From Butyricimonas sp. Marseille-P3923 (GTDB lineage Bacteria; Bacteroidota; Bacteroidia; Bacteroidales; Marinifilaceae), in assembly GCF_900184685.1 (NCBI RefSeq), contig NZ_FXXL01000007.1, positions 930,001-994,000 of the forward strand: 64,000 bases of DNA. The letters run 5' to 3'. Each line of letters begins with the position of its first letter. The stretch's first letter is position 1. Below, piece by piece: positions 1 through 64,000 of the stretch. The position numbers and the translations under genes are program-made. The notes under the pieces are model-generated. The model worked only from the letters and a program-made list of their open reading frames with translations, had not been told where the DNA came from and did not search any database.

Positions 1-1577
1 CGTAACATCTTACCGTTCTCGTCCTTGTATTTCTCGTAAGGCAACAACTTCGTGTAAGTCGAAAAATCACCGTAGGGAGATTCTTTCTCCTTCGTCACGC
101 CATACGTGATCTGGTTCGTCACCTGCACCTTCGGCGTCGTGTAAAGCATGGAGAACCCCACGTCGATACGGTCGCGGTACGACCCCTTCATCACCCCGTT
201 CTCGTTATTGTAACTCAAGTCGATGCCGTAACGGAACTCTTCGTTTCCTCCCTCCACGTACAAACTGTGCTTGTGATTAAACTCCGAGCGCAACGGTTTG
301 CTCAACCAGTAAGTATCCACCCCCTCTATAACATTTTTCAACTTGGCTTGATACTCTTCTATCGTGAACAACCCCACCCACAACTCTTTATCCGAGATAT
401 CATACATCCCCGTCGCCACCTCCGCCGCCAGCTTCTCCTTCGCGTTCATCAGGTTATAGTCATACAGGTTCGGCATCGTCACCGTCCCCACCATATTATA
501 CGTCACCCGTACCTCGCCCGACCGCGGTGCCACCGTCGTGATCACCACCACGCCGTTCGACGCCCGCGAACCGTACAACGCCGTTGCCGCCGCGTCCTTC
601 AATATCGTGACACTCTCGATGCGGTTAGGATCCATATCGTACACCTTCTGGATCGTCGTCTCGAAATTATCGAGAATAAAAATCGGCAAGTTGGGATTAT
701 TCTCCAACGCTGATTTTGACAGCGAATTCCGGTCTAAATCCTTCACCCCGATACTCGACTGCCCGCGAATCTGCATCTCCGGCAGCGCGTTCGGGTCGGA
801 ACCCCATCGGTTGTTGGTCTTGATACGGAACGAGGGATCGAAAACCTCCAGCGCCTTAATCACGTTCGTCTTCGACACGTTCAACAACTCCTCCCGCTTC
901 ACGGTCACGAAATTACCCGTGAAACTCGTCTTTCTCACGTTCCCGTATCCCGTCACGACCACCTCTTCCACTTCCCTCGTGTCCGGTTTCATGCGTACCA
1001 CCGTCTCTTTGCTAAAATCAGCGACCGCCACCTCTTGACTCTCGTAACCGACAAAACTCACCACCAGATAAATGGTATCCATTTTAGGCAAATTGAAAGC
1101 GAAAATACCTTGGTTACTCGTGCTTCCCCCGATCGTCGTTCCTTTCACCAGCACGGTCGCTCCCGGCAATATGTCCCCCCTCTCGTCCAGCACCTTGCCG
1201 CGTACCGATACCGGTTCTAGCGTCCGCTGCCGCTTCTGTATCACGATCATGTTCTGGTAGAAACTGAACGTGTACTCCGTCCCCTCCAGACAAGCCCGCA
1301 GCACGTCCGACAACGGCACCGACTTGAAGCTGTGCGTCACCGCGGGAATCCGCTTCATCTCCTCGTTATTGTACAGGGGTTCGTACTTCGTGTGACGCTT
1401 GATGTAATCCAGCACCCCCGTGAAAGGAGTCTCTTTAAACTCCACGGTCAACCTCGGTTCGTCCGCCGATTGGGCGCGACAAATCCCGGTGTTAAAAGAT
1501 TGAAGAAAGAGAACCAACATCAACACGATGCCCGTCTTCCTCTTCATCATCAATAGATTAGACTTCTTCTTTTTCAT
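1..1577 (-). CDS. SusC/RagA-family TonB-linked outer membrane transporter with STN domain (3' end outside window)
   Basis: This is the N-terminal ~525 residues of a TonB-dependent outer membrane transporter of the SusC/RagA family; the rest lies beyond base 1. Reading from ATG 1577, there is a signal peptide (about residues 15-38), then an STN domain (about 45-115) that in this family contacts the FecR anti-sigma factor in the periplasm. A CarboxypepD_reg-like beta domain follows (about 125-205), then the plug with the EEVVVTGYG and LKDAAATALYGSRASNG motifs that mark SusC proteins. FecR lies directly upstream on the same strand (stop at 1781), so the pair probably forms a signalling unit, but no sigma gene is visible. 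The substrate cannot be read from the sequence. A family A repeat and a hairpin lie upstream of fecR. Confidence 0.9.
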   Translation of the reverse strand, partial: MKKKKSNLLMMKRKTGIVLMLVLFLQSFNTGICRAQSADEPRLTVEFKETPFTGVLDYIKRHTKYEPLYNNEEMKRIPAVTHSFKSVPLSDVLRACLEGTEYTFSFYQNMIVIQKRQRTLEPVSVRGKVLDERGDILPGATVLVKGTTIGGSTSNQGIFAFNLPKMDTIYLVVSFVGYESQEVAVADFSKETVVRMKPDTREVEEVVVTGYGNVRKTSFTGNFVTVKREELLNVSKTNVIKALEVFDPSFRIKTNNRWGSDPNALPEMQIRGQSSIGVKDLDRNSLSKSALENNPNLPIFILDNFETTIQKVYDMDPNRIESVTILKDAAATALYGSRASNGVVVITTVAPRSGEVRVTYNMVGTVTMPNLYDYNLMNAKEKLAAEVATGMYDISDKELWVGLFTIEEYQAKLKNVIEGVDTYWLSKPLRSEFNHKHSLYVEGGNEEFRYGIDLSYNNENGVMKGSYRDRIDVGFSMLYTTPKVQVTNQITYGVTKEKESPYGDFSTYTKLLPYEKYKDENGKML

Positions 1578-1731
1578 GTAGATTAGTTTTAGATTTCATA
1601 AAAGATGAAAACCCGCGCTCGCTCTCGTGTCCCATCACCTCGCTCGCGCGGGCTCCACCATCGTTTGTATGTCTGATTTGTAGAATAAGCATAGCATGCC
1701 CCCTTGGCCATTCATCGAATGCCATAACCTC

Positions 1732-1813
1732 TAACTTGCCGCCCCGCGGCAAATGCAACCTGTAACTTGTAACCCGCCGCTCACGGCGTATGTAACTTGC
1801 CGCTCGCGGCAAC
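1732..1813. repeat. Family C repeat: TAACTTG units with GC-rich palindromes
   Basis: Read on the plus strand there are three units of the type TAACTTG/TAACCC followed by a GC-rich palindrome: TTGCCGCCCCGCGGCAA (1736-1752), CGCCGCTCACGGCG (1775-1788) and TTGCCGCTCGCGGCAA (about 1797-1812). Extra TGTAACTTG units lie between them. The block overlaps the 3' end of the fecR gene, so its stop codon (1781-1783) and about its last ten codons lie in the repeat. The remaining gap to susC (1578-1731) contains nothing I recognise. Confidence 0.65.
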
Positions 1814-2998
1814 AACGATCACCCCGTCACTCAACGTGAATCGCATATCCGTCGTCGTGCTCAGCCACTCGAGAAACATCTCCAACGGGACATCGTACAT
1901 CATCATCCCCGTGAAACGCCGTTCCCTCATGGCGGGTGTCTCGTAAAGCACCCGCACGTCGTACCATCGACACAATTTCCTCATCACCGCATCCAACCTC
2001 TCCGCGTCGAAATTAATCTTTTTATCCACCCACGCCACGACAGCCTCCGCGTCCACCTCGCTCACCCGCGTATCGTGATCCGGCGTGATGGACACTTGCT
2101 CTCCCGGCTTCAATATCACCGTCCTGTCGCCCGACGACGCCCTGACCTTCCCTTCAAGCAGCGTCACCAGCGACACCGGTTCCTCGTCGTAACTCATCAC
2201 GTTGAACACCGTCCCCAGCACGTCCACCTGAAAATCCTTGCCCGAAACCACGAAAGACCTCCCGCCGTCCCTAGCCACCTCGAACTTCGCCTCGCCCTCC
2301 ACGTACACCTCCCGCGTCGAATCCGGGAACACGACCGGGTACTTCAGCATGGACATGGCGTTCACCACCACGCGCGAACCGTCGGAAAGAATCACGGACT
2401 GCATCTCCCCCCGCGGCACGATCAACGTGTGGTAGACCACCGTGTCCGTCAAAAGCTCTTTTTTCAACCGCGTGTAGTCCAGCGTCGGCACACCCGCCGA
2501 CCGCGAAACCCCGATCGAATCCAGACGCGAGATAGGGATAATCTCCGTCTTCTTCGACAACGTGATTACTTGATTATCGGACAGCACCAGACGCACACTG
2601 TTACGGTCGGCGCCTTGCCGCTCCACCGCACTCTCCGCCATGAACCCGGGTGCCGCCTCTTCACGCGCCTCCCGCGACCACCACCATCCCGCGGCAACGC
2701 AAATAGCCGCGCAAGCCGCACTTGCGATCACCCGCCGCCACCACGTGTTCACGTGTCGCGACTTCTCCCTTCTCCTGACCTGTTTCAGGAAAAACGAGAA
2801 ATCCGCCGCGGAATTATATTTCCCGTATTCCTTGAACCTCGCCATTATAAAACGGTCACTCTCCAGATTTCTTTTCAACCGCGCCCATCTCGGCTCCGCC
2901 AACAACGCCCCCAGCTCCTCCTCTTCCGCCCGATTTAGAGTCCCGTTCCAAGATTTAAGAAATAAATCCAATACTATATATATTCTATCTTTATCCAT
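1781..2998 (-). CDS. FecR-family anti-sigma factor
   Basis: This is a 405-residue inner-membrane FecR protein that would bind an ECF sigma factor in the cytoplasm and the STN domain of its SusC partner in the periplasm. The sequence shows an N-terminal cytoplasmic region (1-85) and one membrane segment (about 88-107, alanine-rich and ending in WWWS). The periplasmic FecR domain follows, with the motif VILSDGSRVVVNAMSMLKYP and the later VLGTVFNVMSY. A C-terminal DUF4974-like domain contains the RWYDV motif. The last residues (after VIVV) are encoded by the family C repeat and look like an extension. The gene is upstream of and co-directional with susC (1-1577). No sigma gene is adjacent, which is unusual because FecR normally follows its sigma gene. 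Confidence 0.92.
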   Translation of the reverse strand: MDKDRIYIVLDLFLKSWNGTLNRAEEEELGALLAEPRWARLKRNLESDRFIMARFKEYGKYNSAADFSFFLKQVRRREKSRHVNTWWRRVIASAACAAICVAAGWWWSREAREEAAPGFMAESAVERQGADRNSVRLVLSDNQVITLSKKTEIIPISRLDSIGVSRSAGVPTLDYTRLKKELLTDTVVYHTLIVPRGEMQSVILSDGSRVVVNAMSMLKYPVVFPDSTREVYVEGEAKFEVARDGGRSFVVSGKDFQVDVLGTVFNVMSYDEEPVSLVTLLEGKVRASSGDRTVILKPGEQVSITPDHDTRVSEVDAEAVVAWVDKKINFDAERLDAVMRKLCRWYDVRVLYETPAMRERRFTGMMMYDVPLEMFLEWLSTTTDMRFTLSDGVIVVAASGKLHTP

Positions 2999-3001
2999 AA
3001 C

Positions 3002-3031
3002 ACCATAAGAATACCCGAACTATTCTTTGGT
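3002..3031 (-). promoter_or_regulatory. Hairpin just upstream of the fecR start codon
   Basis: On the minus strand ACCAAAGAATA, a 7-base loop and TATTCTTATGGT form a near-perfect stem ending four bases before the fecR ATG (2998). It could limit ribosome access or be the remnant of a terminator after a lost upstream gene. No function is proven. Confidence 0.4.
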
Positions 3032-3050
3032 ATTACTTTTTCATGAAAAA

Positions 3051-3220
3051 AATTGAAAGTTGAAAATTGAAAATTGAAAATGTAAAAAACTATCCCTTCA
3101 AATTTCCTTTCACGTGGGGAGAGAAACGCTCCGGCGAGTCGTTTCCCCCCTTCCGCGCAAGACAAGAACTAAGGGGAGGTAGTCCTTTCATTTTCAATTT
3201 TCAATTTTCAACTTTCAATT
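3051..3220. repeat. Family A hairpin repeat (copy 1): AATTGAAA-type arms
   Basis: The left arm is several AATTGAAA/GTTGAAA units and the right arm is their reverse complement (TTTTCAATT units, 3190-3220). Between them a second stem is formed by ACTATCCC with GGGAGGTAGT, and a third by GGGGAGAGAAACG with CGTTTCCCC. The whole element could fold as one ~170-nt imperfect hairpin. It is nearly identical to 5090-5260 and in the same orientation. Its right edge abuts the stop codon of the minus-strand gene ending at 3223. Confidence 0.8.
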
Positions 3221-3222
3221 AT

Positions 3223-3912
3223 TCAAACTTCCCCGTCCATCCCGTCCGCCACCCGGAAATAGAGCGAACGCGAGAAATCCGTGCCGTTCCGCCGCACGAA
3301 AAACGGGTAAACGTGCAACACGTCCCCCTCCGGCGCGTCATGCCGCGGCAGAGTCAGCGTTACCTTCCCGTCCTCCCGCCTCGCTCCCGTGTCCTCCAGG
3401 AACTGCGGGCAATCGGGATGCGCGGCGTGAAAGTACCCGACCATCAGCCTATCCCTCCCCCCCGAGCGCAATTGCCTCGCGGTACTCGTCCACTCCAGCG
3501 TCACGGTCCATCCCTCCCGCTTCACGAGCGTGTACGTCGAATTGGCAAGCCACCCGATGCTGAACACGAACGCCGGGAAATTAATCACCCCGCTGCCGTC
3601 GCAATACGGGCCATTAATCATGTGGCACAGGTTCCATCCCGTGACCGTCAAATCTCGCGCGAAATCGTTCCACATGTTCCAATCCTCCAGCACCCGGTAC
3701 GCAGTACTCTCCACCAGTGTCGCCGCACTGAACCAATCCGAGTTGTCCCGTTGCGCATCCGTGCGCTTGGCGAGAGCCTTGTCCCGCGCCTCCGTCGTCG
3801 CGGGAGTGCGCTTGCTGTCGCACGTGCATTCCTTACCTTTCCTGTAATACTTTGTTTTACCCCCGGAACGTTGACGTCCGCTGTCCTTACCTTTTGATTT
3901 CAAATTCGCCAT
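3223..3912 (-). CDS. Uncharacterised protein with DUF6266-like C-terminus
   Basis: This is a 229-residue protein that I do not recognise firmly. The start at 3912 is chosen because AGGAGG lies 5 bases upstream of that ATG; a longer reading from 3957 lacks this. The N-terminus is very basic (rich in K, R and G, about residues 1-45) with a CTC pair, and the middle is tryptophan-rich. The C-terminal ~70 residues (a VGYFHA strand, then VTLTLP, a VYPFFVRRNGTDFSRSLYF stretch) resemble the Ig-like ending of Bacteroidota DUF6266 proteins; this is inference by eye. It is divergent from the gene at 4299, which ends in a similar way. There is no signal peptide, so it is probably cytoplasmic. The stop codon abuts a family A repeat. 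Confidence 0.6.
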   Translation of the reverse strand: MANLKSKGKDSGRQRSGGKTKYYRKGKECTCDSKRTPATTEARDKALAKRTDAQRDNSDWFSAATLVESTAYRVLEDWNMWNDFARDLTVTGWNLCHMINGPYCDGSGVINFPAFVFSIGWLANSTYTLVKREGWTVTLEWTSTARQLRSGGRDRLMVGYFHAAHPDCPQFLEDTGARREDGKVTLTLPRHDAPEGDVLHVYPFFVRRNGTDFSRSLYFRVADGMDGEV

Positions 3913-4298
3913 ATTAACCTCCTTTTTACCGTTAATACTCCCCCGACGCACCTTCATTCCACCTTAACTGTAAATTTAATAAATATTCCTCAAATTACCC
4001 ATACCACAGCTACCTTTATACCATGCTAACAAGGGTAACTTATGGAAGAGTTATGGAACACTTATGGATATTAAACTGAAGGAAGAGTTACGCCATCCCC
4101 CGCCATCACGGGCGTTTCACGCCATATTGCCACCCCGCGGGGAAGGTAAACCCGGAACGCCGAGAGTATATGTTAATTTATTCTAAAAATATTTATAATT
4201 TTTCTTGGATATAAAAAAATATGATTCTACCTTTGTTAAGAGCTTTCCACGAAGAGTATGGAAAGGCGTTTGAGTTACAAATTAAATACATTACAAAA
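3913..4298. other. Divergent intergenic region with 11-bp tandem units
   Basis: This 386-base gap lies between two divergent genes. At 4040-4072 there are three consecutive 11-base units beginning TTATGGA (TTATGGAAGAG, TTATGGAACAC, TTATGGATATT). At 4090-4140 there are repeated CGCCAT words and a GC-rich patch. The segment next to the 4299 gene is AT-rich and probably holds its promoter, but I see no clear TAnnTTTG box. No gene is visible here. Confidence 0.45.
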
Positions 4299-5102
4299 AT
4301 GGCTAGACAAAAATCACCCGAGTACACCCTGGTAACGGGAAGAATCGGGAACAAAATCTACTCCGCCATCGGTAAAGGTTGGACAGGTGTCCGCATGGAA
4401 AACACCACGCAAGCCCCCTTGCAGGAAGACCAGAAAAAAAACGCGTCGGGATTCTCGGAATTGAATCGCCACGTGAAATTCCTCAACCTCGCCTTGCGCC
4501 AAAGTTTCCCGCCGGACAGCAAGGGCGTCAAGTGGGCGAACCGCTTCACGAGCGTGAACAAAAAGAACGCGGAAGTGATCACCACCACCAAGATCGACCC
4601 CGACACCCCCGTTGACCCGAAGAAAAAGTCGAACGAGGAATTTGCCAGCCAAATCGACTGGTCGAAAATCATCATGGCACAGGGGCCCCTGTGGAAACCC
4701 GTCGTGACCGTCAACGCCTCCCCCGTCAACGCCCAACAGATACTCGAATTCAAGCGCGAGCAACTTACCCTGAAGGGAGCGTCCGCCAGGGAAATCGACG
4801 CCGTTAAAGTCGCCGCTAACGCTACCGGCTACAAGCTACAATTCGAGCAAACGCCCAACGCTATCGAGGGAGCTTACGCCTACAACAACGACCTCGTACG
4901 CGCTATCGTCTACAACCCCGAGAACGGGTTCTGCCTGCAAAAAGAACTGCGCCTCAGGGGTGAAGGCGGTGCCACCTCCGAACTCATCCCCGCCGGCGAC
5001 GGCATCGAGCTCGCGGACTACCAAGTCTACGTCTACGCTAAAACCGCCAACGGGAAACGTACCTCCAACTCCATCTACCTCACGGTGACAATTGAAAGTT
5101 GA
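4299..5102 (+). CDS. Uncharacterised protein, DUF6266-like
   Basis: This protein has 267 residues from the chosen ATG at 4299; an in-frame ATG at 4221 would add 26 residues that look non-coding. The N-terminus has a G-R-I-G-N-K-I-Y type glycine turn, followed by a basic helix and a FTSVNKKNAEV segment. The C-terminal ~80 residues end in VYVYAKTANGKRTSNSIYL, a pattern I associate with DUF6266 proteins. That assignment is by eye and uncertain. No signal peptide is seen. It is divergent from the gene at 3912, and the two probably belong together. The last codons and the TGA stop (5100-5102) lie inside the left arm of a family A repeat, so the protein tail I-E-S is repeat-encoded. Confidence 0.6.
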   Translation: MARQKSPEYTLVTGRIGNKIYSAIGKGWTGVRMENTTQAPLQEDQKKNASGFSELNRHVKFLNLALRQSFPPDSKGVKWANRFTSVNKKNAEVITTTKIDPDTPVDPKKKSNEEFASQIDWSKIIMAQGPLWKPVVTVNASPVNAQQILEFKREQLTLKGASAREIDAVKVAANATGYKLQFEQTPNAIEGAYAYNNDLVRAIVYNPENGFCLQKELRLRGEGGATSELIPAGDGIELADYQVYVYAKTANGKRTSNSIYLTVTIES

Positions 5103-5260
5103 AAATTGAAAATTGAAAATGCCAAAAACTACCCCTCCAAATTTCTTTCCGCGTGGGGGGAGAAACGATCCGACAAGTCGTTTCCCCCTTCCGCGCGAGA
5201 TTTAGAAACAAGGGGAGGTAGTCCTTTCACTTTCAATTTTCAACTTTCAATTTTCAATTG
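5090..5260. repeat. Family A hairpin repeat (copy 2)
   Basis: This near-identical copy of 3051-3220 in the same orientation has AATTGAAA-type units at the left, TTTTCAATT-type units at the right, and nested stems ACTACCCCTCC/GGGGAGGTAGT and AAACGA/TCGTTT inside. The left arm contains the stop codon of the upstream gene. The right arm ends one base before the TATCTTTG promoter box of the next gene. Confidence 0.82.
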
Positions 5261-5268
5261 TATCTTTG
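5261..5268 (+). promoter_or_regulatory. -7 promoter box TATCTTTG
   Basis: This is an exact match to the Bacteroidota -7 consensus TAnnTTTG, ending only 4 bases before the ATG at 5273. If it is used, the transcript would be leaderless or nearly so. No convincing -33 element is seen because the upstream DNA is the family A repeat arm. Confidence 0.5.
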
Positions 5269-5272
5269 TCTT

Positions 5273-8236
5273 ATGGAAAAAATAAACTTGAACAAAATAT
5301 ACAAGCGGAAAAAGAGCGACCGTGACATCTTTCAAGAGCTCATGCCTTTCAAGGTAAAGGAAATCCTGCTCATCGCCAACTACTACGACTCGTATACCAT
5401 CGAGCGCGAGGGACAATTCTCCGACAAGATATTCGGCGAATACCTGCAACTGAACCTCTACACCGCCCCCCGTTTCACCTCCGTGGCGAACGAGGAAGCG
5501 GCACTGCGCGCGTTGGCGAACAAGCATTTCGAGCTCATCATCATCATGGCGGGAATCGACAAGACGACACCCGTCGCCACGAGCCGCTCCATCAAACGCC
5601 TGTATCCCGACATCCACCAGTTGATGCTCGTGAACAACAATGCCGACCTCGCCCACTTCCGGCGCGTGGAAGCGGAAACACGGGAATCCATCGAACGCGT
5701 GTTCGTGTGGAACGGGTCGACGAAAGTATTTCTCGCCATGGCGAAATACCTTGAAGACAAAATCAACCTCGACGTCGACACCCGCCTCGCCGACACGCGG
5801 GTGATTCTCGTGGTCGAGGACTCCATCAAATACTACTCGCGCTACCTGCCGCTGCTCTACACCGAGGTCATGACACAAACACAGGCGATTATCAACGAGG
5901 AACCCTCGAACGACGAGATGGGCGTGATACTCAAGATGAGGGTACGCCCGAAAGTGATACTCGTCAGCACGTTCGAGGAAGCCGTCGACATCATAGACCG
6001 GTACCGGGACAACATCATCGGCGTTATCTCCGACGTCCGTTACCCCCGCGGCGGCGTGGAGGACGAGAACGCGGGCATCGAACTGATCCGCCACGTGCGC
6101 GCGTTCGATACCCACGTTCCCTGCCTGCTGCAAAGCCACGAACCCGAAAACCTACGCCGGGCCCAAGAAACAAAAGCCAATTTCATAGTCAAAAACTCCC
6201 CGACCCTTTCGAGGGATATCCGCAACTTCATTAAAGGGGAACTTGGGTTCGGCGATTTTATTTTCCGCGACGCCAACGGTCTGCCCATAGACCGGGCGAC
6301 GAGCGTCGAGGAATTCCGGCGCAAACTGATGACCGTGCCGGACGAGTCGCTGGAATACCACGCCAAGCGCAACGGCATCTCCACGTGGCTCATGGCACGG
6401 GCGGAAATCAACCTCGCCAAAAAACTGCGCCGTTACAGTTTCAGCTATTTCAAAAACGCGGAGGAAACGCGCCGCTTCATCGCCAACGTCTTCGAAGCGT
6501 CGGAACTGAAAAAATTGCGGGGACGCATCATCAACTTCAACCCGTTGCTGGTAGACTCCAACCGCTACATTACCCGCCTCGGCAAAGGCTCGCTCGGCGG
6601 CAAGGGACGCGGGCTGGCGTTCCTCTCCAACTTCATCGAGAACGTGTACCTTAAAAAACTCATTCCCGACCTGCAAGTGATGATACCCAAAACGGCGGTG
6701 ATCGGCGTCGATGAATTTGACAACTTTATCGAGGAGAACGACCTTTACGACGTCCTCTACGCCGACAAGCAATACGACCACATCATCGACGCCTTCCGGA
6801 CGGCACGATTGCCGGAGAAACTGCGGGCAAAACTGCGGGAATACCTCCGCGTGATGACCAAACCGCTGGCGGTACGCTCCTCCGGGTTGTTCGAGGACTC
6901 GCTCAACCAACCCTTTGCCGGCGTGTACTCCACCTACCTCCTGCCCAACAATCACCCGGACTTCGAGCGACGGGCGCGGGACGCGGAAGACGCTATCAAG
7001 CTGGTGTACGCCTCCATCTTCTCGCCCGAGTCGCGGGCGTACTTCAACGCCATCGACTACATGATCGAGGAAGAGAAAATGGCGGTAATCCTGCAGGAAG
7101 TGGTCGGCAACGAGCATAACGGGCGCTATTACCCGGAAATCAGCGGCGTGGCACAGTCGTACAACTTCTATCCCTTCTCCTACATCAAGCCGGAAGACGG
7201 GTTCGCCGTTACCGCCGTCGGGTTGGGTGCCTACGTGGTGGGCGGCGAGAAAACCCACCGCTTCAGCCCCGCGTACCCGAAACTGCAACTCGCCTCCATA
7301 CAAGACAAAATAAAGGCATCGCAACGCTATTTCTACGCCATCGACCTCGAACGGCGGGAATACGACCTGTACCGCGACGGGGAAAACGCCGCCATAAAAG
7401 CGTATGACATGCCGGAGGCGGAACGGGACGGGACTCTGGAATACACGGCGTCTGTCTACGACTTCATGAACGACCGAATCACGTACGACTTCTCCACGAG
7501 AGGTCCCCGTGTCGTCGACTTCTCGAAGATACTGCAATACGACTATTTCCCGCTGGCACCCGCGCTGCAAATCCTGCTCGACATCTTCTCGCAGGCGATG
7601 GGTTCGCCCGTGGAAATCGAATTTTGCGTCAACTTCGAGGGCGGGAAACCCGTGTTCTACCTCTTGCAAATCAAACCGCTGATTAAAAACGAGTATAATA
7701 TCGACATAGAAAACGACGCCATCGACGCCGAACACGTCCTGCTGCGTGCCGACAAGGGCATGGGCAACGGGAAGTTGCAATATATACGGGACGTGGTGTA
7801 CGTCGACCCGGAGAAATTCGACCGCCTGCGGACGGAAGAGATCGCCGAGGAAATCAAACGCCATAACGCCGACATCGCCCGCGAAGGCGAGAAATACCTG
7901 CTTATCGGTCCCGGTCGCTGGGGCACGCGCGACCCGCTGACGGGCATCCCCGTGCAGTGGTCGGATATCGCCAACGCCAAAGTCATCGTCGAACAGGGAC
8001 TCCCCGACTTCCCGCTCGACGCGTCGCTCGGCTCCCACTTCTTCCACAACGTCACCTCGATGAACGTGGGCTACTTCGCCATCCCCTTCCAAGACGCGAA
8101 CGCCTTCATCAACTTCGACGTGCTGGCACAACAGGAAGTGGTCGAAGAATTTAAATACTCCCGCCACGTCCGCTTCAAAGCCCCCCTCACCGTGTGGATG
8201 GACGGGAAGAAACAGACGTCGGTGGTGACGTATTAG
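5273..8236 (+). CDS. PEP/pyruvate-binding domain protein with two receiver-like N-terminal modules
   Basis: This is a 987-residue cytoplasmic protein. Residues ~18-130 (EILLIANYYDS start, then an IIIMAG strand) and ~180-335 (VILVVEDSIKYYSR, then VISDVRYPRGG) look like two response-regulator-type folds. Residues ~430-620 hold the PEP synthase/PPDK ATP-grasp signature: a glycine-rich GKGSLGGKGRGLAF (~437) and KPLAVRSSGLFEDS (~529). The region from about 870 (LLIGPGRWGTRD) to the end is conserved-looking but unassigned. I do not see the phosphohistidine swivelling motif (T-S-H-A) or the PEP-binding barrel of true PEP synthases, so it is unlikely to be a metabolic PEP synthase. It may transfer phosphate in a signalling pathway. 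It stands alone, followed by a family B repeat. Confidence 0.82.
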   Translation: MEKINLNKIYKRKKSDRDIFQELMPFKVKEILLIANYYDSYTIEREGQFSDKIFGEYLQLNLYTAPRFTSVANEEAALRALANKHFELIIIMAGIDKTTPVATSRSIKRLYPDIHQLMLVNNNADLAHFRRVEAETRESIERVFVWNGSTKVFLAMAKYLEDKINLDVDTRLADTRVILVVEDSIKYYSRYLPLLYTEVMTQTQAIINEEPSNDEMGVILKMRVRPKVILVSTFEEAVDIIDRYRDNIIGVISDVRYPRGGVEDENAGIELIRHVRAFDTHVPCLLQSHEPENLRRAQETKANFIVKNSPTLSRDIRNFIKGELGFGDFIFRDANGLPIDRATSVEEFRRKLMTVPDESLEYHAKRNGISTWLMARAEINLAKKLRRYSFSYFKNAEETRRFIANVFEASELKKLRGRIINFNPLLVDSNRYITRLGKGSLGGKGRGLAFLSNFIENVYLKKLIPDLQVMIPKTAVIGVDEFDNFIEENDLYDVLYADKQYDHIIDAFRTARLPEKLRAKLREYLRVMTKPLAVRSSGLFEDSLNQPFAGVYSTYLLPNNHPDFERRARDAEDAIKLVYASIFSPESRAYFNAIDYMIEEEKMAVILQEVVGNEHNGRYYPEISGVAQSYNFYPFSYIKPEDGFAVTAVGLGAYVVGGEKTHRFSPAYPKLQLASIQDKIKASQRYFYAIDLERREYDLYRDGENAAIKAYDMPEAERDGTLEYTASVYDFMNDRITYDFSTRGPRVVDFSKILQYDYFPLAPALQILLDIFSQAMGSPVEIEFCVNFEGGKPVFYLLQIKPLIKNEYNIDIENDAIDAEHVLLRADKGMGNGKLQYIRDVVYVDPEKFDRLRTEEIAEEIKRHNADIAREGEKYLLIGPGRWGTRDPLTGIPVQWSDIANAKVIVEQGLPDFPLDASLGSHFFHNVTSMNVGYFAIPFQDANAFINFDVLAQQEVVEEFKYSRHVRFKAPLTVWMDGKKQTSVVTY

Positions 8237-8396
8237 TTTATAAAGTTTGTAAAGTTCATAAGGTTTATAAGGTTCATAAAGTAACGGGTGTCCTTCGGAC
8301 GATATTATCGGCAGCTCAAGCTGCCGTGAACAAAGCGCCCCGCAGGGGTCCAAGAACTTTATGAACTTTATAAACCTTATAAACTTTATAAACTTA
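8235..8396. repeat. Family B hairpin repeat (copy 1): AAAGTTTATA-type arms
   Basis: The left arm is AGTTTATAAAG/GTTCATAAG-type units and the right arm is the reverse complement (AACTTTATAAACC units). The GC-rich core holds three small hairpins: GTCCTTCGGAC, CGGCAGCTCAAGCTGCCG and CCCCGCAGGGG. It starts within the TAG stop codon of the upstream gene and is nearly identical in core to 9670-9832. Confidence 0.85.
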
Positions 8397-8401
8397 TTTC
8401 C

Positions 8402-8409
8402 TATCTTTG
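8402..8409 (+). promoter_or_regulatory. -7 promoter box TATCTTTG for the mechanosensitive channel gene
   Basis: This matches TAnnTTTG 32 bases upstream of the ATG at 8442 and just after the right arm of the family B repeat. No strong -33 element is seen because the repeat arm occupies that position. Confidence 0.5.
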
Positions 8410-8441
8410 CCCCCGTGCAAAACCAACTAAAACATATTAAC

Positions 8442-9671
8442 ATGACTATTAAAGAGTACATCGATGCCGGATTACAGCATCTACACGTCTATTCGGAAGG
8501 ATTCTCAGACCTGCTTTACTTTCTCGCGCTGGTTATTATCATGGGTATCATCACGTGGATTGTCCATATACTTACCCGGCAATGGCTGGCGCGTATCGTG
8601 ATGAAACTGACCAAACGGACATCGACCAACTGGGACGACCTGATGTTCGACCAACGATTCTTCAACCGCTTGGGGCTGCTAATCTCCCCGATCGTTACCC
8701 TAGTCGTTTTCAGGGCGTACGACTGGACGGGAATCAATATATTGATGATTTGTATCAATATCTGGATTACCATCTCTTTCCTGCTCATTATATCGAGCGT
8801 ACTGGACGGTATCAACCGCATATACGAGAGTTACCCCGTGGCGAAAAACAGACCGATTAAGGTATTTATCCAAGTCATCAAGATATTCTTCTACTGTGCC
8901 ACCACGATTATTATCATCAGTATCCTGCTCGACAAGAATCCCGCGACACTGCTCGCCGGACTCGGTGCCTTGTCCGCCGTGCTGATGTTGGTATTCAAGG
9001 ATGCCATCCTCGGGTTCGTGGCGGGAATACAATTGATTTCCAACCGCATGGTGAATATCGGCGACTGGATAGTGATGCCCGGCAGCAACGCCGACGGTGA
9101 CGTGATAGAGATTAACCTCACCACCGTGAAAGTGCAGAACTGGGACAAAACCATCTCCACCATACCGACTTACAAACTGGTGTCCGAATCGTTCACCAAC
9201 TGGCGGGGAATGCAGGAAGCCGGGGGACGACGCATCAAACGTTCGGTAAACATCGACATCTACTCCGTGCATTACCTCTCGGACGAAGATTTGGAGAACT
9301 TGAAACAATCGTCCCTGCTGAAAAACTATATCGAGAATAAACAACGAGAAATCAACGAATACAACGCCCGAGTGGTTAACCCGCTGGATAAACGCCGCCT
9401 GACAAACCTCGGCACCTTCCGCGAATACATGGAAGCGTGGCTCACCGCCAACCCCGATATCAACCTGAACATGACACACATGGTTCGCCAATTGCAACCC
9501 ACGGCGACAGGTATCCCCTTGGAAATCTACTGCTTCACGGCAAGCACGCAATGGCTCGTCTACGAGAGAGCGCAAGCCGACGTGTTCGACCACCTGTTCG
9601 CCATCCTCCCGCTGTTCAAACTGAAAGTATTCCAATACCCGACAAACATGGAATGGATGGAAGGGGCGTAA
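8442..9671 (+). CDS. ybdG: MscS-family mechanosensitive channel, YbdG/MscM type
   Basis: This is a 409-residue inner-membrane channel that would open under membrane tension and protect against osmotic downshock. Start 8442 is chosen over 8361 because the earlier codons are repeat DNA. Membrane segments lie at about residues 20-42, 70-90, 95-118, 135-158 and the pore helix region ~165-195. The MscS core reads GLGALSAVLMLVFKD, then GFVAGIQL, followed by the beta domain with GDWIVMP and TTVKVQNWD, and GGRRIKRS. These segments match the YbdG subfamily rather than small MscS, and the length fits E. coli YbdG (about 415). It is flanked on both sides by family B repeats. Confidence 0.93.
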   Translation: MTIKEYIDAGLQHLHVYSEGFSDLLYFLALVIIMGIITWIVHILTRQWLARIVMKLTKRTSTNWDDLMFDQRFFNRLGLLISPIVTLVVFRAYDWTGINILMICINIWITISFLLIISSVLDGINRIYESYPVAKNRPIKVFIQVIKIFFYCATTIIIISILLDKNPATLLAGLGALSAVLMLVFKDAILGFVAGIQLISNRMVNIGDWIVMPGSNADGDVIEINLTTVKVQNWDKTISTIPTYKLVSESFTNWRGMQEAGGRRIKRSVNIDIYSVHYLSDEDLENLKQSSLLKNYIENKQREINEYNARVVNPLDKRRLTNLGTFREYMEAWLTANPDINLNMTHMVRQLQPTATGIPLEIYCFTASTQWLVYERAQADVFDHLFAILPLFKLKVFQYPTNMEWMEGA

Positions 9672-9832
9672 AGGTTTATAAAGTTTATAAAGTTCATAAG
9701 GTTCATAAAGTTCATAAAGTAACGGGTGTCCTTCGGACAATATTATCGGCAGCTCAAGCTGCCGTGAACAAAGCGCCCCGCAGGGGTCCTAGAAACTTTA
9801 TGAACCTTATAAACTTTATAAACCTTACAAAC
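9670..9832. repeat. Family B hairpin repeat (copy 2) filling a convergent intergenic space
   Basis: This has the same arms and core as 8235-8396 (hairpins GTCCTTCGGAC, CGGCAGCTCAAGCTGCCG, CCCCGCAGGGG). It begins at the last bases of the TAA stop of the channel gene and ends at the TGA stop of the convergent gene, so the intergenic space is nothing but the element. It probably works as a bidirectional terminator. Confidence 0.85.
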
Positions 9833-10843
9833 TCAATAGCAATCCCAATTATACAACACCCCGCTGAAATCCCTTTTCGCCAAATCATCCGGGCGGATAA
9901 AGAAGTTGCACACGCCATTGTCGCCCCACGCGATGCCGTTGTCACTGTCTGAATCCAGTTGGAAAAGCAGGACGGTATGCTCTTGGATACGCTCGTCATA
10001 CTCTCTAGGGTCGAGCTGCGTGAAAGAAGGATAGCCGCCGACACGGTGTCCCCCCGCCTCCAGTTGGGCGTACACCTCGTCGAAAACCGACTCGTCCACC
10101 CGGTCTAAAGTAGGCACGGTAGCGTCCGGGTGAGTTTGATTGTAGACCTCCAATAACAATTTCTCGAAACGGAAATCCCATGAAGTCATAGCCATAGACG
10201 CTTTCCGGAAGTTCAACTTTCTCTCTCCCGACAACGGGAAAGCATCCTCCATACCGGTCGTCGGCACCTCGGCGAGCAAACGGGAAGTATCCTCCGTCAC
10301 CCGCTCGTGATAAATCACCCGAAAGCCCTTCTGGTCTGTCCGGTTCTCGAAGTTCAACCCGAGGGAATCCTCCCCGCTGATATAGAACTGCAATATTCCC
10401 TCCCGCGGGAACCCCTCCAACGCGGGCATCTCGGCAAAGTTCAACTGCCCGAGGAAATGCAACGGCTTCTTCTCCCGTTCGGCAGGTTCGGCAACCTCCG
10501 TTAGCGTCGTGTCCCCCGCGATAATCTCCGGGTTCTCCACCCGCAGTTGTCCGGTACCCCCCAGAAGAACATCCGAGGGAGCCGTTTGCGGCTGTGGCGC
10601 GACGCTTCCCTCCGCCTGTACCGTGTAATCCGTTTCGTCACACGGGTACACGAACCCCTCCGGCATATAAGGAATACCCCCTATCTTACTGTTCCACGGC
10701 ATGGTCTGCTCGTCCGCAGGAACAAGCTCCGCGTAGTCCATTGTCGTCCTCTCGCGAATAATCTTCAACATCCTATCCGCCGAACTCTCTTTCTTCTCCC
10801 CGCCATTACCGCCACCACCGAATATTTTACCTAAAAATCCCAT
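9833..10843 (-). CDS. DUF1963/YwqG-family protein
   Basis: This is a 336-residue cytoplasmic protein of the YwqG family (DUF1963), whose function is unknown. A short glycine-rich N-terminus is followed by SKIGGIPYMPEGFVYP, then a QLNFAEMP segment that matches the family's typical Q-[IL]-[ND]-[FL] strand. ILQFYIS and a C-terminal LLFQLDSD, then IAWGDNGVCNFFI, complete the match. An insertion rich in P, E and T lies between about residues 65 and 125. The gene has its own TATATTTG promoter box (10900-10907) and is convergent with the channel gene, separated from it by a family B repeat. Confidence 0.88.
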   Translation of the reverse strand: MGFLGKIFGGGGNGGEKKESSADRMLKIIRERTTMDYAELVPADEQTMPWNSKIGGIPYMPEGFVYPCDETDYTVQAEGSVAPQPQTAPSDVLLGGTGQLRVENPEIIAGDTTLTEVAEPAEREKKPLHFLGQLNFAEMPALEGFPREGILQFYISGEDSLGLNFENRTDQKGFRVIYHERVTEDTSRLLAEVPTTGMEDAFPLSGERKLNFRKASMAMTSWDFRFEKLLLEVYNQTHPDATVPTLDRVDESVFDEVYAQLEAGGHRVGGYPSFTQLDPREYDERIQEHTVLLFQLDSDSDNGIAWGDNGVCNFFIRPDDLAKRDFSGVLYNWDCY

Positions 10844-10899
10844 AGTATATTGTTATTTAGTTTGCAAATTGTCATTCGCGAGTTACAGGTCGCACGTGA

Positions 10900-10907
10900 C
10901 AAATATA
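10900..10907 (-). promoter_or_regulatory. -7 promoter box TATATTTG for the DUF1963 gene
   Basis: Minus-strand TATATTTG lies 57 bases upstream of ATG 10843. It sits between two direct copies of AGTTTGCAAATT (10859-10870 and 10913-10924), so the promoter and the upstream terminator stem are interleaved. Confidence 0.45.
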
Positions 10908-10908
10908 G

Positions 10909-10942
10909 TAAAAGTTTGCAAATTACCATTTGCGAACTTTTA
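10909..10942 (-). terminator. Inverted repeat at the helicase stop codon
   Basis: On the minus strand TAAAAGTTCGCAAAT, a 4-base loop and ATTTGCAAACTTTTA form a long stem. The helicase TAA stop is the first three bases of the stem. An AT-rich tail follows, so this probably ends helicase transcripts. The related sequence at 10859-10884 has the same half-site plus a TTCGCGAGTT ending. Confidence 0.6.
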
Positions 10943-13633
10943 CCTCCACACGTTCACGTGTTCGATATCATCGGATAATTTGGTAGCCAGAGAATTCACC
11001 CGACAATGAAGCAGAAACTTACGCCCCTCCAGCGTGCGGGTAAACACCAGACGACATGCCCCGACTTCCTCCTCCCAATGCCGCCGCAGGCACTCGGCGG
11101 AGGCTTTCCTCTTCCCCAAAAGCTCGGGGACGGCATGGTAATCCTCCTGCTTCAAGCGACTCCATAGCCTGCTCTCCCGCACGATCACGTAACGGGGATT
11201 ATCCACGGGTGAGATAATTTCCTTCAAGGCATTGATAAATACCGATTTCTCGTAATTGGAACCGCCTTTCAGGTGACAGTACACGGCACCGGAATCATCG
11301 CCGTACGCCTCCACGCTCACCTCCCCCGGTGGCGAAAGTATCACCTTCTCGTCTTGCAAAGTCCATAGCAAAGCGCACCCTATCTTCCGTATATCCTTCG
11401 AGATATCGCGATATTTCAAGTAAAGACGCAATGCCTTCACCGCCGGGGGTAATATAACACAAAAACCGACCGCCAAAAAGACTAAAAGCACGGTAAACAA
11501 CATGCGCGAGGAATGTATTCGCGAACTCATCCGGGCAAAATCATAGAACATGACGTTAAGAACCGAGGACACGATGAAACCGAGTTCGACGAACAAGTAC
11601 TTGAGCGTTTTCTGCAAATACAACCGTTTCACCTCCTGAAACTTCTCCTTCTCGGGATACGGTACTTTGATCTCTTCCACGAGATGCACGCCCTGCCTCA
11701 CCGCCGCATCCCAACGCCCCCGCAACCGCTCCCTGCCGCCCGCTTCTTCAAAAGTACGTTGATTCCTCCGTTCAATGATTTCCCTATCGCACAAGGTCGC
11801 GGGAATATCGAGGCGCTTCACGCCATTCTCGATCTTCTCGCCCTCCCGGTCGGATATCCCGAGGAAGCCCTTGAACCTGCGTCGCAACAGCTCCACATCG
11901 TCACCCCCCGTGGGCGAAGTTGGGTCCGCACACACCAGATGCCATATATTCCCCGTCTTGGCGGCATTTCCCTTTTCTACCCGGATTGCCCGCCCGCGCA
12001 TCTGGTTCGACAGCACGAACGAACCGACAAAACTCGCCAGTATCAACGTGTTGATGCAAGGTGCATCCCACCCCTCTCCCAGCAACGACTTTGTACCGAT
12101 CAGAATCTCGATAGCCCCCCGCTCGAACATACAGGTGACAACGCGGGTTATCTCGTCCTTTATCATCCCGGTTAAAGCGACTTCGGCGTAAGAATCATCA
12201 TAAGGCAGGGGTTTCACGGACGCCTTTCCCAACCTCATCTCGCGCATCACCTCGTCCAGTACCCCCAACGCCGCGCGGGGTACGACCACGATCGAACCCG
12301 TCAGCACCCCGACACGATTTCCACCGGTACCCGACCGCCGCAACTTCTCGAACACGGGGAACACCCCCATTTTATCCAAAGGCAGGTCGTTCGCGGGTGA
12401 TGCCACTTTCCATTCCTTCCGTATGTAATCCGTCAATATCACCATCCGCAAACGGTCGCCCAACTGCCGGGACTCGAAAGAAACGATGTCGGCGATACTG
12501 TTCAACTTGCTTATACTCGCCGTCAGCATCCTCGTTAACCGACCGTTATACCGGAAACTGATCTGTTTCTTCTCCGTGACACCATTCCGCACCAACTTGT
12601 TTTCCAGAGATACCTGATGCTCCTCACGACCGATAAAAGTATCCCCTCCTCCCTGCAAATAAAACTCCAGCAATACCTCCATCCACGCGTAATCCAACGC
12701 GGGCACCCGTATGTTTTCCTGTCCCAGCACTTGCAGGTGGACAGGCGGAATCTCTTTCCCCGCGTGATGCAGGAATATCAACATGGCGGAATAGAAAGAC
12801 ATATGGTCGAATATCCACTCCAAGTACCCCGCAGGATCCACCCACGCGGGGTGATTCGCGAACGCCTCGATCAACACCGGGTCTTTCTGTAACTCCCGGA
12901 AGAGCGTATCGACATCCCGCCGGAATGCGTTGATGCGATCGTATTCCTCTGGCGAAGGCAAAGAATAATACACGTAATCCTGATGCGGACATAAATCTCC
13001 CTCGCGTATCAACTCGGGCACGGTAATCTCCGTGTCTACCGTTCCGTTCAATTCAAGGTAACGCTGCCACTCGGCAAACGTCACGTCGTAAGGCGGGGTT
13101 GCCGTCAGCCCGACAATCACGGGCGACAAGTGACTCTTCAGACGCTCAAGAGTATACCACCACTCGTTTTTCAGGTGATGAGCCTCATCCAGTATGACCG
13201 TCTTTACCCCCAACCGCTTTAACTCCCGTGTGATATTCGTCTTCGAGGCGGGTGCATCCCCGTTCTTCTCTTCATCCGGCAGGTTATTATACGCGGCATG
13301 CACCCCTTGGTACGTGCAGACCGTCACGAAAGCAGGCTTCCGTATATTACTTGATATCCATTCCGGCTTTCGATCGGTCTGTAAAAACAGCTCCCGGAAA
13401 CGATCTATCCACTGCTCCCGTATCGCCAGCGAGGGCGCCAGTATCAACGTCGGACGATTAAGCCTCAGCATAACCTCCAACCCCAATACCGTCTTTCCCG
13501 AACCGGGAGGAGCCACCACGTGGAGCGAACCGTTGGACAAATAAGCCTCCAGTTCACCCAATACCCGCGCCTGATACTTCCGCCACTCGTATTTGAATTT
13601 TATCCCCGCAGGGAATTCCGTCATTATTTCCAT
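10940..13633 (-). CDS. Superfamily II DEAD/DEAH helicase with membrane segments in the C-terminal part
   Basis: This protein has 897 residues; ATG 13633 is used because the extension to 13642 begins with TTG. The N-terminal helicase core has Walker A APPGSGKT (~40), DEAHH (motif II), TATPP (motif III), and in the second RecA domain LGEGWDAP and QMRGRAIR (motif VI). After the core, one hydrophobic stretch and then a second strong one (about residues 660-740, including LLVFLAVGFCVILPP) suggest anchoring in the inner membrane. A C-terminal domain of about 150 residues follows, with no family I recognise. A hydrophobic segment in such a helicase is unusual. It stands alone between its own promoter box (13656-13663) and a terminator stem. 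A defence role is possible but not shown. Confidence 0.85.
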   Translation of the reverse strand: MEIMTEFPAGIKFKYEWRKYQARVLGELEAYLSNGSLHVVAPPGSGKTVLGLEVMLRLNRPTLILAPSLAIREQWIDRFRELFLQTDRKPEWISSNIRKPAFVTVCTYQGVHAAYNNLPDEEKNGDAPASKTNITRELKRLGVKTVILDEAHHLKNEWWYTLERLKSHLSPVIVGLTATPPYDVTFAEWQRYLELNGTVDTEITVPELIREGDLCPHQDYVYYSLPSPEEYDRINAFRRDVDTLFRELQKDPVLIEAFANHPAWVDPAGYLEWIFDHMSFYSAMLIFLHHAGKEIPPVHLQVLGQENIRVPALDYAWMEVLLEFYLQGGGDTFIGREEHQVSLENKLVRNGVTEKKQISFRYNGRLTRMLTASISKLNSIADIVSFESRQLGDRLRMVILTDYIRKEWKVASPANDLPLDKMGVFPVFEKLRRSGTGGNRVGVLTGSIVVVPRAALGVLDEVMREMRLGKASVKPLPYDDSYAEVALTGMIKDEITRVVTCMFERGAIEILIGTKSLLGEGWDAPCINTLILASFVGSFVLSNQMRGRAIRVEKGNAAKTGNIWHLVCADPTSPTGGDDVELLRRRFKGFLGISDREGEKIENGVKRLDIPATLCDREIIERRNQRTFEEAGGRERLRGRWDAAVRQGVHLVEEIKVPYPEKEKFQEVKRLYLQKTLKYLFVELGFIVSSVLNVMFYDFARMSSRIHSSRMLFTVLLVFLAVGFCVILPPAVKALRLYLKYRDISKDIRKIGCALLWTLQDEKVILSPPGEVSVEAYGDDSGAVYCHLKGGSNYEKSVFINALKEIISPVDNPRYVIVRESRLWSRLKQEDYHAVPELLGKRKASAECLRRHWEEEVGACRLVFTRTLEGRKFLLHCRVNSLATKLSDDIEHVNVWR

Positions 13634-13655
13634 GCACCACAAACGTTAGTCACGG

Positions 13656-13663
13656 CAAATATA
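13656..13663 (-). promoter_or_regulatory. -7 promoter box TATATTTG for the helicase gene
   Basis: Minus-strand TATATTTG lies about 22 bases upstream of ATG 13633. The -33 region is not clear. Confidence 0.45.
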
Positions 13664-13727
13664 CAATAATCAGGGAGGTATCCGCGGGAATTTCATAAAA
13701 TATCTTTCCTGTTACCGTGATTTATAC

Positions 13728-13735
13728 TATCTTTG
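13728..13735 (+). promoter_or_regulatory. -7 promoter box TATCTTTG for the AAA-ATPase-like gene
   Basis: Plus-strand TATCTTTG lies 31 bases before ATG 13767, divergent from the helicase promoter 65 bases away. A second TATCTTTC word lies 28 bases upstream of it. Confidence 0.45.
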
Positions 13736-13766
13736 TCATAGTCCGACACAATGAAATAAACAAGCC

Positions 13767-15311
13767 ATGAAAAAACTATATCCTATCGGTATTCAGAATT
13801 TCGAGAGTCTACGCAATGATGATTATCTTTATATTGATAAAACAGCATTGGTTTATGAACTGGTATCGTCCGGACGTTATTATTTCCTAAGCCGCCCTCG
13901 CCGTTTTGGTAAGAGTCTGTTGATTTCAACACTGGAAGCATATTTCCAAGGGAGAAAAGAGCTTTTCACTGGGCTTGCCATGGAAAAACTGGAAAAGGAA
14001 TGGAAAAGATATCCTATCCTGCACTTGGATTTGAATGCGCAAAAGTACGACAAACCCGATAGTCTGGATAACATATTAAACGACAGGTTAGCCGAATGGG
14101 AAGAATTGTACGGGAGCAGACCAACGGAGGTCAGTCCCTCGCTGCGTTTTAAAGGTATTATTCGCAGGGCTCGTGAAAAAGAGGGACAGGATGTAGTTAT
14201 CCTGATTGACGAATACGACAAACCTATGCTGCAAGCGATTGGCAACGAGGAATTGCAGAATGCGTACCGTAACACGATGAAAGCCTTTTACGGTGTACTT
14301 AAAAGCATGGACGGGTATATCAAGTTTGCCTTACTGACAGGAGTGACGAAATTCGGCAAAGTGAGCGTGTTCAGTGACTTGAATAATCTCGAAGATATAT
14401 CTATGGACAGGAAATACGTGAGCTTGTGCGGAATCACGGACAACGAACTGCATACCGGTTTCGAGGAAGACTTGCACGAGTTGGCAGCCACGCAAGGCAT
14501 GAGCTACGAGGAAACCTGCAAAGAGATGAAGGAACGTTACGACGGTTATCATTTCACGGCAAACTCGGAAGGTATCTATAACCCGTTCAGCCTGCTGAAT
14601 ACATTCAAAAAGATGCAATTCGGCAACTATTGGTTCGAAACGGGAACTCCCACGTATCTGGTGGAACTACTGAAACAGAATCGTTATAATCTGGAAAAGA
14701 TAGAAAACGTGGAAACCAGTGCCGACGTGCTGAACAGTATTTACAACGACGGGAGTGCTATCCCGGTGATATACCAGAGCGGTTACTTAACCATCAAAGG
14801 ATACGACAAGGTGTTCGGGCTCTACTCGTTAGGATTTCCCAACCGAGAGGTAGAAGAGGGGTTCATTCAATTCCTGCTTCCTTTCTACGCTAACACGAAC
14901 GCGGTAGATTCACCTTTTGCCATCCGACAGTTTGTCGGCGAGATTTGCACGGGTAATTACGACGCGTTCTTCCGACGCTTGCAAAGTTTCTTTGCCGACA
15001 CACCTTATGAATTGGCGAAAGATGTTGAATTACACTACCAAAACATACTTTTCATTGTCTTCAAATTGATAGGTTTCTATGTCAAAGCGGAATATCATAC
15101 CGGTGAAGGACGTATCGAGCTGGTTTTGCAGACAGACAAATATATCTACGTGATGGAATTTAAACTGGAAGGATCGGCGGAAGAGGCATTAAAGCAAATC
15201 AATGAAAAGCACTACGCCCTACCCTTTGAGGCTGATTCCCGCGAGTTATTTAAAATAGGAATCAACTTCTCCAAAAAGACGAGAAATATTGAAAAGTGGT
15301 TGGTAGAATAG
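13767..15311 (+). CDS. AAA-ATPase-like protein with C-terminal PD-(D/E)XK nuclease-fold domain (DUF1703)
   Basis: This is a 514-residue protein of a family present in many copies in Bacteroidota genomes. The N-terminal AAA-ATPase-like domain has Y-I-D-K-T, SRPRRFGKSL (Walker A variant, ~residues 40-50), ILHLDLN and VILIDEYDKP (Walker B, ~145). TGVTKFGKVSVFSDLNNL follows. The C-terminal domain (~390-510) has YHTGEGRIELVLQTDKYIYV and then MEFKL, the D-x(n)-E-x-K core of the PDDEXK_9 fold. The cellular role is unknown; the family is often suspected to be mobile or defence related. The gene has its own promoter and is convergent with the acetyltransferase, with only 9 bases between stops. Confidence 0.9.
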   Translation: MKKLYPIGIQNFESLRNDDYLYIDKTALVYELVSSGRYYFLSRPRRFGKSLLISTLEAYFQGRKELFTGLAMEKLEKEWKRYPILHLDLNAQKYDKPDSLDNILNDRLAEWEELYGSRPTEVSPSLRFKGIIRRAREKEGQDVVILIDEYDKPMLQAIGNEELQNAYRNTMKAFYGVLKSMDGYIKFALLTGVTKFGKVSVFSDLNNLEDISMDRKYVSLCGITDNELHTGFEEDLHELAATQGMSYEETCKEMKERYDGYHFTANSEGIYNPFSLLNTFKKMQFGNYWFETGTPTYLVELLKQNRYNLEKIENVETSADVLNSIYNDGSAIPVIYQSGYLTIKGYDKVFGLYSLGFPNREVEEGFIQFLLPFYANTNAVDSPFAIRQFVGEICTGNYDAFFRRLQSFFADTPYELAKDVELHYQNILFIVFKLIGFYVKAEYHTGEGRIELVLQTDKYIYVMEFKLEGSAEEALKQINEKHYALPFEADSRELFKIGINFSKKTRNIEKWLVE

Positions 15312-15320
15312 GAACCTATT

Positions 15321-16190
15321 CTACCGTATTTTCCGCTTGAGGTAGACCATGTCGACACATTGCCTGCCGTCCTCGATGATTGGTTCGGGGTAATTGTCCG
15401 TGAAGAAATTCTTTACCACGTGGTCGCATTCAAAACCGTATTGCTCGTAATACACCGTGCCGTAATCGCTGGTACCTACCCATAAATAATCGAAACGGTC
15501 TTTGTAGTGTTCAGCCAGCGCGGCCAGTATGTACCTACCGAAATACTGCCTCTGGTAGTCGGGATCGACGGCGAGGTTCTTTATTTCGCCCGCGGCATCC
15601 ACTACCGCCTCACCGATTACCCGTCCGTCCCGTTCGAGAATGAACATCTCGCCGTCGGGCAGGTAACGATCGACCATTTCCTCCGAGGGATCGGCAAGCA
15701 AGAGCAAGGAAAGATAGGCTTTCTTGTCACCCGTCACTTTTACCAATCGTTGGCGGGGATTCTTCAAGCGCATGTGCAAGAGCGGATAAGGAAAGCCGAA
15801 CCCGTCGAGGGCGCTACGGCTTTGCACCTCGAAACCCAGTTTCAGGTAAAAACCGAGGGCTTGCTCGTTCTGCTCGTTGACGGTAAGCGTTTCGGCGTGG
15901 TATTCGTCTACCGCCCTCTGTACCAGTTTTCGCCCGATACCCTTTCCCCGGTAATCGGGATGCACGAACAGCATATCTATATACGTGGAATCCAAACCGA
16001 GGAACGCCACCACCTCGTCCCCCTCGTGATGCAACAAAAGGGGTAGATTGTCGCAATTCTGCCGCACGTAAGGACGGTAGAAGACGATATCGCTTTCCTT
16101 CACGAAATGGTGGGTTGCCCGTACCGCGGCCTCCCATATCTCCGCGCAACGCTCGATGAGCTCTATACTTTTCTTACCTTTAATCATCAT
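15321..16190 (-). CDS. Tandem GNAT acetyltransferase
   Basis: This protein has 289 residues with two GNAT folds. The first (about 20-150) has VHPDYRGKGIGRKLV, the acetyl-CoA-binding Q/R-x-x-G-x-G/A loop, and NEQALGFYLKLGF. The second (about 155-285) has LAVDPDYQRQYFGRYIL and YYEQYGFE. The second loop is less canonical (R-Q-Y-F-G). The start is placed at 16190 because this ATG overlaps the TGA stop of the vWA gene (ATGA), which suggests translational coupling to the yeh-like operon. An ATG at 16208 is also in frame. The substrate is unknown. It may be the sixth gene of that operon. Confidence 0.88.
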   Translation of the reverse strand: MMIKGKKSIELIERCAEIWEAAVRATHHFVKESDIVFYRPYVRQNCDNLPLLLHHEGDEVVAFLGLDSTYIDMLFVHPDYRGKGIGRKLVQRAVDEYHAETLTVNEQNEQALGFYLKLGFEVQSRSALDGFGFPYPLLHMRLKNPRQRLVKVTGDKKAYLSLLLLADPSEEMVDRYLPDGEMFILERDGRVIGEAVVDAAGEIKNLAVDPDYQRQYFGRYILAALAEHYKDRFDYLWVGTSDYGTVYYEQYGFECDHVVKNFFTDNYPEPIIEDGRQCVDMVYLKRKIR

Positions 16191-17308
16191 GTGTTTTTTG
16201 ATAACCATATACTTATATCTTGTTTCGCTAAAGCGGTCGCCATTAAATCCGGGAATTTATCCGGCGTACAGGCAAAAGCGGGAACTCCCAATTCGGCTAG
16301 GAATTGGGCATTTTCTTTATCGTAGAAAGGCGCCCCGTCGTCGTTCAATGCCAGCAAAACGATGAGTTGTACCCCGCTCTGCACGAGGGAAATCATCTTC
16401 TCGCGCATCTCTTTCTCGTTCCCGCCCTCGTAAAGGTCGGTAACCAAGACCAGCACCGTGTCGGACGGACGGGTAATAACCGTTTGACAGTACCCCAAAG
16501 CACGGTCGATATCCGTACCCCCGCCCAATTGTACACCGAACAACAAATCCACGGGGTCTTGCAAGTCATCGGTCAGATCGACCACGGACGTGTCAAAGAC
16601 AACCATGCGGGTTTGCACCGCGGGAATGGAAGCCAGCACGGAACCGAATATCCCCGAATAAACGACCGAGGCACCCATGGAGCCACTCTGGTCGAGGCAA
16701 AGCACGATGTCTTTCAGCGCCCGCCGTTTCCGCCCGTAGCCGATACGCACCTCCGGGATAATCGTCTTGTACTCCGGTTGGTAGTTGCGCAGGTTCTTTT
16801 CTATCGTGGTTTTCCAGTCTATTTCGTTATAGCGGGGATTGCGACGCCTGCTGGAACGATTCAGCGCCCCCGTTACCGCTTGCTGCATCGGCGCGGAGAG
16901 TTTCTTCATCAACTCGTCGACGACCTTACGCACCACGTCACGGGCTATCGCCTTGTTCTTCTCGGGGATTACCCGACTCAGGGACATAAGCGTCGCCACC
17001 AGATGCACGTCCGGCACAATGGACTGGAGCATCTCTTTCTCGGTAAGTAAAGAGGTGAGGTTTAACCGCTTGATAGCGTCTTTCTGTATCACCTGTACTA
17101 CCGATTGCGGGAAGAATTCCCGGATATCACCCAACCAACGACTCACTTTAGGGGCAGAACCCCCCAGCCCCCCCCGCCGATCACTATCGTACAAGGCGTG
17201 CAAAGCATCGTCCACGCGGGACTCTTCGGGACTTAACGAGATTCCCGTGCCGTCCGCCGCATCACCCCCGAGTATCAACCGCCATCTTTTTAAAAGGGTT
17301 TCTTCCAT
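16187..17308 (-). CDS. yehP: vWA-domain protein, YehP-like (CoxE type)
   Basis: This is a 373-residue cytoplasmic protein. The N-terminal ~190 residues are helical, with a basic RSSRRRNPRYNEIDWKTTI linker. The C-terminal vWA domain has a complete MIDAS: DQSGSMG (~212), GGGTDIDRA (threonine and aspartate, ~270) and VTDLYEGG. The domain binds a divalent metal and a protein ligand, usually a partner of the MoxR ATPase. Length and gene neighbours match E. coli YehP (~378). It lies 30 bases after the DUF5682 gene and is coupled to the GNAT gene by an ATGA overlap. Confidence 0.9.
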   Translation of the reverse strand: MEETLLKRWRLILGGDAADGTGISLSPEESRVDDALHALYDSDRRGGLGGSAPKVSRWLGDIREFFPQSVVQVIQKDAIKRLNLTSLLTEKEMLQSIVPDVHLVATLMSLSRVIPEKNKAIARDVVRKVVDELMKKLSAPMQQAVTGALNRSSRRRNPRYNEIDWKTTIEKNLRNYQPEYKTIIPEVRIGYGRKRRALKDIVLCLDQSGSMGASVVYSGIFGSVLASIPAVQTRMVVFDTSVVDLTDDLQDPVDLLFGVQLGGGTDIDRALGYCQTVITRPSDTVLVLVTDLYEGGNEKEMREKMISLVQSGVQLIVLLALNDDGAPFYDKENAQFLAELGVPAFACTPDKFPDLMATALAKQDISIWLSKNT

Positions 17309-17338
17309 AATATTTACTTTAATAATTGAAAATACAGG

Positions 17339-19597
17339 TTACTTTATTCCCATTAGCTGCCACACCACAGGAATTACCTTTCTCGCGTCTTCCGCGTTAA
17401 AAGCTTCGTCCTGCATGTTTACACGCTTCACGCCGGAAGTTCCTTTGGCCTTCTCCCCCAGTTTCCGGCGTTCCGGTACGCTATACTCGCTGAACGTCCT
17501 CCGCAATATGGGCAACAATTCCATGAAGGTTTCGTCACCAAGGGAAGCCAGCCAACCATTCACGAGATCCCACAATTGCTCGTCCAATAAAAGGATAGTT
17601 CCCGATGATTTCAGGAATCCCTCGAACCAGAAAGCCGTTTCGGAAGCGGCATTCCCGCGGGAAGTATAGTATTGCAAGGTCTGTGCCGTTTCCTCGTATC
17701 CCAACACGTTTTTATCACGCAACAAACGGGTGGTATAACCGGATAACAAGGGATGACTGCTACGTGCCTCCCGAACCTTTTGCACGAGTTCCATCCACAT
17801 AGACGTTAATTCCTGTTGGTTTGCCGTGGCAACGGCATAATCCACGGCGACAAACTTATCCATAAGGTCGGACGCCGCATCCTCGTCTATATTGGCACAC
17901 GCCAGTACTCCTCCCGCCAATACTCTGGCCATCATGGCGTAGAGCATATCGTTCACCTTACCGTAATCCAGATTCCGCACGCTACCGTAACGCACCACCG
18001 TGACCATGCCGGGAATGGCTTTCATCATCTCGACGACATCCGTCACGGAAGCCGCCAGCACGTCCAGACGTTGCGTCATTTCCTCCACCAAATCGGGCAG
18101 GTCGGCGGGAATAACCCGTTGCAAGAGGTCTACCAACTCGGAAATGGAAGAGATGTCTTTCGACAAGTGCACGTTATACGACACCACCGCTTCCGCCAGT
18201 GTATTCCCCCAAACGGCCTTCTCGATAATAGCCAATGTCTGTTCCGGTTCGTAATAAACAGACCAAGACTCTTTAAAAGTCCCTTTCCCGTCGGTCGCTA
18301 TCGGTCGGGCCAAACGTATTCCCAACAAGTTCAAACGGTGGAAAACGATACTCCGTTCCAAATCGTTCGGCTTGCGCAAATCCAAGTTGTACTCCTTAAT
18401 TTCCGTGCTTAAAGGTAAACGTAAACGCTTCAACAATTTCTCCACGTCCACGAGTAGAGGCACTTTAGGAACATCGTCGGGTACATTTCCCATGCGATTG
18501 CTGATTACCAAAGCCTCCCGGATGATTTGCAGGACGATGGGATCGCCAAAACCCATTACCGTGGTAACGGCATCGTTGTACTCCTCCAACGACGGACGGG
18601 ATAAACCGCGTAAAGCCGCCATGACTTGCGCCAAACGTACCGTTTCAATCACGTGGGCGACGGAAATATCCATTCCCCTCGAACGAAACAAGGATGCCAC
18701 TTTACTCATCCAGCGGGTTCCGTCGTCATCGGGGTAATCCCACACGTGGTCGTACCAACCGGGAGAAACAATCCCCGCACCGTAACCGCTACGGTAAGAC
18801 AAGCGATCGTATGTCCACGGGATCCACGTGCATTCGACTTTTACCTTGGGCAAACCTTTCAGTATCTCGTTATCCTCTTTCTGCTTCGGCATATTCTCCA
18901 ACCCGGGCACGTGCCACGCTCCACAGATGACAGCTACGCGCTTGTATCCCTCCTTCTGTACCGCCCGAATCATCTTCCGCATCCATGCCTCCCGCAACGA
19001 CGTTTCCCGGTCTATTTTCGGGAAAGCCTCCCGCAAGGCGGTCACCGCCTCTTTGACGGCAAGGAAGATTTCTTCATTGTTCCGACGGTTCTCGAAATTC
19101 ACTTCCCACCACAATTCCGGATCATCGTACCCTGCCGCTTTTGCCAAAGCCTCGAAAGGATCGACATGTATCATTTCTTCGGGGGCTAAAGGTAACGAGT
19201 CCCCCGTGTTATCCGTTTCCCCCTGTCCTTCGCTCGCTTCTCGAGATTCAACCCGCTCTTCCCGTTCTTTCCATAACGCTAAATGATGTATCAAAGGCAA
19301 GTCGAAAAACCGAAGAGGTATTTCCCTCTTCATGGCAAACCGCATCGTCTGCCACTCCGGGGAAAACTCGGCAAAAGGATAGAAAACCGCACGCTTCGGT
19401 TCGTCGGGCTGGTAAGCCAACAAAGCCACGGGTGGTTGCATCTGCTCGCGGAGTACCCCCGGAAGCAAAGCCTCCGCCTCGGGCGGTCCCTCCAGTAATA
19501 TCATATCCGGTTCCAATTCTTCCAGATACGCCCTCACGTTTTTGGCAGAACCGGGACCATGATGCCGTATACCTAAAAAATGTATTCCATCAACCAT
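17339..19597 (-). CDS. yehM: DUF5682 protein, YehM-like
   Basis: This is a 752-residue cytoplasmic protein; ATG 19597 is chosen because the longer frame to 19639 overlaps the upstream gene and does not look coding. It opens with GIRHHGPGS (residues 9-17) and LLEGPPE (34-40). Further on come R-E-A-W-M-R-K-M (202-209) and ICGAWHVPG (224-232). These four landmarks are arranged as in the TIKI/TraB/EreA superfamily (see findings), which is my inference. The remaining ~500 residues are helical and typical of DUF5682. Residues ~110-140 are a charged insertion. Length and context match E. coli YehM (~759). It is the fourth gene of the operon, 19 bases after the MoxR gene. Confidence 0.88.
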   Translation of the reverse strand: MVDGIHFLGIRHHGPGSAKNVRAYLEELEPDMILLEGPPEAEALLPGVLREQMQPPVALLAYQPDEPKRAVFYPFAEFSPEWQTMRFAMKREIPLRFFDLPLIHHLALWKEREERVESREASEGQGETDNTGDSLPLAPEEMIHVDPFEALAKAAGYDDPELWWEVNFENRRNNEEIFLAVKEAVTALREAFPKIDRETSLREAWMRKMIRAVQKEGYKRVAVICGAWHVPGLENMPKQKEDNEILKGLPKVKVECTWIPWTYDRLSYRSGYGAGIVSPGWYDHVWDYPDDDGTRWMSKVASLFRSRGMDISVAHVIETVRLAQVMAALRGLSRPSLEEYNDAVTTVMGFGDPIVLQIIREALVISNRMGNVPDDVPKVPLLVDVEKLLKRLRLPLSTEIKEYNLDLRKPNDLERSIVFHRLNLLGIRLARPIATDGKGTFKESWSVYYEPEQTLAIIEKAVWGNTLAEAVVSYNVHLSKDISSISELVDLLQRVIPADLPDLVEEMTQRLDVLAASVTDVVEMMKAIPGMVTVVRYGSVRNLDYGKVNDMLYAMMARVLAGGVLACANIDEDAASDLMDKFVAVDYAVATANQQELTSMWMELVQKVREARSSHPLLSGYTTRLLRDKNVLGYEETAQTLQYYTSRGNAASETAFWFEGFLKSSGTILLLDEQLWDLVNGWLASLGDETFMELLPILRRTFSEYSVPERRKLGEKAKGTSGVKRVNMQDEAFNAEDARKVIPVVWQLMGIK

Positions 19598-19616
19598 TGT
19601 ATAAACTAAAAGATAA

Positions 19617-20696
19617 TTACAGCATTTCGCGAGAAGCACGGTAGATGTCTTTCCATCCGTCGCGTCCCTTCACTACTGTTTCCAAGTACTCCTGCCATAT
19701 CACCTTGTCCTGAACCGGGTCTTTCACGACAGCACCGATAATACCGGACACGAGATCGATAGCATTCAAGCGACCGTCACCGAAATAACCGGACATAGCC
19801 AACCCATTGTTCACCACGGATATAGCCTCGGCAGTACTTAACGTACCACTCGGTGTCTTCAATTTTGTTTTACCGTCCTCGGTAGCCCCGCCCCGCAATT
19901 CGCGGAAAATGGTTACCACCCGGCGAATCTCTTCCAATGCAGGTTTCTCGGCAGGTATATCCATCACGCCGGAGAAGCTCTCTACCCGACGACGGACAAT
20001 ATCGATCTCCTCGTCAATCGTGTCGGGCAAAGGAAGAATTACCGTGTTAAAACGACGCTTCAAGGCACTCGACAATTCATTCACTCCCTTGTCACGGTTG
20101 TTGGCAGTAGCGATCACGTTGAACCCCCGTATAGCTTGAATCTCTCTGTCCAGTTCAGGAATAGGCATAGCCTTTTCCGAGAGAATCGTGATTAACGTGT
20201 CCTGCACGTCCGATCCCACGCGGGTCAATTCCTCGATACGAGCCAGTTTCCCGTCTTTCATCGCCCGCATCACGGGAGTTTGCACCAAAGCCCCTTCGCT
20301 GGGACCTTCCGCCAGTAACTTGGCATAATTCCAACCGTAGCGAATGGCTTCTTCTCCCGTCCCGGCGGTACCCTGCACTATCAGCGTCGAATCACCCGAT
20401 ACGGCTGCCGCCAAATGCTCGCTCACCCAACTCTTTGCCGTTCCGGGCAGACCGTACAACAGCAAAGCCCTGTCCGTAACCAGTGTTGCCACGGCTATCT
20501 CTATCAACCGCCGATTTCCAATATATTTAGGACTCACTTCAAACCCGTTTTTCAATGTACCTCCCATAAGATAGGTCACAACGGATTGCGGAGATAGTTG
20601 CCAGTTCTCCGGAACCTTATTTGTTTCATTCTTCTTTAACTCGTGTAGTTCTTCCTCGAACTGCTGTTCCGCGTGTCGTCTTAATAATAAACCCAT
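19617..20696 (-). CDS. yehL: MoxR-family AAA+ ATPase, YehL-like
   Basis: This is a 359-residue AAA+ ATPase. Walker A is GLPGTAKS (82-89), followed by a GTAGTGEE loop. The Walker B region reads KLARIEELTR, where the usual hhhhDE is I-E-E, and sensor 1 is VIATANNRDKG. The arginine finger segment is LSSALKRRF and the C-terminal helical lid follows. This degenerate Walker B and the gene order fit the YehL branch of MoxR ATPases, which act as chaperone-like remodelling motors with vWA partners. E. coli YehL is ~362 residues. It is the third gene of the operon, 81 bases after DUF5691; this gap holds a hairpin (20733-20748). Confidence 0.92.
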   Translation of the reverse strand: MGLLLRRHAEQQFEEELHELKKNETNKVPENWQLSPQSVVTYLMGGTLKNGFEVSPKYIGNRRLIEIAVATLVTDRALLLYGLPGTAKSWVSEHLAAAVSGDSTLIVQGTAGTGEEAIRYGWNYAKLLAEGPSEGALVQTPVMRAMKDGKLARIEELTRVGSDVQDTLITILSEKAMPIPELDREIQAIRGFNVIATANNRDKGVNELSSALKRRFNTVILPLPDTIDEEIDIVRRRVESFSGVMDIPAEKPALEEIRRVVTIFRELRGGATEDGKTKLKTPSGTLSTAEAISVVNNGLAMSGYFGDGRLNAIDLVSGIIGAVVKDPVQDKVIWQEYLETVVKGRDGWKDIYRASREML

Positions 20697-20732
20697 ATTT
20701 CAAGTTATAAAAAAGTTAATATCAAAAAACGT

Positions 20733-20748
20733 CAGCCCCGTGCGGCTG
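20733..20748. other. Small GC-rich hairpin between DUF5691 and moxR genes
   Basis: CAGCC-CCGTGC-GGCTG lies in the only sizeable gap of the operon, with an AATCTTAAATC word beside it. It may modulate transcript levels within the operon or stabilise mRNA ends. It lacks a T-run, so a strong terminator is unlikely. Confidence 0.35.
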
Positions 20749-20777
20749 GAATCTTAAATCAACAATCACTATATCAT

Positions 20778-22256
20778 TTAATTAATCAGGCTTTCTTCTA
20801 TATCCTTCTTGATTTGCAGTAGTTGCTGCATACGAACGGTAAATTCCCAATGGCTGTTGCTATTCTCTTTCGTTGCGCCCAGTTCCCCGATATAGCCTAA
20901 CAATGAAGCGGGTATACGCAGAGCCAGTTGCTCGCAAGTCGGACGGTCGTAATAGCAATATGTCATAGAATAGAGTATTCTCAATACCCCTCGGGAAAAC
21001 TTCACTCCCCACTCCTCGTCCGTATCGTCCAACCATTGCGTCACGTAAAAGTTCTGCTGTACTTTTCCCTCCAGATTTAATTCTTCCCGTTGCTCGACAG
21101 GCAAAAGAGGTACCAATGATGTCAACTCCGGGGATTGCAATACCCGTTCTCCTTTCAACCAATAGTAAGCCCATTGTCGGTCATGGAAGGTAAAAATAGC
21201 GTTCTCCAAACAAATATACTTGGAGAAAGGCGGGGACTTACGCAACCGCTGTGCCGCGGTTTCAGCGTCACATTCCAACAGTTCGCACCAAAAGGAGAGA
21301 GGCACATTTTCAGCCATTTGCCTTAATATGTAATCACTGTCGCTCTCGCCCTTGTTACTACTAAGTTCGCTGATACCCGCTTTTTTCAACTCCTCGGAAT
21401 ACGCAATCGGCTCTACAGCCCAGCCGAGCAAACGACGGTAACGCAAATGCTGCTTCAATGTCCGGGAATACAACTCCACTATATTGGAATCGGGTATTTG
21501 CCGCAACAAATCTAAGGCACAGTCCTTTACCGTGCTACTACGATCTCCGGCACGTACGCTTTCCAGAAATTCTTCATCCGATTTAGACAAACCGATTTCC
21601 AAACAAGCCAATAATTCCGCGCGATGTTGTGCCGACTCGTTCTTCCATTCCGCCCGCAATAATTCAAGACCTTGGGCGGGATTGTCCTTCCTCACGCGGG
21701 ACAAAATCAGCTTCCGGTCAGCATGAGTCGCCGTTTCCCAATCTTCATTTCCTTCCTCCTGCAAAGGCGGATAGTTCATCAACGGCAATAACCACCGTCC
21801 CCGGTTACCAATCAGGGAAGGCAAGAATTGTTTCTCGCGCTTTGCCGTCTGGCTACCGGGCAAGAATACCCTTCCCAATACCCCCGGCAAATACTCCGCC
21901 GGAATCAGATAACCGTGCTTTGCTGCCGTCTTGTACCATAACAGTAGCATGTAGGAGTATTTCTCCCCCAATAACATTCCTAAAAGAGCCGCCGCTTTCT
22001 TCCCGGCGTATGGCATTGTTTCCGGCTCCGCTTCCGTGACCGGAACCGACTCCTTAAACTTCAAGGGTTCCAAACCGGAACGATAATAAGCAAACAAAAC
22101 GGCAGCCGTCTTGTAAAAAACTTCTTCCCCGTCCGCAGCACTCTCTTTTACCTTCAACAAAGTATCGCTCAAATCTTCCGGCAATTCCCCCTCCGTCAAC
22201 TCCCGGTTTGCCGTACCCAATAGGGCAGTATTTATTATATTATCCGTTATACTCAT
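20778..22256 (-). CDS. DUF5691 family protein
   Basis: This is a 492-residue cytoplasmic, mainly helical protein of unknown function. The N-terminus (MSITDNIINTALLGTANRE) and the later LLPVEQREELNLEG-type segments match what I know of DUF5691, a family found next to SWIM and MoxR/vWA genes. No catalytic motif is visible; the many leucine-rich helices suggest a scaffold or HEAT-like repeat. The start codon lies 17 bases inside the end of the SWIM gene in another frame, which indicates tight translational coupling. Confidence 0.82.
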   Translation of the reverse strand: MSITDNIINTALLGTANRELTEGELPEDLSDTLLKVKESAADGEEVFYKTAAVLFAYYRSGLEPLKFKESVPVTEAEPETMPYAGKKAAALLGMLLGEKYSYMLLLWYKTAAKHGYLIPAEYLPGVLGRVFLPGSQTAKREKQFLPSLIGNRGRWLLPLMNYPPLQEEGNEDWETATHADRKLILSRVRKDNPAQGLELLRAEWKNESAQHRAELLACLEIGLSKSDEEFLESVRAGDRSSTVKDCALDLLRQIPDSNIVELYSRTLKQHLRYRRLLGWAVEPIAYSEELKKAGISELSSNKGESDSDYILRQMAENVPLSFWCELLECDAETAAQRLRKSPPFSKYICLENAIFTFHDRQWAYYWLKGERVLQSPELTSLVPLLPVEQREELNLEGKVQQNFYVTQWLDDTDEEWGVKFSRGVLRILYSMTYCYYDRPTCEQLALRIPASLLGYIGELGATKENSNSHWEFTVRMQQLLQIKKDIEESLIN

Positions 22257-23574
22257 TATTCAACGTGTAATATTTATCATCTATCCATAACGATAACACT
22301 CTCCACCTACGCTCCCCCGCCATGAAGAAACCCGTGAATTCACGACCTCCCGTCACGGCAAGACCTTTCAAGCGTCCGGCTTCTCCCACGCTCAAGGCGA
22401 ACAAACGGGCGTCGCTATCCTGCAACCAAAGTTGTCCCTCGTGTATCACGAAGCGTACCCCGTTCACGATCATCGGCACCTCGTAAGTAAAAGGGTTTAC
22501 CGTCAGCACTTCCCGGAATCTCCGCGTAGCTTCCGTCAAGTTCATATACCCCGCGTTCCCGTCTGTAAGGCAGAATACCCCCCCACTTCCCCGTTGTTCA
22601 CGTACCAGCACCCGGGTAGGATTCATTCCCCGGTAAAAGGTTACATCGGCACGAACTACCGTACCGGGTAATAATGCCACCTCCGGCAACGAGCCCGCCA
22701 TGATGAACTGTAAAAGCAGCGCATATCTTTTACTCTGTCGTCCGTACAACCAATTATACTCTACCGTCAGGCGGTCTTGCTCTAGCGACTCGGTACCCAC
22801 GACATACCAATCATCCGTTACCGTTTCCCCCTTTGCCAGCACCTCCTCTTTAGCCTGCGGGTATCCCACGAGAGTACGAATCTCGTCCTTCCAATCATCG
22901 GGCAATTCGTCCAAATGCTTGTAACTCTCCGCCACAAGGTATGCCTTGCTTAATAGAGCGGTCAATTCGTATTTCCAATCCTCCCCGAAATAATTGATTT
23001 CCTGCAACTGCCGCATCATCCCCGCCAATCCCGGAGCCTGCGAATCGACCATGCGCTTCGCTATCCCCTCGAACAGCGCCTGCGCACGTTCCGGCACGTT
23101 CAACAAACCGTTCCGCACCAAATCCTTTAGCCAACCCTGCAAATCCTCGACACCTCCCAGTACTTTCCGATGCCTCGCTTCCTGACGCTTTGCCTGTGCC
23201 GCCGCATCCACCGGTTTATCGCTCTTCTCTTTTTTCTCCGCCACCTTGTTCTCCCGTTTATTCAACCACTCCGCCACCCACGCGGGTTCCTCTCCGGTCG
23301 AAAACAAGTTTGGCTGTGAGGCATACAGAAACAGTAATCCCAAACTATGTTTACAAGGAAATTTATGACTTGGGCAAGAACATTTGAAAGCTATATTCTG
23401 CAAATCCACCTGTGTCTGGTAAGGATTCGCCCCGCTTCCCTGACAATGTCCCCACAACGCCCGTTCACTAGCCCCCCGCAACACCCACTTCGCCGCCGAA
23501 GCCAAACCCTTCCCGGCTTTCACGGATGCCGCATCAGGAGCTAACTTAATAATCTGCTCTTCTGATAATTGCAT
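22240..23574 (-). CDS. SWIM zinc-finger protein, YehQ-like
   Basis: This is a 444-residue protein. The SWIM motif C-x-C-x6-C-x-H is complete: C65, C67, C74 and H76 in FKCSCPSHKFPCKHSLGL. SWIM fingers bind DNA or protein in the MuDR/Swi2 families. A lysine- and glutamate-rich linker (about 105-140) is followed by ~300 residues that resemble YehQ-type proteins but contain no other motif I recognise. It is the first gene of the five-gene operon, after a TAAATTTG promoter box. Confidence 0.88.
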   Translation of the reverse strand: MQLSEEQIIKLAPDAASVKAGKGLASAAKWVLRGASERALWGHCQGSGANPYQTQVDLQNIAFKCSCPSHKFPCKHSLGLLFLYASQPNLFSTGEEPAWVAEWLNKRENKVAEKKEKSDKPVDAAAQAKRQEARHRKVLGGVEDLQGWLKDLVRNGLLNVPERAQALFEGIAKRMVDSQAPGLAGMMRQLQEINYFGEDWKYELTALLSKAYLVAESYKHLDELPDDWKDEIRTLVGYPQAKEEVLAKGETVTDDWYVVGTESLEQDRLTVEYNWLYGRQSKRYALLLQFIMAGSLPEVALLPGTVVRADVTFYRGMNPTRVLVREQRGSGGVFCLTDGNAGYMNLTEATRRFREVLTVNPFTYEVPMIVNGVRFVIHEGQLWLQDSDARLFALSVGEAGRLKGLAVTGGREFTGFFMAGERRWRVLSLWIDDKYYTLNNEYNG

Positions 23575-23603
23575 GTATCCACATTTTCAATATTCAATGT
23601 TGA

Positions 23604-23611
23604 CAAATTTA
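23604..23611 (-). promoter_or_regulatory. -7 promoter box TAAATTTG for the yeh-like operon
   Basis: Minus-strand TAAATTTG lies 29 bases upstream of ATG 23574. No other promoter-like box is seen before the later genes, which supports one transcript from the SWIM gene to the vWA gene. Confidence 0.5.
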
Positions 23612-23704
23612 ACGTTAAATACGAAAAATGAAACAGCTTTCAAAAGATAATTCCGAAAATATCCGTATATCCCCCGTAAAGACGTGAGGCTCACAGTTCC
23701 TTCT

Positions 23705-25102
23705 TCATTCGGCAAATACTGATTTCAATTCTTCCACTTCATGAATATCCTCCACTTTCTGACGAACAGAACCATCCGGGAGCACGATGATAAAAGTCGG
23801 GAAAACATCTACACCAAACTGTTTAACCAATTTAAGCCCCTCTTCTTTTTCTACATCATATTTCAAACAAAGGAAATTTCGGTTCAACAAGTCACTGATA
23901 TTTTCTTGTTCAAGTATTGATTCTATCAGTTTCCCTTTCAAATTGTCGTTATTCATAAAACCGTAAATGAACAGTTTACGACCTTGGCGTCCCGCTTTCG
24001 TTAAAGCTTCCTCGTAACTCAGATTCTGAAAATAAACACCCACGCTTGCCGCTATTTTTAGTGACTCGAAATAATTCGCCACGTAATCAGTACTGTTTCC
24101 GGCGGCAATATTCATGTATTTATCCTCCAAGCGAATAAGTCGATTCAAATCTTCTTTCGTTGCTTTCCCCCGGATAGCATTAATCGCATTCATGGTTGCC
24201 CACAGTTCCCCGTTTTCATTTGTTTCGACTTCCCCCGCCAGAGCAATCACTTTTTCAACATCACGCTCTGCACTAGCCAGCATCAATTCCAGATTACGGG
24301 TTAAAAGTGCCTTATCCGGCAAATCAAGTGGAGTCAATTCGCCTTGCATTTGTTTCAGTAATTCCACGGAATCCATCGAAAAACGCAATTGCTTGGTAAA
24401 CGTATTAACCAAATATTGATCCACTTTTTCTTTACCAATATTCTTATAAAAAACGAAAATGTGGTCTAAAACAAGCTGACAATCCGCGGTACCGTATGCA
24501 CTCTTCTCTAGAATCGGCCAATACTCTTTTTTCATTTTATCTTTCCGGGTCAACATGGCATTCAATCTCTCTCCGACCTCTGCACTTTTCTCTTTTTCGA
24601 AAGCCTCGTTCAATGCTATTTGATAAAGCATCAATTGGTGTTTATTCATTTTCCCTTGCTCGTGCAATTTTTCCAAGTAATCAAGAGAAGTCTTCGGGTT
24701 CAATCCCCGTTCTACCCTTGCTATAATTTTATCAAGATCTCCGCCACCGACAATTTTATGTTGTACGGTACCGTCGGGACGAATAATGAAAAATGTCGGA
24801 AAAGCTTTTATATGGAATTTCTTGGATAACTCTTTCCCCTCTCCTTTTTCCATGTCAAATTTCACTGAAACAAATTTCGGGTTAAAGAAATTTCCGGCTT
24901 TCTCCCGCGGAAAAACATTATCCGTCATGTATTTGCAAGGACCACACCAGCTCGTGTAACAATCCATGAATACAAGTTTATTCTCCGCTTTGGCCTTAGC
25001 TAAAGCTTCCTCAAATGTGAGATGCTCGAAATTTACTCCTCCTTGACTGAATGCCGAAAAGCATTGTGACAGAAGGGTTACAATTAAAAATATACTTTTC
25101 AT
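23705..25102 (-). CDS. Secreted two-domain thioredoxin-like protein
   Basis: This is a 465-residue protein with a signal peptide (about 1-19). The N-terminal thioredoxin-like domain (25-135) has the active site W-C-G-P-C (C53/C56) and the cis-proline region AFPTFFIIRPDG, so it is a probable periplasmic thiol reductase or oxidoreductase. A helical middle (140-350) follows. The C-terminal domain (360-465) repeats the fold, with NLSYEEAL, FIYGFMNNDN and VFPTFIIVLPDGS, but lacks the CxxC. It follows the PKD-like gene of a SusCD locus on the same strand, separated by a hairpin (25133-25160), so it may be partly independent. Related SusCD loci in this group often end with such genes. Confidence 0.87.
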   Translation of the reverse strand: MKSIFLIVTLLSQCFSAFSQGGVNFEHLTFEEALAKAKAENKLVFMDCYTSWCGPCKYMTDNVFPREKAGNFFNPKFVSVKFDMEKGEGKELSKKFHIKAFPTFFIIRPDGTVQHKIVGGGDLDKIIARVERGLNPKTSLDYLEKLHEQGKMNKHQLMLYQIALNEAFEKEKSAEVGERLNAMLTRKDKMKKEYWPILEKSAYGTADCQLVLDHIFVFYKNIGKEKVDQYLVNTFTKQLRFSMDSVELLKQMQGELTPLDLPDKALLTRNLELMLASAERDVEKVIALAGEVETNENGELWATMNAINAIRGKATKEDLNRLIRLEDKYMNIAAGNSTDYVANYFESLKIAASVGVYFQNLSYEEALTKAGRQGRKLFIYGFMNNDNLKGKLIESILEQENISDLLNRNFLCLKYDVEKEEGLKLVKQFGVDVFPTFIIVLPDGSVRQKVEDIHEVEELKSVFAE

Positions 25103-25132
25103 ATCTAAATATAAATCACAGATAAAACTAAA

Positions 25133-25160
25133 GGTACTCGGCTATCTCTACCCGAGTACC
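25133..25160 (-). terminator. Hairpin with T-runs between PKD-like and thioredoxin genes
   Basis: GGTACTCGG and CCGAGTACC pair across a 10-base loop. T-rich tracts follow the stem on the plus strand (CTTTTTTAG) and weakly on the minus strand (TTTAGTTTT), so it may act in both directions. It would reduce read-through from the SusCD operon into the thioredoxin gene. Confidence 0.6.
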
Positions 25161-25195
25161 CTTTTTTAGCTACACAATAAAATAACTCCCTCTAA

Positions 25196-26698
25196 CTAAA
25201 ACAAGAAATTCGAAGAACTTTCAGCCACATAATTTATACAAGCCACACGACCGTTCCCCTCAAATGTAGGCTTGCTCAACGGCTTCAGATTATCGGCATC
25301 AAATTCATGTAGCCACACCTTATATTTTCCATCCACGTAAGTAGCGATAGCAAGATAGTCTATCTCGGAACCATAATAATTTGACATGAAATTTGGATAA
25401 GCCACATGCTGCATACAAGTTACTTTTTCACCTTCCGGAAGGTCCAAAATAGGTTCTTCATGCTGTGAATCTATAATATACTTGTACAATTTCTGATCTT
25501 TTACAAAATAAATAACTCCGTAATTTGCATTTACAGTTCTCGTTTCTGCTGTTACTATACCAAGTGTCAATGGAATAGTATCAATTTCTACAATCGGATT
25601 ATCAGTTCTATAGTTAAGACTCATTTTAACCAACATACAAATATCTGGCATAGTATGTTTTTCCATTAAAGCATAAGCAAAAAAACTATTTGATTGTATT
25701 CTATGACTAACAGCACTTCCCCATAACATATGAGCATTCATATTATTACAACTTGCCGGTGCAGTCGAGGATTCAACATAACGATTGACATTATAATCAA
25801 CATATACAAATGATTTACTCAAATCATCAAAATAGGTTGGCCCTAGCAAACCTTTCATTCCCTTAGAAAGGCTATAATTCCCGTATAGACGATAGAATAA
25901 TGCCGCATTTCGTGTCGACATACGATAAACCATATTATCATTCACCAGATTTACACTAACTTCATCGTTCTGAATACAAATATCCTGAAAATTCTTTACC
26001 TCAGGAGATTCAAAAAACAGAGATTCAAAAGGAAGTCTAATATTTCCACTACTAACTTCCATTACAGCTACCTCTTCTTTAGCGACCGGTATCAATACAT
26101 CAATACAATTATATCCCCCTCCGGTAGCCTGATCCGAGTATTGGGACGAAAAAATACTTCTTACGGCTTCCCCCTTCAACTTCTTTCCATCATTATAAAA
26201 AGCAATCCAGTTATCAATACGTCCTCCGTCATAAATAAAATCATAATCCGTGTACTTCTCGGTAGTACCCTCATCTTTCAACAAATACCACCCGATAGAA
26301 TTAATAGTTACAACATCCAACGTACTTCTGTACATCGTTGTCACCCCCGTTTTCTTATCTTTCACGTTGAATACCAAGTAATAAGAACCCGGTTTTTCCA
26401 TTATTTCATAACGAAGGTCTTTTGACTGTCCTATCGTGTCCGGCCGGTAAATGATTCCGTCTTTTCGGACGGAAGTCCAAAGTTCCCAAACATATTCCAC
26501 GTCCGCATCCGTTGTCACGGTTGGCGTAATAGATAAAATATCCTGATGTGATACTCTCGTGTATTTTTCATCGATACCCTCGATAGTCACACGATCCAAT
26601 TCCATATAATCATATTTGTTATCATCCTCAAAACAAGCCACGCAAAATAGGCTCATGAAGAATAACCAGACAATATTATTTATATTTTTCATCATCAT
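25196..26698 (-). CDS. PKD-like family lipoprotein
   Basis: This is a 500-residue exported lipoprotein, probably on the cell surface. The signal sequence ends in the lipobox S-L-F-C-V-A-C with Cys at ~22. Residues ~35-130 form a PKD-like beta domain (ILSITPTVTTDADVEYVWEL, then SYYLVFNVKDKKTGV). The remaining ~350 residues look like a beta-propeller or repeat domain with YVDGK-type turns. In SusCD loci these proteins are the last accessory surface component; their ligand is unknown. It lies 5 bases after the DUF4843 gene. Confidence 0.85.
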   Translation of the reverse strand: MMMKNINNIVWLFFMSLFCVACFEDDNKYDYMELDRVTIEGIDEKYTRVSHQDILSITPTVTTDADVEYVWELWTSVRKDGIIYRPDTIGQSKDLRYEIMEKPGSYYLVFNVKDKKTGVTTMYRSTLDVVTINSIGWYLLKDEGTTEKYTDYDFIYDGGRIDNWIAFYNDGKKLKGEAVRSIFSSQYSDQATGGGYNCIDVLIPVAKEEVAVMEVSSGNIRLPFESLFFESPEVKNFQDICIQNDEVSVNLVNDNMVYRMSTRNAALFYRLYGNYSLSKGMKGLLGPTYFDDLSKSFVYVDYNVNRYVESSTAPASCNNMNAHMLWGSAVSHRIQSNSFFAYALMEKHTMPDICMLVKMSLNYRTDNPIVEIDTIPLTLGIVTAETRTVNANYGVIYFVKDQKLYKYIIDSQHEEPILDLPEGEKVTCMQHVAYPNFMSNYYGSEIDYLAIATYVDGKYKVWLHEFDADNLKPLSKPTFEGNGRVACINYVAESSSNFLF

Positions 26699-26703
26699 CT
26701 TGC

Positions 26704-27540
26704 TTATTTAAACGTTATCAATTTACTTGACAAATCACCCTCGACCTCTCTCATGGGTGCCGCTCCACTAGCGATATTCACGGGATCGCTATTATATTTA
26801 TCCAATGCTGTTTTAAACATCACTTGATAGAAAGTCGTGGCTCCATTAACCCCGTTCACTTTAGTATTCCACCATTCATCATCTATCCTCTCTTCTGTCA
26901 CTTCAATCATGAACTCATGTTTTCTGGTACTGTAATCACCGAAAGCCCAAAAACCACCGGCATAAGGATTGGTTCCCCAAAAATTCGGTTTTATTAATTT
27001 GTCCGCACAAGTAAAAGCATATTCCACATCTTCCTTCACCCCTCCGATTTTAAACTCATCGTTCTCACACAATTGCACCGTCAAATAATATTCGTTTTCT
27101 TTCAACGACGGATCTCTCAAAAAAATAACAGGAATAAGGGCACTCACCTTATTAGCGGGAATCACCATCAATCTCTTGGCCTCTTCGCTATCAAAAGCTA
27201 CAAAATGTTTACCCGCAATAGCATTGTAAGGATTTTCCGTAACAACAGAATCCACTTTCATCCCATTTTCCACGGTATACTCTATGTCATATACCGTAAC
27301 TTGCTTAAAAGTCACTGCACGATCGTAATCTCTCGGACCTCCCATGGTTTCCACGTACACGTAAAGAGTATCCCTCGTCACGTCGTCCGTATCGTAATAA
27401 AACGTCGTCGAGGAAGCCCTCGTGTACCCTCCCAAATAAACTCTGGACTCATCACTATAAAGTTTCAAATCCGCCTCACTACAACCGCTCATAGATAAAA
27501 GTAACAGCGTCAATATATATATACTTCTCATATCCATCAA
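26704..27540 (-). CDS. DUF4843 domain lipoprotein
   Basis: This is a 278-residue lipoprotein (lipobox L-L-S-M-S-G-C). The ordered blocks are VYLGGYT, an FYYDTDDVTRDTLYVYVETMG strand, HFVAFDSEEAKR and VIPANKVSALIPVIFLRDPS, typical of DUF4843. A DKLIKPNFW block and a C-terminal aromatic region follow. It sits between SusD and the PKD-like protein, with essentially no gap to either, so it is co-translated. It is a probable surface accessory protein of the SusCD complex. Confidence 0.87.
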   Translation of the reverse strand: MMDMRSIYILTLLLLSMSGCSEADLKLYSDESRVYLGGYTRASSTTFYYDTDDVTRDTLYVYVETMGGPRDYDRAVTFKQVTVYDIEYTVENGMKVDSVVTENPYNAIAGKHFVAFDSEEAKRLMVIPANKVSALIPVIFLRDPSLKENEYYLTVQLCENDEFKIGGVKEDVEYAFTCADKLIKPNFWGTNPYAGGFWAFGDYSTRKHEFMIEVTEERIDDEWWNTKVNGVNGATTFYQVMFKTALDKYNSDPVNIASGAAPMREVEGDLSSKLITFK

Positions 27541-27541
27541 A

Positions 27542-28975
27542 TTACTTATTGTTATACACTATTTCTCTTTCGGGCAGAGGAGCCACGTAAACCTCAGGTT
27601 TCAGCGTGACGTAATCAAGAGATTGAGTTGCCCCTGTCCTTTTATAAAAGAAAAACATTTGCCCCTCGGCATAAAATTCTTTATTAAACTCCTTCTTCAA
27701 TTTGTTCACCCGGTCAGATGCCAAATCAACACCACTACTCACTCCTCTTGCGGACGCATACTCTTTATACAAGCTATTTGCTTCCGCCACCGAAGAAGTT
27801 GTTTCCATCACGATAAAATACATCTCCGTCAAACGAATCAGAGGTATCTCGTATTTCGCATCCCGATCCGGTTGATAATATTTTTTGCAGATATAGATAT
27901 CCGATCCGCTTTTCGTTGTTTTCACCCATTGTTTGTTATAGCGGACATCCACTGCACTCTCGTTTGTCGGGAACACGTAATACGTGAATTTCCACCCCAT
28001 GTATTTCCCATTCCCGGTCAAATCAAAAACATCAGTTGCCTTTGTATCAAGATTATACACGCTCAATCCCACGATATCTTCCGAGGTACAGGCCAAATCT
28101 CCCGATTCCATTGTTACCCCGTCCGCCAGAGTCCACATCTTTTTACCGGCAGCATCCTTTGCCCCAATTACCTTATTCGCGTAAAGAGCTGCATTTGTCA
28201 TATCCTGAGTCCAGAAATACAACCTGGCTTTCAAAGCCAATATCGCATAATAGTTCATACGCACATGGCGGTCAGTCCAATAATCATCCTCCACGTCACA
28301 TGTTGTTTCATCCTTCAATTCGTCTACCGAGTATTTCAATATCGGATCTACCTTGCCTAGTAAATCTTCCGCTTCGTTCAAATCTTCAAACAATAATTGC
28401 ACGAATTGCCCGTAAGTAGAATAATCATGTATTTCATTAGTTACGGTCTTCACGTAAGGCAATATCTTATTTCCTGAAATCTCGCCCGCAGGCATAGGAC
28501 CGAAAAGACGCAACACATCCAAATGACAAAATGCACGTATCGCCAGAGCCTCTCCCCTGATCAACTCGTAATTCCCTTTCGTGAAAATATCTTTCTTCCC
28601 GTCTATCACCTCAAGAATACTATTCACGTCAACTATCGCTTGGTAATATGTTTTAAAAATATTCGTGAATCTGTCTTTCACCGAACTATTCGTATAACTA
28701 TATTGCTGGATATAATAATCCGTGTACCCGGCTGTAGTTTCCCAATGTTGCCCCAAGTACTCGATAGCCCCCCACATCATTTCACCACCATAAAGATTAT
28801 CATTTTTCAAGCGAATATAAGCTCCGGTAAGCACATCCCGGAATCCCTTCTGAGTCTCCAACAAGACATCTTTTTTAATCTGCGTACGGGGATTCACGTC
28901 TAACCAATCATTACAACCGGAAAAAACAATTCCCGCAAATACTATTGCTATTATAAATATCTTTTTCATAATCAC
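27542..28975 (-). CDS. SusD/RagB-family lipoprotein
   Basis: This is a 477-residue surface lipoprotein that caps the SusC channel and binds the substrate. The lipobox V-F-S-G-C is followed by the classic N-D-W-L-D-V-N-P. The SusD helical scaffold shows AYIRLKNDNLYGGEMMWG, RGEALAIRAFCHLDVLRLFG and MNYYAILALKARLYFW. The C-terminus has LIRLTEMYFIVME and KKEFNKEFYAEGQMFF(F/Y)-type motifs. It is in tight order after susC (5 bases). Confidence 0.95.
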   Translation of the reverse strand: MIMKKIFIIAIVFAGIVFSGCNDWLDVNPRTQIKKDVLLETQKGFRDVLTGAYIRLKNDNLYGGEMMWGAIEYLGQHWETTAGYTDYYIQQYSYTNSSVKDRFTNIFKTYYQAIVDVNSILEVIDGKKDIFTKGNYELIRGEALAIRAFCHLDVLRLFGPMPAGEISGNKILPYVKTVTNEIHDYSTYGQFVQLLFEDLNEAEDLLGKVDPILKYSVDELKDETTCDVEDDYWTDRHVRMNYYAILALKARLYFWTQDMTNAALYANKVIGAKDAAGKKMWTLADGVTMESGDLACTSEDIVGLSVYNLDTKATDVFDLTGNGKYMGWKFTYYVFPTNESAVDVRYNKQWVKTTKSGSDIYICKKYYQPDRDAKYEIPLIRLTEMYFIVMETTSSVAEANSLYKEYASARGVSSGVDLASDRVNKLKKEFNKEFYAEGQMFFFYKRTGATQSLDYVTLKPEVYVAPLPEREIVYNNK

Positions 28976-28980
28976 CTTTT

Positions 28981-31900
28981 TTAAAACATAACGGACAATG
29001 ACATGATATACTGTCGGGAAAAAGGATAAGAAAGCCCTCTTTCCTGTTTGATCGTTGACAGATAAAACAACTCTCCGGTTCCCACCGTCGCGTTAATTAC
29101 CGATACTCCCAAATGACGCATCCACGCCCAATCTCTTAATTCATAAGTCAGATTCATATTCTGGCACCAGAAAGACGTTTCATCCTGAACAAAACGGGAA
29201 GAATAATAAGATGGTCTTGTCACGTTCACACCCTTGAAGAATGTTTTATCTCCCGGATTTTGCCAACGGTCTTTAAACACTCGGTCATCCACGTTATATC
29301 GCTTGTCCGCATTCTCCACCCGGTCGATCAGAGTCTGGTTATACTGTTGCCCTCCCCACCGGAAACCGAAAGACATATTCAGTGAAAGATCCTTGTAGCG
29401 TACCATCGTGCTCAAGTTTCCTCTATATTTCGGTTGGGCGACACCACATTTCACCCGATCATCCGCACTCCATAGTTTAGTCACCTCCCCGTTCTTTTTC
29501 AGATAAATCTCTTCTCCCGAACTCGGATCTATCCCCAAAGAAGGAACAGCATAGATCGCATTTTGCGAATCACCTTCCCGCAATATCCGATTGGGATTGG
29601 AGCCGCTTGTCCGGGCTAATTTCTCATTCGCAGCCTTCATCGCTTCCGACAACTTCGTGATCTTATCTTTGTTGTGAGCGATATTACCCGTGACAGACCA
29701 CATCAACCTCTTCTCCGTATCTCGTAACAACCACACGCTCGCTTTCAATTCAAATCCCGAATTCTCGACAGACCCGATATTCTCGGTATAACTGTCGAAA
29801 CCATTCGAATAAGGTAATTCCAAAGAGGATAACAGGCTTGAAGTCTTCTCTAAATAAACATCCAAATCAAGACTCACACGACTGTTCAGAAACTCTCCTT
29901 CAAACCCCACGTTATATTTGTCCACGGTTTGCCATTCCAGATTCTTGTTTCCCAATGCCATCTGGTAAGCTCCCATCCATATATTGTAACGATCCCCCAC
30001 GTAGTAGGAATAAGTTTCCATCGCTTGGTAAGAACTGAACTGTTGACTTCCGGAAACTCCATAAGAAGCTCTCAATTTTAATCTGTTGATATAAATATTA
30101 TTTCGGAAAAACTCTTCATTGTGCACGTTCCATCCCAATCCCACGGAATAGAAAGGTGCAAAACGTTTTGACGAGCCGAATTGAGAAGAACCATCCGTCC
30201 GGATATTGAAATCCATAAAATAACGATTATCGTAAGAATAATTCACGTTTCCCACTAAACCGACTCTTCTGGATTTAGATTCGGAACCTGAAGGTTTAGC
30301 CTCTTTCTCGTATTGAAGCCCCATGGACAAAAAGTCGATAGACTCGTCCGCAAACCCTTCCACTTTAAAAGTATATGAACGTCCCGTCGACTCGCTCATT
30401 TCAGCATTCACTCCGGCATAAACCAAATGTTTCCCGCCAAACAACTTCCTGTAATTTGCCGTGAAACTGGCCTCGTACCTGTAATCCTTTCCTGTACCAT
30501 ACTGGTAACTTCCTTTCCGTGCAACATCTTCCCCGGTATAAGAAACGAAACTGGAATGTGTCGACGGTCTAAATACATCCGACTCGTTCATTTGTCCGGA
30601 AATACCGACACGCCCCCTAAATGTTAATTCCGGAATCGGAGTCCATTCTATCGAGAAATTATTCGTGATATTCGTGTAATTGCTCTTATCATATGTCTTC
30701 AATGTCGCATCATACAATGGATTAGGTACCCCCTTCTCGCTATCGACACCTGACGAATTAGCCCAATATCCCCAATTATAAGGGGCAAAATATCGCCGCA
30801 CATTTCCTTCTTCATCATAAGGCTCCCTATACGGATTCAATTTCACGTAATCGGAAAACGCCCCATAAGGCGATTCACTCGCTTTATTCAAACCGATTGA
30901 CAAGCGATTGCTGAATATCAAATGTTGATGTTTATATGACAAATTGATCTCTCCGTTAAAATTCTCCCGCTTGGAATCTTTCATTACCCCTTCGGTCAAA
31001 TTATACTGTAAGGAGAGCGAATACCTGAAACTGGCATCTCCGCCTTCTACTCTTAAGTTATGACGATGTCCCACGCCCGTGCGTAAAGGTATCGACAGCC
31101 AATCCGTGTCTACCCCTTTTTCCACTTGAGCGAGTACGGCATTATGATATTCCTGAAATCTGATCTCCCAATCCGGTCCCAAAGTCGTGGTATGATAATA
31201 TCCGGACATCTCCTCCAAACGCAACTTATCCCGTGAATTCAACACGTGATAATCACTCAGGTCTGGTGTTTCGATATTCATCTCCCCCTTGTAATAAAAT
31301 CTCAATTTACCGGGTTCCGGCTCTCTTGTGGTAATCACGATGACACCATTCGCTCCGCGTGAGCCGTAAAGCGCAGTGGCCGAACCGTCCTTCAGAATCG
31401 TGATGGAAGCAACCTCGTTATCGTCCAAATCCATCATCCGTTGCAACGTGGTTTCAAACCCATCCAGAATAATCAACGGCGTGTTCAGATCCGCGCTCGT
31501 GTTATCCTGCAACTCTCCCACGTTCGGCAAACTGGCGGCACCCCGGATCTGTACTTCCGGCAATCGGTTTGGGTTAGAACCCAAGTCATTATTCGCTATC
31601 AGGTTAAATGCCGGATCAATATTTGCCAATGAAGCAATCAGGTTACGCCCCTTGAAGTTTTTCAACTCCTGAGCCGTCACCACCCGCACGGCACCCGTAT
31701 AACTCTCCCTGTTTTTCTTGAAAATACCGGTGACTACCACATCCTGCAAGGTTTCTGCCTGCTCCTGCAAGATCACGTTAATCGTGTCCAGTCCCGTGTA
31801 TTTCACCTCTTGAGTTTCCATTCCGATAAACGAAAATATTAAAGCCATATTCTCCATCACGGGTAATGTCAATGCATACCTACCGTCTACGTCAGTGGCA

Positions 31901-32364
31901 GTTCCAATCGGAACTCCTTTCACGACCACGGTCACACCGGACAATGGGATCTTGTGTTGATCCGTAACCAGCCCCGTGATACGGACATTTTTCTGTCTTG
32001 TATCTTCCATTTTTTTATCCGTGATCACAATCTGTTCACCCACGACTTGAAACGTGTAGGCAGAATTTTCAAATACCCGTTTCAACACGTTTTCAACGGT
32101 TTCATCCGTCACGGAAACGGTAACCTTCCCGATATTCTTCTCTTGAGTATCATTATAGAAGAATTTGTAAGAAGTCTGTTTTTTTATCTCGTTAAACAGC
32201 ACGGAAAGTGACACCCCTTTCAAATTCAAGGTCACCTTTCGAGGTTGTCCCGCATCGGCAGCCCGAACCGGACTGCAACAAATACCCCCCCATATCAACG
32301 TCAGTAAAACCACTCTTTTGAGAAATAATACTGACAACGATAAAAAATGTTGTTTTTTTTTCAT
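28981..32364 (-). CDS. SusC/RagA-family TonB-linked outer membrane transporter with STN domain
   Basis: This is a 1127-residue transporter. Signal peptide ~1-36; STN domain ~45-115 (VTLNLKGVSLSVLFNEIKK start); CarboxypepD_reg-like domain ~125-210 (ITGLVTDQHKIPLSGVTVVV); plug ~215-340 with LQDVVVTGIF and ILKDGSATALYGSRGANG; 22-strand barrel to the terminal aromatic S-L-S-V-M-F. STN indicates trans-envelope signalling to the FecR at 32450 and the sigma at 33661. It lies 85 bases after fecR, with a hairpin between. The substrate is unknown; no glycan-degrading enzyme is nearby. Confidence 0.96.
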   Translation of the reverse strand: MKKKQHFLSLSVLFLKRVVLLTLIWGGICCSPVRAADAGQPRKVTLNLKGVSLSVLFNEIKKQTSYKFFYNDTQEKNIGKVTVSVTDETVENVLKRVFENSAYTFQVVGEQIVITDKKMEDTRQKNVRITGLVTDQHKIPLSGVTVVVKGVPIGTATDVDGRYALTLPVMENMALIFSFIGMETQEVKYTGLDTINVILQEQAETLQDVVVTGIFKKNRESYTGAVRVVTAQELKNFKGRNLIASLANIDPAFNLIANNDLGSNPNRLPEVQIRGAASLPNVGELQDNTSADLNTPLIILDGFETTLQRMMDLDDNEVASITILKDGSATALYGSRGANGVIVITTREPEPGKLRFYYKGEMNIETPDLSDYHVLNSRDKLRLEEMSGYYHTTTLGPDWEIRFQEYHNAVLAQVEKGVDTDWLSIPLRTGVGHRHNLRVEGGDASFRYSLSLQYNLTEGVMKDSKRENFNGEINLSYKHQHLIFSNRLSIGLNKASESPYGAFSDYVKLNPYREPYDEEGNVRRYFAPYNWGYWANSSGVDSEKGVPNPLYDATLKTYDKSNYTNITNNFSIEWTPIPELTFRGRVGISGQMNESDVFRPSTHSSFVSYTGEDVARKGSYQYGTGKDYRYEASFTANYRKLFGGKHLVYAGVNAEMSESTGRSYTFKVEGFADESIDFLSMGLQYEKEAKPSGSESKSRRVGLVGNVNYSYDNRYFMDFNIRTDGSSQFGSSKRFAPFYSVGLGWNVHNEEFFRNNIYINRLKLRASYGVSGSQQFSSYQAMETYSYYVGDRYNIWMGAYQMALGNKNLEWQTVDKYNVGFEGEFLNSRVSLDLDVYLEKTSSLLSSLELPYSNGFDSYTENIGSVENSGFELKASVWLLRDTEKRLMWSVTGNIAHNKDKITKLSEAMKAANEKLARTSGSNPNRILREGDSQNAIYAVPSLGIDPSSGEEIYLKKNGEVTKLWSADDRVKCGVAQPKYRGNLSTMVRYKDLSLNMSFGFRWGGQQYNQTLIDRVENADKRYNVDDRVFKDRWQNPGDKTFFKGVNVTRPSYYSSRFVQDETSFWCQNMNLTYELRDWAWMRHLGVSVINATVGTGELFYLSTIKQERGLSYPFSRQYIMSLSVMF

Positions 32365-32412
32365 AGATTTGTCATGTAAGTTTTAAATGATTATATAAAG
32401 CTTAATTTAAAA

Positions 32413-32445
32413 GGAGTATCCCAAGTGTTGGTCGCACGGATCTCC
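32413..32445 (-). terminator. Hairpin between fecR and susC
   Basis: GGAGATCC and GGATACTCC pair with one bulge across a 15-base loop on the minus strand, followed by CTTTTAAATT. It lies between the stop of fecR (32450) and the start of susC (32364). It could be an attenuator that lets sigma and fecR be made at a basal level while susC waits for induction. Confidence 0.5.
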
Positions 32446-32449
32446 TTTT

Positions 32450-33619
32450 TTATTTTTGTAAAATAATACTGTCTTCATTCATTCTGTATTGAATACCCAG
32501 ATTCACACATATCGTTTCAATAGCCGTTTGAACATCCTCTCGGTCAAATTCTCCGCTAAAAAGCTGAGTGAATGATTTTCCTGTCTCATTAATAATAGCC
32601 ACACCGTACCAACGCTCCAATTTCCAAACGACATCATCAAACCGCTCGTTATTTATCACGAGTACTCCATCTTTCCATCTTACCATATTAGCAGCATCCA
32701 CCTTTTTTACTTCCACGTCCCCGCTCTTCGTGTTAAACACGATTTGCTCATCGGGCTTCATAACGACAGAATATTTCCCCGCCAGAACCCTCACTTTTCC
32801 TTCCACCAAAGTAGCACTGGCCTCATCCCGATCCCCGTACAGGTTCACTTCAAAAGAAGTTCCCAGTACTTCAGTCACCAACTCCCTCCCCGAAACAACA
32901 AATGGACAAGCTGTATCCCGTGTCACTTCAAAATACACGTTTCCCCGTACCTCCACTTCCCGTCTCTCTTTACCGAAACGTATCGGGTAACGCAACGAAC
33001 TCTCCGAGTTTATCCAAACCTTTGTCCCGTCCGACAACCGAAGAGAGAAACGCTCTCCCGCGGGGACAATAATTTCATTGTATGCCAATTCAAAATCCCC
33101 AGCCCCCGCCAATGAATCATTCAGTTCATAAGCAATCTCCCGGTTGTTGATCTTACTTATCTTGATATCATCTTCCATTCCGTCGGACAAAGCCAAAGAA
33201 TCGGAAAGAACATTTACTTTCCTGCCATCGGAAAGAGTCAACAATATTCCTTTACTATAAATAATTTCCTTCCCCTCGGAGACAATTTGTTTTTCCGGTT
33301 CATACAAATGCAGCAAAGCAAAAACACCAATCATCACCACGGCTACAGCCGAGATCATTCTCCATACACGCTTCATGCTATGTTTCGGACTTAAAGACCG
33401 ATGCATAAACCGTCGATAGTCTTCCAGTCCCGCCTCAACCATTTCCCGGTCTGCATGTCTTCCAGAGGAAAGATTCCACACTTTTCTAAACTTCTCGAAA
33501 TAAAGTCGATTCCGCTCATCCTTCATCCATTCTGAAAAATATACAATTTCCTCTTGTTCTGCCTGATGCGACAAAACACGAATCAGTAATTCATCTATAT
33601 TGAAAGTCTCTGTTTCCAT
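32450..33619 (-). CDS. FecR-family anti-sigma factor
   Basis: This is a 389-residue inner-membrane anti-sigma/signal-transfer protein. The cytoplasmic helical N-terminus (1-80) binds the sigma; the membrane segment is about 85-106 (ISAVAVVMIGVFALL). The periplasmic FecR domain has LRLSDGTKVWINSESSLRYP and TEVLGTSFEV. The C-terminal DUF4974-like domain has KLERWYGVAI. It sits between the sigma (33661) and the STN-containing SusC (28981), the standard order for these systems. Confidence 0.95.
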   Translation of the reverse strand: METETFNIDELLIRVLSHQAEQEEIVYFSEWMKDERNRLYFEKFRKVWNLSSGRHADREMVEAGLEDYRRFMHRSLSPKHSMKRVWRMISAVAVVMIGVFALLHLYEPEKQIVSEGKEIIYSKGILLTLSDGRKVNVLSDSLALSDGMEDDIKISKINNREIAYELNDSLAGAGDFELAYNEIIVPAGERFSLRLSDGTKVWINSESSLRYPIRFGKERREVEVRGNVYFEVTRDTACPFVVSGRELVTEVLGTSFEVNLYGDRDEASATLVEGKVRVLAGKYSVVMKPDEQIVFNTKSGDVEVKKVDAANMVRWKDGVLVINNERFDDVVWKLERWYGVAIINETGKSFTQLFSGEFDREDVQTAIETICVNLGIQYRMNEDSIILQK

Positions 33620-33660
33620 CTTTCCTGCCTTTTATACACTAAAGACAGACAAAACATGTT

Positions 33661-34266
33661 TTACCCCCAATGAGAAACCGAAAAAAATAAAATAATTTGC
33701 AGCAACCAATCCAATTCCTCACGCAACTTACTCAAAGCTATCGTCATATGCCGTTCTACCGTTTTCTCGGAAATATTCAATTTTTCAGCAATCTCCCTAT
33801 TTTTCAACCCCTCTACCTTACTTAAAACAAATACCTCTCTACACTTTTCCGGCAACAAAGCTATTGCCTCGTCCAACGCTTTGGCTACATCAGCCTGCCA
33901 CAATTCCATTTCAGCCTCCGGCGATTGAATAACATTAGAAAAATAAAGGTCTGCCAATTGTTCCCGCTCATACTTTTGAATATTCTTTTTATGAGCCAGA
34001 GTATTCAAACATGCGTGATAAACCGATTTAAAAAGATATGCTTTTACAGAAAGAGAAATATTCAGTACTTCACGCCCTTCCCATATTTTATAATACATTT
34101 GTTGGACAACATCCCGGGCGGTTTCCAAATCATTTAATAAACGGTCGGCATAATTCAACAAAGAATCATAGTATGTGGTATAGATATACTCGAAAGCTGA
34201 TATCTTGCCACATTTCAATACTTCTAATAATTCTTTATCATCTGAATAATCCACGAGCATCAACAT
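33661..34266 (-). CDS. ECF RNA polymerase sigma factor
   Basis: This is a 201-residue sigma-70 family ECF factor. Region 2 (about 20-90) reads AFEYIYTTYYDSLLNYADRLL and DVVQQMYYKIWE. Region 4 (about 125-185) has LPEKCREVFVLSKVEGLKN and REIAEKLNISEKTVERHM, the helix-turn-helix for the -35 element. ATG 34266 and ATG 34260 are both possible starts. A TATATTTG promoter box is 12 bases upstream (34278-34285). It is first in the sigma - fecR - susC - susD - DUF4843 - PKD operon. Confidence 0.95.
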   Translation of the reverse strand: MLMLVDYSDDKELLEVLKCGKISAFEYIYTTYYDSLLNYADRLLNDLETARDVVQQMYYKIWEGREVLNISLSVKAYLFKSVYHACLNTLAHKKNIQKYEREQLADLYFSNVIQSPEAEMELWQADVAKALDEAIALLPEKCREVFVLSKVEGLKNREIAEKLNISEKTVERHMTIALSKLREELDWLLQIILFFSVSHWG

Positions 34267-34277
34267 TAATAACCATG

Positions 34278-34285
34278 CAAATATA
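34278..34285 (-). promoter_or_regulatory. -7 promoter box TATATTTG for the ECF sigma gene
   Basis: This lies 12 bases before ATG 34266. A second identical box is at 34321-34328, so two start sites are possible. No clear -33 element accompanies either. Confidence 0.45.
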
Positions 34286-34320
34286 ATGCTACTAATCTAA
34301 TTTACACGTCTATCGTTCGA

Positions 34321-34328
34321 CAAATATA
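34321..34328 (-). promoter_or_regulatory. Second -7 promoter box TATATTTG upstream of the sigma gene
   Basis: This lies 55 bases before ATG 34266. It matches TAnnTTTG exactly and is an alternative to the box at 34278-34285. Confidence 0.4.
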
Positions 34329-34560
34329 ACAATCAAACTCTAAAAAAACTTTTCAGTCCACTCTATACTCCAATATTACCCTTAAACCATTTTCTAACTA
34401 AACTAATATTCATAAAATATATCTCTCCAAATTTTATTAGCTCTACCTAAACAATTTATTAGCCTGACCTAAATAAAAAGCTTATCACCCAAACCCAACC
34501 TTTATCGGGGGAACGGATGGAATTTCTTTTGAAGAATTTCTCTCTTCCGCCCCGTCCGAA

Positions 34561-34591
34561 TTGTTCAATGTCTGAAATATATTTACCTTTG
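34561..34591 (+). promoter_or_regulatory. queCDE promoter (TTG ... TACCTTTG)
   Basis: The -7 box TACCTTTG (34584-34591) has a TTG (34561-34563) 20 bases upstream in the -33 position. The transcript would start about 25 bases before the queC ATG (34620). Confidence 0.6.
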
Positions 34592-34619
34592 TCGTGTAAA
34601 TTGACAAGAGAAGAAAATC

Positions 34620-35297
34620 ATGAAGAAAGCGCTTGTTTTATTATCCGGGGGACTGGATTCGTCGACGGCCTTGTATGTCGCGAAAGAGCAGGGATTTGAT
34701 GAATTGTATGCCATTACTTTCGAGTACGGGCAAAAACATGACAAGGAGATTGAAGCCTCCAAAGCCGTGGCGAAAGCGGCAGGGGTAAAAGAACATAAAT
34801 TCGTGCAATTGATGCTGAACCAGTGGGACGGTTGTTCCCTCACGGACGAGAAAATGGATATCGGCGACGGGAATATCAACCGTACAACCATTCCCGATAC
34901 CTACGTCCCGGCACGTAACATGGTATTTCTTTCCGTGGCGGCATCTTACGCCGATGCCTTGGATATTGCCGATATCTTTATCGGCGTCAGCGAGGTGGAC
35001 TACTCCGGGTACGTGGATTGTCGGGAAGAATTCATCCGTTCCATGGAACAGACCATCAATCTGGGAACTGTTCTCGGGGCAGAGAAAAAACAAAAAATCA
35101 CCCTCCACGCGCCTTTCATGCACATGACCAAAGCCGATGAGGTTCGCTGGGGCACCCGTCTTGGTGTAGACTACGGTCTTACATGGACTTGTTACCGGGG
35201 CGGCGAAAAACCATGCGGCAAATGCGACAGTTGCCTCCTCCGCACCAAAGCATTCGAGGAAGCAGGGATAAAAGACCCACTTACAATTGAAAATTGA
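34620..35297 (+). CDS. queC: QueC, 7-cyano-7-deazaguanine (preQ0) synthase
   Basis: This 225-residue cytoplasmic enzyme converts 7-carboxy-7-deazaguanine and ammonia to preQ0 with ATP. The PP-loop SGGLDSST is at residues 9-16, followed by ITFEYGQKH. The middle motif is VPARNMVFLSVAASYAD and the zinc-binding C-terminus is CYRGGEKPCGKCDSCLLR. It is first in queC-queD-queE. Its last codons and TGA stop (35295-35297) lie in the arm of a family A-type repeat, so the tail T-I-E-N is repeat-encoded. Confidence 0.97.
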   Translation: MKKALVLLSGGLDSSTALYVAKEQGFDELYAITFEYGQKHDKEIEASKAVAKAAGVKEHKFVQLMLNQWDGCSLTDEKMDIGDGNINRTTIPDTYVPARNMVFLSVAASYADALDIADIFIGVSEVDYSGYVDCREEFIRSMEQTINLGTVLGAEKKQKITLHAPFMHMTKADEVRWGTRLGVDYGLTWTCYRGGEKPCGKCDSCLLRTKAFEEAGIKDPLTIEN

Positions 35298-35384
35298 AAA
35301 TGAAAAATTGAAAATAAGAGGAGGTGCCCGAAGGGCGGAGGAGTTCAATCTAAAATCTAAAATCATTAAATCTAAAATCATTAC
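35283..35384. repeat. Hybrid repeat element between queC and queD (family A left arm, family D right arm)
   Basis: The left half is ACAATTGAAAATTGAAAATG-type units that include the queC stop. The core contains the hairpin GCCCGAAGGGC. The right half is AATCTAAAATC/ATTAAATCTAAAATC units running up to the queD ATG. The two arms are from different families, so the element is not palindromic like the other copies. Confidence 0.7.
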
Positions 35385-35924
35385 ATGCTTATCAGGAAGT
35401 TATTCAAATTCGAGGGAGCGCACATTGTTCGGAACTGTTCATCACATCGGTGTCGGGAGAATATTCACGGGCATTCGTATATCGTGGAAGTATTTATCAC
35501 GTCCGATAAGTTGGACAGAGGCTACATGGTAATGGACTTCGTGCTACTCGACAAGGTAAAAGAACTCGTGGACAGCTTCGACCATACCTATTCACTGTGG
35601 CGAGAAGAATCCGAAGAACTGAAATCATTCGTGTACAAATACAACCGCCGGGTAGCGGAAATTCCCGTTTCGCCGTCAGCCGAAGGGTACGCTTTGCTTT
35701 TATTCTATTTGATAGACAAGATTCTCCAGAACACGGCACACGAGAATGGCGAGGGCAACGTGCAACTCACTTCCGTTCGGGTACATGAAACGGCAACCGG
35801 ATACGCCGAAGCATTCCGCGAGGACATGAAATTAGTCGATTTTGACATTCACGACATACGCTTCTCCGAGGCTATTCAGGAAGAGTGGAAAAATGATGCA
35901 TGGTGGAAACAATTGATAAAATGA
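35385..35924 (+). CDS. queD: QueD, 6-carboxy-5,6,7,8-tetrahydropterin synthase
   Basis: This 179-residue enzyme of the 6-pyruvoyl-tetrahydropterin synthase family makes 6-carboxytetrahydropterin from dihydroneopterin triphosphate. The zinc ligands are H13, H28 and H30 (FEGAH, and NIHGHSY), with the catalytic Cys23 five residues before H28. The length is more than the ~120 of E. coli QueD, because of a C-terminal extension and an insertion. The DFVLLDK and FDHTY motifs of the family are present. The stop overlaps the queE start (ATGA). Confidence 0.94.
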   Translation: MLIRKLFKFEGAHIVRNCSSHRCRENIHGHSYIVEVFITSDKLDRGYMVMDFVLLDKVKELVDSFDHTYSLWREESEELKSFVYKYNRRVAEIPVSPSAEGYALLLFYLIDKILQNTAHENGEGNVQLTSVRVHETATGYAEAFREDMKLVDFDIHDIRFSEAIQEEWKNDAWWKQLIK

Positions 35925-36739
35925 ACCTGCATCTAGCCAAAGACGGAATATTCCCCATCACGAGGGATAAAGAAGGTAAATTATTGAAAGAATTGCCTGC
36001 TTCGGGATTGCTTGTACCCGGAACCATTCAAGGCGAGGGGAAATTAAACGGCATACCCTCTCTTTTCGTACGCTTGGCAGGTTGCAATCTTCATTGCACG
36101 TGGCGCACACCCGCGGGTGGCACGTGTGAATGTGACACGGCTTACGCAGCGTATCGTGTCGAGAACGGATTCACTTTAGCGATAGAAGAAGCCGTACGCA
36201 TCATTGGTTATAACTGGGGAAACATCGACCATATCGTCATCACGGGCGGCGAACCGTTCCTGCAAGCGGAAGCTGTCGGAGAGTTATGCCGTCAACTAAA
36301 GTCCGTGACTCCATTCCATATTACCGTGGAAACGAACGCTACGATTTTTGACGAAGCCTGTGCCCGTGAACTCGATTTCTTTAGCATGTCACCCAAATTA
36401 TCCGGCTCTGTCCCTCCTCCCCCTCACGCCGAACGACATAACACGATACGCCTAAACCCGGAAGCGATACAATCTTTTATCACGCACGCCCGAAAACACG
36501 GGAAAGACTTCCAACTTAAATTCGTTTACTCCAACGAGTCCGACATCACGGAAATCAAACAATTGCTTGCTCGGCTAAAAGACTGGAAAAAAGAAGACAT
36601 ACTGCTTATGCCCATGGGTGCCACCCCCGAAGAACTACAACTAACCATCCCAAAAACATTGGAACATTGCATCCGGAATGGGTGGCGTTACTGCGACCGA
36701 TTACATCTCTCTCTTTTCGGAAACAAACAAGGAGTTTGA
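35921..36739 (+). CDS. queE: QueE, 7-carboxy-7-deazaguanine synthase (radical SAM)
   Basis: This protein has 272 residues from ATG 35921, which overlaps the queD stop. Radical SAM enzyme QueE rearranges 6-carboxytetrahydropterin to 7-carboxy-7-deazaguanine. The N-terminus has TIQGEGKLNGIPSLFVRLAG, and the cluster region contains C55, C59, C69 and C71 (GCNLHCTW, then GTCECDTAY). The usual CxxxCxxC is interrupted by a ~9-residue insertion. SAM-binding motifs VITGGEPFLQ and the VETNAT strand follow, then FFSMSPKLSGS. The gene order queC-queD-queE is complete for preQ0. A bidirectional terminator stem lies downstream (36979-37021). Confidence 0.95.
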   Translation: MNLHLAKDGIFPITRDKEGKLLKELPASGLLVPGTIQGEGKLNGIPSLFVRLAGCNLHCTWRTPAGGTCECDTAYAAYRVENGFTLAIEEAVRIIGYNWGNIDHIVITGGEPFLQAEAVGELCRQLKSVTPFHITVETNATIFDEACARELDFFSMSPKLSGSVPPPPHAERHNTIRLNPEAIQSFITHARKHGKDFQLKFVYSNESDITEIKQLLARLKDWKKEDILLMPMGATPEELQLTIPKTLEHCIRNGWRYCDRLHLSLFGNKQGV

Positions 36740-36978
36740 AAATAACCATTTCCTATGGAGAACCCACTGTAATCCTACCCAAGTAATACCGTAATCATAC
36801 CCCTCCTTCGTTCTTCCTCCGTTTATCCTGTGGAGTTCCTATTATCTCCATTATAGAATCACTGGACTTAGAGCAGACCAGCACCGTCCCTATGTACTTA
36901 TTACCCTAGGTCTTCGATAGGATTACATAGGATTCTCTATAGGAACACGTCTTGTAATCATAAATATCCGAATACAAG
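36740..36978. other. Gap downstream of queE without a recognisable gene
   Basis: This non-coding sequence has loose repetition of TAGGATTACATAGGATT and CTATAGG words (about 36918-36943). No open frame is convincing. Confidence 0.4.
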
Positions 36979-37021
36979 ACACCCTTGAAAAAGACTATTT
37001 TAAATGCTTTTTCAAGGGTGT
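36979..37021. terminator. Bidirectional terminator hairpin
   Basis: ACACCCTTGAAAAAG (36979-36993) pairs perfectly with CTTTTTCAAGGGTGT (37007-37021) across a 13-base loop. It lies between the convergent queE and lipoyl-like genes and contains A/T runs on both sides of the stem. Confidence 0.8.
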
Positions 37022-37041
37022 GATAGTAGATTTATACTATT

Positions 37042-37545
37042 TTATTGTGCAAATCTTTCGTATTCTTCCTCATCCATTAAAGTTCCTAACTGATCTCTCT
37101 TCAATTCACATTTATAAACCCATACTTGATCTGGTGCCATTTGTGAAGGATTTTCAATCTGAAGATTTATACCTATTACTTTACCATCACATGGAGCCCG
37201 AAGCTCATGTTTTCCAGACGTACCCTCTATTTCTGCCAATAAATCTCCTTTCACAAAAGTATCATCCACTATTTTTACAGGAGATATAAAAATAACACTA
37301 TTACCAATAGCGCCTATTATCATGTATGAAGTACCTACCTGTATATGGTTATTTCCATTTTTCAACCAATGATGATCCTTCGTATAACAATTTCCACCTT
37401 TGGAAAGCTGATTATAATAAGGCTGATCCACTGCTTGTACTGGGAGCGCAGGAACATCTCTTCTATTGGTGTCAATTTCGTTGCTTCCAGTAGAAACAAA
37501 AATAGTCAGAATCAATATCTGAACAAGCAATAACATTCTTTTCAT
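37042..37545 (-). CDS. Exported protein with biotin/lipoyl-like (GcvH-type) fold
   Basis: This 167-residue protein has a signal peptide (about 1-20, MKRMLLLVQILILTIF). The C-terminal half, VKIVDDTFVKGDLLAEIEG then ELRAPCDGKVIGINLQI and VWVYKCEL, resembles the hammerhead barrel of GcvH and lipoyl domains. The lipoylated lysine of GcvH (E-S-x-K) is a serine here (E-G-T-S), so lipoylation is unlikely. Export also argues against a role in glycine cleavage. The single gene is convergent with queE. Its function is unknown. Confidence 0.7.
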   Translation of the reverse strand: MKRMLLLVQILILTIFVSTGSNEIDTNRRDVPALPVQAVDQPYYNQLSKGGNCYTKDHHWLKNGNNHIQVGTSYMIIGAIGNSVIFISPVKIVDDTFVKGDLLAEIEGTSGKHELRAPCDGKVIGINLQIENPSQMAPDQVWVYKCELKRDQLGTLMDEEEYERFAQ

Positions 37546-37646
37546 GCACCTATTTTTTAATTAATATTAATACACAACATTTACACGTGCGTAGCAAAGT
37601 TAAGAATTGTATTTAATATCCAATGGCTATCACCCGAATATTTTTT

Positions 37647-39059
37647 CTACACTCGTTTTTTATAAATCACACGCAACGGTTTATCTGCTATGTTGGGATA
37701 AGTTTTAACCAAATTATAATCTTTAGCATCGTAAATGTAAAGACTCCCTTTTAAAGCGTAGGCCGAGTTTTCCTCGTACAAACCCACGTACAACAAATTT
37801 TCATCAGCACTCATCGATAAAGCAGTTATTTCCATTCCATCCGGCAGGGTAACAATAGGTTCGGTCGGCAATTCCTTTGTCACATTCCAACAATACACGG
37901 CATTATCATAAGTATAAAATATACAACTCAAAGCACTGCATCCCACGCAAATAGATTCCCGATCTATCTTAATCGCTTCGAGAGACGGATAGAACTTTAC
38001 AGTACTTAAGGAACTGAATGTAGCATTTGTCAATGCCAGATAGACCTGTGTCGGCATTGTTTTCATGGTATTCACCATGTACAATTTAGAACCGACAAAA
38101 CAAACAGCATGAACATCAAAAGCTATGAATCTCTCACCGGATTCATTAAACCCGCCACTTCGAGGGGAATACAAAACAGACTTCTCGTAATCGATAAACA
38201 CGGGCTTCTCTCCCATACAAAAAGCATCCGCCTCCACGTCTTCAAAATAACGGGTTAGTATCAGTTCATCCACCACATAATCATACACGTAAGCACTCTT
38301 GTCATCCGAGTATATATACATATTATTTTGTGCCGATATCCCTGCAAAACCACGCAAAGAACAAGTCGGATAAGTTCCCCGGAAAGAAGTCATGCCATTC
38401 ACATCAAAGGTACGAACATCCATATTATAAATCCGTGCCGTATTACCGGAAGAAACCAACAATCTTTCATTCACTTGTACCATGTCGGTTACATCCTCCA
38501 TTTCTATCCCGGGATTGATGGTTTCCATGATATCCGTTCGGAAGAACGGTTCCACTCCGGCATCAATTTCCTCTTTCGTGAGCGTTTTCATAAAAGATAA
38601 CCGTCCTTTTCCCGCTTCATCACGACTTAAAACGGTTATTCCTTCCGAGAACTCTGTATCAATATGTAAAACGAAATATTTAAAACGAATAGACTCCCCG
38701 TTCTCGACTTTCAAACTCAACCCGAATGTTCCCAATTCCCGAAAGGTATAACGAAGTTGCGGATCGTGCGAGATAACACGCAAAGAATCCCGAATCGGGT
38801 ATTCCGCTATTTCATTCCCGTTCATTTTCAAATTACCATATCCCCACTCGTAAGACAAGGGCAACTCTTCGCCGGATTGTTCCACGTTCAAATGGTCGAG
38901 AATAAACTCTTCACCAAAGTAAGCAACCAATGTATCATGTTCCGCGGTTATTGTGATTTCCGACAATTCCTTATCCCCGACGGAAGTATGATCATGCAGA
39001 CAACCATATATCCCGAACTGTAACAAAAGCCAGATACCTATACAAATTCTCGTTTTCAT
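37647..39059 (-). CDS. PKD-like family lipoprotein (cassette 2)
   Basis: This 470-residue exported lipoprotein starts at 39059, where an AGGAGG lies 10 bases before the ATG; the longer frame to 39086 is less likely. The signal peptide ends in the lipobox F-G-I-Y-G-C. The PKD-like N-terminal domain has LSEITITAEHDTLVAYFGEE and GTFGLSLKVENGESI. A C-terminal beta-rich domain has TDMVQVNERLLVSSGNTARIYN and the repeat LLYVGLYEENSAYAL. It is clearly paralogous to the 45674 gene and is the last of sigma - susC - susD - DUF4843 - PKD. Confidence 0.85.
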   Translation of the reverse strand: MKTRICIGIWLLLQFGIYGCLHDHTSVGDKELSEITITAEHDTLVAYFGEEFILDHLNVEQSGEELPLSYEWGYGNLKMNGNEIAEYPIRDSLRVISHDPQLRYTFRELGTFGLSLKVENGESIRFKYFVLHIDTEFSEGITVLSRDEAGKGRLSFMKTLTKEEIDAGVEPFFRTDIMETINPGIEMEDVTDMVQVNERLLVSSGNTARIYNMDVRTFDVNGMTSFRGTYPTCSLRGFAGISAQNNMYIYSDDKSAYVYDYVVDELILTRYFEDVEADAFCMGEKPVFIDYEKSVLYSPRSGGFNESGERFIAFDVHAVCFVGSKLYMVNTMKTMPTQVYLALTNATFSSLSTVKFYPSLEAIKIDRESICVGCSALSCIFYTYDNAVYCWNVTKELPTEPIVTLPDGMEITALSMSADENLLYVGLYEENSAYALKGSLYIYDAKDYNLVKTYPNIADKPLRVIYKKRV

Positions 39060-39089
39060 AAACACTTTTCCTCCTTGTAAACTCATTTC

Positions 39090-39878
39090 CTAACGAATAA
39101 AACGATCGGGATTAACCATGTCAAAACCGTCATACGTGTTTTCCGGATCACTGTAAAATTCGTAAGCAGGTTTAAACACGTACTTGATCCACACGATATT
39201 ATTCGGTTGCTGAAAAAATCCGGCAGGTGCTTTCTCCAAGTATCTCCCGTATTCTTTCACGGTTTCGGCATAAAACACGGGTTTCAACTCTTCCAATTCC
39301 CAGTAATATTCCAGCATTTTCCGGTAAAGTTTATAATTACCATTAGCGTACACCCCCAAATACCCACTTGCCCACCATCCCGGAGCAACCAAAACCCCAT
39401 CCACCACAGACAACCGATAACATTCATTCTCCATCGGCACGAAATTCTCGTCCTCCCGCAATCTCATATAAATCATCACAGGATGTTTCTGTATATCTTC
39501 CGTCCGTTTCAAACGGAGCGACAACATTCCCTTCACCTCTCCTTCGGGAAACACAATCTTCCCCATCTCATAATGCTTTCCCGCCTCCGCCGTGGTAGAG
39601 TCTGCAACAACTTCCACCTCACACTCTATCTCTTTCTCTATCGGCATCCCGATGAATTTCACCGGAATATCATAACGGTATTCCGACTCTTCCAGTGCCG
39701 CAAAACTAAATTCTATCGTATCCGGAACGACTTTCGACGCGTATCTATTGACATCCTTGTAAAAATAGATACTTCTTTTCTGTTCCGGATTATAGATTAT
39801 GGTCTTATCACTACAAGCCCATCCACAAACCAGCATTGACAATATCAACCAGATTACACGTTTATCTTTCATCATCAT
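39090..39878 (-). CDS. DUF4843 domain lipoprotein (cassette 2)
   Basis: This 262-residue lipoprotein (lipobox V-C-G-W-A-C) has the family blocks KRSIYFYKDVNRYASK, IPVKFIGMPIEKEIE, AGKHYEMGKIVFPEG and the closing MVNPDRFIR. Almost the same blocks occur in the 47123 paralogue, including the last 9 residues. It is tightly packed between susD and the PKD-like gene. Confidence 0.87.
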   Translation of the reverse strand: MMMKDKRVIWLILSMLVCGWACSDKTIIYNPEQKRSIYFYKDVNRYASKVVPDTIEFSFAALEESEYRYDIPVKFIGMPIEKEIECEVEVVADSTTAEAGKHYEMGKIVFPEGEVKGMLSLRLKRTEDIQKHPVMIYMRLREDENFVPMENECYRLSVVDGVLVAPGWWASGYLGVYANGNYKLYRKMLEYYWELEELKPVFYAETVKEYGRYLEKAPAGFFQQPNNIVWIKYVFKPAYEFYSDPENTYDGFDMVNPDRFIR

Positions 39879-39890
39879 TGACTTTTGAAA

Positions 39891-41309
39891 TTATTCGTCA
39901 CGGTATTCAAATTCATCAACAGGTATCGGCAAAGTATATATTTTATCACTTCCCGCGATGACCGAATTTCTTTCATGCACGAAAATATCCTTGTTCCTCC
40001 GTTTCAAGCAATACCACCATATCCCCTCCCCGTAAAATTCCTTACGCCATTCGTCCATAATATCATCTATCGTTATATCCCGAACAAAATCACGGTCGGC
40101 AAACTTCACCAATCCCCGGGCTGCCACCACGGAATCCAAATAAACCCTTGCTTCTTCGGTTTCCCCTTCCGCCAACAAAGCCTCCGCCATAATATAATAC
40201 ATCTCCGGAATCCGAATCATGCTGAATCCCAAATATCCGCCACCCGTGTATGGAGAAGCATCATTGTTTTCATCCATAATCTTGACACAAACTCCCTTCA
40301 CTCCTCCTTCAAATTCTTTCGTCACAAACCATTTTTTAAGACGCGGATCATCCTCTTCATAAATATTTGCCCAACTTGACGGAAGTTTTAGCACGTTACT
40401 TTTCATTTGATTATCATACAGGTATGCACTGATATTCGTCGTGTAAAGTCCCCAAATAGTTTCCGACAAAGAAACCCGCCTTGCCATAAAAGTTCCTAGC
40501 GTACTTTTAATGGCAAAAGTGAATTTACCGGATTGAATCACTTTATCGGCATACTTCTTCGCATTCTCCAAATCCCCCTTCATCCAATATACCCGTGCCA
40601 ACATGGCTTGAGCCGCATAATAATTAAAATGCAATTCTCTAGCTCCCGTAAAACCGGACTCACTTCCTTTCCGTACGGTAGGCATCAAAGATTTATCTTC
40701 AACTAAACAAGCCTCAGCTTCCTTCAAATCAGCAATAATTTTATCATAAACCTCTTCAACAGAAGAGAAAGGTGTGACTTTAAAAGTATATTTTGTTACG
40801 TAAGGAATTGCTTCTTTTTTTGCATTTTCATCTGTTGAATTTAAATGGACTGCAAACAAGCGTAATATATCAAAATGAATTGCTGCCCTCAACCCTAACG
40901 CCTCCCCACAATACAGCTTATAATAAGGAAAACTTGTTTCACTCTTACGTTTCAGATTTTCTATAATATTATTCAAATAACTAATTACAAGATAACTAGC
41001 ATTCCACATATTTTTTGCAACATTACGTCCATATACATTATCAAAATCAAGATATGACAGACGAAATAAATAATTATCACTTGTCATGAAATTCTGCGCC
41101 AAAATCTCCGGAACCACTACCGACATCTTTCCTCCATACATATCCTCCTTTACCATAGACATATACACGCCATACAAAGCATCCTCCACTCCCTCCGGGG
41201 TACTAAACATATCCTCGTTCACCACCTCCGAATCGGGATTTATATTCAGGAAGTTCTCACAACCGAAGAACGGGAACGACATACACAACAGTAACCATAT
41301 CTTTCTCAT
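39891..41309 (-). CDS. SusD/RagB-family lipoprotein (cassette 2)
   Basis: This 472-residue surface lipoprotein starts with lipobox F-F-G-C and N-F-L-N-I-N-P-D. SusD landmarks are EDALYGVYMSMVKEDMYGG, CGEALGLRAAIHFDILRLFA and HFNYYAAQAMLARVYWMKGD. The C-terminal end is MRIPEMYYIMAEALL-like (M-I-R-I-P-E-M-Y-Y). It lies 11 bases after susC. It is paralogous to the 47924 gene, with most landmark segments the same. Confidence 0.95.
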   Translation of the reverse strand: MRKIWLLLCMSFPFFGCENFLNINPDSEVVNEDMFSTPEGVEDALYGVYMSMVKEDMYGGKMSVVVPEILAQNFMTSDNYLFRLSYLDFDNVYGRNVAKNMWNASYLVISYLNNIIENLKRKSETSFPYYKLYCGEALGLRAAIHFDILRLFAVHLNSTDENAKKEAIPYVTKYTFKVTPFSSVEEVYDKIIADLKEAEACLVEDKSLMPTVRKGSESGFTGARELHFNYYAAQAMLARVYWMKGDLENAKKYADKVIQSGKFTFAIKSTLGTFMARRVSLSETIWGLYTTNISAYLYDNQMKSNVLKLPSSWANIYEEDDPRLKKWFVTKEFEGGVKGVCVKIMDENNDASPYTGGGYLGFSMIRIPEMYYIMAEALLAEGETEEARVYLDSVVAARGLVKFADRDFVRDITIDDIMDEWRKEFYGEGIWWYCLKRRNKDIFVHERNSVIAGSDKIYTLPIPVDEFEYRDE

Positions 41310-41320
41310 ACTTTCTTCAT

Positions 41321-44300
41321 TTAAAAGGTTGTTCTCAACGTAAAATTAAACCCTCGCTGAAACGGGTATTCCGTTCCCCGTTCTTGTTTCACGGATGAAA
41401 TCCGGGCAATGTCCGACATACCGAATCCCACGTTCATCCTTCTGATACCGACTTTCTTCAACCACTCCGCTTGCCACTCGTAATTCAGCATCACACTCGT
41501 GATTGCCAACAAATTATCCCGTTCCACGAAGCGTTCGGAATATCGTTTAACAACCGTTTCGTTTTCGGGAATCCCCAGAAAACGCACTAGATCACCCGGT
41601 CTTTTCCATCTCTCCGTAAAAGCCCGTCTATCCACGTTACCCAAAGGATCAATATTCTCCACTTTATTCGCTAACGTCGTGTTATACAGGTCACCACCAA
41701 AACGATAAGCTGCCGACACATTCACCGAAAATCCCTTATACCCGAAACCGGTAAACAAACTCCCTTCCAACGTGGGATTCGTGTTCCCCACCTCTACCCG
41801 CTCTTCCGAATCATAAGTAAACGTGTATTTCCCGTTCTTCTTGATATACACCTCCTGCCCGGAAGCAGGATCAATCCCTGCCGAACGCATGGCATATATC
41901 CCGAATTGCGAACCACCCTCCACGAACATGGGTTGCGGTTTCACCCCGTAATAAGCAGCCAGATTCTGAGCCCGGAGCGCATCCGAAATCCGTGTCAATT
42001 TATCTATCACGCGTGAACCGTTCACAGTCACGAGCCACGACATATCTCTCGTTTTCAATATCTCGGCAGAAATTGAGAACTCGTAACCGGAATTTCGCAA
42101 TTTACCCATGTTCACGTGTACCTCGGATACTCCCACGGACGAGGGCAAGGAAAGAGGCATAAGTACATCCTTCGTCCTCTCGATATAGTAACTCGCCGCC
42201 ACGTTTATTCTTTCATTCCATAAAGCAGCCGTCAATCCCCAATTATACTTGTTCGTGATCTGCCACTTCATATCGGGATTTCCCATTGTGATCGGCACGG
42301 CACCAAGCCCACCGTAATGAAGCAAATCATTCCCGTATAAGTAAGTCGTCATAGCTTGATACGGGGAGAACGTCACGTTAGCCGTGGAACCCACGCTAAA
42401 TCGCAAACGTAACACGTTCAACCAATCGAAATCCATAAAATCCTCCTCGTGTATATTCCACCCGATACCCGCCGACCACACCGGCGCGAAACGATGATTA
42501 CTCCCGAACTTCGAGGAACCCGACGTTTTGTATGAACCGTTCACGAAATAACGCCCCAACAAATCAAAACTGCCATTCACGAAGAATCCGACTTCCGCCG
42601 ATTCCTGCTCACCACCTGTCGGCTTGGTGTTCACGTACTGTGCGGCAAACTTCAAATCGGTCATTTTATCTTTCAGAAAGCCCTCCGCTTTCAACTGTGA
42701 AGCGGACGATTTATATTTCCCGATATCTGTTCCTGCACTCAAAGAAACCACAGTCGTTCCCGCCTCGTTTAATACCAAACGATAGTTCAGCGCCATCTTG
42801 GCACTCCAATCCGTACTCTCGCCATGGGTTTCCGTGTAAGTTCCTTTCTTGTTGGCAAGCACCTCGGAATCGAAGCGGGAATCCTCCGGTGAAACATACA
42901 CTTTATTCCGGCTATCCCGTTGACTCACGCTCAAATCACCAGAAACGAACAAAGACTTGAACACATCCCAACGCACAGATAAATAATTCGTTATATTCTT
43001 GCCCCGGTTCTTCGAGAAACTGGATAGCGAAGCGTTGTACAACGGGTTCTGTTGAACGTTTCCCTTCTCGCCGAGCGGGTAAAAATCGTAGTTCCGGATA
43101 TATTTACCGGACTCGTCATACACCGGATTGTAAGGATTCATCAAAGTATATTGCGCGAAACTCCCGTAAGGACTATTCTTACTATCGGTCATCGTGTAAG
43201 CGAAACGATAGGTAATCAATAACTTCTTACGCAGGCGATATCCCAACGAGAAGTTGACACCGTAATTCTTTCGGAAATCACCTTTCATCACGCCATACAT
43301 ATCGGTAAAGCGACCGGCAACCTTGTACTCTATATTCCCGCCCCGTCCGGTAAGGGATGCCGAATGCCCGTGAGTAAAAGCTGTACGCAACGGTTTGGAA
43401 GCCCAATCCGTATCGACCCCCCGACGCACGTTTTCCAGTTTATAAGCGTAAGACGGGTAAAGACTCCCGTCCGCCTTGTCATAAAGTCCTGCCAAACGCT
43501 CCAACTCGAGTTTCTGTTCCGCGTTGCAAAGACGCAAGGAACTTAAATCGGGAAAACTAAAGATAGGGGTAAAATTATAGCTGAGCCTCGGTCGATTTCC
43601 TTTCACCCGTGTACGCTCGATCAGAATCACCCCGTTAGCAGCTTTCTCGCCGTATAGCACGGCGGCAGAAGCATCTTTCAAAATATCCACCCGTTCCACG
43701 TCATAAATATCCAAATCATACAACTCTTCAATTGTTATCTTCACCCCGTCCAGAATAATCAAAGGCGTGTTCACTCCCGACTGATCATTCAACACTAACG
43801 AACTAGCACCCCGAATCAGTATCTCGGGAACGGCATTCGGGTTAGACCCTTGTTCATTATTCTCGATAACCCGCAATCCCGGAACCAACGTTGCCAGCGC
43901 TTGAATGATATTGTTCGGAGAAACCCGTAACAAGTCTTCACCTCTCAACGTGGTGATCTCTCCGGTAAAAGCATTCTTCGGCAAGGTGTAATACGCCGTA
44001 ACAATCACATCGTCCAATTCTTTCGTATCTTTAGACAACACCACTTCAAGCACGCGGGTTTTCGGTACCCGCGTCTCCAAAGTCTTCATCCCGACATACT
44101 TGAATTCGAGTATGACATCATCTTTATCCGGCACGTCCAGTTTAAACTTTCCATCCTTGTCCGTGACACATCCCCATGAGGTTCCTTTCACCACAACCGT
44201 GACTCCCGGTAACGGCTCGCCCTCCTCTCCTTTCACCTCTCCGGTAACTACAACTTTCCCAGAACGTGTATCACCGAATCCCGGAAAACGGAACAGACAC

Positions 44301-44344
44301 ACGCAACAAATGATCAGAAGCATCGAACAAAAAATTCTAGACAT
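41321..44344 (-). CDS. SusC/RagA-family transporter lacking the STN domain (cassette 2)
   Basis: This 1007-residue TonB-linked transporter has a signal peptide (about 1-24) followed directly by the CarboxypepD_reg-like domain (VVVTGEVKGEEGEPLPGVTV), with no STN domain. The plug has DVIVTAYY and ILKDASAAVLYGEKAANGV, a G-E-K variant of the usual G-S-R-A-N. The barrel C-terminus (TEYPFQRGFNFTLRTTF) is close to that of the 49401 paralogue. A sigma gene lies 462 bases upstream and no fecR is present, consistent with absence of STN-FecR signalling. Confidence 0.95.
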   Translation of the reverse strand: MSRIFCSMLLIICCVCLFRFPGFGDTRSGKVVVTGEVKGEEGEPLPGVTVVVKGTSWGCVTDKDGKFKLDVPDKDDVILEFKYVGMKTLETRVPKTRVLEVVLSKDTKELDDVIVTAYYTLPKNAFTGEITTLRGEDLLRVSPNNIIQALATLVPGLRVIENNEQGSNPNAVPEILIRGASSLVLNDQSGVNTPLIILDGVKITIEELYDLDIYDVERVDILKDASAAVLYGEKAANGVILIERTRVKGNRPRLSYNFTPIFSFPDLSSLRLCNAEQKLELERLAGLYDKADGSLYPSYAYKLENVRRGVDTDWASKPLRTAFTHGHSASLTGRGGNIEYKVAGRFTDMYGVMKGDFRKNYGVNFSLGYRLRKKLLITYRFAYTMTDSKNSPYGSFAQYTLMNPYNPVYDESGKYIRNYDFYPLGEKGNVQQNPLYNASLSSFSKNRGKNITNYLSVRWDVFKSLFVSGDLSVSQRDSRNKVYVSPEDSRFDSEVLANKKGTYTETHGESTDWSAKMALNYRLVLNEAGTTVVSLSAGTDIGKYKSSASQLKAEGFLKDKMTDLKFAAQYVNTKPTGGEQESAEVGFFVNGSFDLLGRYFVNGSYKTSGSSKFGSNHRFAPVWSAGIGWNIHEEDFMDFDWLNVLRLRFSVGSTANVTFSPYQAMTTYLYGNDLLHYGGLGAVPITMGNPDMKWQITNKYNWGLTAALWNERINVAASYYIERTKDVLMPLSLPSSVGVSEVHVNMGKLRNSGYEFSISAEILKTRDMSWLVTVNGSRVIDKLTRISDALRAQNLAAYYGVKPQPMFVEGGSQFGIYAMRSAGIDPASGQEVYIKKNGKYTFTYDSEERVEVGNTNPTLEGSLFTGFGYKGFSVNVSAAYRFGGDLYNTTLANKVENIDPLGNVDRRAFTERWKRPGDLVRFLGIPENETVVKRYSERFVERDNLLAITSVMLNYEWQAEWLKKVGIRRMNVGFGMSDIARISSVKQERGTEYPFQRGFNFTLRTTF

Positions 44345-44806
44345 TTTATTTAAACCCTATAATAAAGTTTCCTTTCGTTTACTATTTTATAAATTCTTGT
44401 ATCTAATATACACTTCTACCATAACTAAAAACTTCCGATAAATCGCTAAGGTATATCCAATACCTTAAAAATCAACCCAAATACATCTAAATATATAGTA
44501 AAACAATATGCATCACCATGTGTCAACATTCAAAACACATGCAAATGTACCACAAAAATATACCATCATTTCCCGTAATTTACATTTTAACACGTGTATT
44601 TTACAACATAGCGAACAAAAGTAATAGAATAATTAAGAATCGTCAATTCCCCTGACAAATTATTTCATTGACTTACTGCATCAGGAAAAGACGGCAAAAG
44701 AAATTGCAATTTCACCAACAAAAAGAAGGCAAAAAATTATTTATTGAGGAAAACTAAGGGTAGGGAAACTTTTTTCGTAATTTGCTACCCGGACATAGCA
44801 AAAAGA
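44345..44806. other. Gap between sigma and susC (no fecR)
   Basis: This AT-rich sequence has no coding frame resembling FecR. Any SusC promoter here is not obvious. In the standard order FecR would be encoded in this position. Confidence 0.5.
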
Positions 44807-45352
44807 CTAGAAAAAACAGCGCAAACACCATTGATAGGGGCCCATATTCTTACGAAGTTGCTTTAAAGCTTCCCCCTTTTTATTTTTAATCGTCTGCTCG
44901 GAAAGATTCAATTCTTCGGATATCTCTTTCGTGGAATACCCTTCCAGACTCATGGCCATAATATCACGATAATCACCGGATAATCTGGCTATCTCCGCCC
45001 AAATAATCCGTTTCACTTCATTTTCAATAATCTCGTTTTCAATATCACAAACAGAAGCTTGCTGTAATAATGCTTTGTTTTTTATATCCAAATGCCGCAA
45101 CTCGTTCAGACAAGCATTTCGGACACAAGTATACAAGAACCCGATAATCGCCTGAAAAGAAGTAAACTGCCCGCGTTTCTCCCAAGTTTTTATAAAACTC
45201 TCGTGCACGACATCCACACACATATCCTCTTCACGCAAGAAACGACTCGCGTAAACCCCCAACGTGGCAAAATATTGATCATACAATACCTCCAAGGCTT
45301 TCTCGTCACCTTTCACAAAACCATCATACAACGCTTTTTGTTTCATCAACAT
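44807..45352 (-). CDS. ECF RNA polymerase sigma factor
   Basis: This is a 181-residue ECF sigma. Region 2 reads LEVLYDQYFATLGVYASRFL and CVDVVHESFIKTWEKRG; region 4 reads ARLSGDYRDIMAMSLEGYST and KEISEELNLSEQTIKNKK. The ATG at 45352 lies only 1 base after a TAAATTTG box (45354-45361); ATG 45346 is an alternative start. It sits between the two paralogous SusCD cassettes without an adjacent fecR. Confidence 0.94.
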   Translation of the reverse strand: MLMKQKALYDGFVKGDEKALEVLYDQYFATLGVYASRFLREEDMCVDVVHESFIKTWEKRGQFTSFQAIIGFLYTCVRNACLNELRHLDIKNKALLQQASVCDIENEIIENEVKRIIWAEIARLSGDYRDIMAMSLEGYSTKEISEELNLSEQTIKNKKGEALKQLRKNMGPYQWCLRCFF

Positions 45353-45353
45353 A

Positions 45354-45361
45354 CAAATTTA
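45354..45361 (-). promoter_or_regulatory. -7 promoter box TAAATTTG for the second sigma gene
   Basis: This minus-strand match to TAnnTTTG ends next to the ATG at 45352, so a transcript would be leaderless or start from ATG 45346. Confidence 0.4.
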
Positions 45362-45496
45362 CTTATGTATTAATAAACGTTCGTTAAAAGAGAGAGCAAA
45401 AAAACTAACACGACTAAAACAATATACAGTGTTAAAATATTGATTGTAAACTATTAAATATCTCTTTAGTTATTTGAAAAAGATTTGGATTTTTAC

Positions 45497-45504
45497 TATA
45501 TTTG
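45497..45504 (+). promoter_or_regulatory. Plus-strand -7 box TATATTTG antisense to the PKD-like gene
   Basis: TATATTTG has an upstream TTTG at about 20 bases. No annotated plus-strand gene follows, so it may drive a small RNA or be chance. Confidence 0.35.
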
Positions 45505-45638
45505 GATATCAATAATCGAAGGTTTAATGATTCGCTCACACGGCTTCTTTTCAACATGTACTCCTTGTCATTAGAAAATATTCCAACCCCTCCTCAACAA
45601 ACAGAGAAAGAGCCGGAATACTTAAATCAGATTACAGG

Positions 45639-45673
45639 AATCTTAAATCTAAAATCATTAAATCCAAAATCTC
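45639..45673. repeat. Family D repeat at the 3' end of the PKD-like gene
   Basis: Units of the type AATCTTAAATC/AATCTAAAATC/ATTAAATCC lie directly after the stop codon of the minus-strand gene (45674). The same words form the right arm of the element between queC and queD. Confidence 0.55.
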
Positions 45674-47098
45674 CTACACTCTCTCTTTATAAATCACAGT
45701 CACGGGTTCATCCCCTATATTCTTGTGCGTTTCCACCAAGCGACTATTTTCCGTGTCATAAATATAAAGACTGCCTTTCAAGGTTTCAGTACTATTTTTC
45801 TCGTACACACCGACATAAAGATAACCGTGGTCAGGATCCAAAGAAAGAGTCTTTATTTCCATTCCGTCCGACACCGTTATAACAGGTTGCGTGGGTAACT
45901 CCTCGTAAGGTTTATATCTATAAATCGCATTCTTATACGTGTAATATACACAAGTATGGGGTTTTACTCCTACCAGTATGGAATTACGATCCATACATAT
46001 CTCTCCCGTAGCCGTGTATTCTTTCATATTGGCAGCCGTTGGTTTACCAAAACTACTTGAAGTTGTACGACCGATATATACCTTGGAAGGATCATCTTTC
46101 CGTGTGGCAAATATATACAAGTTCGTACCGATAAAGCAAGTCTGTATAATATCCAAATCCGCGAAATTACTTCCACTCGTTACAATATACTTTGATGTAC
46201 TGGCAATATAATATGTCGAATTCTCGTAATTCACGAACACGGGTTTATTATAGGGAATCCCCGCGTCAACATCCAAATCCGCGAAAGCATCCAACACGAG
46301 TAATTCATCCAGCATCGTTTCATAAACATAAGCCCTTCCGTCGGAAGAATACACGTGCATATTATCCTGACTCGAAATTCCAATAAATTGCTGAAGAGCG
46401 GCATTCGGGAATCTCGCGGCAAAGGAACTTGCCATCTCGATACCAAAAGTTCTGGAATCCATATTATATATTCTCGCGTCACTACCGGAACTAATCATCA
46501 AGCGTCCGTCATGCTGTATCATGTCTGTCACGTTCTTTAATTCCATATCCGGGTTACAAACCTCCATAATATCATCTTGGAAATAAGGCTCCTTCCCCGC
46601 GCTAATCTCCTCTCTTGTCAAGGTTTTCATGAACGAAAGCCGACCTTTTCCCTCGCTATTCTTACTAAGCATCGTGATCCCCTCGGCATATTCCGTGTCA
46701 ATCTGTAACACGAAATACTTAAATTCGGTTGTTTCACCGTTATCCACTTTCAACCTTAAACCGAACGTACCCAATTTCCGGAAAGCATAATTCAATTCCA
46801 ACTCTGTCGACACAACATGAAGCGTGTCTTTGATCGGATAAGGCTTTAAAGCTCCACCCGACATATTCAATTCCCCGTATGCCCATTCGTAAGTCAACGG
46901 CAACTCCTCTCCCGACTGTTCCACCTTCACGTGATTTACCACTAACTCTTCCCCGAAATAAGTGGTAAGCGTGTCGTAAGCCGCCGAAATAGAAACCTTC
47001 GATACATTATTCCTCCCCAAGGTTGAGTCGTCATCATAACAGGAATACATTCCTGCCATGATACAGAATAACAGAACTATATAAGATTTTGTTTTCAT
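45674..47098 (-). CDS. PKD-like family lipoprotein (cassette 1)
   Basis: This 474-residue lipoprotein (lipobox G-M-Y-S-C) has a PKD-like domain with KVSISAAYDTLTTYFGEE and GTFGLRLKVDNGET, then a beta-rich domain with TDMIQHDGRLMISSGSDARIYN. It is clearly paralogous to the 37647 gene (the same order and many identical segments). It is the last gene of fecR - metalloprotease - susC - susD - DUF4843 - PKD. Confidence 0.85.
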   Translation of the reverse strand: MKTKSYIVLLFCIMAGMYSCYDDDSTLGRNNVSKVSISAAYDTLTTYFGEELVVNHVKVEQSGEELPLTYEWAYGELNMSGGALKPYPIKDTLHVVSTELELNYAFRKLGTFGLRLKVDNGETTEFKYFVLQIDTEYAEGITMLSKNSEGKGRLSFMKTLTREEISAGKEPYFQDDIMEVCNPDMELKNVTDMIQHDGRLMISSGSDARIYNMDSRTFGIEMASSFAARFPNAALQQFIGISSQDNMHVYSSDGRAYVYETMLDELLVLDAFADLDVDAGIPYNKPVFVNYENSTYYIASTSKYIVTSGSNFADLDIIQTCFIGTNLYIFATRKDDPSKVYIGRTTSSSFGKPTAANMKEYTATGEICMDRNSILVGVKPHTCVYYTYKNAIYRYKPYEELPTQPVITVSDGMEIKTLSLDPDHGYLYVGVYEKNSTETLKGSLYIYDTENSRLVETHKNIGDEPVTVIYKERV

Positions 47099-47122
47099 AA
47101 CATATTCTTTTTAATTTCTTTA

Positions 47123-47905
47123 CTACCGAATAAACCTATCCGGATTTACCATGGCAAATCCCTCGTAAGTATTCGCCGGATCACTATAAAAATCATAAGC
47201 CGGTTTGAACACGTAATTGATCCAGATTATATTACCCGCCCTTTGGTAAAATCCGGCTGGAGCATCCTCCAAGTAAAGCCCGTATTCCTTCACCGCATCG
47301 GCATAGAAAACCGGTTTCAACTCCTCCAACTGCCAGAAATATTCCAACATCTTCCGGTACAACCTGTCATTATTCTGCGCGTAAACACCTAAATAATTGG
47401 CTGCCCACCACTGGGGAGCAGGCAATGCCCCATCCACAACAGCCAATCGATAAAAATTCTTGGCTATCGGTTGGAAGTTTTCGTTTTCCTTAAACCGCAA
47501 GTAGATGTACACGGGACTATCCATGATATCATCCGTACGTTCCAACACGAGCGACAATTCCCCATCCACTTCATTCTTGGGAATAACCAACTTGCCAAAT
47601 TTAAAGTGCTTATCCAACACGGCCGTCGAAGAGTCCGCCACCATTTCCACCTCGTACTCCTGTTCCTCGTTCATCGGCATCCCGATCACCTTTACCGGAA
47701 TCTTATACTCGATTTCCGACTCGTTGTACAAGGCAAAACTGAAAAACACGGTATCATTAGCCGTCTTCTCGACTGCATGCAATCTATCCCACGTGAAATA
47801 AATCGACCTTTTCTGGTTTGCGTCATAATAAACAGCATCGTTACTGCAAGCCCATATTCCCGAGAAAAGGACTATTCCGATATATATCAAATATTTATTT
47901 TTCAT
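47123..47905 (-). CDS. DUF4843 domain lipoprotein (cassette 1)
   Basis: This 260-residue lipoprotein (lipobox S-G-I-W-A-C) has blocks KRSIYFTWDRLHAVEK, EIEYKIPVKVIGMPMNEE, DKHFKFGKLVIPKNEVDG and the closing MVNPDRFIR, shared with the 39090 paralogue. It is between susD and the PKD-like gene. Confidence 0.87.
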   Translation of the reverse strand: MKNKYLIYIGIVLFSGIWACSNDAVYYDANQKRSIYFTWDRLHAVEKTANDTVFFSFALYNESEIEYKIPVKVIGMPMNEEQEYEVEMVADSSTAVLDKHFKFGKLVIPKNEVDGELSLVLERTDDIMDSPVYIYLRFKENENFQPIAKNFYRLAVVDGALPAPQWWAANYLGVYAQNNDRLYRKMLEYFWQLEELKPVFYADAVKEYGLYLEDAPAGFYQRAGNIIWINYVFKPAYDFYSDPANTYEGFAMVNPDRFIR

Positions 47906-47923
47906 AACGACTCACTTTAATAG

Positions 47924-49378
47924 TTATTCATTAGGGCGATAATCTTCTTCCTCTGTCGGTAACGGCAAAGCATAAATTTTATCGCTACCGGGAATCACGG
48001 CCGAAGAAGTCGCCAATCTTACCGAACTGTTCAATCGTTTCAAGCAGAACCACCATTGTCCTTCCCCGAACAACTCTTTTCTTCTTTCCGCCATGATATC
48101 ATCCAACGTGATCTCTACAGCAGGTGTACGATTCTCGAACTTCACCATTCCGCGGGCGCTGAGCACCGTATCCAAATACCACGTTGCACCCGTTACATCC
48201 CCCTCGTCCAACAAAGCCTCTGCCATAATATAATACATTTCGGGGATTCTCACCATACTGGTTCCCAAGTAAGGCCCACCGCCATAACTCGTGGTTGTAG
48301 AAGTCGTATCGGATACCCGTCCCATCATTTTCACGCATATATCCCTACTAACCCCACTCTTCTCGTAAGTTTCGAACCAAGCCGAATAGCGGTAATCGCT
48401 CCCCGGCGCGGGACCCGCATCTTTATAAATATCCGCGAAACCGTCACACAACTCTCCCAATCCTTGCCGATTGATATGTTGCGTGTACCAGTCGGAATAT
48501 ATTTCAGCATTATACAATCCCCAAATCGTTTCGTCCAAAGAAATTGTTTTCTGCATGAAGCTACTCAAGTTCGTCTTATTGGCAAAACGGAATTTATTGG
48601 AACGAATCACCTTATCGGCATACGTTTTGGCTTTTGCCAAATCACCTTTCATCCAGTACACCCGAGCCAACATAGCCTGTGCCGCGTAAAGATTAAAATG
48701 CAATACCCGTGCCCCGGTAAAACCTTTCTCGCTCCCGACCCTATTGGCAGGCATATACGTTTCGTCATCCGCCAACAAAGTTTCCGCCTTCTCCAAATCG
48801 GCAATAATTTTCCCGTAAACATCTGCCACGGAAGAATAAGGCGTTACTTTGAAATCATATTCCGTTACATACGGGATAGCTTTCGCTTTCGCCGACTCGT
48901 TCGAGGAATTGATATGCACGGCAAAGAACCGCAACAAATCGAAATGAATAGCAGCCCTCAATCCCAAAGCCTCGCCCATGTACAAATCATAATAACGGAA
49001 ATCCTTCTCGCTCTTTCCTTCCAGATTCTCAATAATATTATTCAAGTAGCTAATCGTCAAGTATCCCGTTTTCCAAATACTCTTGTACATTCCCCGGGTT
49101 TCACTCCGGTCATACTCCAAACGCCCCAGATAAGGCAGATACGAATAGGTGGAAACGAAATTCTGTCCCAATATCTCCGGTATCATATTCGACATCAACC
49201 GACCGTACATATCCTTGGTTACCATCGTCATGTACACACCGTAGAGAGCATCTTCAACCCCGTCTGCCGAGTTGAACATATCGCCATTAATCACTTCCGA
49301 ATCCGGATTCACATCCAGAAAACTGTCACAACAGCAGAAGGAAAACGATATACACAGTAGAATTATTATCTTTTTCAT
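47924..49378 (-). CDS. SusD/RagB-family lipoprotein (cassette 1)
   Basis: This 484-residue surface lipoprotein has a C-C-C-D-S-F-L-D-V-N-P-D start and SusD landmarks VEDALYGVYMTMVTKDMYG, GEALGLRAAIHFDLLRFFAV, LHFNLYAAQAMLARVYWMKG and MVRIPEMYYIMAEALLDEG. It lies 22 bases after susC. It is the paralogue of the 39891 gene. Confidence 0.95.
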   Translation of the reverse strand: MKKIIILLCISFSFCCCDSFLDVNPDSEVINGDMFNSADGVEDALYGVYMTMVTKDMYGRLMSNMIPEILGQNFVSTYSYLPYLGRLEYDRSETRGMYKSIWKTGYLTISYLNNIIENLEGKSEKDFRYYDLYMGEALGLRAAIHFDLLRFFAVHINSSNESAKAKAIPYVTEYDFKVTPYSSVADVYGKIIADLEKAETLLADDETYMPANRVGSEKGFTGARVLHFNLYAAQAMLARVYWMKGDLAKAKTYADKVIRSNKFRFANKTNLSSFMQKTISLDETIWGLYNAEIYSDWYTQHINRQGLGELCDGFADIYKDAGPAPGSDYRYSAWFETYEKSGVSRDICVKMMGRVSDTTSTTTSYGGGPYLGTSMVRIPEMYYIMAEALLDEGDVTGATWYLDTVLSARGMVKFENRTPAVEITLDDIMAERRKELFGEGQWWFCLKRLNSSVRLATSSAVIPGSDKIYALPLPTEEEDYRPNE

Positions 49379-49400
49379 ACTCTTTTCTATTTACAGTTTG

Positions 49401-52400
49401 CTAAAAAGTCGGTCTAAACGTGATATTAAAACTCCTCTCGAAAGGATAGGAAGTTCCTCTTTCCAACTTCATGGAAGAGAAACGCGCAATATCGCTCATC
49501 CCGAAACCCACGTTCAAACGCTTGACACCGATCCGCTTCAACCATTCCGGTTTAAACTCGTAAGTAAGAGAAATACTCTTGATCTCGAATAAATTATCAC
49601 GTTCCACGAAACGTGCCGAATAACGTTGAGCATCACTTTTGCTTTCCGGAATTCCCAAAAAACGTTTCAAATCACCCGGTTCCTTCCACCTGTCGGTAAA
49701 AGCCCGGCGATCCACATTCTCCCAAGGGTTAATATTTTCCACCTTATCGGCAAGCGTACTATTATAGGCATCTCCCCCGAACTTGTACCCCGTCGTGATA
49801 TTCAACGTGAACCCCTTGTAAGTAAGGCTGGTAAATATACTTCCCTCGAGAATAGGATTCGTGTTGCCCACTTCTACCCGTTCATCCGTATCATAATCCA
49901 AAGTATATTCCCCGTTTTTGGTGATAAAAACTTCTTTTCCGGAAGCCGGATCAATACCTGCCGACCGCATGGCATAGATAGCGAATTGTGAACCTCCCTC
50001 TTCAAATCTCAGAGAAGGACGTGCCCCCAAAGACTGAGTTACCTCGTAAGCCTTCAATGCCGTGGACACGTTTGTCAATTTATCCATCGTGTGCGAACCG
50101 TTCACGGTAACCATCCAATACAAATCCTTTTGTCTTATGATTTGTCCCGATATTGAAAACTCGTATCCCGAATTTTCCAGCTTACCCATATTTACCTGCA
50201 CCGAAGACACCCCCACCGACCACGGTAAAGAGATCGGCATCAAAGCATCCTTCGTCTTATTCTTGTAGTAACTGGCGTCGATATTCACACGCTCATTCAA
50301 CAACGTCGCACTCAAACCCCAATTATATTTTGTCGTGAGCTGCCAATTCAAATTCGGGTTTCCCATCGTGATAGGCACGGCACCGATTCCCGCGTAATGT
50401 ATCAAATCGGTCTTATACTCGTAAGTCGTCATCGCTTGATAGGGCGAGAAGGTCACGTTAGCCGTGGAACCCACGCTGAAACGTAAACGTAGCATATTCA
50501 ACCAACTGACATTACTCATGAAATTCTCTTTATCCACGTTCCAACCGATACCCGCCGTCCATACCGGGGCAAAACGATGTTCGCTTCCAAACTTTGATGA
50601 GCCGGCAGACTTATAAGAACCGTTCAAAAAATAACGTCCCAACAACTCGAAACTACCATTCACGAAAAAACCTACCTCCGTGGATTTCTTATCACCTCCC
50701 GAGGGACGAGTACTGGCATACTGCGATGCAAATTTAATATCCGTCATCCCGTCTTTCAGAAATCCTTCCGCTTTCGTCGTGATTGATGAAGAATTGTTAA
50801 TACCGATATCAGCACCCGCGTTCAAAGATAACACCGTGTTACCGTCTTTATTCAAGGGCAAACGATAATTCAACACGAACTTGCCCGCCCAACTGGTTCC
50901 CTCGTTATTCGTGAAAGAATAGGTTCCCCGCTTGTTCAAGGTAGCCCCCTCGAATGAAGAATCATCTGGCGACACGTACACTTTGCTCCACGACTCCGTC
51001 ATCTTCACATTCATATCTCCCGTGATAAAGAAAGACTTGAAAATATCCCAACGCATACTCAAATAATTCGTGAACGACTTACTTCTCCCCTTGTTAAAAC
51101 TGGATAGAGTAGCGTTATACAACGGATTGCCTTGATTCTTAGAATCTGAAGAACTACCGGACAACGGATCAAAATAATAAAGTTTGATATATTCCCCGTC
51201 CTCATCATATACCGGGTTATACGGGTTCAATTTCGTGTACGTGGAGAAATCCCCGTAAGGACTCGCTTTACTATCCGTCATCGAAAAAGCGAAACGATAC
51301 GTGAAAGTCAACTTATCGCTCAAATGATAAGCGAAAGTGAAATTCAACCCGTATCTTCTACGGTTATCCCCTTTCATCACACCGTAAGAATCTCCGAAAC
51401 TCCCGTTCGCCTTGTACTCGATCCCGTTGCCCCTACCGGACAGATTCACCGAATGATTGTGCGAGAAAGCCCAACGCAAAGGTTTGGAAGGCCAATCCGT
51501 GTCTACCCCCCGCCGCACGTTATCCAATTTATAATAATAAGCCGGATCAAGACTACCATCCACGTTATCATACAACCCGGCAAGGCGTTCCAATTCCAAC
51601 TTCTGTGTTGCATTAGTCAATCGCAAGGAAGTTAAATCGGGATAACTGAAATTGGGTGTAAAATTATAACTGAACCGGGGCTTCGTTCCTTTTACCCGTG
51701 AACGCTCTACCAGAATCACACCGTTGGATGCCTTCTCCCCGTACAATACCGCGGCAGAAGCATCCTTCAACACGTCTATTCTCTCTATATCATGAATATC
51801 CAAGTCATACAATTCTTCTATCGAGATTTCTACCCCGTCGAGCATAATCAAAGGGGTATTCACGTCCGCTTGATTTTCAGTCATAATAGAATTGGCACCC
51901 CGAATCAAGATCTCGGGGATAGCATTCGGGTTTGAGCCTTGCTCGTTATTCTCCATGATTCTCAACCCCGGAGTCAAGGCAGCCAAAGCCTGTATCACGT
52001 TGGTTGAAGACACTTTCAACAAATCCTCCCCCTTCACGGTCGTGATTTCACCGGTATACGCGTTCTTCGACTGCGTGTAATACCCCGTGACTACCACGTC
52101 TTCCAACACCTTCGTGTCCTCTTTCATCACCACGTTCAACTCTTGTGATTTCGTGATCGTGAAAGTCTGGCTCGACATACCGATAAAATTGAAAATCAAC
52201 ACCATTTCTTTCTGAACGGGGATTTCCAACTTGTACTTTCCATCCACATCGGTAGCCACCCCCAAAGTCGTACCTTTCAACAGTACCGTGGCTCCGGCGA
52301 GCGGGGTTCCTTCCTCGTCTTTTACCTCTCCCGTGATCGTGATCTTTTCCACGGTTTTGGTTTCCTGACGCTTTTTGATCACCACCACGTCATTGACAAA

Positions 52401-52739
52401 TGAATAGGCGTATGGTGTATCTTTCAAACAATAATCAAGGACTTCCCGGATAGTGGCATTTTTAAACTCTCTCGTGATCAAAGGGATTCCCTTAATTTCC
52501 TCGTGGTTGTAAACAAAATCCAACGAGGTTTCCTTCTTCAACGTATTCAGCACCTGCAACATCGTGGCTTTCTCGAATTTCAGATTCAGAGGTGTCTTCT
52601 CGTCGTATTTCCGGGACAACGAATCACAGAAACCGGAAAAACTGAATAGAAGAATGCAACAAAGCGACAGGCAAACCTTAAACATTCGCCGCGGCTTGTC
52701 ACCGGATTTCAAAGACAGATTCATTTTCATATTCAACAT
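49401..52739 (-). CDS. SusC/RagA-family transporter with STN domain (cassette 1)
   Basis: This 1112-residue transporter has a signal peptide (about 18-40), STN domain (about 50-120, LNLKFEKATMLQVLNTLKKE), CarboxypepD_reg-like domain (about 130-215, ITGEVKDEEGTPLAGATV), and plug with LEDVVVTGYY and ILMLDGVEISIEELYDL-like segments. The C-terminus TSYPFERSFNITFRPTF matches the 41321 paralogue closely. Start codons at 52739, 52730 and 52724 are all possible. STN suggests signalling through the FecR at 55547. It is preceded by a short family B repeat and the metalloprotease gene. Confidence 0.96.
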   Translation of the reverse strand: MLNMKMNLSLKSGDKPRRMFKVCLSLCCILLFSFSGFCDSLSRKYDEKTPLNLKFEKATMLQVLNTLKKETSLDFVYNHEEIKGIPLITREFKNATIREVLDYCLKDTPYAYSFVNDVVVIKKRQETKTVEKITITGEVKDEEGTPLAGATVLLKGTTLGVATDVDGKYKLEIPVQKEMVLIFNFIGMSSQTFTITKSQELNVVMKEDTKVLEDVVVTGYYTQSKNAYTGEITTVKGEDLLKVSSTNVIQALAALTPGLRIMENNEQGSNPNAIPEILIRGANSIMTENQADVNTPLIMLDGVEISIEELYDLDIHDIERIDVLKDASAAVLYGEKASNGVILVERSRVKGTKPRFSYNFTPNFSYPDLTSLRLTNATQKLELERLAGLYDNVDGSLDPAYYYKLDNVRRGVDTDWPSKPLRWAFSHNHSVNLSGRGNGIEYKANGSFGDSYGVMKGDNRRRYGLNFTFAYHLSDKLTFTYRFAFSMTDSKASPYGDFSTYTKLNPYNPVYDEDGEYIKLYYFDPLSGSSSDSKNQGNPLYNATLSSFNKGRSKSFTNYLSMRWDIFKSFFITGDMNVKMTESWSKVYVSPDDSSFEGATLNKRGTYSFTNNEGTSWAGKFVLNYRLPLNKDGNTVLSLNAGADIGINNSSSITTKAEGFLKDGMTDIKFASQYASTRPSGGDKKSTEVGFFVNGSFELLGRYFLNGSYKSAGSSKFGSEHRFAPVWTAGIGWNVDKENFMSNVSWLNMLRLRFSVGSTANVTFSPYQAMTTYEYKTDLIHYAGIGAVPITMGNPNLNWQLTTKYNWGLSATLLNERVNIDASYYKNKTKDALMPISLPWSVGVSSVQVNMGKLENSGYEFSISGQIIRQKDLYWMVTVNGSHTMDKLTNVSTALKAYEVTQSLGARPSLRFEEGGSQFAIYAMRSAGIDPASGKEVFITKNGEYTLDYDTDERVEVGNTNPILEGSIFTSLTYKGFTLNITTGYKFGGDAYNSTLADKVENINPWENVDRRAFTDRWKEPGDLKRFLGIPESKSDAQRYSARFVERDNLFEIKSISLTYEFKPEWLKRIGVKRLNVGFGMSDIARFSSMKLERGTSYPFERSFNITFRPTF

Positions 52740-52749
52740 ATTTAAGTTA

Positions 52750-52838
52750 GTTCGTAAAGTTTATAAGGTTCATAAAGTTTATAAAGTGACGAGGTTCTAA
52801 ACCTTATGAACTTTACAGACTTTATGAACTTTATCAAC
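52750..52838. repeat. Short family B repeat between metalloprotease and susC
   Basis: TTCGTAAAGTTTATAAGG/TTCATAAAG-type units form the left arm and ACCTTATGAACTTTA units the right arm; the GC-rich core of the full element is missing (only GTGACGAGGTTCT). It abuts the TGA stop of the metalloprotease gene (52839-52841). Confidence 0.75.
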
Positions 52839-55505
52839 TCATTTCTCATTCAACGCTTTCAACGCCTCATCCAACGTGTAAAGCATCGCTTGGTAGTGTG
52901 CCTTCGTTTCGGTATCTGCCGAAGACAATTTACTGTTCAACAGATTCTTCACCCGAATAGCGTAAGCGTGGAAACGGGTTTTGGAATCATCGATAGTGCG
53001 GGTATTCACACGGTATTGCCACCCGTAGCCGTACTTGAAAGAATTAAGAGCCATTTGTTTCGCCACGAAGCCGCGTCCCCGTTCGCGTTCTATCTCCCGC
53101 AATTCATCCCGAAACGCGCTCACCAAACCGGATTCGTCCAGACCGTAAGTGACAATTTCATCCACGGAAGGCATATACGCCTCGTTCCCCACGGCAGGCA
53201 CATCCTCATCAGTCAACACTTTCACCAATTTCGACTTCTTCGTGATCACGTCGGCAGACTGGTCTATCGACAAACGTTGCAAGATCTTCTCCCCTTCGGT
53301 CGGCTTCCGGTTCTTAATAGCACTTTCCCAAACTTGGGCGTACATATCGTCAAAATAATCTTTCATCGTGTAGGGATTCTTGGATACATGGGCAGAAAGC
53401 ATCACGTTCTTGTAACATCCCAACAACTCGGTTCCAGTGTAATAGCGCACGATCGGGGGCAAGGCAACCCGCAACGAGAACTGGTCGGTCAACGTTTCGT
53501 TGTGCAGCCAATCACTATTCTTCAATTGATTCAACACCCACAAGAAAGATTTCCGTTGCACCTCTCTCGGCACGGATTGGTACGTCTTACCCGGTGTTCC
53601 CGCCTTCACTTCCGACAGGTAAATACCACCCACGTTATACATCACGTTGCGCAAATAACGATAATACTGGTTCCCCAACTCGTTATACATCTGCTCCTTG
53701 TAAGCGCCGTCCGCGTCATCCTGAATCCACTCGTTCAAGTGTGACAAAATATATTTCAGATTCCGTATCCCGTACTCCCCCGCCTTAATCGGGTCATTCC
53801 CCAAATCTTCCTCGATAGCACTCGGGTCATAACGCTCTATCACCTGCTGTTTCCCATAGCGGTACAACGGATCGCCCGCTTTCTCGTCTATCCAACTCTC
53901 CAACACGGCTGCCTCCTCTTTCGGGCTAAGTCCCGGTAGTGGCGTGTACAACCATTTAATCACGTACTCGTCATACACTCCTAGATCGGGCGGAGTCAAC
54001 TTCACCCCTTTATCTCCCGGCTGCGCCACGTAATTAAAGCGGGCGTAGTCCATGATAGAGGGAGTCGTGCCATACTTTCGAGTAAAAGTTGCCGACCGCA
54101 ACGAGTCCACGGGATAGGCGGCCGAAGCAGCCATATTATGCATCAAACCAAGCGTATGCCCAATCTCATGAGCGATAATATACTCCAAAGATTCCGCCAA
54201 CACGTTATCCGGTAGCTTCTTCCCCCTCACGGATTCATCCACTTGTGAAGTCTGCAAGAAACGCCATTGGTTCACGAGCTTCGCCACGTCATTGAAAATA
54301 ATCACGGACGCGTTGATAATTTCCCCGGTTCTCGGGTCTGTCCACGAGGGACCCATGGCATTGGATATCGCTGCCGGCACGTAACGGATGCAGGAATACT
54401 TCAAGTTATCAGGATCGAAATTCGGGTCGTCCTTCGGGAAATCCAACACTTGTACCGCGTTCTTGAACCCGATCTTCTCGAAAGCCTTGTTCCAACGCAA
54501 AGTACCCCGACGCATCGGCTCCTTCCACGCTTCCGGGAAAGCATCGTCCAGATAATACACGATCGGTTTCACGGGTTCCACCAACTCGCCCCGTTTGTAG
54601 GCTTCCATATCCTTGGGTTCCAACTTCCAACGGGTAGCCAGAGTATAGGCCTGAATCTTATCCTGATCGGTCGAGATATGCTGTTTTGCGTTCGTCAGGA
54701 ACACCCCCACGCGGGAATCGCTGACACGGGGATGCATCTTCTCCTCCGGCAACAACAACAGCGTGCGCGTAGCCTTCACCGTCAACGGCTCGTTCCTTTT
54801 CAATAAAAGTATACCCAACATCTTTGCTGTCACGGAATAGGAAAGGTATGATTTCACCGTCACGTTATCGTCAAACGCTTTAATATCATCCAGAATAGAC
54901 CCGGAACTATTAAACGCCGCAGTGATCTCCACCGTCCCCCCCGAATTAGCTATCGGCGCCAACTTCTCCACGTTCCCCGTGAACAGGGAGGTCATATCGA
55001 CCAGAAAAGCGGAACTATCGTTCGTGTAACAATAAATCTTGAACGAGTTGATAATCGGGTCCATAAAACTCCGCTCCATCACGGTTTTCATGTGTCCCTC
55101 GTTCTCGTTACAGGTGGCCGTCACGTTCACCTCTCTCATGAATATCGTGCTATCGGTCTTCGTGAACTTGATATGCATAGGCGGTTTCGGTTTGTACCCG
55201 ATAGCGCACAGGTTATTGTCACTCGCCTCAGAAATCGTCGATGCCAACAACATTTCTCGGTTCAGGTACTTCGCGGGAATCTCGAAATAAAGTTTCCCGT
55301 CCACCTTATGCAAGGTAACAAAATTGCCCCGTGCCGTCACGCACAGCTTATTCTTCACCAGCTTGTCATACTTACTCTGCCGCTTCACGGGTTCTTTCTT
55401 CACCTCCGTGGTGGCTTTTTTCTTCTTTTTAGCGGAAGCAAAAGTTAGCTCCGGGCATGGCAATACAAATAGCATCACCATACTTAAGGTAATCCATCTT
55501 TTCAT
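52839..55505 (-). CDS. Zinc-dependent metalloprotease (DUF5117/DUF5118/DUF4953 type)
   Basis: This 888-residue exported protein has a signal peptide (about 1-24). The extended zinc motif HEIGHTLGLMHN (HExxHxxGxxH, near residue 443) is metzincin-like: three histidines bind zinc and the glutamate is catalytic. The N-terminal part (TARGNFVTLHKVDGKLYFEIP, PKYLNREMLL) and the YYLDDAFPEAWKEPMRRGTLRWN segment match the DUF5117/DUF5118 family. It is between fecR and susC, so it probably degrades a protein or peptide that the SusCD pair takes up. The family includes proteases whose targets are unknown. Confidence 0.92.
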   Translation of the reverse strand: MKRWITLSMVMLFVLPCPELTFASAKKKKKATTEVKKEPVKRQSKYDKLVKNKLCVTARGNFVTLHKVDGKLYFEIPAKYLNREMLLASTISEASDNNLCAIGYKPKPPMHIKFTKTDSTIFMREVNVTATCNENEGHMKTVMERSFMDPIINSFKIYCYTNDSSAFLVDMTSLFTGNVEKLAPIANSGGTVEITAAFNSSGSILDDIKAFDDNVTVKSYLSYSVTAKMLGILLLKRNEPLTVKATRTLLLLPEEKMHPRVSDSRVGVFLTNAKQHISTDQDKIQAYTLATRWKLEPKDMEAYKRGELVEPVKPIVYYLDDAFPEAWKEPMRRGTLRWNKAFEKIGFKNAVQVLDFPKDDPNFDPDNLKYSCIRYVPAAISNAMGPSWTDPRTGEIINASVIIFNDVAKLVNQWRFLQTSQVDESVRGKKLPDNVLAESLEYIIAHEIGHTLGLMHNMAASAAYPVDSLRSATFTRKYGTTPSIMDYARFNYVAQPGDKGVKLTPPDLGVYDEYVIKWLYTPLPGLSPKEEAAVLESWIDEKAGDPLYRYGKQQVIERYDPSAIEEDLGNDPIKAGEYGIRNLKYILSHLNEWIQDDADGAYKEQMYNELGNQYYRYLRNVMYNVGGIYLSEVKAGTPGKTYQSVPREVQRKSFLWVLNQLKNSDWLHNETLTDQFSLRVALPPIVRYYTGTELLGCYKNVMLSAHVSKNPYTMKDYFDDMYAQVWESAIKNRKPTEGEKILQRLSIDQSADVITKKSKLVKVLTDEDVPAVGNEAYMPSVDEIVTYGLDESGLVSAFRDELREIERERGRGFVAKQMALNSFKYGYGWQYRVNTRTIDDSKTRFHAYAIRVKNLLNSKLSSADTETKAHYQAMLYTLDEALKALNEK

Positions 55506-55546
55506 TTCAAAAATTTAAACCAAACTTATTTTTTCACTCTATACCT

Positions 55547-56719
55547 TTAGTGTACTTTCTCATGACTATCGTACACCGTAATCTTCTTATCATCACTTGT
55601 TTTAAATACCACGTCGGCAGCCTGCTCCATGATTTGCAATACGGCTGTTATATTCTCGTACCGGGGAATAAATCCCGAGAACTTGTATTCTTCGATTTCC
55701 GGGTTGTTAAACACGAAATCCACGTCATACCAGCGGGATATCTTTTTTAACAAATCCTTCAATCGTTCCTCGCTAAAACTAAACTGGTCTTTCGTCCACG
55801 AGATATACGAATCAACATTCACCTCCCGCGTGGTGATACCCGAACGTGTCACCGAAGCCATCACCCCGGGAATCAGCAACACCCTCGTGTCCCCCCGCTC
55901 CACGTTCACCCGTCCCTCGACCAGCGTGGTCATAGACACGTCATCACTCGCGTAAGCCGAGATATTAAACGTCGTACCCAGTACTCTCACCTTGTAATCG
56001 GTACAATGCACGATAAAAGGTTTCTCCGCGTCTTTAGCCACTTGGAAAAATCCCTCCCCGTCAAGGAATACTTCCCGGGTATCGCCGTTAAACGCCTGCG
56101 GGAACCTTAACCGCGATTCGGAATTCAACATGACCTTCGTTCCGTCTGCCAATTGCAGGGAATAAGCCCCTCCCCGCGGAATCTCCAAGGTATTATACAC
56201 AAGAGTATCCGAACCCGAAGTCTCGTGATACACCAACGCCTCCCCGTTATTGCTCACGAAAGGCAATCGCTCGATTAGTGTGTCAGTCATCACGGGTGTA
56301 ATCTGTAACGTATCGCCCCCGGGCAAAATCAAAGAAGCCTTCTTGCTGAAAGAATACTCGCCGACTGGCAAGACTTTTGCCAACTGCCGGGGAGGCTCCT
56401 TCTCGGGAGCGAGCAAGATATAAGAAGCAATACCCAAAACGAGGAACGAAGCGGCAATTGCCACACGATACAAACGATGCACGGAACGTCTTTTCCGAAT
56501 ACCTTTCTCCACGACAGCCCACTCCCTGCGGGTATCAAATTGCTTGTACAGCGCGTACTCCGCGTGTTCCTTGTATTCACGTTCCAAACGTCGGTACATC
56601 TCCTCGTTGGCCTTCGAACAAAATTTCCACGATATAAAAAGTACCTCTTCATCCGGGGTCAATTCCCCCCGAAGACTCCGTACAATCAAACGAATAATAT
56701 CATCATTCTCTTTTCTCAT
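55547..56719 (-). CDS. FecR-family anti-sigma factor
   Basis: This protein has 390 residues from ATG 56719; the longer frame to 56749 begins with GTG. A cytoplasmic helical N-terminus is followed by a membrane segment about residues 85-105 (VAIAASFLVLGIASYILL). The FecR domain has LQLADGTKVMLNSESRLRFP and RVLGTTFNISAYA; the C-terminal DUF4974-like domain has KISRWYDVDFVF. No sigma gene is adjacent. It is upstream of the metalloprotease and the STN-containing SusC. Confidence 0.94.
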   Translation of the reverse strand: MRKENDDIIRLIVRSLRGELTPDEEVLFISWKFCSKANEEMYRRLEREYKEHAEYALYKQFDTRREWAVVEKGIRKRRSVHRLYRVAIAASFLVLGIASYILLAPEKEPPRQLAKVLPVGEYSFSKKASLILPGGDTLQITPVMTDTLIERLPFVSNNGEALVYHETSGSDTLVYNTLEIPRGGAYSLQLADGTKVMLNSESRLRFPQAFNGDTREVFLDGEGFFQVAKDAEKPFIVHCTDYKVRVLGTTFNISAYASDDVSMTTLVEGRVNVERGDTRVLLIPGVMASVTRSGITTREVNVDSYISWTKDQFSFSEERLKDLLKKISRWYDVDFVFNNPEIEEYKFSGFIPRYENITAVLQIMEQAADVVFKTSDDKKITVYDSHEKVH

Positions 56720-56906
56720 CTCATCGCTATTTCCCTTATAACACTTCACGAGAAAAAAGGTACCGATGATTCTAAAACTTTTTTTCTTTCACTAAATAAA
56801 ACTCGAAATATATCTTTAGTTTTATGTTCCCTATATTATTCTCTATCCCTACTTTACCTTAAAAATACTGGTTTAACATACCACAAAGGCAGCATAAACG
56901 ACGGGT

Positions 56907-56950
56907 TACGTTCATGATACGTCCATGATACGTTCATGCTACGTTCATGA
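56907..56950. repeat. Four tandem 11-bp units TACGTTCATGA
   Basis: TACGTTCATGA, TACGTCCATGA, TACGTTCATGC and TACGTTCATGA run end to end between recQ and fecR. The period of 11 bases places them on one face of the helix. They may be operator sites or slippage repeats. Confidence 0.75.
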
Positions 56951-56957
56951 GGTAGCG

Positions 56958-56988
56958 AAAGGGTAGCGTAAGGGGTAACGAACCCTTT
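56958..56988 (-). terminator. Hairpin downstream of recQ
   Basis: AAAGGGT and ACCCTTT pair across a 17-base loop, just after GGTAGCG-type repeated words. It lies 26 bases beyond the recQ stop on the minus strand. It is a probable terminator, though without a long T-run. Confidence 0.4.
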
Positions 56989-57013
56989 ACCATACACAAG
57001 TTACAAGTAAACT

Positions 57014-58924
57014 TTACCGGCTTATCAATCCCAAAACGGACGGAGTGACATATCGAATCTTCCCTTCATCCAGTAATGCCCGAATCCGCTCGACCACCAC
57101 CTCCGGTGACACACCTATTCCACGGACTAATTCATTTACAGGAACATCCCGCCCCGCGAGCAATTGCAGTATCCGCTCGTCCGTCCCGACAGGTTTCTCC
57201 CTTACCGACGCTTTCTTCCGACTGATACACACGTCACATATACCGCAGGCTTCGCTTTCCTTCTGCCCAAAATATTCCATCAACAACAATTGCCGACACG
57301 TTTCCTTGTCCTCGCAATAACGCACCATAGCCTCGATTTTGCTCGCGTACGCGTGTTTGCGCTCCTCGTAAGCCTCCCGACCGATAGACACGTATGACAG
57401 AGGCAAGCGGGGACGGTGGAAAATAACATAAGGTTTCGTGTCCCCCGGCACGTAACGGATAATCTTGCGTTTAGCCAGAGTAACGAAAGCATCATACAAC
57501 TCTTTCCGCTTTATCCCCAGTTGATCCGCTAAAAAGCCCTCGTCAATATAAGCATCTTGAACAAAAATACCCGCGTAGTTTCTCATTAGAAGTACCAATA
57601 ACTTCTCCATTAAAGGGTTACCCGTGTCAATATCGTACAAACGATCACGCACGACGATAAACATCACCCGGGAACGAGTATTCAAATCGGTCGTGTAAGT
57701 CAGATATCCCGCCACGTCCAATATTTCAATGGCAGACATCGCTTTCGCCAAGTTCAACTTGAAATTTGTCACGAATACATCCGGGTTAAATTCCGACACG
57801 AGCCCCTCGCCCTCGCCTTCCCCCAATTGATAATAGTTAAACAAAGCCTCGTACACCCGTTTAATATACTCTTTCGACGGGAACGCATCCTCTATACGCC
57901 TTTTTAACGCACCCACGGCCGGGGGAGAAGACAACAACACGGCATACGCCCGCTTCCCGTCCCGTCCGGCTCGTCCCGCTTCTTGGAAATATGCCTCGGG
58001 ACTGTCCGGGATATCGTAATGCACCACTACCCGCACATCCGGTTTGTCAATCCCCATCCCGAAAGCATTGGTAGCCACGATAACGGGTACTTCCCCGTTC
58101 TTCCATAATTCCTGACGTCGTGCCCGCTGTAAAGAAGACAAACCGGCATGATAGAAATCGGATTTTATTCCCGATTTATTCAAGAAAGCGGCCACGGACG
58201 AGGCTTTCTCCCGTGTACGCACGTACACGATAGCCCCTCCCCGCACCTTGGACAATATGTTATAAAGTTCGAGCGGTTTCGCCTCCGTTTCCCGAATCAC
58301 GTACGAGATATTCTCTCTACGGAAACTCTTTGACAGGACACGGGGAGTCTCGAAACGAAGTTGTTGCTGGATATCTTTCACCACTGCCGGGGTTGCCGTG
58401 GCGGTCAAGGCGAGGATAACCACCCCGGGGAAGTATTCCCGCACATCCGCTATTCGCAAGTACGCGGGGCGAAAATCATATCCCCATTGCGATATGCAGT
58501 GAGCCTCGTCCACCGTGATCATGCACACGTTCATCATCCGTAATTTTTCACGGAAACGCTCGGAATACAAACGCTCGGGAGAAACATAAAGGAACTTCAC
58601 CGTATCGTAAATACACTTATTAATAATAGATGCCACCCGTTCCGTCTTCATCCCGGTATAAATCGCCTCTGCCGAAATCCCTCTCCCTTTCAGATCTTCC
58701 ACCTGATCTTTCATCAACGCGATCAAAGGAGTCACCACCAGACAGACGCCCTCCATCGCCAATCCCGACACCTGATAAGTAAGGGACTTCCCCCCGCCCG
58801 TCGGCATAAGGGCAAGTGTATCCCTCCCGCTCATCACGGAGCGGATAATATCCTCTTGCAGGGAACGAAACTCATCATATCCCCAGTACGTTTTCAATAT
58901 ATCCTTTATATCGCGGGTCATCAT
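57014..58924 (-). CDS. recQ: RecQ-family ATP-dependent DNA helicase
   Basis: This protein has 636 residues from ATG 58924 (ATG 58921 also possible); the extension to 58969 starts with GTG. The 3'-5' helicase core has LMPTGGGKSLTYQ, DEAHCISQWGYDFRP, LTATATP and QEAGRAGRDG. A zinc module has C-E-D-K-E-T-C, then ACGICDVC. The C-terminus (about 575-636) is a winged-helix-like RIRALLDEGKIRY segment and I see no HRDC domain, so it is the short type. It is convergent in layout with nothing else; recQ is a single gene here. Confidence 0.95.
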   Translation of the reverse strand: MMTRDIKDILKTYWGYDEFRSLQEDIIRSVMSGRDTLALMPTGGGKSLTYQVSGLAMEGVCLVVTPLIALMKDQVEDLKGRGISAEAIYTGMKTERVASIINKCIYDTVKFLYVSPERLYSERFREKLRMMNVCMITVDEAHCISQWGYDFRPAYLRIADVREYFPGVVILALTATATPAVVKDIQQQLRFETPRVLSKSFRRENISYVIRETEAKPLELYNILSKVRGGAIVYVRTREKASSVAAFLNKSGIKSDFYHAGLSSLQRARRQELWKNGEVPVIVATNAFGMGIDKPDVRVVVHYDIPDSPEAYFQEAGRAGRDGKRAYAVLLSSPPAVGALKRRIEDAFPSKEYIKRVYEALFNYYQLGEGEGEGLVSEFNPDVFVTNFKLNLAKAMSAIEILDVAGYLTYTTDLNTRSRVMFIVVRDRLYDIDTGNPLMEKLLVLLMRNYAGIFVQDAYIDEGFLADQLGIKRKELYDAFVTLAKRKIIRYVPGDTKPYVIFHRPRLPLSYVSIGREAYEERKHAYASKIEAMVRYCEDKETCRQLLLMEYFGQKESEACGICDVCISRKKASVREKPVGTDERILQLLAGRDVPVNELVRGIGVSPEVVVERIRALLDEGKIRYVTPSVLGLISR

Positions 58925-58997
58925 TCGAAATCTTCCACAAAAATACAAAATACACGAAAAAACTGCCACGAATCGATAGAATTAAATCGCTTTTTAT

Positions 58998-59005
58998 TAT
59001 TTTCG
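58998..59005 (+). promoter_or_regulatory. Weak promoter box TATTTTCG for the surA-region genes
   Basis: This is near TAnnTTTG but ends in CG. It lies 22 bases before ATG 59027. Confidence 0.25.
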
Positions 59006-59026
59006 CCCGAATATAATTCAAGCGAG

Positions 59027-59869
59027 ATGATGAAATTACAATATATACTGTTGATAACCCTTTTTCTGGGTGCGTGTAAAGAAAATTTCCCCGAAGAGGA
59101 AAAGCCCGTTGCCAAGGCATTTGATAAATATTTATTCCTCTCGGAAGTAAATAGTATCATCCCCGTCGGCGCCCCCTCGGCAGACAGCACGATCATGGCA
59201 CAAAGCTACGTGAGAAACTGGATAACCAAGGAACTCCTGCTCCACAAGGCAATCCAGAATCTAAGCGATGAAGAAAAGAATATCCGCAAGCAAGTGGAAG
59301 ATTACTCCTCGTCCATCCTCATCCATAAATACAAGGAGAAACTCGTGGCTCAAAAACTCGACCGGGGTATCAGCGATGCCGAGATAGCGCGATATTACGA
59401 CAACAACAAGTTCAACTTCATACTCAACACTCCCGTCGTGCGGGCATTGTTTATCGTGTTGCCGAAATCGGCTATCAATATTGACAACGTACGGAAATGG
59501 TTCCGCTCGAAAGATGCCAAAGATCAAGCGGCACTGGAAGAGTATTGCATTACTTCGGCTAAAAAATACGATAATTTCAATGACCAATGGATACCCTTGC
59601 GCGATATATTGAACCTGTTGCCCATCACGGGCAGCGATTGGGAAGCCAAATATAAAAACAAAGAGTTGATAGAAACGGAAAACGACGAGAATTACTATTT
59701 CCTGAAAATATACGAAACTCGCCAAGAACACGAAACTGCTCCCCTCGGGTACGTGAAAAAAGAAATCGAAATACTATTATTGAACAAACGCAAAATAGCC
59801 TTCGAGGAAAACCTAGAGAAAGACATAAACGCGGAAGGAACACGTAAAGATTACGTCAAAATTTATTAA
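59027..59869 (+). CDS. Lipoprotein with SurA-like N-domain and degenerate parvulin domain
   Basis: This 280-residue lipoprotein has lipobox L-F-L-G-A-C (Cys 17). The N-terminal helical part (ARKSYVRNWITKELLLHKAI-like) and the middle strand VVRALFIVLPKSAIN resemble SurA-type PPIases. I do not see the conserved parvulin catalytic signature (as in GGELGYM of the next gene), so it may act only as a chaperone. It lies directly upstream of surA, likely in one unit. It probably assists outer-membrane protein folding. Confidence 0.72.
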   Translation: MMKLQYILLITLFLGACKENFPEEEKPVAKAFDKYLFLSEVNSIIPVGAPSADSTIMAQSYVRNWITKELLLHKAIQNLSDEEKNIRKQVEDYSSSILIHKYKEKLVAQKLDRGISDAEIARYYDNNKFNFILNTPVVRALFIVLPKSAINIDNVRKWFRSKDAKDQAALEEYCITSAKKYDNFNDQWIPLRDILNLLPITGSDWEAKYKNKELIETENDENYYFLKIYETRQEHETAPLGYVKKEIEILLLNKRKIAFEENLEKDINAEGTRKDYVKIY

Positions 59870-59981
59870 CAGGATTTGAAAATTAAAAATAAAAAAGCGA
59901 AAACGAACGGATTATTCTTAGATTTGAAGAAAAAGTATTAGTTTAGAGCGTTTTTATTGAGTATAAATTTATTAAAGGATT

Positions 59982-61319
59982 ATGAGATATTTATCACTGC
60001 TTATACTTTTATTTTTAGCTAGTTATGCTTCAGCACAAAAGAACGTGATTGACAAGATTATCGCTGTGGTCGGAGAAGAAATCGTGTTGAAATCAGACAT
60101 CGAGAACGATTTTTTACATGAACAGACGCGAAGCGCAATCGCTAATCAAGCCGATGCCAAAGCTCAAATATTCGAGAACAGACTGGTTCAGAAGCTATTG
60201 ATGGCGCAAGCCAAAATAGATAGTATAACAGTTTCCGACACGGAAGTAGAAGCACAATTAAACTCTCAGTTGGAAGAATACGTGAGAAACATCGGTTCAC
60301 GCGAGAAACTGGAAAGCTATTTCGGTAAATCATACGAGGAAATCAAAAACGAAATGCGTACCCCGATGCGGGAACAAATGATCACCAATCGGATGCAACA
60401 GAAAATAGTGGAAAACGTTCGGGTTACCCCTTCGGAAGTACGTTATTTCTACCGCAAATTCAACAAAGACAGTTTACCGGAAGTGGGTGACAGATACGAG
60501 ATACAACAAATCGTGATTAAACCGAAAATTGCCGACACGGAAAAAGAACGTATCCGGAACCTGCTTAGACAATACCGCGATGACATCCTTGAAGGCAAAC
60601 AATCATTCAATACGTTGGCAGTACTCTACTCGGAAGACCCGGGAACCGCTGCTAAAGGTGGAGAATTGGGTTATATGTCCAAGAACGAATTGACACCGGA
60701 ATTTGCCGAAGCGGCATTCAGCTTGAAACCGGGAAAAATATCCAAAATCGTGGAATCGGAATACGGTTTTCACATTATCCAATACATCGACCGCCAAGGA
60801 GATAAAGTAAACGTTCGTCATATCTTGTTACGTCCCAGAATTGAAGAAAAAGACCGTGAAGCAGCCCTTCAACGTCTGGACAGTCTGGTGACTACCATCA
60901 AAAACGGGGAATGGACATTCGAAGAAGCCGCTTTCTGGGTATCAACCGATAAAAAAACCAGTAAAAACGGCGGACTCCTTTTCAACGCGTACGACGCGGA
61001 TTCCAAATTACCGAAAGAGTTAATCAAAGGAGATATGGCACGTCAGGTAAACAGCCTGCAAGTAGGTGAAATCTCCGAACCCTTCCTTGACAGAACAGAA
61101 ATAGGCGACGAGTACAAAATCATCAAAATAAAAGCGTATTACCCCGCTCACACGGCTAATCTTGAAGATGACTGGATGAGCTTCGAGAACGGGCTGAAAA
61201 GAAAAAAAGAACAAGAAGTTATCGAGAAATGGATCAAGGAAAGACAAGCGAATACCTATATCCATATCGACGATGAATACAAAAACATCAAATTCCACTA
61301 CGACGGTTGGATTAAATAA
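59982..61319 (+). CDS. surA: SurA-like periplasmic peptidyl-prolyl isomerase
   Basis: This 445-residue periplasmic chaperone has a signal peptide (about 1-18, ending A-S-A-Q). A SurA N-terminal domain (20-170) has DKIIAVVGEEIVLKSDIEN. The first parvulin domain (about 175-275) has KGGELGYMSKNELTPEF and EYGFHIIQY. The second (about 275-375) has VRHILLRPR and KNGGLLF. It assists folding and delivery of outer-membrane beta-barrels, such as the SusC proteins. It lies between the lipoprotein PPIase and OstA-like gene. Confidence 0.92.
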   Translation: MRYLSLLILLFLASYASAQKNVIDKIIAVVGEEIVLKSDIENDFLHEQTRSAIANQADAKAQIFENRLVQKLLMAQAKIDSITVSDTEVEAQLNSQLEEYVRNIGSREKLESYFGKSYEEIKNEMRTPMREQMITNRMQQKIVENVRVTPSEVRYFYRKFNKDSLPEVGDRYEIQQIVIKPKIADTEKERIRNLLRQYRDDILEGKQSFNTLAVLYSEDPGTAAKGGELGYMSKNELTPEFAEAAFSLKPGKISKIVESEYGFHIIQYIDRQGDKVNVRHILLRPRIEEKDREAALQRLDSLVTTIKNGEWTFEEAAFWVSTDKKTSKNGGLLFNAYDADSKLPKELIKGDMARQVNSLQVGEISEPFLDRTEIGDEYKIIKIKAYYPAHTANLEDDWMSFENGLKRKKEQEVIEKWIKERQANTYIHIDDEYKNIKFHYDGWIK

Positions 61320-61346
61320 TTGATGATCTAAGATTGACTATTTTTC

Positions 61347-62921
61347 ATGGCAAGAGCAGGTATTTGGGTTGGAATGTTATGCGTGTTATGGGGATTATTC
61401 CCCGTAAACGGTATAGCACAAGTAAAAAAGTCGAAAGTAAACATTCTGAATTCCGATAATTTCAGCATGGATACCCAGAATAGCCTGCGAAAATTTATCG
61501 GGAACGTACACATGAAGCACGATGATGTACTCATGTGGTGCGATAGTCTTTATCAAGTAGAACGACCGGATACCAATTACCTTGAAGCCTTCGGGCATGT
61601 GCGGGTCATAAAGAATGACAGTATCCACATGACAGGGGATTACATGTATTATGACTCGAACAAAAAAATGATACAAGTACGCCGGAACGTAACCCTCAAA
61701 GACCCGCAAATCACGCTAAAGACCAATTATCTGGATTATGACGGGATTTTCGACATCGGGTACTATTTCAACTGGGGTAACCTAAAAGATGAAGTAAACA
61801 CGCTGGATAGCAAACAAGGCACCTACTTCACGCAATCCAAGCTCGCCTTCTTCAAGGATAGCGTGAAAGTGGTTTCCCCCGATTACGATATCTATTCCGA
61901 TACATTGAAATACAACACCGAGACAAAACTGGTGTACATCCTCGGTCCCACCAATATTTACGGCAAAGGCGAAGACAACAACACTCTCTACTCCGAAGAC
62001 GGATGGTACGACTCCAACTTGGGGCATGCCGAGTTGTATAAAAATAACCGCCTCACCCACCTCACTTACACGGGATACGGCGACACCATGATAATTGACA
62101 GTATCAGCGGCATGGCAAACCTGTACCGGAACATCACTTTGATAGACTCGGTCAACGACGTGATCGTGAAAGGACATTACGCCCAGATGAACCGGGAAAC
62201 CAACCAGTCATTCGTCACCGACAGTGCCCTACTTATCCTTTGCAGCAAACAGGATTCCCTGTTCCTGCACGGCGATACCCTGTATATGGAACAAGATTCC
62301 GCCAAAAATCAAATACTACGCGCGTTTCATAAGGTCAGATTCTTTAGCCAAGATATACAAGGCGTATGTGACTCTATGGTATACCTGACCGCAGATTCAA
62401 CCGTAACCTTGTACAATGAACCCGTTACATGGGCATCCGGTTACCAGATGACTGCCGAAAAAATATCACTGCTCACGGGTAACGGGCAAATCAAACAATT
62501 CTATTTGAACAACAAAGCCTTCATGGTCGGACGACGATGGGATACCGAAATGTTCGACCAGATCAAAGGAAGAAATATGACCGGGTATTTCAAGGATAAC
62601 GAGTTATACATGGTATACGTGGACGGGAGTGGCGAAACCATTTACTACCCGGATGACCAAGGTGCTATTATCGGTGTCAATCGTGCCACCAGTTCCAACA
62701 TCCGTATCATGATAGAGAAACGACGGGTGACAGATATCATTTTCATAAACAAACCCGACGGTGACCTGACTCCCCTCTTCCTTGTCGACCCGAGAGAAGA
62801 ACGTCTGAAAGATTTCCGCTGGTTGAAATACCTGCAACCCCTCGATAAATACGACATCTTCAACACCCCTCAACCACCTAAACAAGAAGAGGAAGAAGAC
62901 GAAGCAAGCGATAATTCTTAG
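61347..62921 (+). CDS. OstA/LptA-like organic solvent tolerance protein
   Basis: This 524-residue exported protein (signal peptide about 1-24, G-I-A-Q end) is made of repeated beta strands typical of the LptA/OstA fold, for example FIGNVHMKHDDVLMWCDSLY, TNYLEAFGHVRVIKND and GDYMYYDSNKKMIQVRRNV. It is a probable periplasmic bridge or outer-membrane component for lipopolysaccharide transport; in Bacteroidota this long OstA-like form is common. The C-terminus is proline- and glutamate-rich. Directly after surA (27 bases). Confidence 0.9.
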   Translation: MARAGIWVGMLCVLWGLFPVNGIAQVKKSKVNILNSDNFSMDTQNSLRKFIGNVHMKHDDVLMWCDSLYQVERPDTNYLEAFGHVRVIKNDSIHMTGDYMYYDSNKKMIQVRRNVTLKDPQITLKTNYLDYDGIFDIGYYFNWGNLKDEVNTLDSKQGTYFTQSKLAFFKDSVKVVSPDYDIYSDTLKYNTETKLVYILGPTNIYGKGEDNNTLYSEDGWYDSNLGHAELYKNNRLTHLTYTGYGDTMIIDSISGMANLYRNITLIDSVNDVIVKGHYAQMNRETNQSFVTDSALLILCSKQDSLFLHGDTLYMEQDSAKNQILRAFHKVRFFSQDIQGVCDSMVYLTADSTVTLYNEPVTWASGYQMTAEKISLLTGNGQIKQFYLNNKAFMVGRRWDTEMFDQIKGRNMTGYFKDNELYMVYVDGSGETIYYPDDQGAIIGVNRATSSNIRIMIEKRRVTDIIFINKPDGDLTPLFLVDPREERLKDFRWLKYLQPLDKYDIFNTPQPPKQEEEEDEASDNS

Positions 62922-62963
62922 AATATTATCAACTTTCCATTATACATATTATATATATTTTCC

Positions 62964-62971
62964 TACTTTTG
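62964..62971 (+). promoter_or_regulatory. -7 promoter box TACTTTTG for the O-antigen ligase-like gene
   Basis: This matches TAnnTTTG 17 bases before ATG 62988. It suggests that this gene can be transcribed separately from ostA. Confidence 0.45.
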
Positions 62972-62987
62972 CATAAAACGACGTAAA

Positions 62988-64000
62988 ATGCTATTGAAGG
63001 AGAATATTAAGACTTACACGCTAGGAACAATTGTTTTCATCATATCACTATTATTGTTGTCCTCTACATTCATCACGGGAGGGGAACTGGAAAACCGTAT
63101 AGCGAAAATCTTTTGGTTCTACTCGATACTTCCTTGGGTTGCAATACCCTGTGTATTGTTGGCATTGATCCGTCCTTTCCGTTTCACGCTCACGGATCTA
63201 CTTGTATTTCTCTATATAGCGTACAGCCTGCTGAACCTGCACTACTTCGGGCAAGGAATACACGCCCGGGCGGGAATCCTCGTGCTCGTTGGGGTTACCT
63301 ATTTCCTTTTCAGGATACTCACCTCCTTCTCCTCCGGAAACTTCGTCAATGTCGCCCTTCTGGCTGTCGGATTTATCGAGGCGATGTGGGGCGCGGCACA
63401 GCTATACGGGCTCACTCCTTCATTTCACAACCAGTTCGACCTGACAGGTTCATTCTTTAACCCGGGGCCCTATTCCGGCTTTCTGGTCGCTATCTTTCCT
63501 CTGGCCTTACACTATGCCCTTACGACACACAAATGGCCTCATATCATTTCTATCGGCGTGGTAATCGCCCTCCTTCTCGTCCTGCCCGCTACCATGAGCC
63601 GGAGTGCATGGGTGGCAGCCATCGTCGGGTGTGCAATTGTAGTGGGATACCATTATCACCTGCGTCAGCAATGCATCGCGTTCTATCGGGCGCATCCCAT
63701 TATTACCCCTGTCGCCACGATTGTCATCTTTCTGGTCATTGGCATTTTAATGATCGGTACATACATGATGAAAAAAAGCTCCGCTGATGGACGCCTTTTG
63801 ATTTGGAAAGTATCCACAACCATCATAGCTTCACACCCGGTAACAGGAACCGGTTTCGGGAACTTCGCAGGACCTTACGGGAAAGCGCAGGAAGCCTATT
63901 TCACGCAGGACAACTACACGCCACAAGAAGAACTCGTTGCCGATGCCCCGGAATCCGCGTTCAACGAGTTTATTCAAATCACCGTGGAAAACGGCCTTAT
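62988..64000 (+). CDS. O-antigen ligase/polymerase-like membrane protein (partial, 3' end outside window)
   Basis: Reading from ATG 62988, 337 residues are visible. There are about 8-9 membrane segments, among them FIISLLLLSSTFI, WVAIPCVLLALI and VATIVIFLVIGILMIGTYMM. The motif GSFFNPGPYSGFL and the later TGTGFGNFAGPYG with an ESAFNEFIQITVENG segment are typical of Wzy_C/O-antigen ligase proteins. It probably joins or polymerises surface glycans (O-antigen or capsule) at the periplasmic face. The C-terminal part is cut off by the window. Confidence 0.88.
   Translation, partial: MLLKENIKTYTLGTIVFIISLLLLSSTFITGGELENRIAKIFWFYSILPWVAIPCVLLALIRPFRFTLTDLLVFLYIAYSLLNLHYFGQGIHARAGILVLVGVTYFLFRILTSFSSGNFVNVALLAVGFIEAMWGAAQLYGLTPSFHNQFDLTGSFFNPGPYSGFLVAIFPLALHYALTTHKWPHIISIGVVIALLLVLPATMSRSAWVAAIVGCAIVVGYHYHLRQQCIAFYRAHPIITPVATIVIFLVIGILMIGTYMMKKSSADGRLLIWKVSTTIIASHPVTGTGFGNFAGPYGKAQEAYFTQDNYTPQEELVADAPESAFNEFIQITVENGL

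Follow-up and report, generated by a model that had tools for sequence, protein, structure and literature searches.

In the window, by which the whole stretch of 64,000 nucleotides analysed is meant, five genes on the minus strand specify SWIM, DUF5691, MoxR, DUF5682, and vWA proteins in this order and are followed by a GNAT gene (16187-23574; open reading frame reading and Pfam scan). The five products could constitute one ATP-driven machine, and sequences that look like the motifs of the TIKI/TraB/erythromycin-esterase superfamily were detected at the N-terminus of the DUF5682 protein. In the mechanism proposed here, which we give about an even chance of being correct, a MoxR ring and its vWA partner would drive or mature a TIKI-type hydrolase, the target being recruited by the SWIM and HEAT-like proteins.

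All six genes lie on one strand, and neighbours are close or overlapping, which agrees with the original prediction of five genes in one direction with overlaps or short gaps. The predicted coupling of the GNAT gene through ATGA was also confirmed by reading the junction, where an ATG at 16190 in the GNAT reading frame overlaps the stop codon of the vWA gene; the longest version of this frame starts at 16208. For DUF5682, the ATG at 19597 was taken as the start in preference to a GTG at 19639, which is a matter of judgement. Coordinates are listed in the table.

Table. Genes, domains, and motifs of the cluster in the window
Feature	Position	Strand	Support
SWIM zinc-finger protein, 444 aa	22240..23574	-	Pfam SWIM 9.9e-05
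SWIM motif, C65-x-C67 ... C74-x-H76	about 23347-23382	-	conservation, 66 aligned
DUF5691 protein, 492 aa	20778..22256	-	Pfam 1.4e-77
MoxR AAA+ ATPase, YehL type, 359 aa	19617..20696	-	AAA_5 1.9e-35
MoxR Walker A, residues 82-89	about 20430-20453	-	
DUF5682 protein, 752 aa counted from ATG 19597	17339..19597	-	Pfam 3.2e-252; E. coli YehM 267 bits
DUF5682 N-terminal TIKI-like domain (putative)	18728..19597	-	conservation, profile comparisons, weak TraB and ChaN Pfam matches
DUF5682 first GxxH, G9..H12	19562-19573	-	conservation, 83 aligned
DUF5682 E36	19490-19492	-	conservation, 83 aligned
DUF5682 second GxxH, G226..H229	18911-18922	-	conservation, 83 aligned
vWA (CoxE-like) protein, 373 aa	16187..17308	-	VWA_CoxE 2.4e-49
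vWA MIDAS, D206-x-S208-x-S210	about 16679-16693	-	conservation, 71 aligned
Double GNAT acetyltransferase	15321..16208	-	Pfam GNAT families, two stretches of one protein

Conservation of the arrangement was determined in 87 loci spanning ten phylum labels, namely the window, six loci from Bacteroidota genomes, and 80 kept from a scan (the best 80 of at least 554 confirmed), a set of best matches and no random sample. The full set of five genes is present within one stretch in 67 of these loci, in 66 of them in the order found here, and the arrangement is therefore not due to chance. Among 296 Bacteroidota genomes, DUF5682 was detected in seven, accompanied by MoxR and vWA in all seven and by SWIM in six. 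DUF5691 was found at E<=0.001 in eight genomes, including all seven with DUF5682; in six of the eight it exceeded the cut-off, and all six contain DUF5682. In genomes with a broken cluster, the genes mostly persist at other places. In one Bacteroidota genome (G037) they are scattered over five places, in another (G178) they occupy four regions on three contigs, and in 11 further genomes, taken from loci without a full cluster, DUF5691 and MoxR were each found in ten. Two kinds of gene fusion were observed, SWIM-DUF5691 in three loci (L057, L082, and L179) and DUF5682-vWA in one Streptomyces (L177). Order, retention after break-up, and fusions all back the prediction that a yehL-type unit of several proteins is conserved.

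The GNAT gene, which had been regarded as a notable addition, occurs in only two of the 87 loci; it was discarded as a core part and is a lineage-specific neighbour. DUF4132 was ruled out as a sixth part common to all clusters for Bacteroidota at large, where it is present in 8 of 296 genomes and in none of the seven with DUF5682. It nevertheless reappears within or next to the cluster in 8 of 87 loci, and also in E. coli and on a Streptomyces plasmid. Other recurrent neighbours are mostly bound to particular lineages, and those scanned are signalling proteins.

The motor pair is well preserved. MoxR residues K88, E155, E156, N199, R214, and R215 are identical in all 73 aligned sequences and S89 in 70, positions that we take to belong to the nucleotide-binding and arginine motifs usually named for such proteins. 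The vWA gene of the cluster encodes a complete MIDAS, to which T265 and D291 also belong; D206, S208, S210, and D291 are invariant in 71 aligned sequences and T265 is present in 69. VWA_CoxE is the best Pfam match of this protein. The earlier assignment of a MoxR motor and a vWA partner stands as part of a yehL-type unit.

Searching with the family HMMs of the window proteins identified E. coli YehL (MoxR, 289 bits, E 1.1e-89), YehM (DUF5682, 267 bits), and YehP (vWA, 311 bits); yehL, yehM, and yehP are true relatives. A SWIM protein, YehQ, is encoded beside them, but it comes last, has 614 aa and two SWIM stretches, and was not matched beyond SWIM itself, the family HMM of the window SWIM protein giving no hit. 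DUF5691 had no match in the seven E. coli genes tested or in an E. coli control genome, and upstream of the E. coli operon the DUF4132 protein YehI is encoded. The predicted resemblance to yehLMPQ thus holds for three genes and not for yehQ or DUF5691, and the similar lengths claimed fail for the SWIM protein. Of 5426 complete E. coli genomes, 5284 contain a match to yehM; the matching places number 5291, and 5289 of them are chromosomal. In the K-12 annotation yehM is uncharacterized and yehL putative. Both yehQ and yehM appear in butanol and copper selections, the accessible text of which gives no mechanism.

The SWIM cysteines and histidine (C65, C67, C74, and H76) are invariant in 66 aligned frames of 250-700 aa. 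DUF5691 is probably a HEAT-like helical solenoid: its family consensus matched HEAT at 3.7e-4 (20.9 bits, below the cut-off of 23.5), and its profile matched the HEAT part of DUF4132 proteins with a score of 45.4 vs 20.4 when reversed.

A pair of GxxH motifs together with a conserved Glu defines the TIKI superfamily, and all three are present in DUF5682; further motif residues are D99 and R202-E203..M206. H12, E36, G226, and H229 are invariant in 83 aligned rows, of which 82 were chosen by the pattern G[IV]RHHG or are the window itself and one is YehM. From the 87 loci, two near-duplicates had been left out and three sequences dropped by the pattern, two with PIRHHG and one with GIRHLG; in these H12 is kept, while G9 and H13 vary. 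For TIKI proteins, the accessible part of PMC6254334 describes related His and Glu residues and also reports that some TIKI folds are devoid of catalytic residues and activity. In profile comparisons, the conserved TraB columns G, H, E, R, G, and H line up with G9, H12, E36, R202, G226, and H229, and conserved Ere columns with H13, E36, R202, M206, and H229, H13 and not H12 meeting the Ere histidine. M206, G226, and H229 fall on conserved ChaN columns, the ChaN alignment starting only at D99 with its first motifs out of register. For these full-length registers the confidence threshold was lowered, and default hits cover only 33 to 46 columns. The DUF5682 profile outscored every one of 120 shuffles for TraB, of 120 for ChaN, and of 150 for a second TraB set; for Ere the score was within its shuffles, 34 of 120 being as high. 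Profile probabilities were low (3.0 and 3.8%). Of the 24 Pfam families listed for DUF5682 other than its own, TraB and ChaN come joint first with an E-value of 0.0041.

Could the N-terminus be unrelated to TIKI proteins, GIRHHG and GAWH having arisen separately in a scaffold protein? This would be compatible with other readings of the complex and would fit the absence of significant matches in single-sequence and solved-structure comparisons: the DUF5682 consensus matched neither TraB nor ChaN in Pfam, and no credible match was obtained among solved structures. HMMs built from local sets of TraB, Ere, and ChaN gave no decision on kinship; those for TraB and Ere failed to separate DUF5682 from decoys, the top scorer being DUF5691, which is not a TIKI family. 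A separate origin nevertheless appears unlikely, since conserved residues coincide with conserved positions in TraB and Ere, and in ChaN for the last motifs, and since scores lie above all shuffles in two of three families. In the proposed mechanism, the N-terminal domain of DUF5682 would belong to the TIKI/TraB/ChaN/Ere superfamily and would probably be a hydrolase; the original suggestion of DUF5682 as a possible enzyme is supported. A scan of viral contigs for additional TraB yielded one locus.

Gene order, retention of the set, fusions, the conserved motor, the MIDAS, and putative catalytic residues were observed; the fold, catalytic nature, complex formation, and direction of force are what we infer. 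MoxR would form a ring with vWA as its partner, by analogy with NorQ/NorD, where NorQ strains NorD so that metal can enter its target (accessible parts of PMC13036017 and PMC9976466), and the DUF5682 hydrolase domain would be held by, or fused to, vWA. A second arm of SWIM and HEAT-like DUF5691, fused in some species, may recognise the target. ATP hydrolysis by MoxR would pull the vWA-DUF5682 arm, by which the hydrolase could be opened, matured, activated, or handed its target. A bolder version, an ATP-dependent protease or hydrolase of new design with a MoxR ring, a vWA arm, a TIKI-type active site, and substrate choice by SWIM-HEAT, is rather doubtful; if true, such a machine would have no relation to ClpXP, Lon, FtsH, or the proteasome, and one form of it would be near-universal in E. 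coli.

Alternatively, DUF5682 might be a client into which a MoxR-vWA chaperone inserts a metal or another cofactor, as in NorQD and CoxDE, with SWIM and DUF5691 aiding folding or delivery. Known MoxR-vWA pairs assist assembly or maturation of particular partners, as far as the accessible parts of PMC7159879, PMC13036017, and PMC9976466 describe them. The top rank of VWA_CoxE fits such a role, and the conserved His and Glu of DUF5682 could bind metal. However, the DUF5682-vWA fusion suggests a standing part and not a passing client, and two extra conserved proteins exceed the needs of a motor pair with its client. We regard this alternative as possible but the less probable one.

Another reading, in which the cluster resembles the vWA-MoxR ternary systems and serves in stress or conflict, with SWIM sensing nucleic acid and MoxR-vWA freeing a toxic TIKI-like effector, seems improbable. 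The motor logic and the presence of further components are shared with those systems, which combine MoxR-vWA with a third component (accessible text of PMC7159879); MoxR is slightly above the bpMoxR cut-off (27.8 vs 27 bits), if far nearer AAA_5, and occurrence is sporadic in Bacteroidota, in some species on large plasmids. On the other hand, a Pfam scan covering the six proteins and three neighbours showed none of the third components of the ternary systems (VMAP, iSTAND, beta-propeller) and no effector domain. PADLOC models detected no known anti-phage system among the six proteins; five had no match at E 0.01, and MoxR gave two marginal matches to IetA, the best 0.0018 over 30 residues. Only one of 50,697 phage records had a match, yehM is nearly ubiquitous and chromosomal in E. 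coli, and genes are retained once linkage is lost. A defence context for the operon was therefore not supported. The main text of PMC7159879 does not mention SWIM, YehL, or Tiki.

The YehL subfamily of MoxR proteins is already named in accessible parts of PMC3893208 and PMC11432383, so that an operon of this sort cannot count as undescribed, contrary to the original suggestion. New are the TIKI-like motifs in DUF5682, the SWIM–DUF5691 and DUF5682–vWA fusions, and the apparently HEAT-like nature of DUF5691. In the literature searched, mostly outside subscription papers and with Tiki and MoxR looked up separately, DUF5682 was not found, nor were MoxR-vWA motors joined with TIKI hydrolases; the papers found on TraB, Tiki, and erythromycin esterase do not name MoxR in their main text. 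If true, the proposed mechanism would bring MoxR-vWA motors together with TIKI hydrolases, both of them well studied. For the widespread yet uncharacterized yehM it names residues and partners, and an old unknown would gain its first testable mechanism.

Like members of the TIKI superfamily (TraB/PrgY/GumN, ChaN, erythromycin esterase, and Tiki), DUF5682 has a GxxH, a later R-x3-M, and a last GxxH. Its Glu follows H12 by 24 residues, compared with 26 in TraB and 28 in Bcr135 (accessible text of PMC6254334). It differs in its tie to MoxR-vWA, in weak significance over the whole domain sequence, and in its C-terminal portion of about 450 aa, for which Pfam gives nothing credible besides DUF5682. 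With NorQ/NorD, CoxD/CoxE, and RavA/ViaA the window cluster shares a MoxR AAA+ protein and a MIDAS-bearing vWA protein, NorQ being found at E 3.7e-05 among solved structures. In contrast to these pairs, it is without a known enzyme client and adds three conserved partners, one of them TIKI-like.

All five genes of the cluster (SWIM, DUF5691, MoxR, DUF5682 and vWA) were found on a single stretch in 67 of 87 compared loci, and the cluster is a real, conserved system of the already known YehL type. The loci comprised the window, six from Bacteroidota and the best 80 of 554 confirmed matches in genome_contigs, a set biased by this choice of best matches; core genes were located with iterated HMMs. 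Conservation of gene order in other genomes, as expected from the original prediction, was thus confirmed. Among the full loci, 61 were plain, two contained a GNAT gene in addition, two had SWIM and DUF5691 in a single frame, one showed split frames (L063), and one had vWA upstream (L069); extra genes are interposed in a few (L029, L076, L084). The remaining 20 loci lack at least one gene on the available stretch, several of them stopping at a contig edge. By NCBI label, 41 loci belong to Bacteroidota, 13 to Pseudomonadota, nine to Cyanobacteriota, seven to Chloroflexota, four to Planctomycetota, two to Melainabacteria and one each to four more phyla, while seven are unlabelled. The DUF5682 tree grouped mostly by phylum. 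Annotated plasmids of Deinococcus and Rhizobium carry the identical five-gene order; the gene table of a Methylosinus plasmid, which describes itself as incomplete, has the first four genes but no vWA. Small hypothetical genes between MoxR and DUF5682 were seen in three loci.

In the window, located in a genome of 5.3 Mb in 7 contigs, the SWIM and DUF5691 genes overlap, DUF5691 and MoxR are 81 bases apart, and the stop of vWA shares an ATGA with an ATG within the GNAT frame. The GNAT gene had been regarded as a meaningful addition, a view not borne out by its presence in 2 of the 87 loci. Family alignments showed that the nucleotide-binding and arginine residues of MoxR, the MIDAS of vWA and the CxC-CxH of SWIM are kept. 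Midasin and NorQ are the solved-structure relatives found for MoxR; the window vWA protein had no noteworthy relative among solved structures. The closest named relative of DUF5682 among the matches listed comes from Butyricimonas synergistica, with 85% identity. In this species, genes for a ResIII/DEAD helicase and a DUF1963 protein come shortly after GNAT and share its orientation. In the window, GNAT and the helicase are separated by an AAA-ATPase-like/PDDEXK_9 gene on the opposite strand, which looks like an insertion in one lineage or a loss in the other.

Features of the window and of compared sequences
Feature	Sequence	Position	Strand	Basis
SWIM - DUF5691 - MoxR AAA+ ATPase - DUF5682 - CoxE-like vWA	window	23574 down to 16187	minus	gene calls and Pfam
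Double GNAT acetyltransferase, after vWA	window	ends at 15321	minus	gene calls and Pfam
Protein with two thioredoxin-like stretches, directly upstream of SWIM	window	23705-25102	minus	
AAA-ATPase-like/PDDEXK_9 gene	window	13767-15311	plus	
GNAT, helicase and DUF1963 genes	L014, B. synergistica	13417-18082		
Small gene between MoxR and DUF5682	L175, Deinococcus	6747-6983		
Small gene between MoxR and DUF5682	L179, Hymenobacter	6368-6979		
Small gene between MoxR and DUF5682	L009	7699-8728		
DUF4132 protein beside or inside cluster	L029, Bacteroidota	12430-15417		
DUF4132 protein beside or inside cluster	L020, Bacteroidota	13465-16404		
DUF4132 protein beside or inside cluster	L094, E. coli	280-3912		
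DUF4132 protein beside or inside cluster	L177, Streptomyces	869-1735		
DUF5682 protein	MT835988.1	10641-12758		
yehM split by IS5-family element	NZ_CP137737.1, E. coli	1867916-1871259		

The genes were also found as a set where they are not linked. DUF5682 was detected in 7 of 296 Bacteroidota genomes and DUF5691 in eight at E<=0.001 (six above its cut-off), including all seven with DUF5682, among them G162 with DUF5691 below cut-off. The eighth, G014, gave a weak match below cut-off, and MoxR, vWA and SWIM were all not found there. The DUF5682 genomes contain MoxR and vWA in seven cases and SWIM in six, G162 being the one where SWIM was not found. Since the genes are linked in four of the seven, co-occurrence is expected there, and the other three are the telling cases: in G037 the five genes are scattered over five places, in G178 vWA lies close to DUF5682 on the other strand, with the remaining three elsewhere, and in G162 vWA is on a separate contig. 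Eleven further genomes, each reached via a locus with an incomplete cluster, were searched in their entirety for DUF5691 and MoxR. Each was detected in 10 of the 11, one of these loci (L053) already having MoxR adjoining DUF5682; neither was found in the cyanobacterial bin G297. Three loci (L050, L073, L088) start within about 230 bases of the upstream contig end, and for L073 apparently the same contig finishes with the end of MoxR, which makes an adjacent MoxR probable there. Seven loci (L037, L047, L048, L071, L081, L087, L093) have 2.9 kb or more of upstream sequence that contains no MoxR; both genes are present in six of their seven genomes. On a FastTree tree of 80 rows (seven contig-edge rows dropped), six steps were needed to account for switches between the clustered and the unclustered state; the states were assigned by us, and L050 and L073 counted as unclustered since neither has a vWA gene following. 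That linkage was repeatedly lost while the parts were retained points to one functional unit not reliant on cassette transfer. This evidence is new.

Relatives of the DUF5682 N-terminus were searched in the TIKI superfamily, marked by GxxH, Glu and GxxH. In 83 aligned N-termini including E. coli YehM, G9, R11, H12, H13, E36, D99, R202, E203, M206, G226 and H229 are invariant, which is overstated for G9 and H13, as most rows were picked by the pattern G[IV]RHHG; it left out three rows (two PIRHHG, one GIRHLG). Against TraB (13 sequences), G9, H12, E36, R202, G226 and H229 line up, in that order, with conserved G, H, E, R, G and H, and D99 with the E of the L-E-T motif. With a second TraB set including E. 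coli YbaP (12 sequences), the first GxxH, Glu and the last GxxH align, but R does not. Against Ere (13 sequences), G9, H13, E36, R202, M206 and H229 meet conserved G, H, E, R, M and H, with H12 off the conserved column and D99 two columns off. With ChaN (20 sequences), the later part alone aligns, pairing D99 with N, P101 with P, E203 with D, M206 with M, and G226 and H229 with G and H. These full registers came from a lowered alignment threshold, default profile matches being local (33-46 columns). That the N-terminus is not TIKI-like gains a little weight because the Ere register is one residue off and ChaN aligns in part, yet it appears improbable. Profile scores were 24.9 for TraB, 25.8 for ChaN, 17.7 for Ere and 21.8 for the second TraB set, reached by 0/120, 0/120, 34/120 and 0/150 shuffles, respectively; four non-TIKI families gave at most 19.8, TraB versus ChaN 24.2, and TraB versus Ere 20.5. 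In Pfam searches of the 83 members (E up to 10), TraB was matched by three and ChaN by one, each with a best E of 0.0041, the lowest among the 24 non-self families listed, with 33 further families beyond this list. The TraB match of locus L065 runs over residues 191-241 (profile positions 194-245), where the last GxxH lies. HMMs of the local sets gave no separation of DUF5682 from decoys for TraB (5.4 versus 5.9 bits) and Ere (2.4 versus 6.7) and a slight one for ChaN (5.0 versus 3.0); DUF5691 scored 9.3 in this test. The DUF5682 consensus matched no TIKI family in Pfam, and no credible match was obtained among solved structures. A TIKI-type fold is judged quite probable, and this likely identity of DUF5682 is new. 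His and Glu residues are common to TIKI relatives (PMC6254334).

Two kinds of gene fusion, both new, were detected. A single frame spans SWIM and DUF5691 in three loci, two of them planctomycete (L057, L082) and the third from a Hymenobacter plasmid (L179). For a Streptomyces atratus plasmid (L177), the annotation gives a single 1255-aa protein that combines DUF5682 with vWA (Pfam: DUF5682 6.7e-203, VWA_CoxE 8.9e-65). The fusions suggest that MoxR is surrounded by two arms, SWIM-DUF5691 and DUF5682-vWA. In NorQD, the NorQ ring takes up a finger from the vWA domain, and ATPase activity puts the NorD linker under strain, so that metal can be inserted into the target (PMC13036017, PMC9976466). 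MoxR would, by analogy, put strain on the vWA-DUF5682 arm and thereby open or mature the putative DUF5682 hydrolase, and SWIM-DUF5691 would bring the target to DUF5682. DUF5682 itself may be the effector or the client.

A defence context, also considered originally, found no backing in a PADLOC search and in counts over E. coli genomes, plasmids and phages. PADLOC revealed nothing on the window proteins beyond marginal MoxR matches. Of 5426 E. coli genomes, 5284 have a yehM match, which covers at least 80% of the gene in 5166. In one E. coli strain, yehM is split by an IS5-family element. DUF5682 occurs in 31 of 72,556 plasmid records, some chromosome-sized, and in 1 of 50,697 phage records. 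A 14 kb unannotated "Bacteriophage sp." record from human faeces, MT835988.1, encodes a DUF5682 protein (28% identical) and may be bacterial DNA.

DUF5691 is predicted to be HEAT-like, which is new: its consensus matches HEAT in Pfam at 3.7e-4, below the family cut-off, and its profile scored 45.4 against the HEAT part of DUF4132 proteins versus 20.4 reversed. In seven loci of Chitinophaga kin, the cluster is followed by a DUF4132-family protein, and in Pinibacter (L029) it contains one, Pfam confirmation in Bacteroidota being for L020 and L029 only; one also heads the Streptomyces cluster. This link is new as well. The proposed likeness to yehLMPQ held in part: YehL, YehM and YehP were matched by HMMs of the window families, whereas YehQ was unmatched. 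DUF5691 had no match among seven E. coli genes tested or in the E. coli control genome. The E. coli yeh operon is like the window cluster in three components and differs in YehQ, in DUF5691 and in the DUF4132 protein YehI upstream of the yeh genes; in the E. coli and Streptomyces forms, a DUF4132 solenoid may replace DUF5691.
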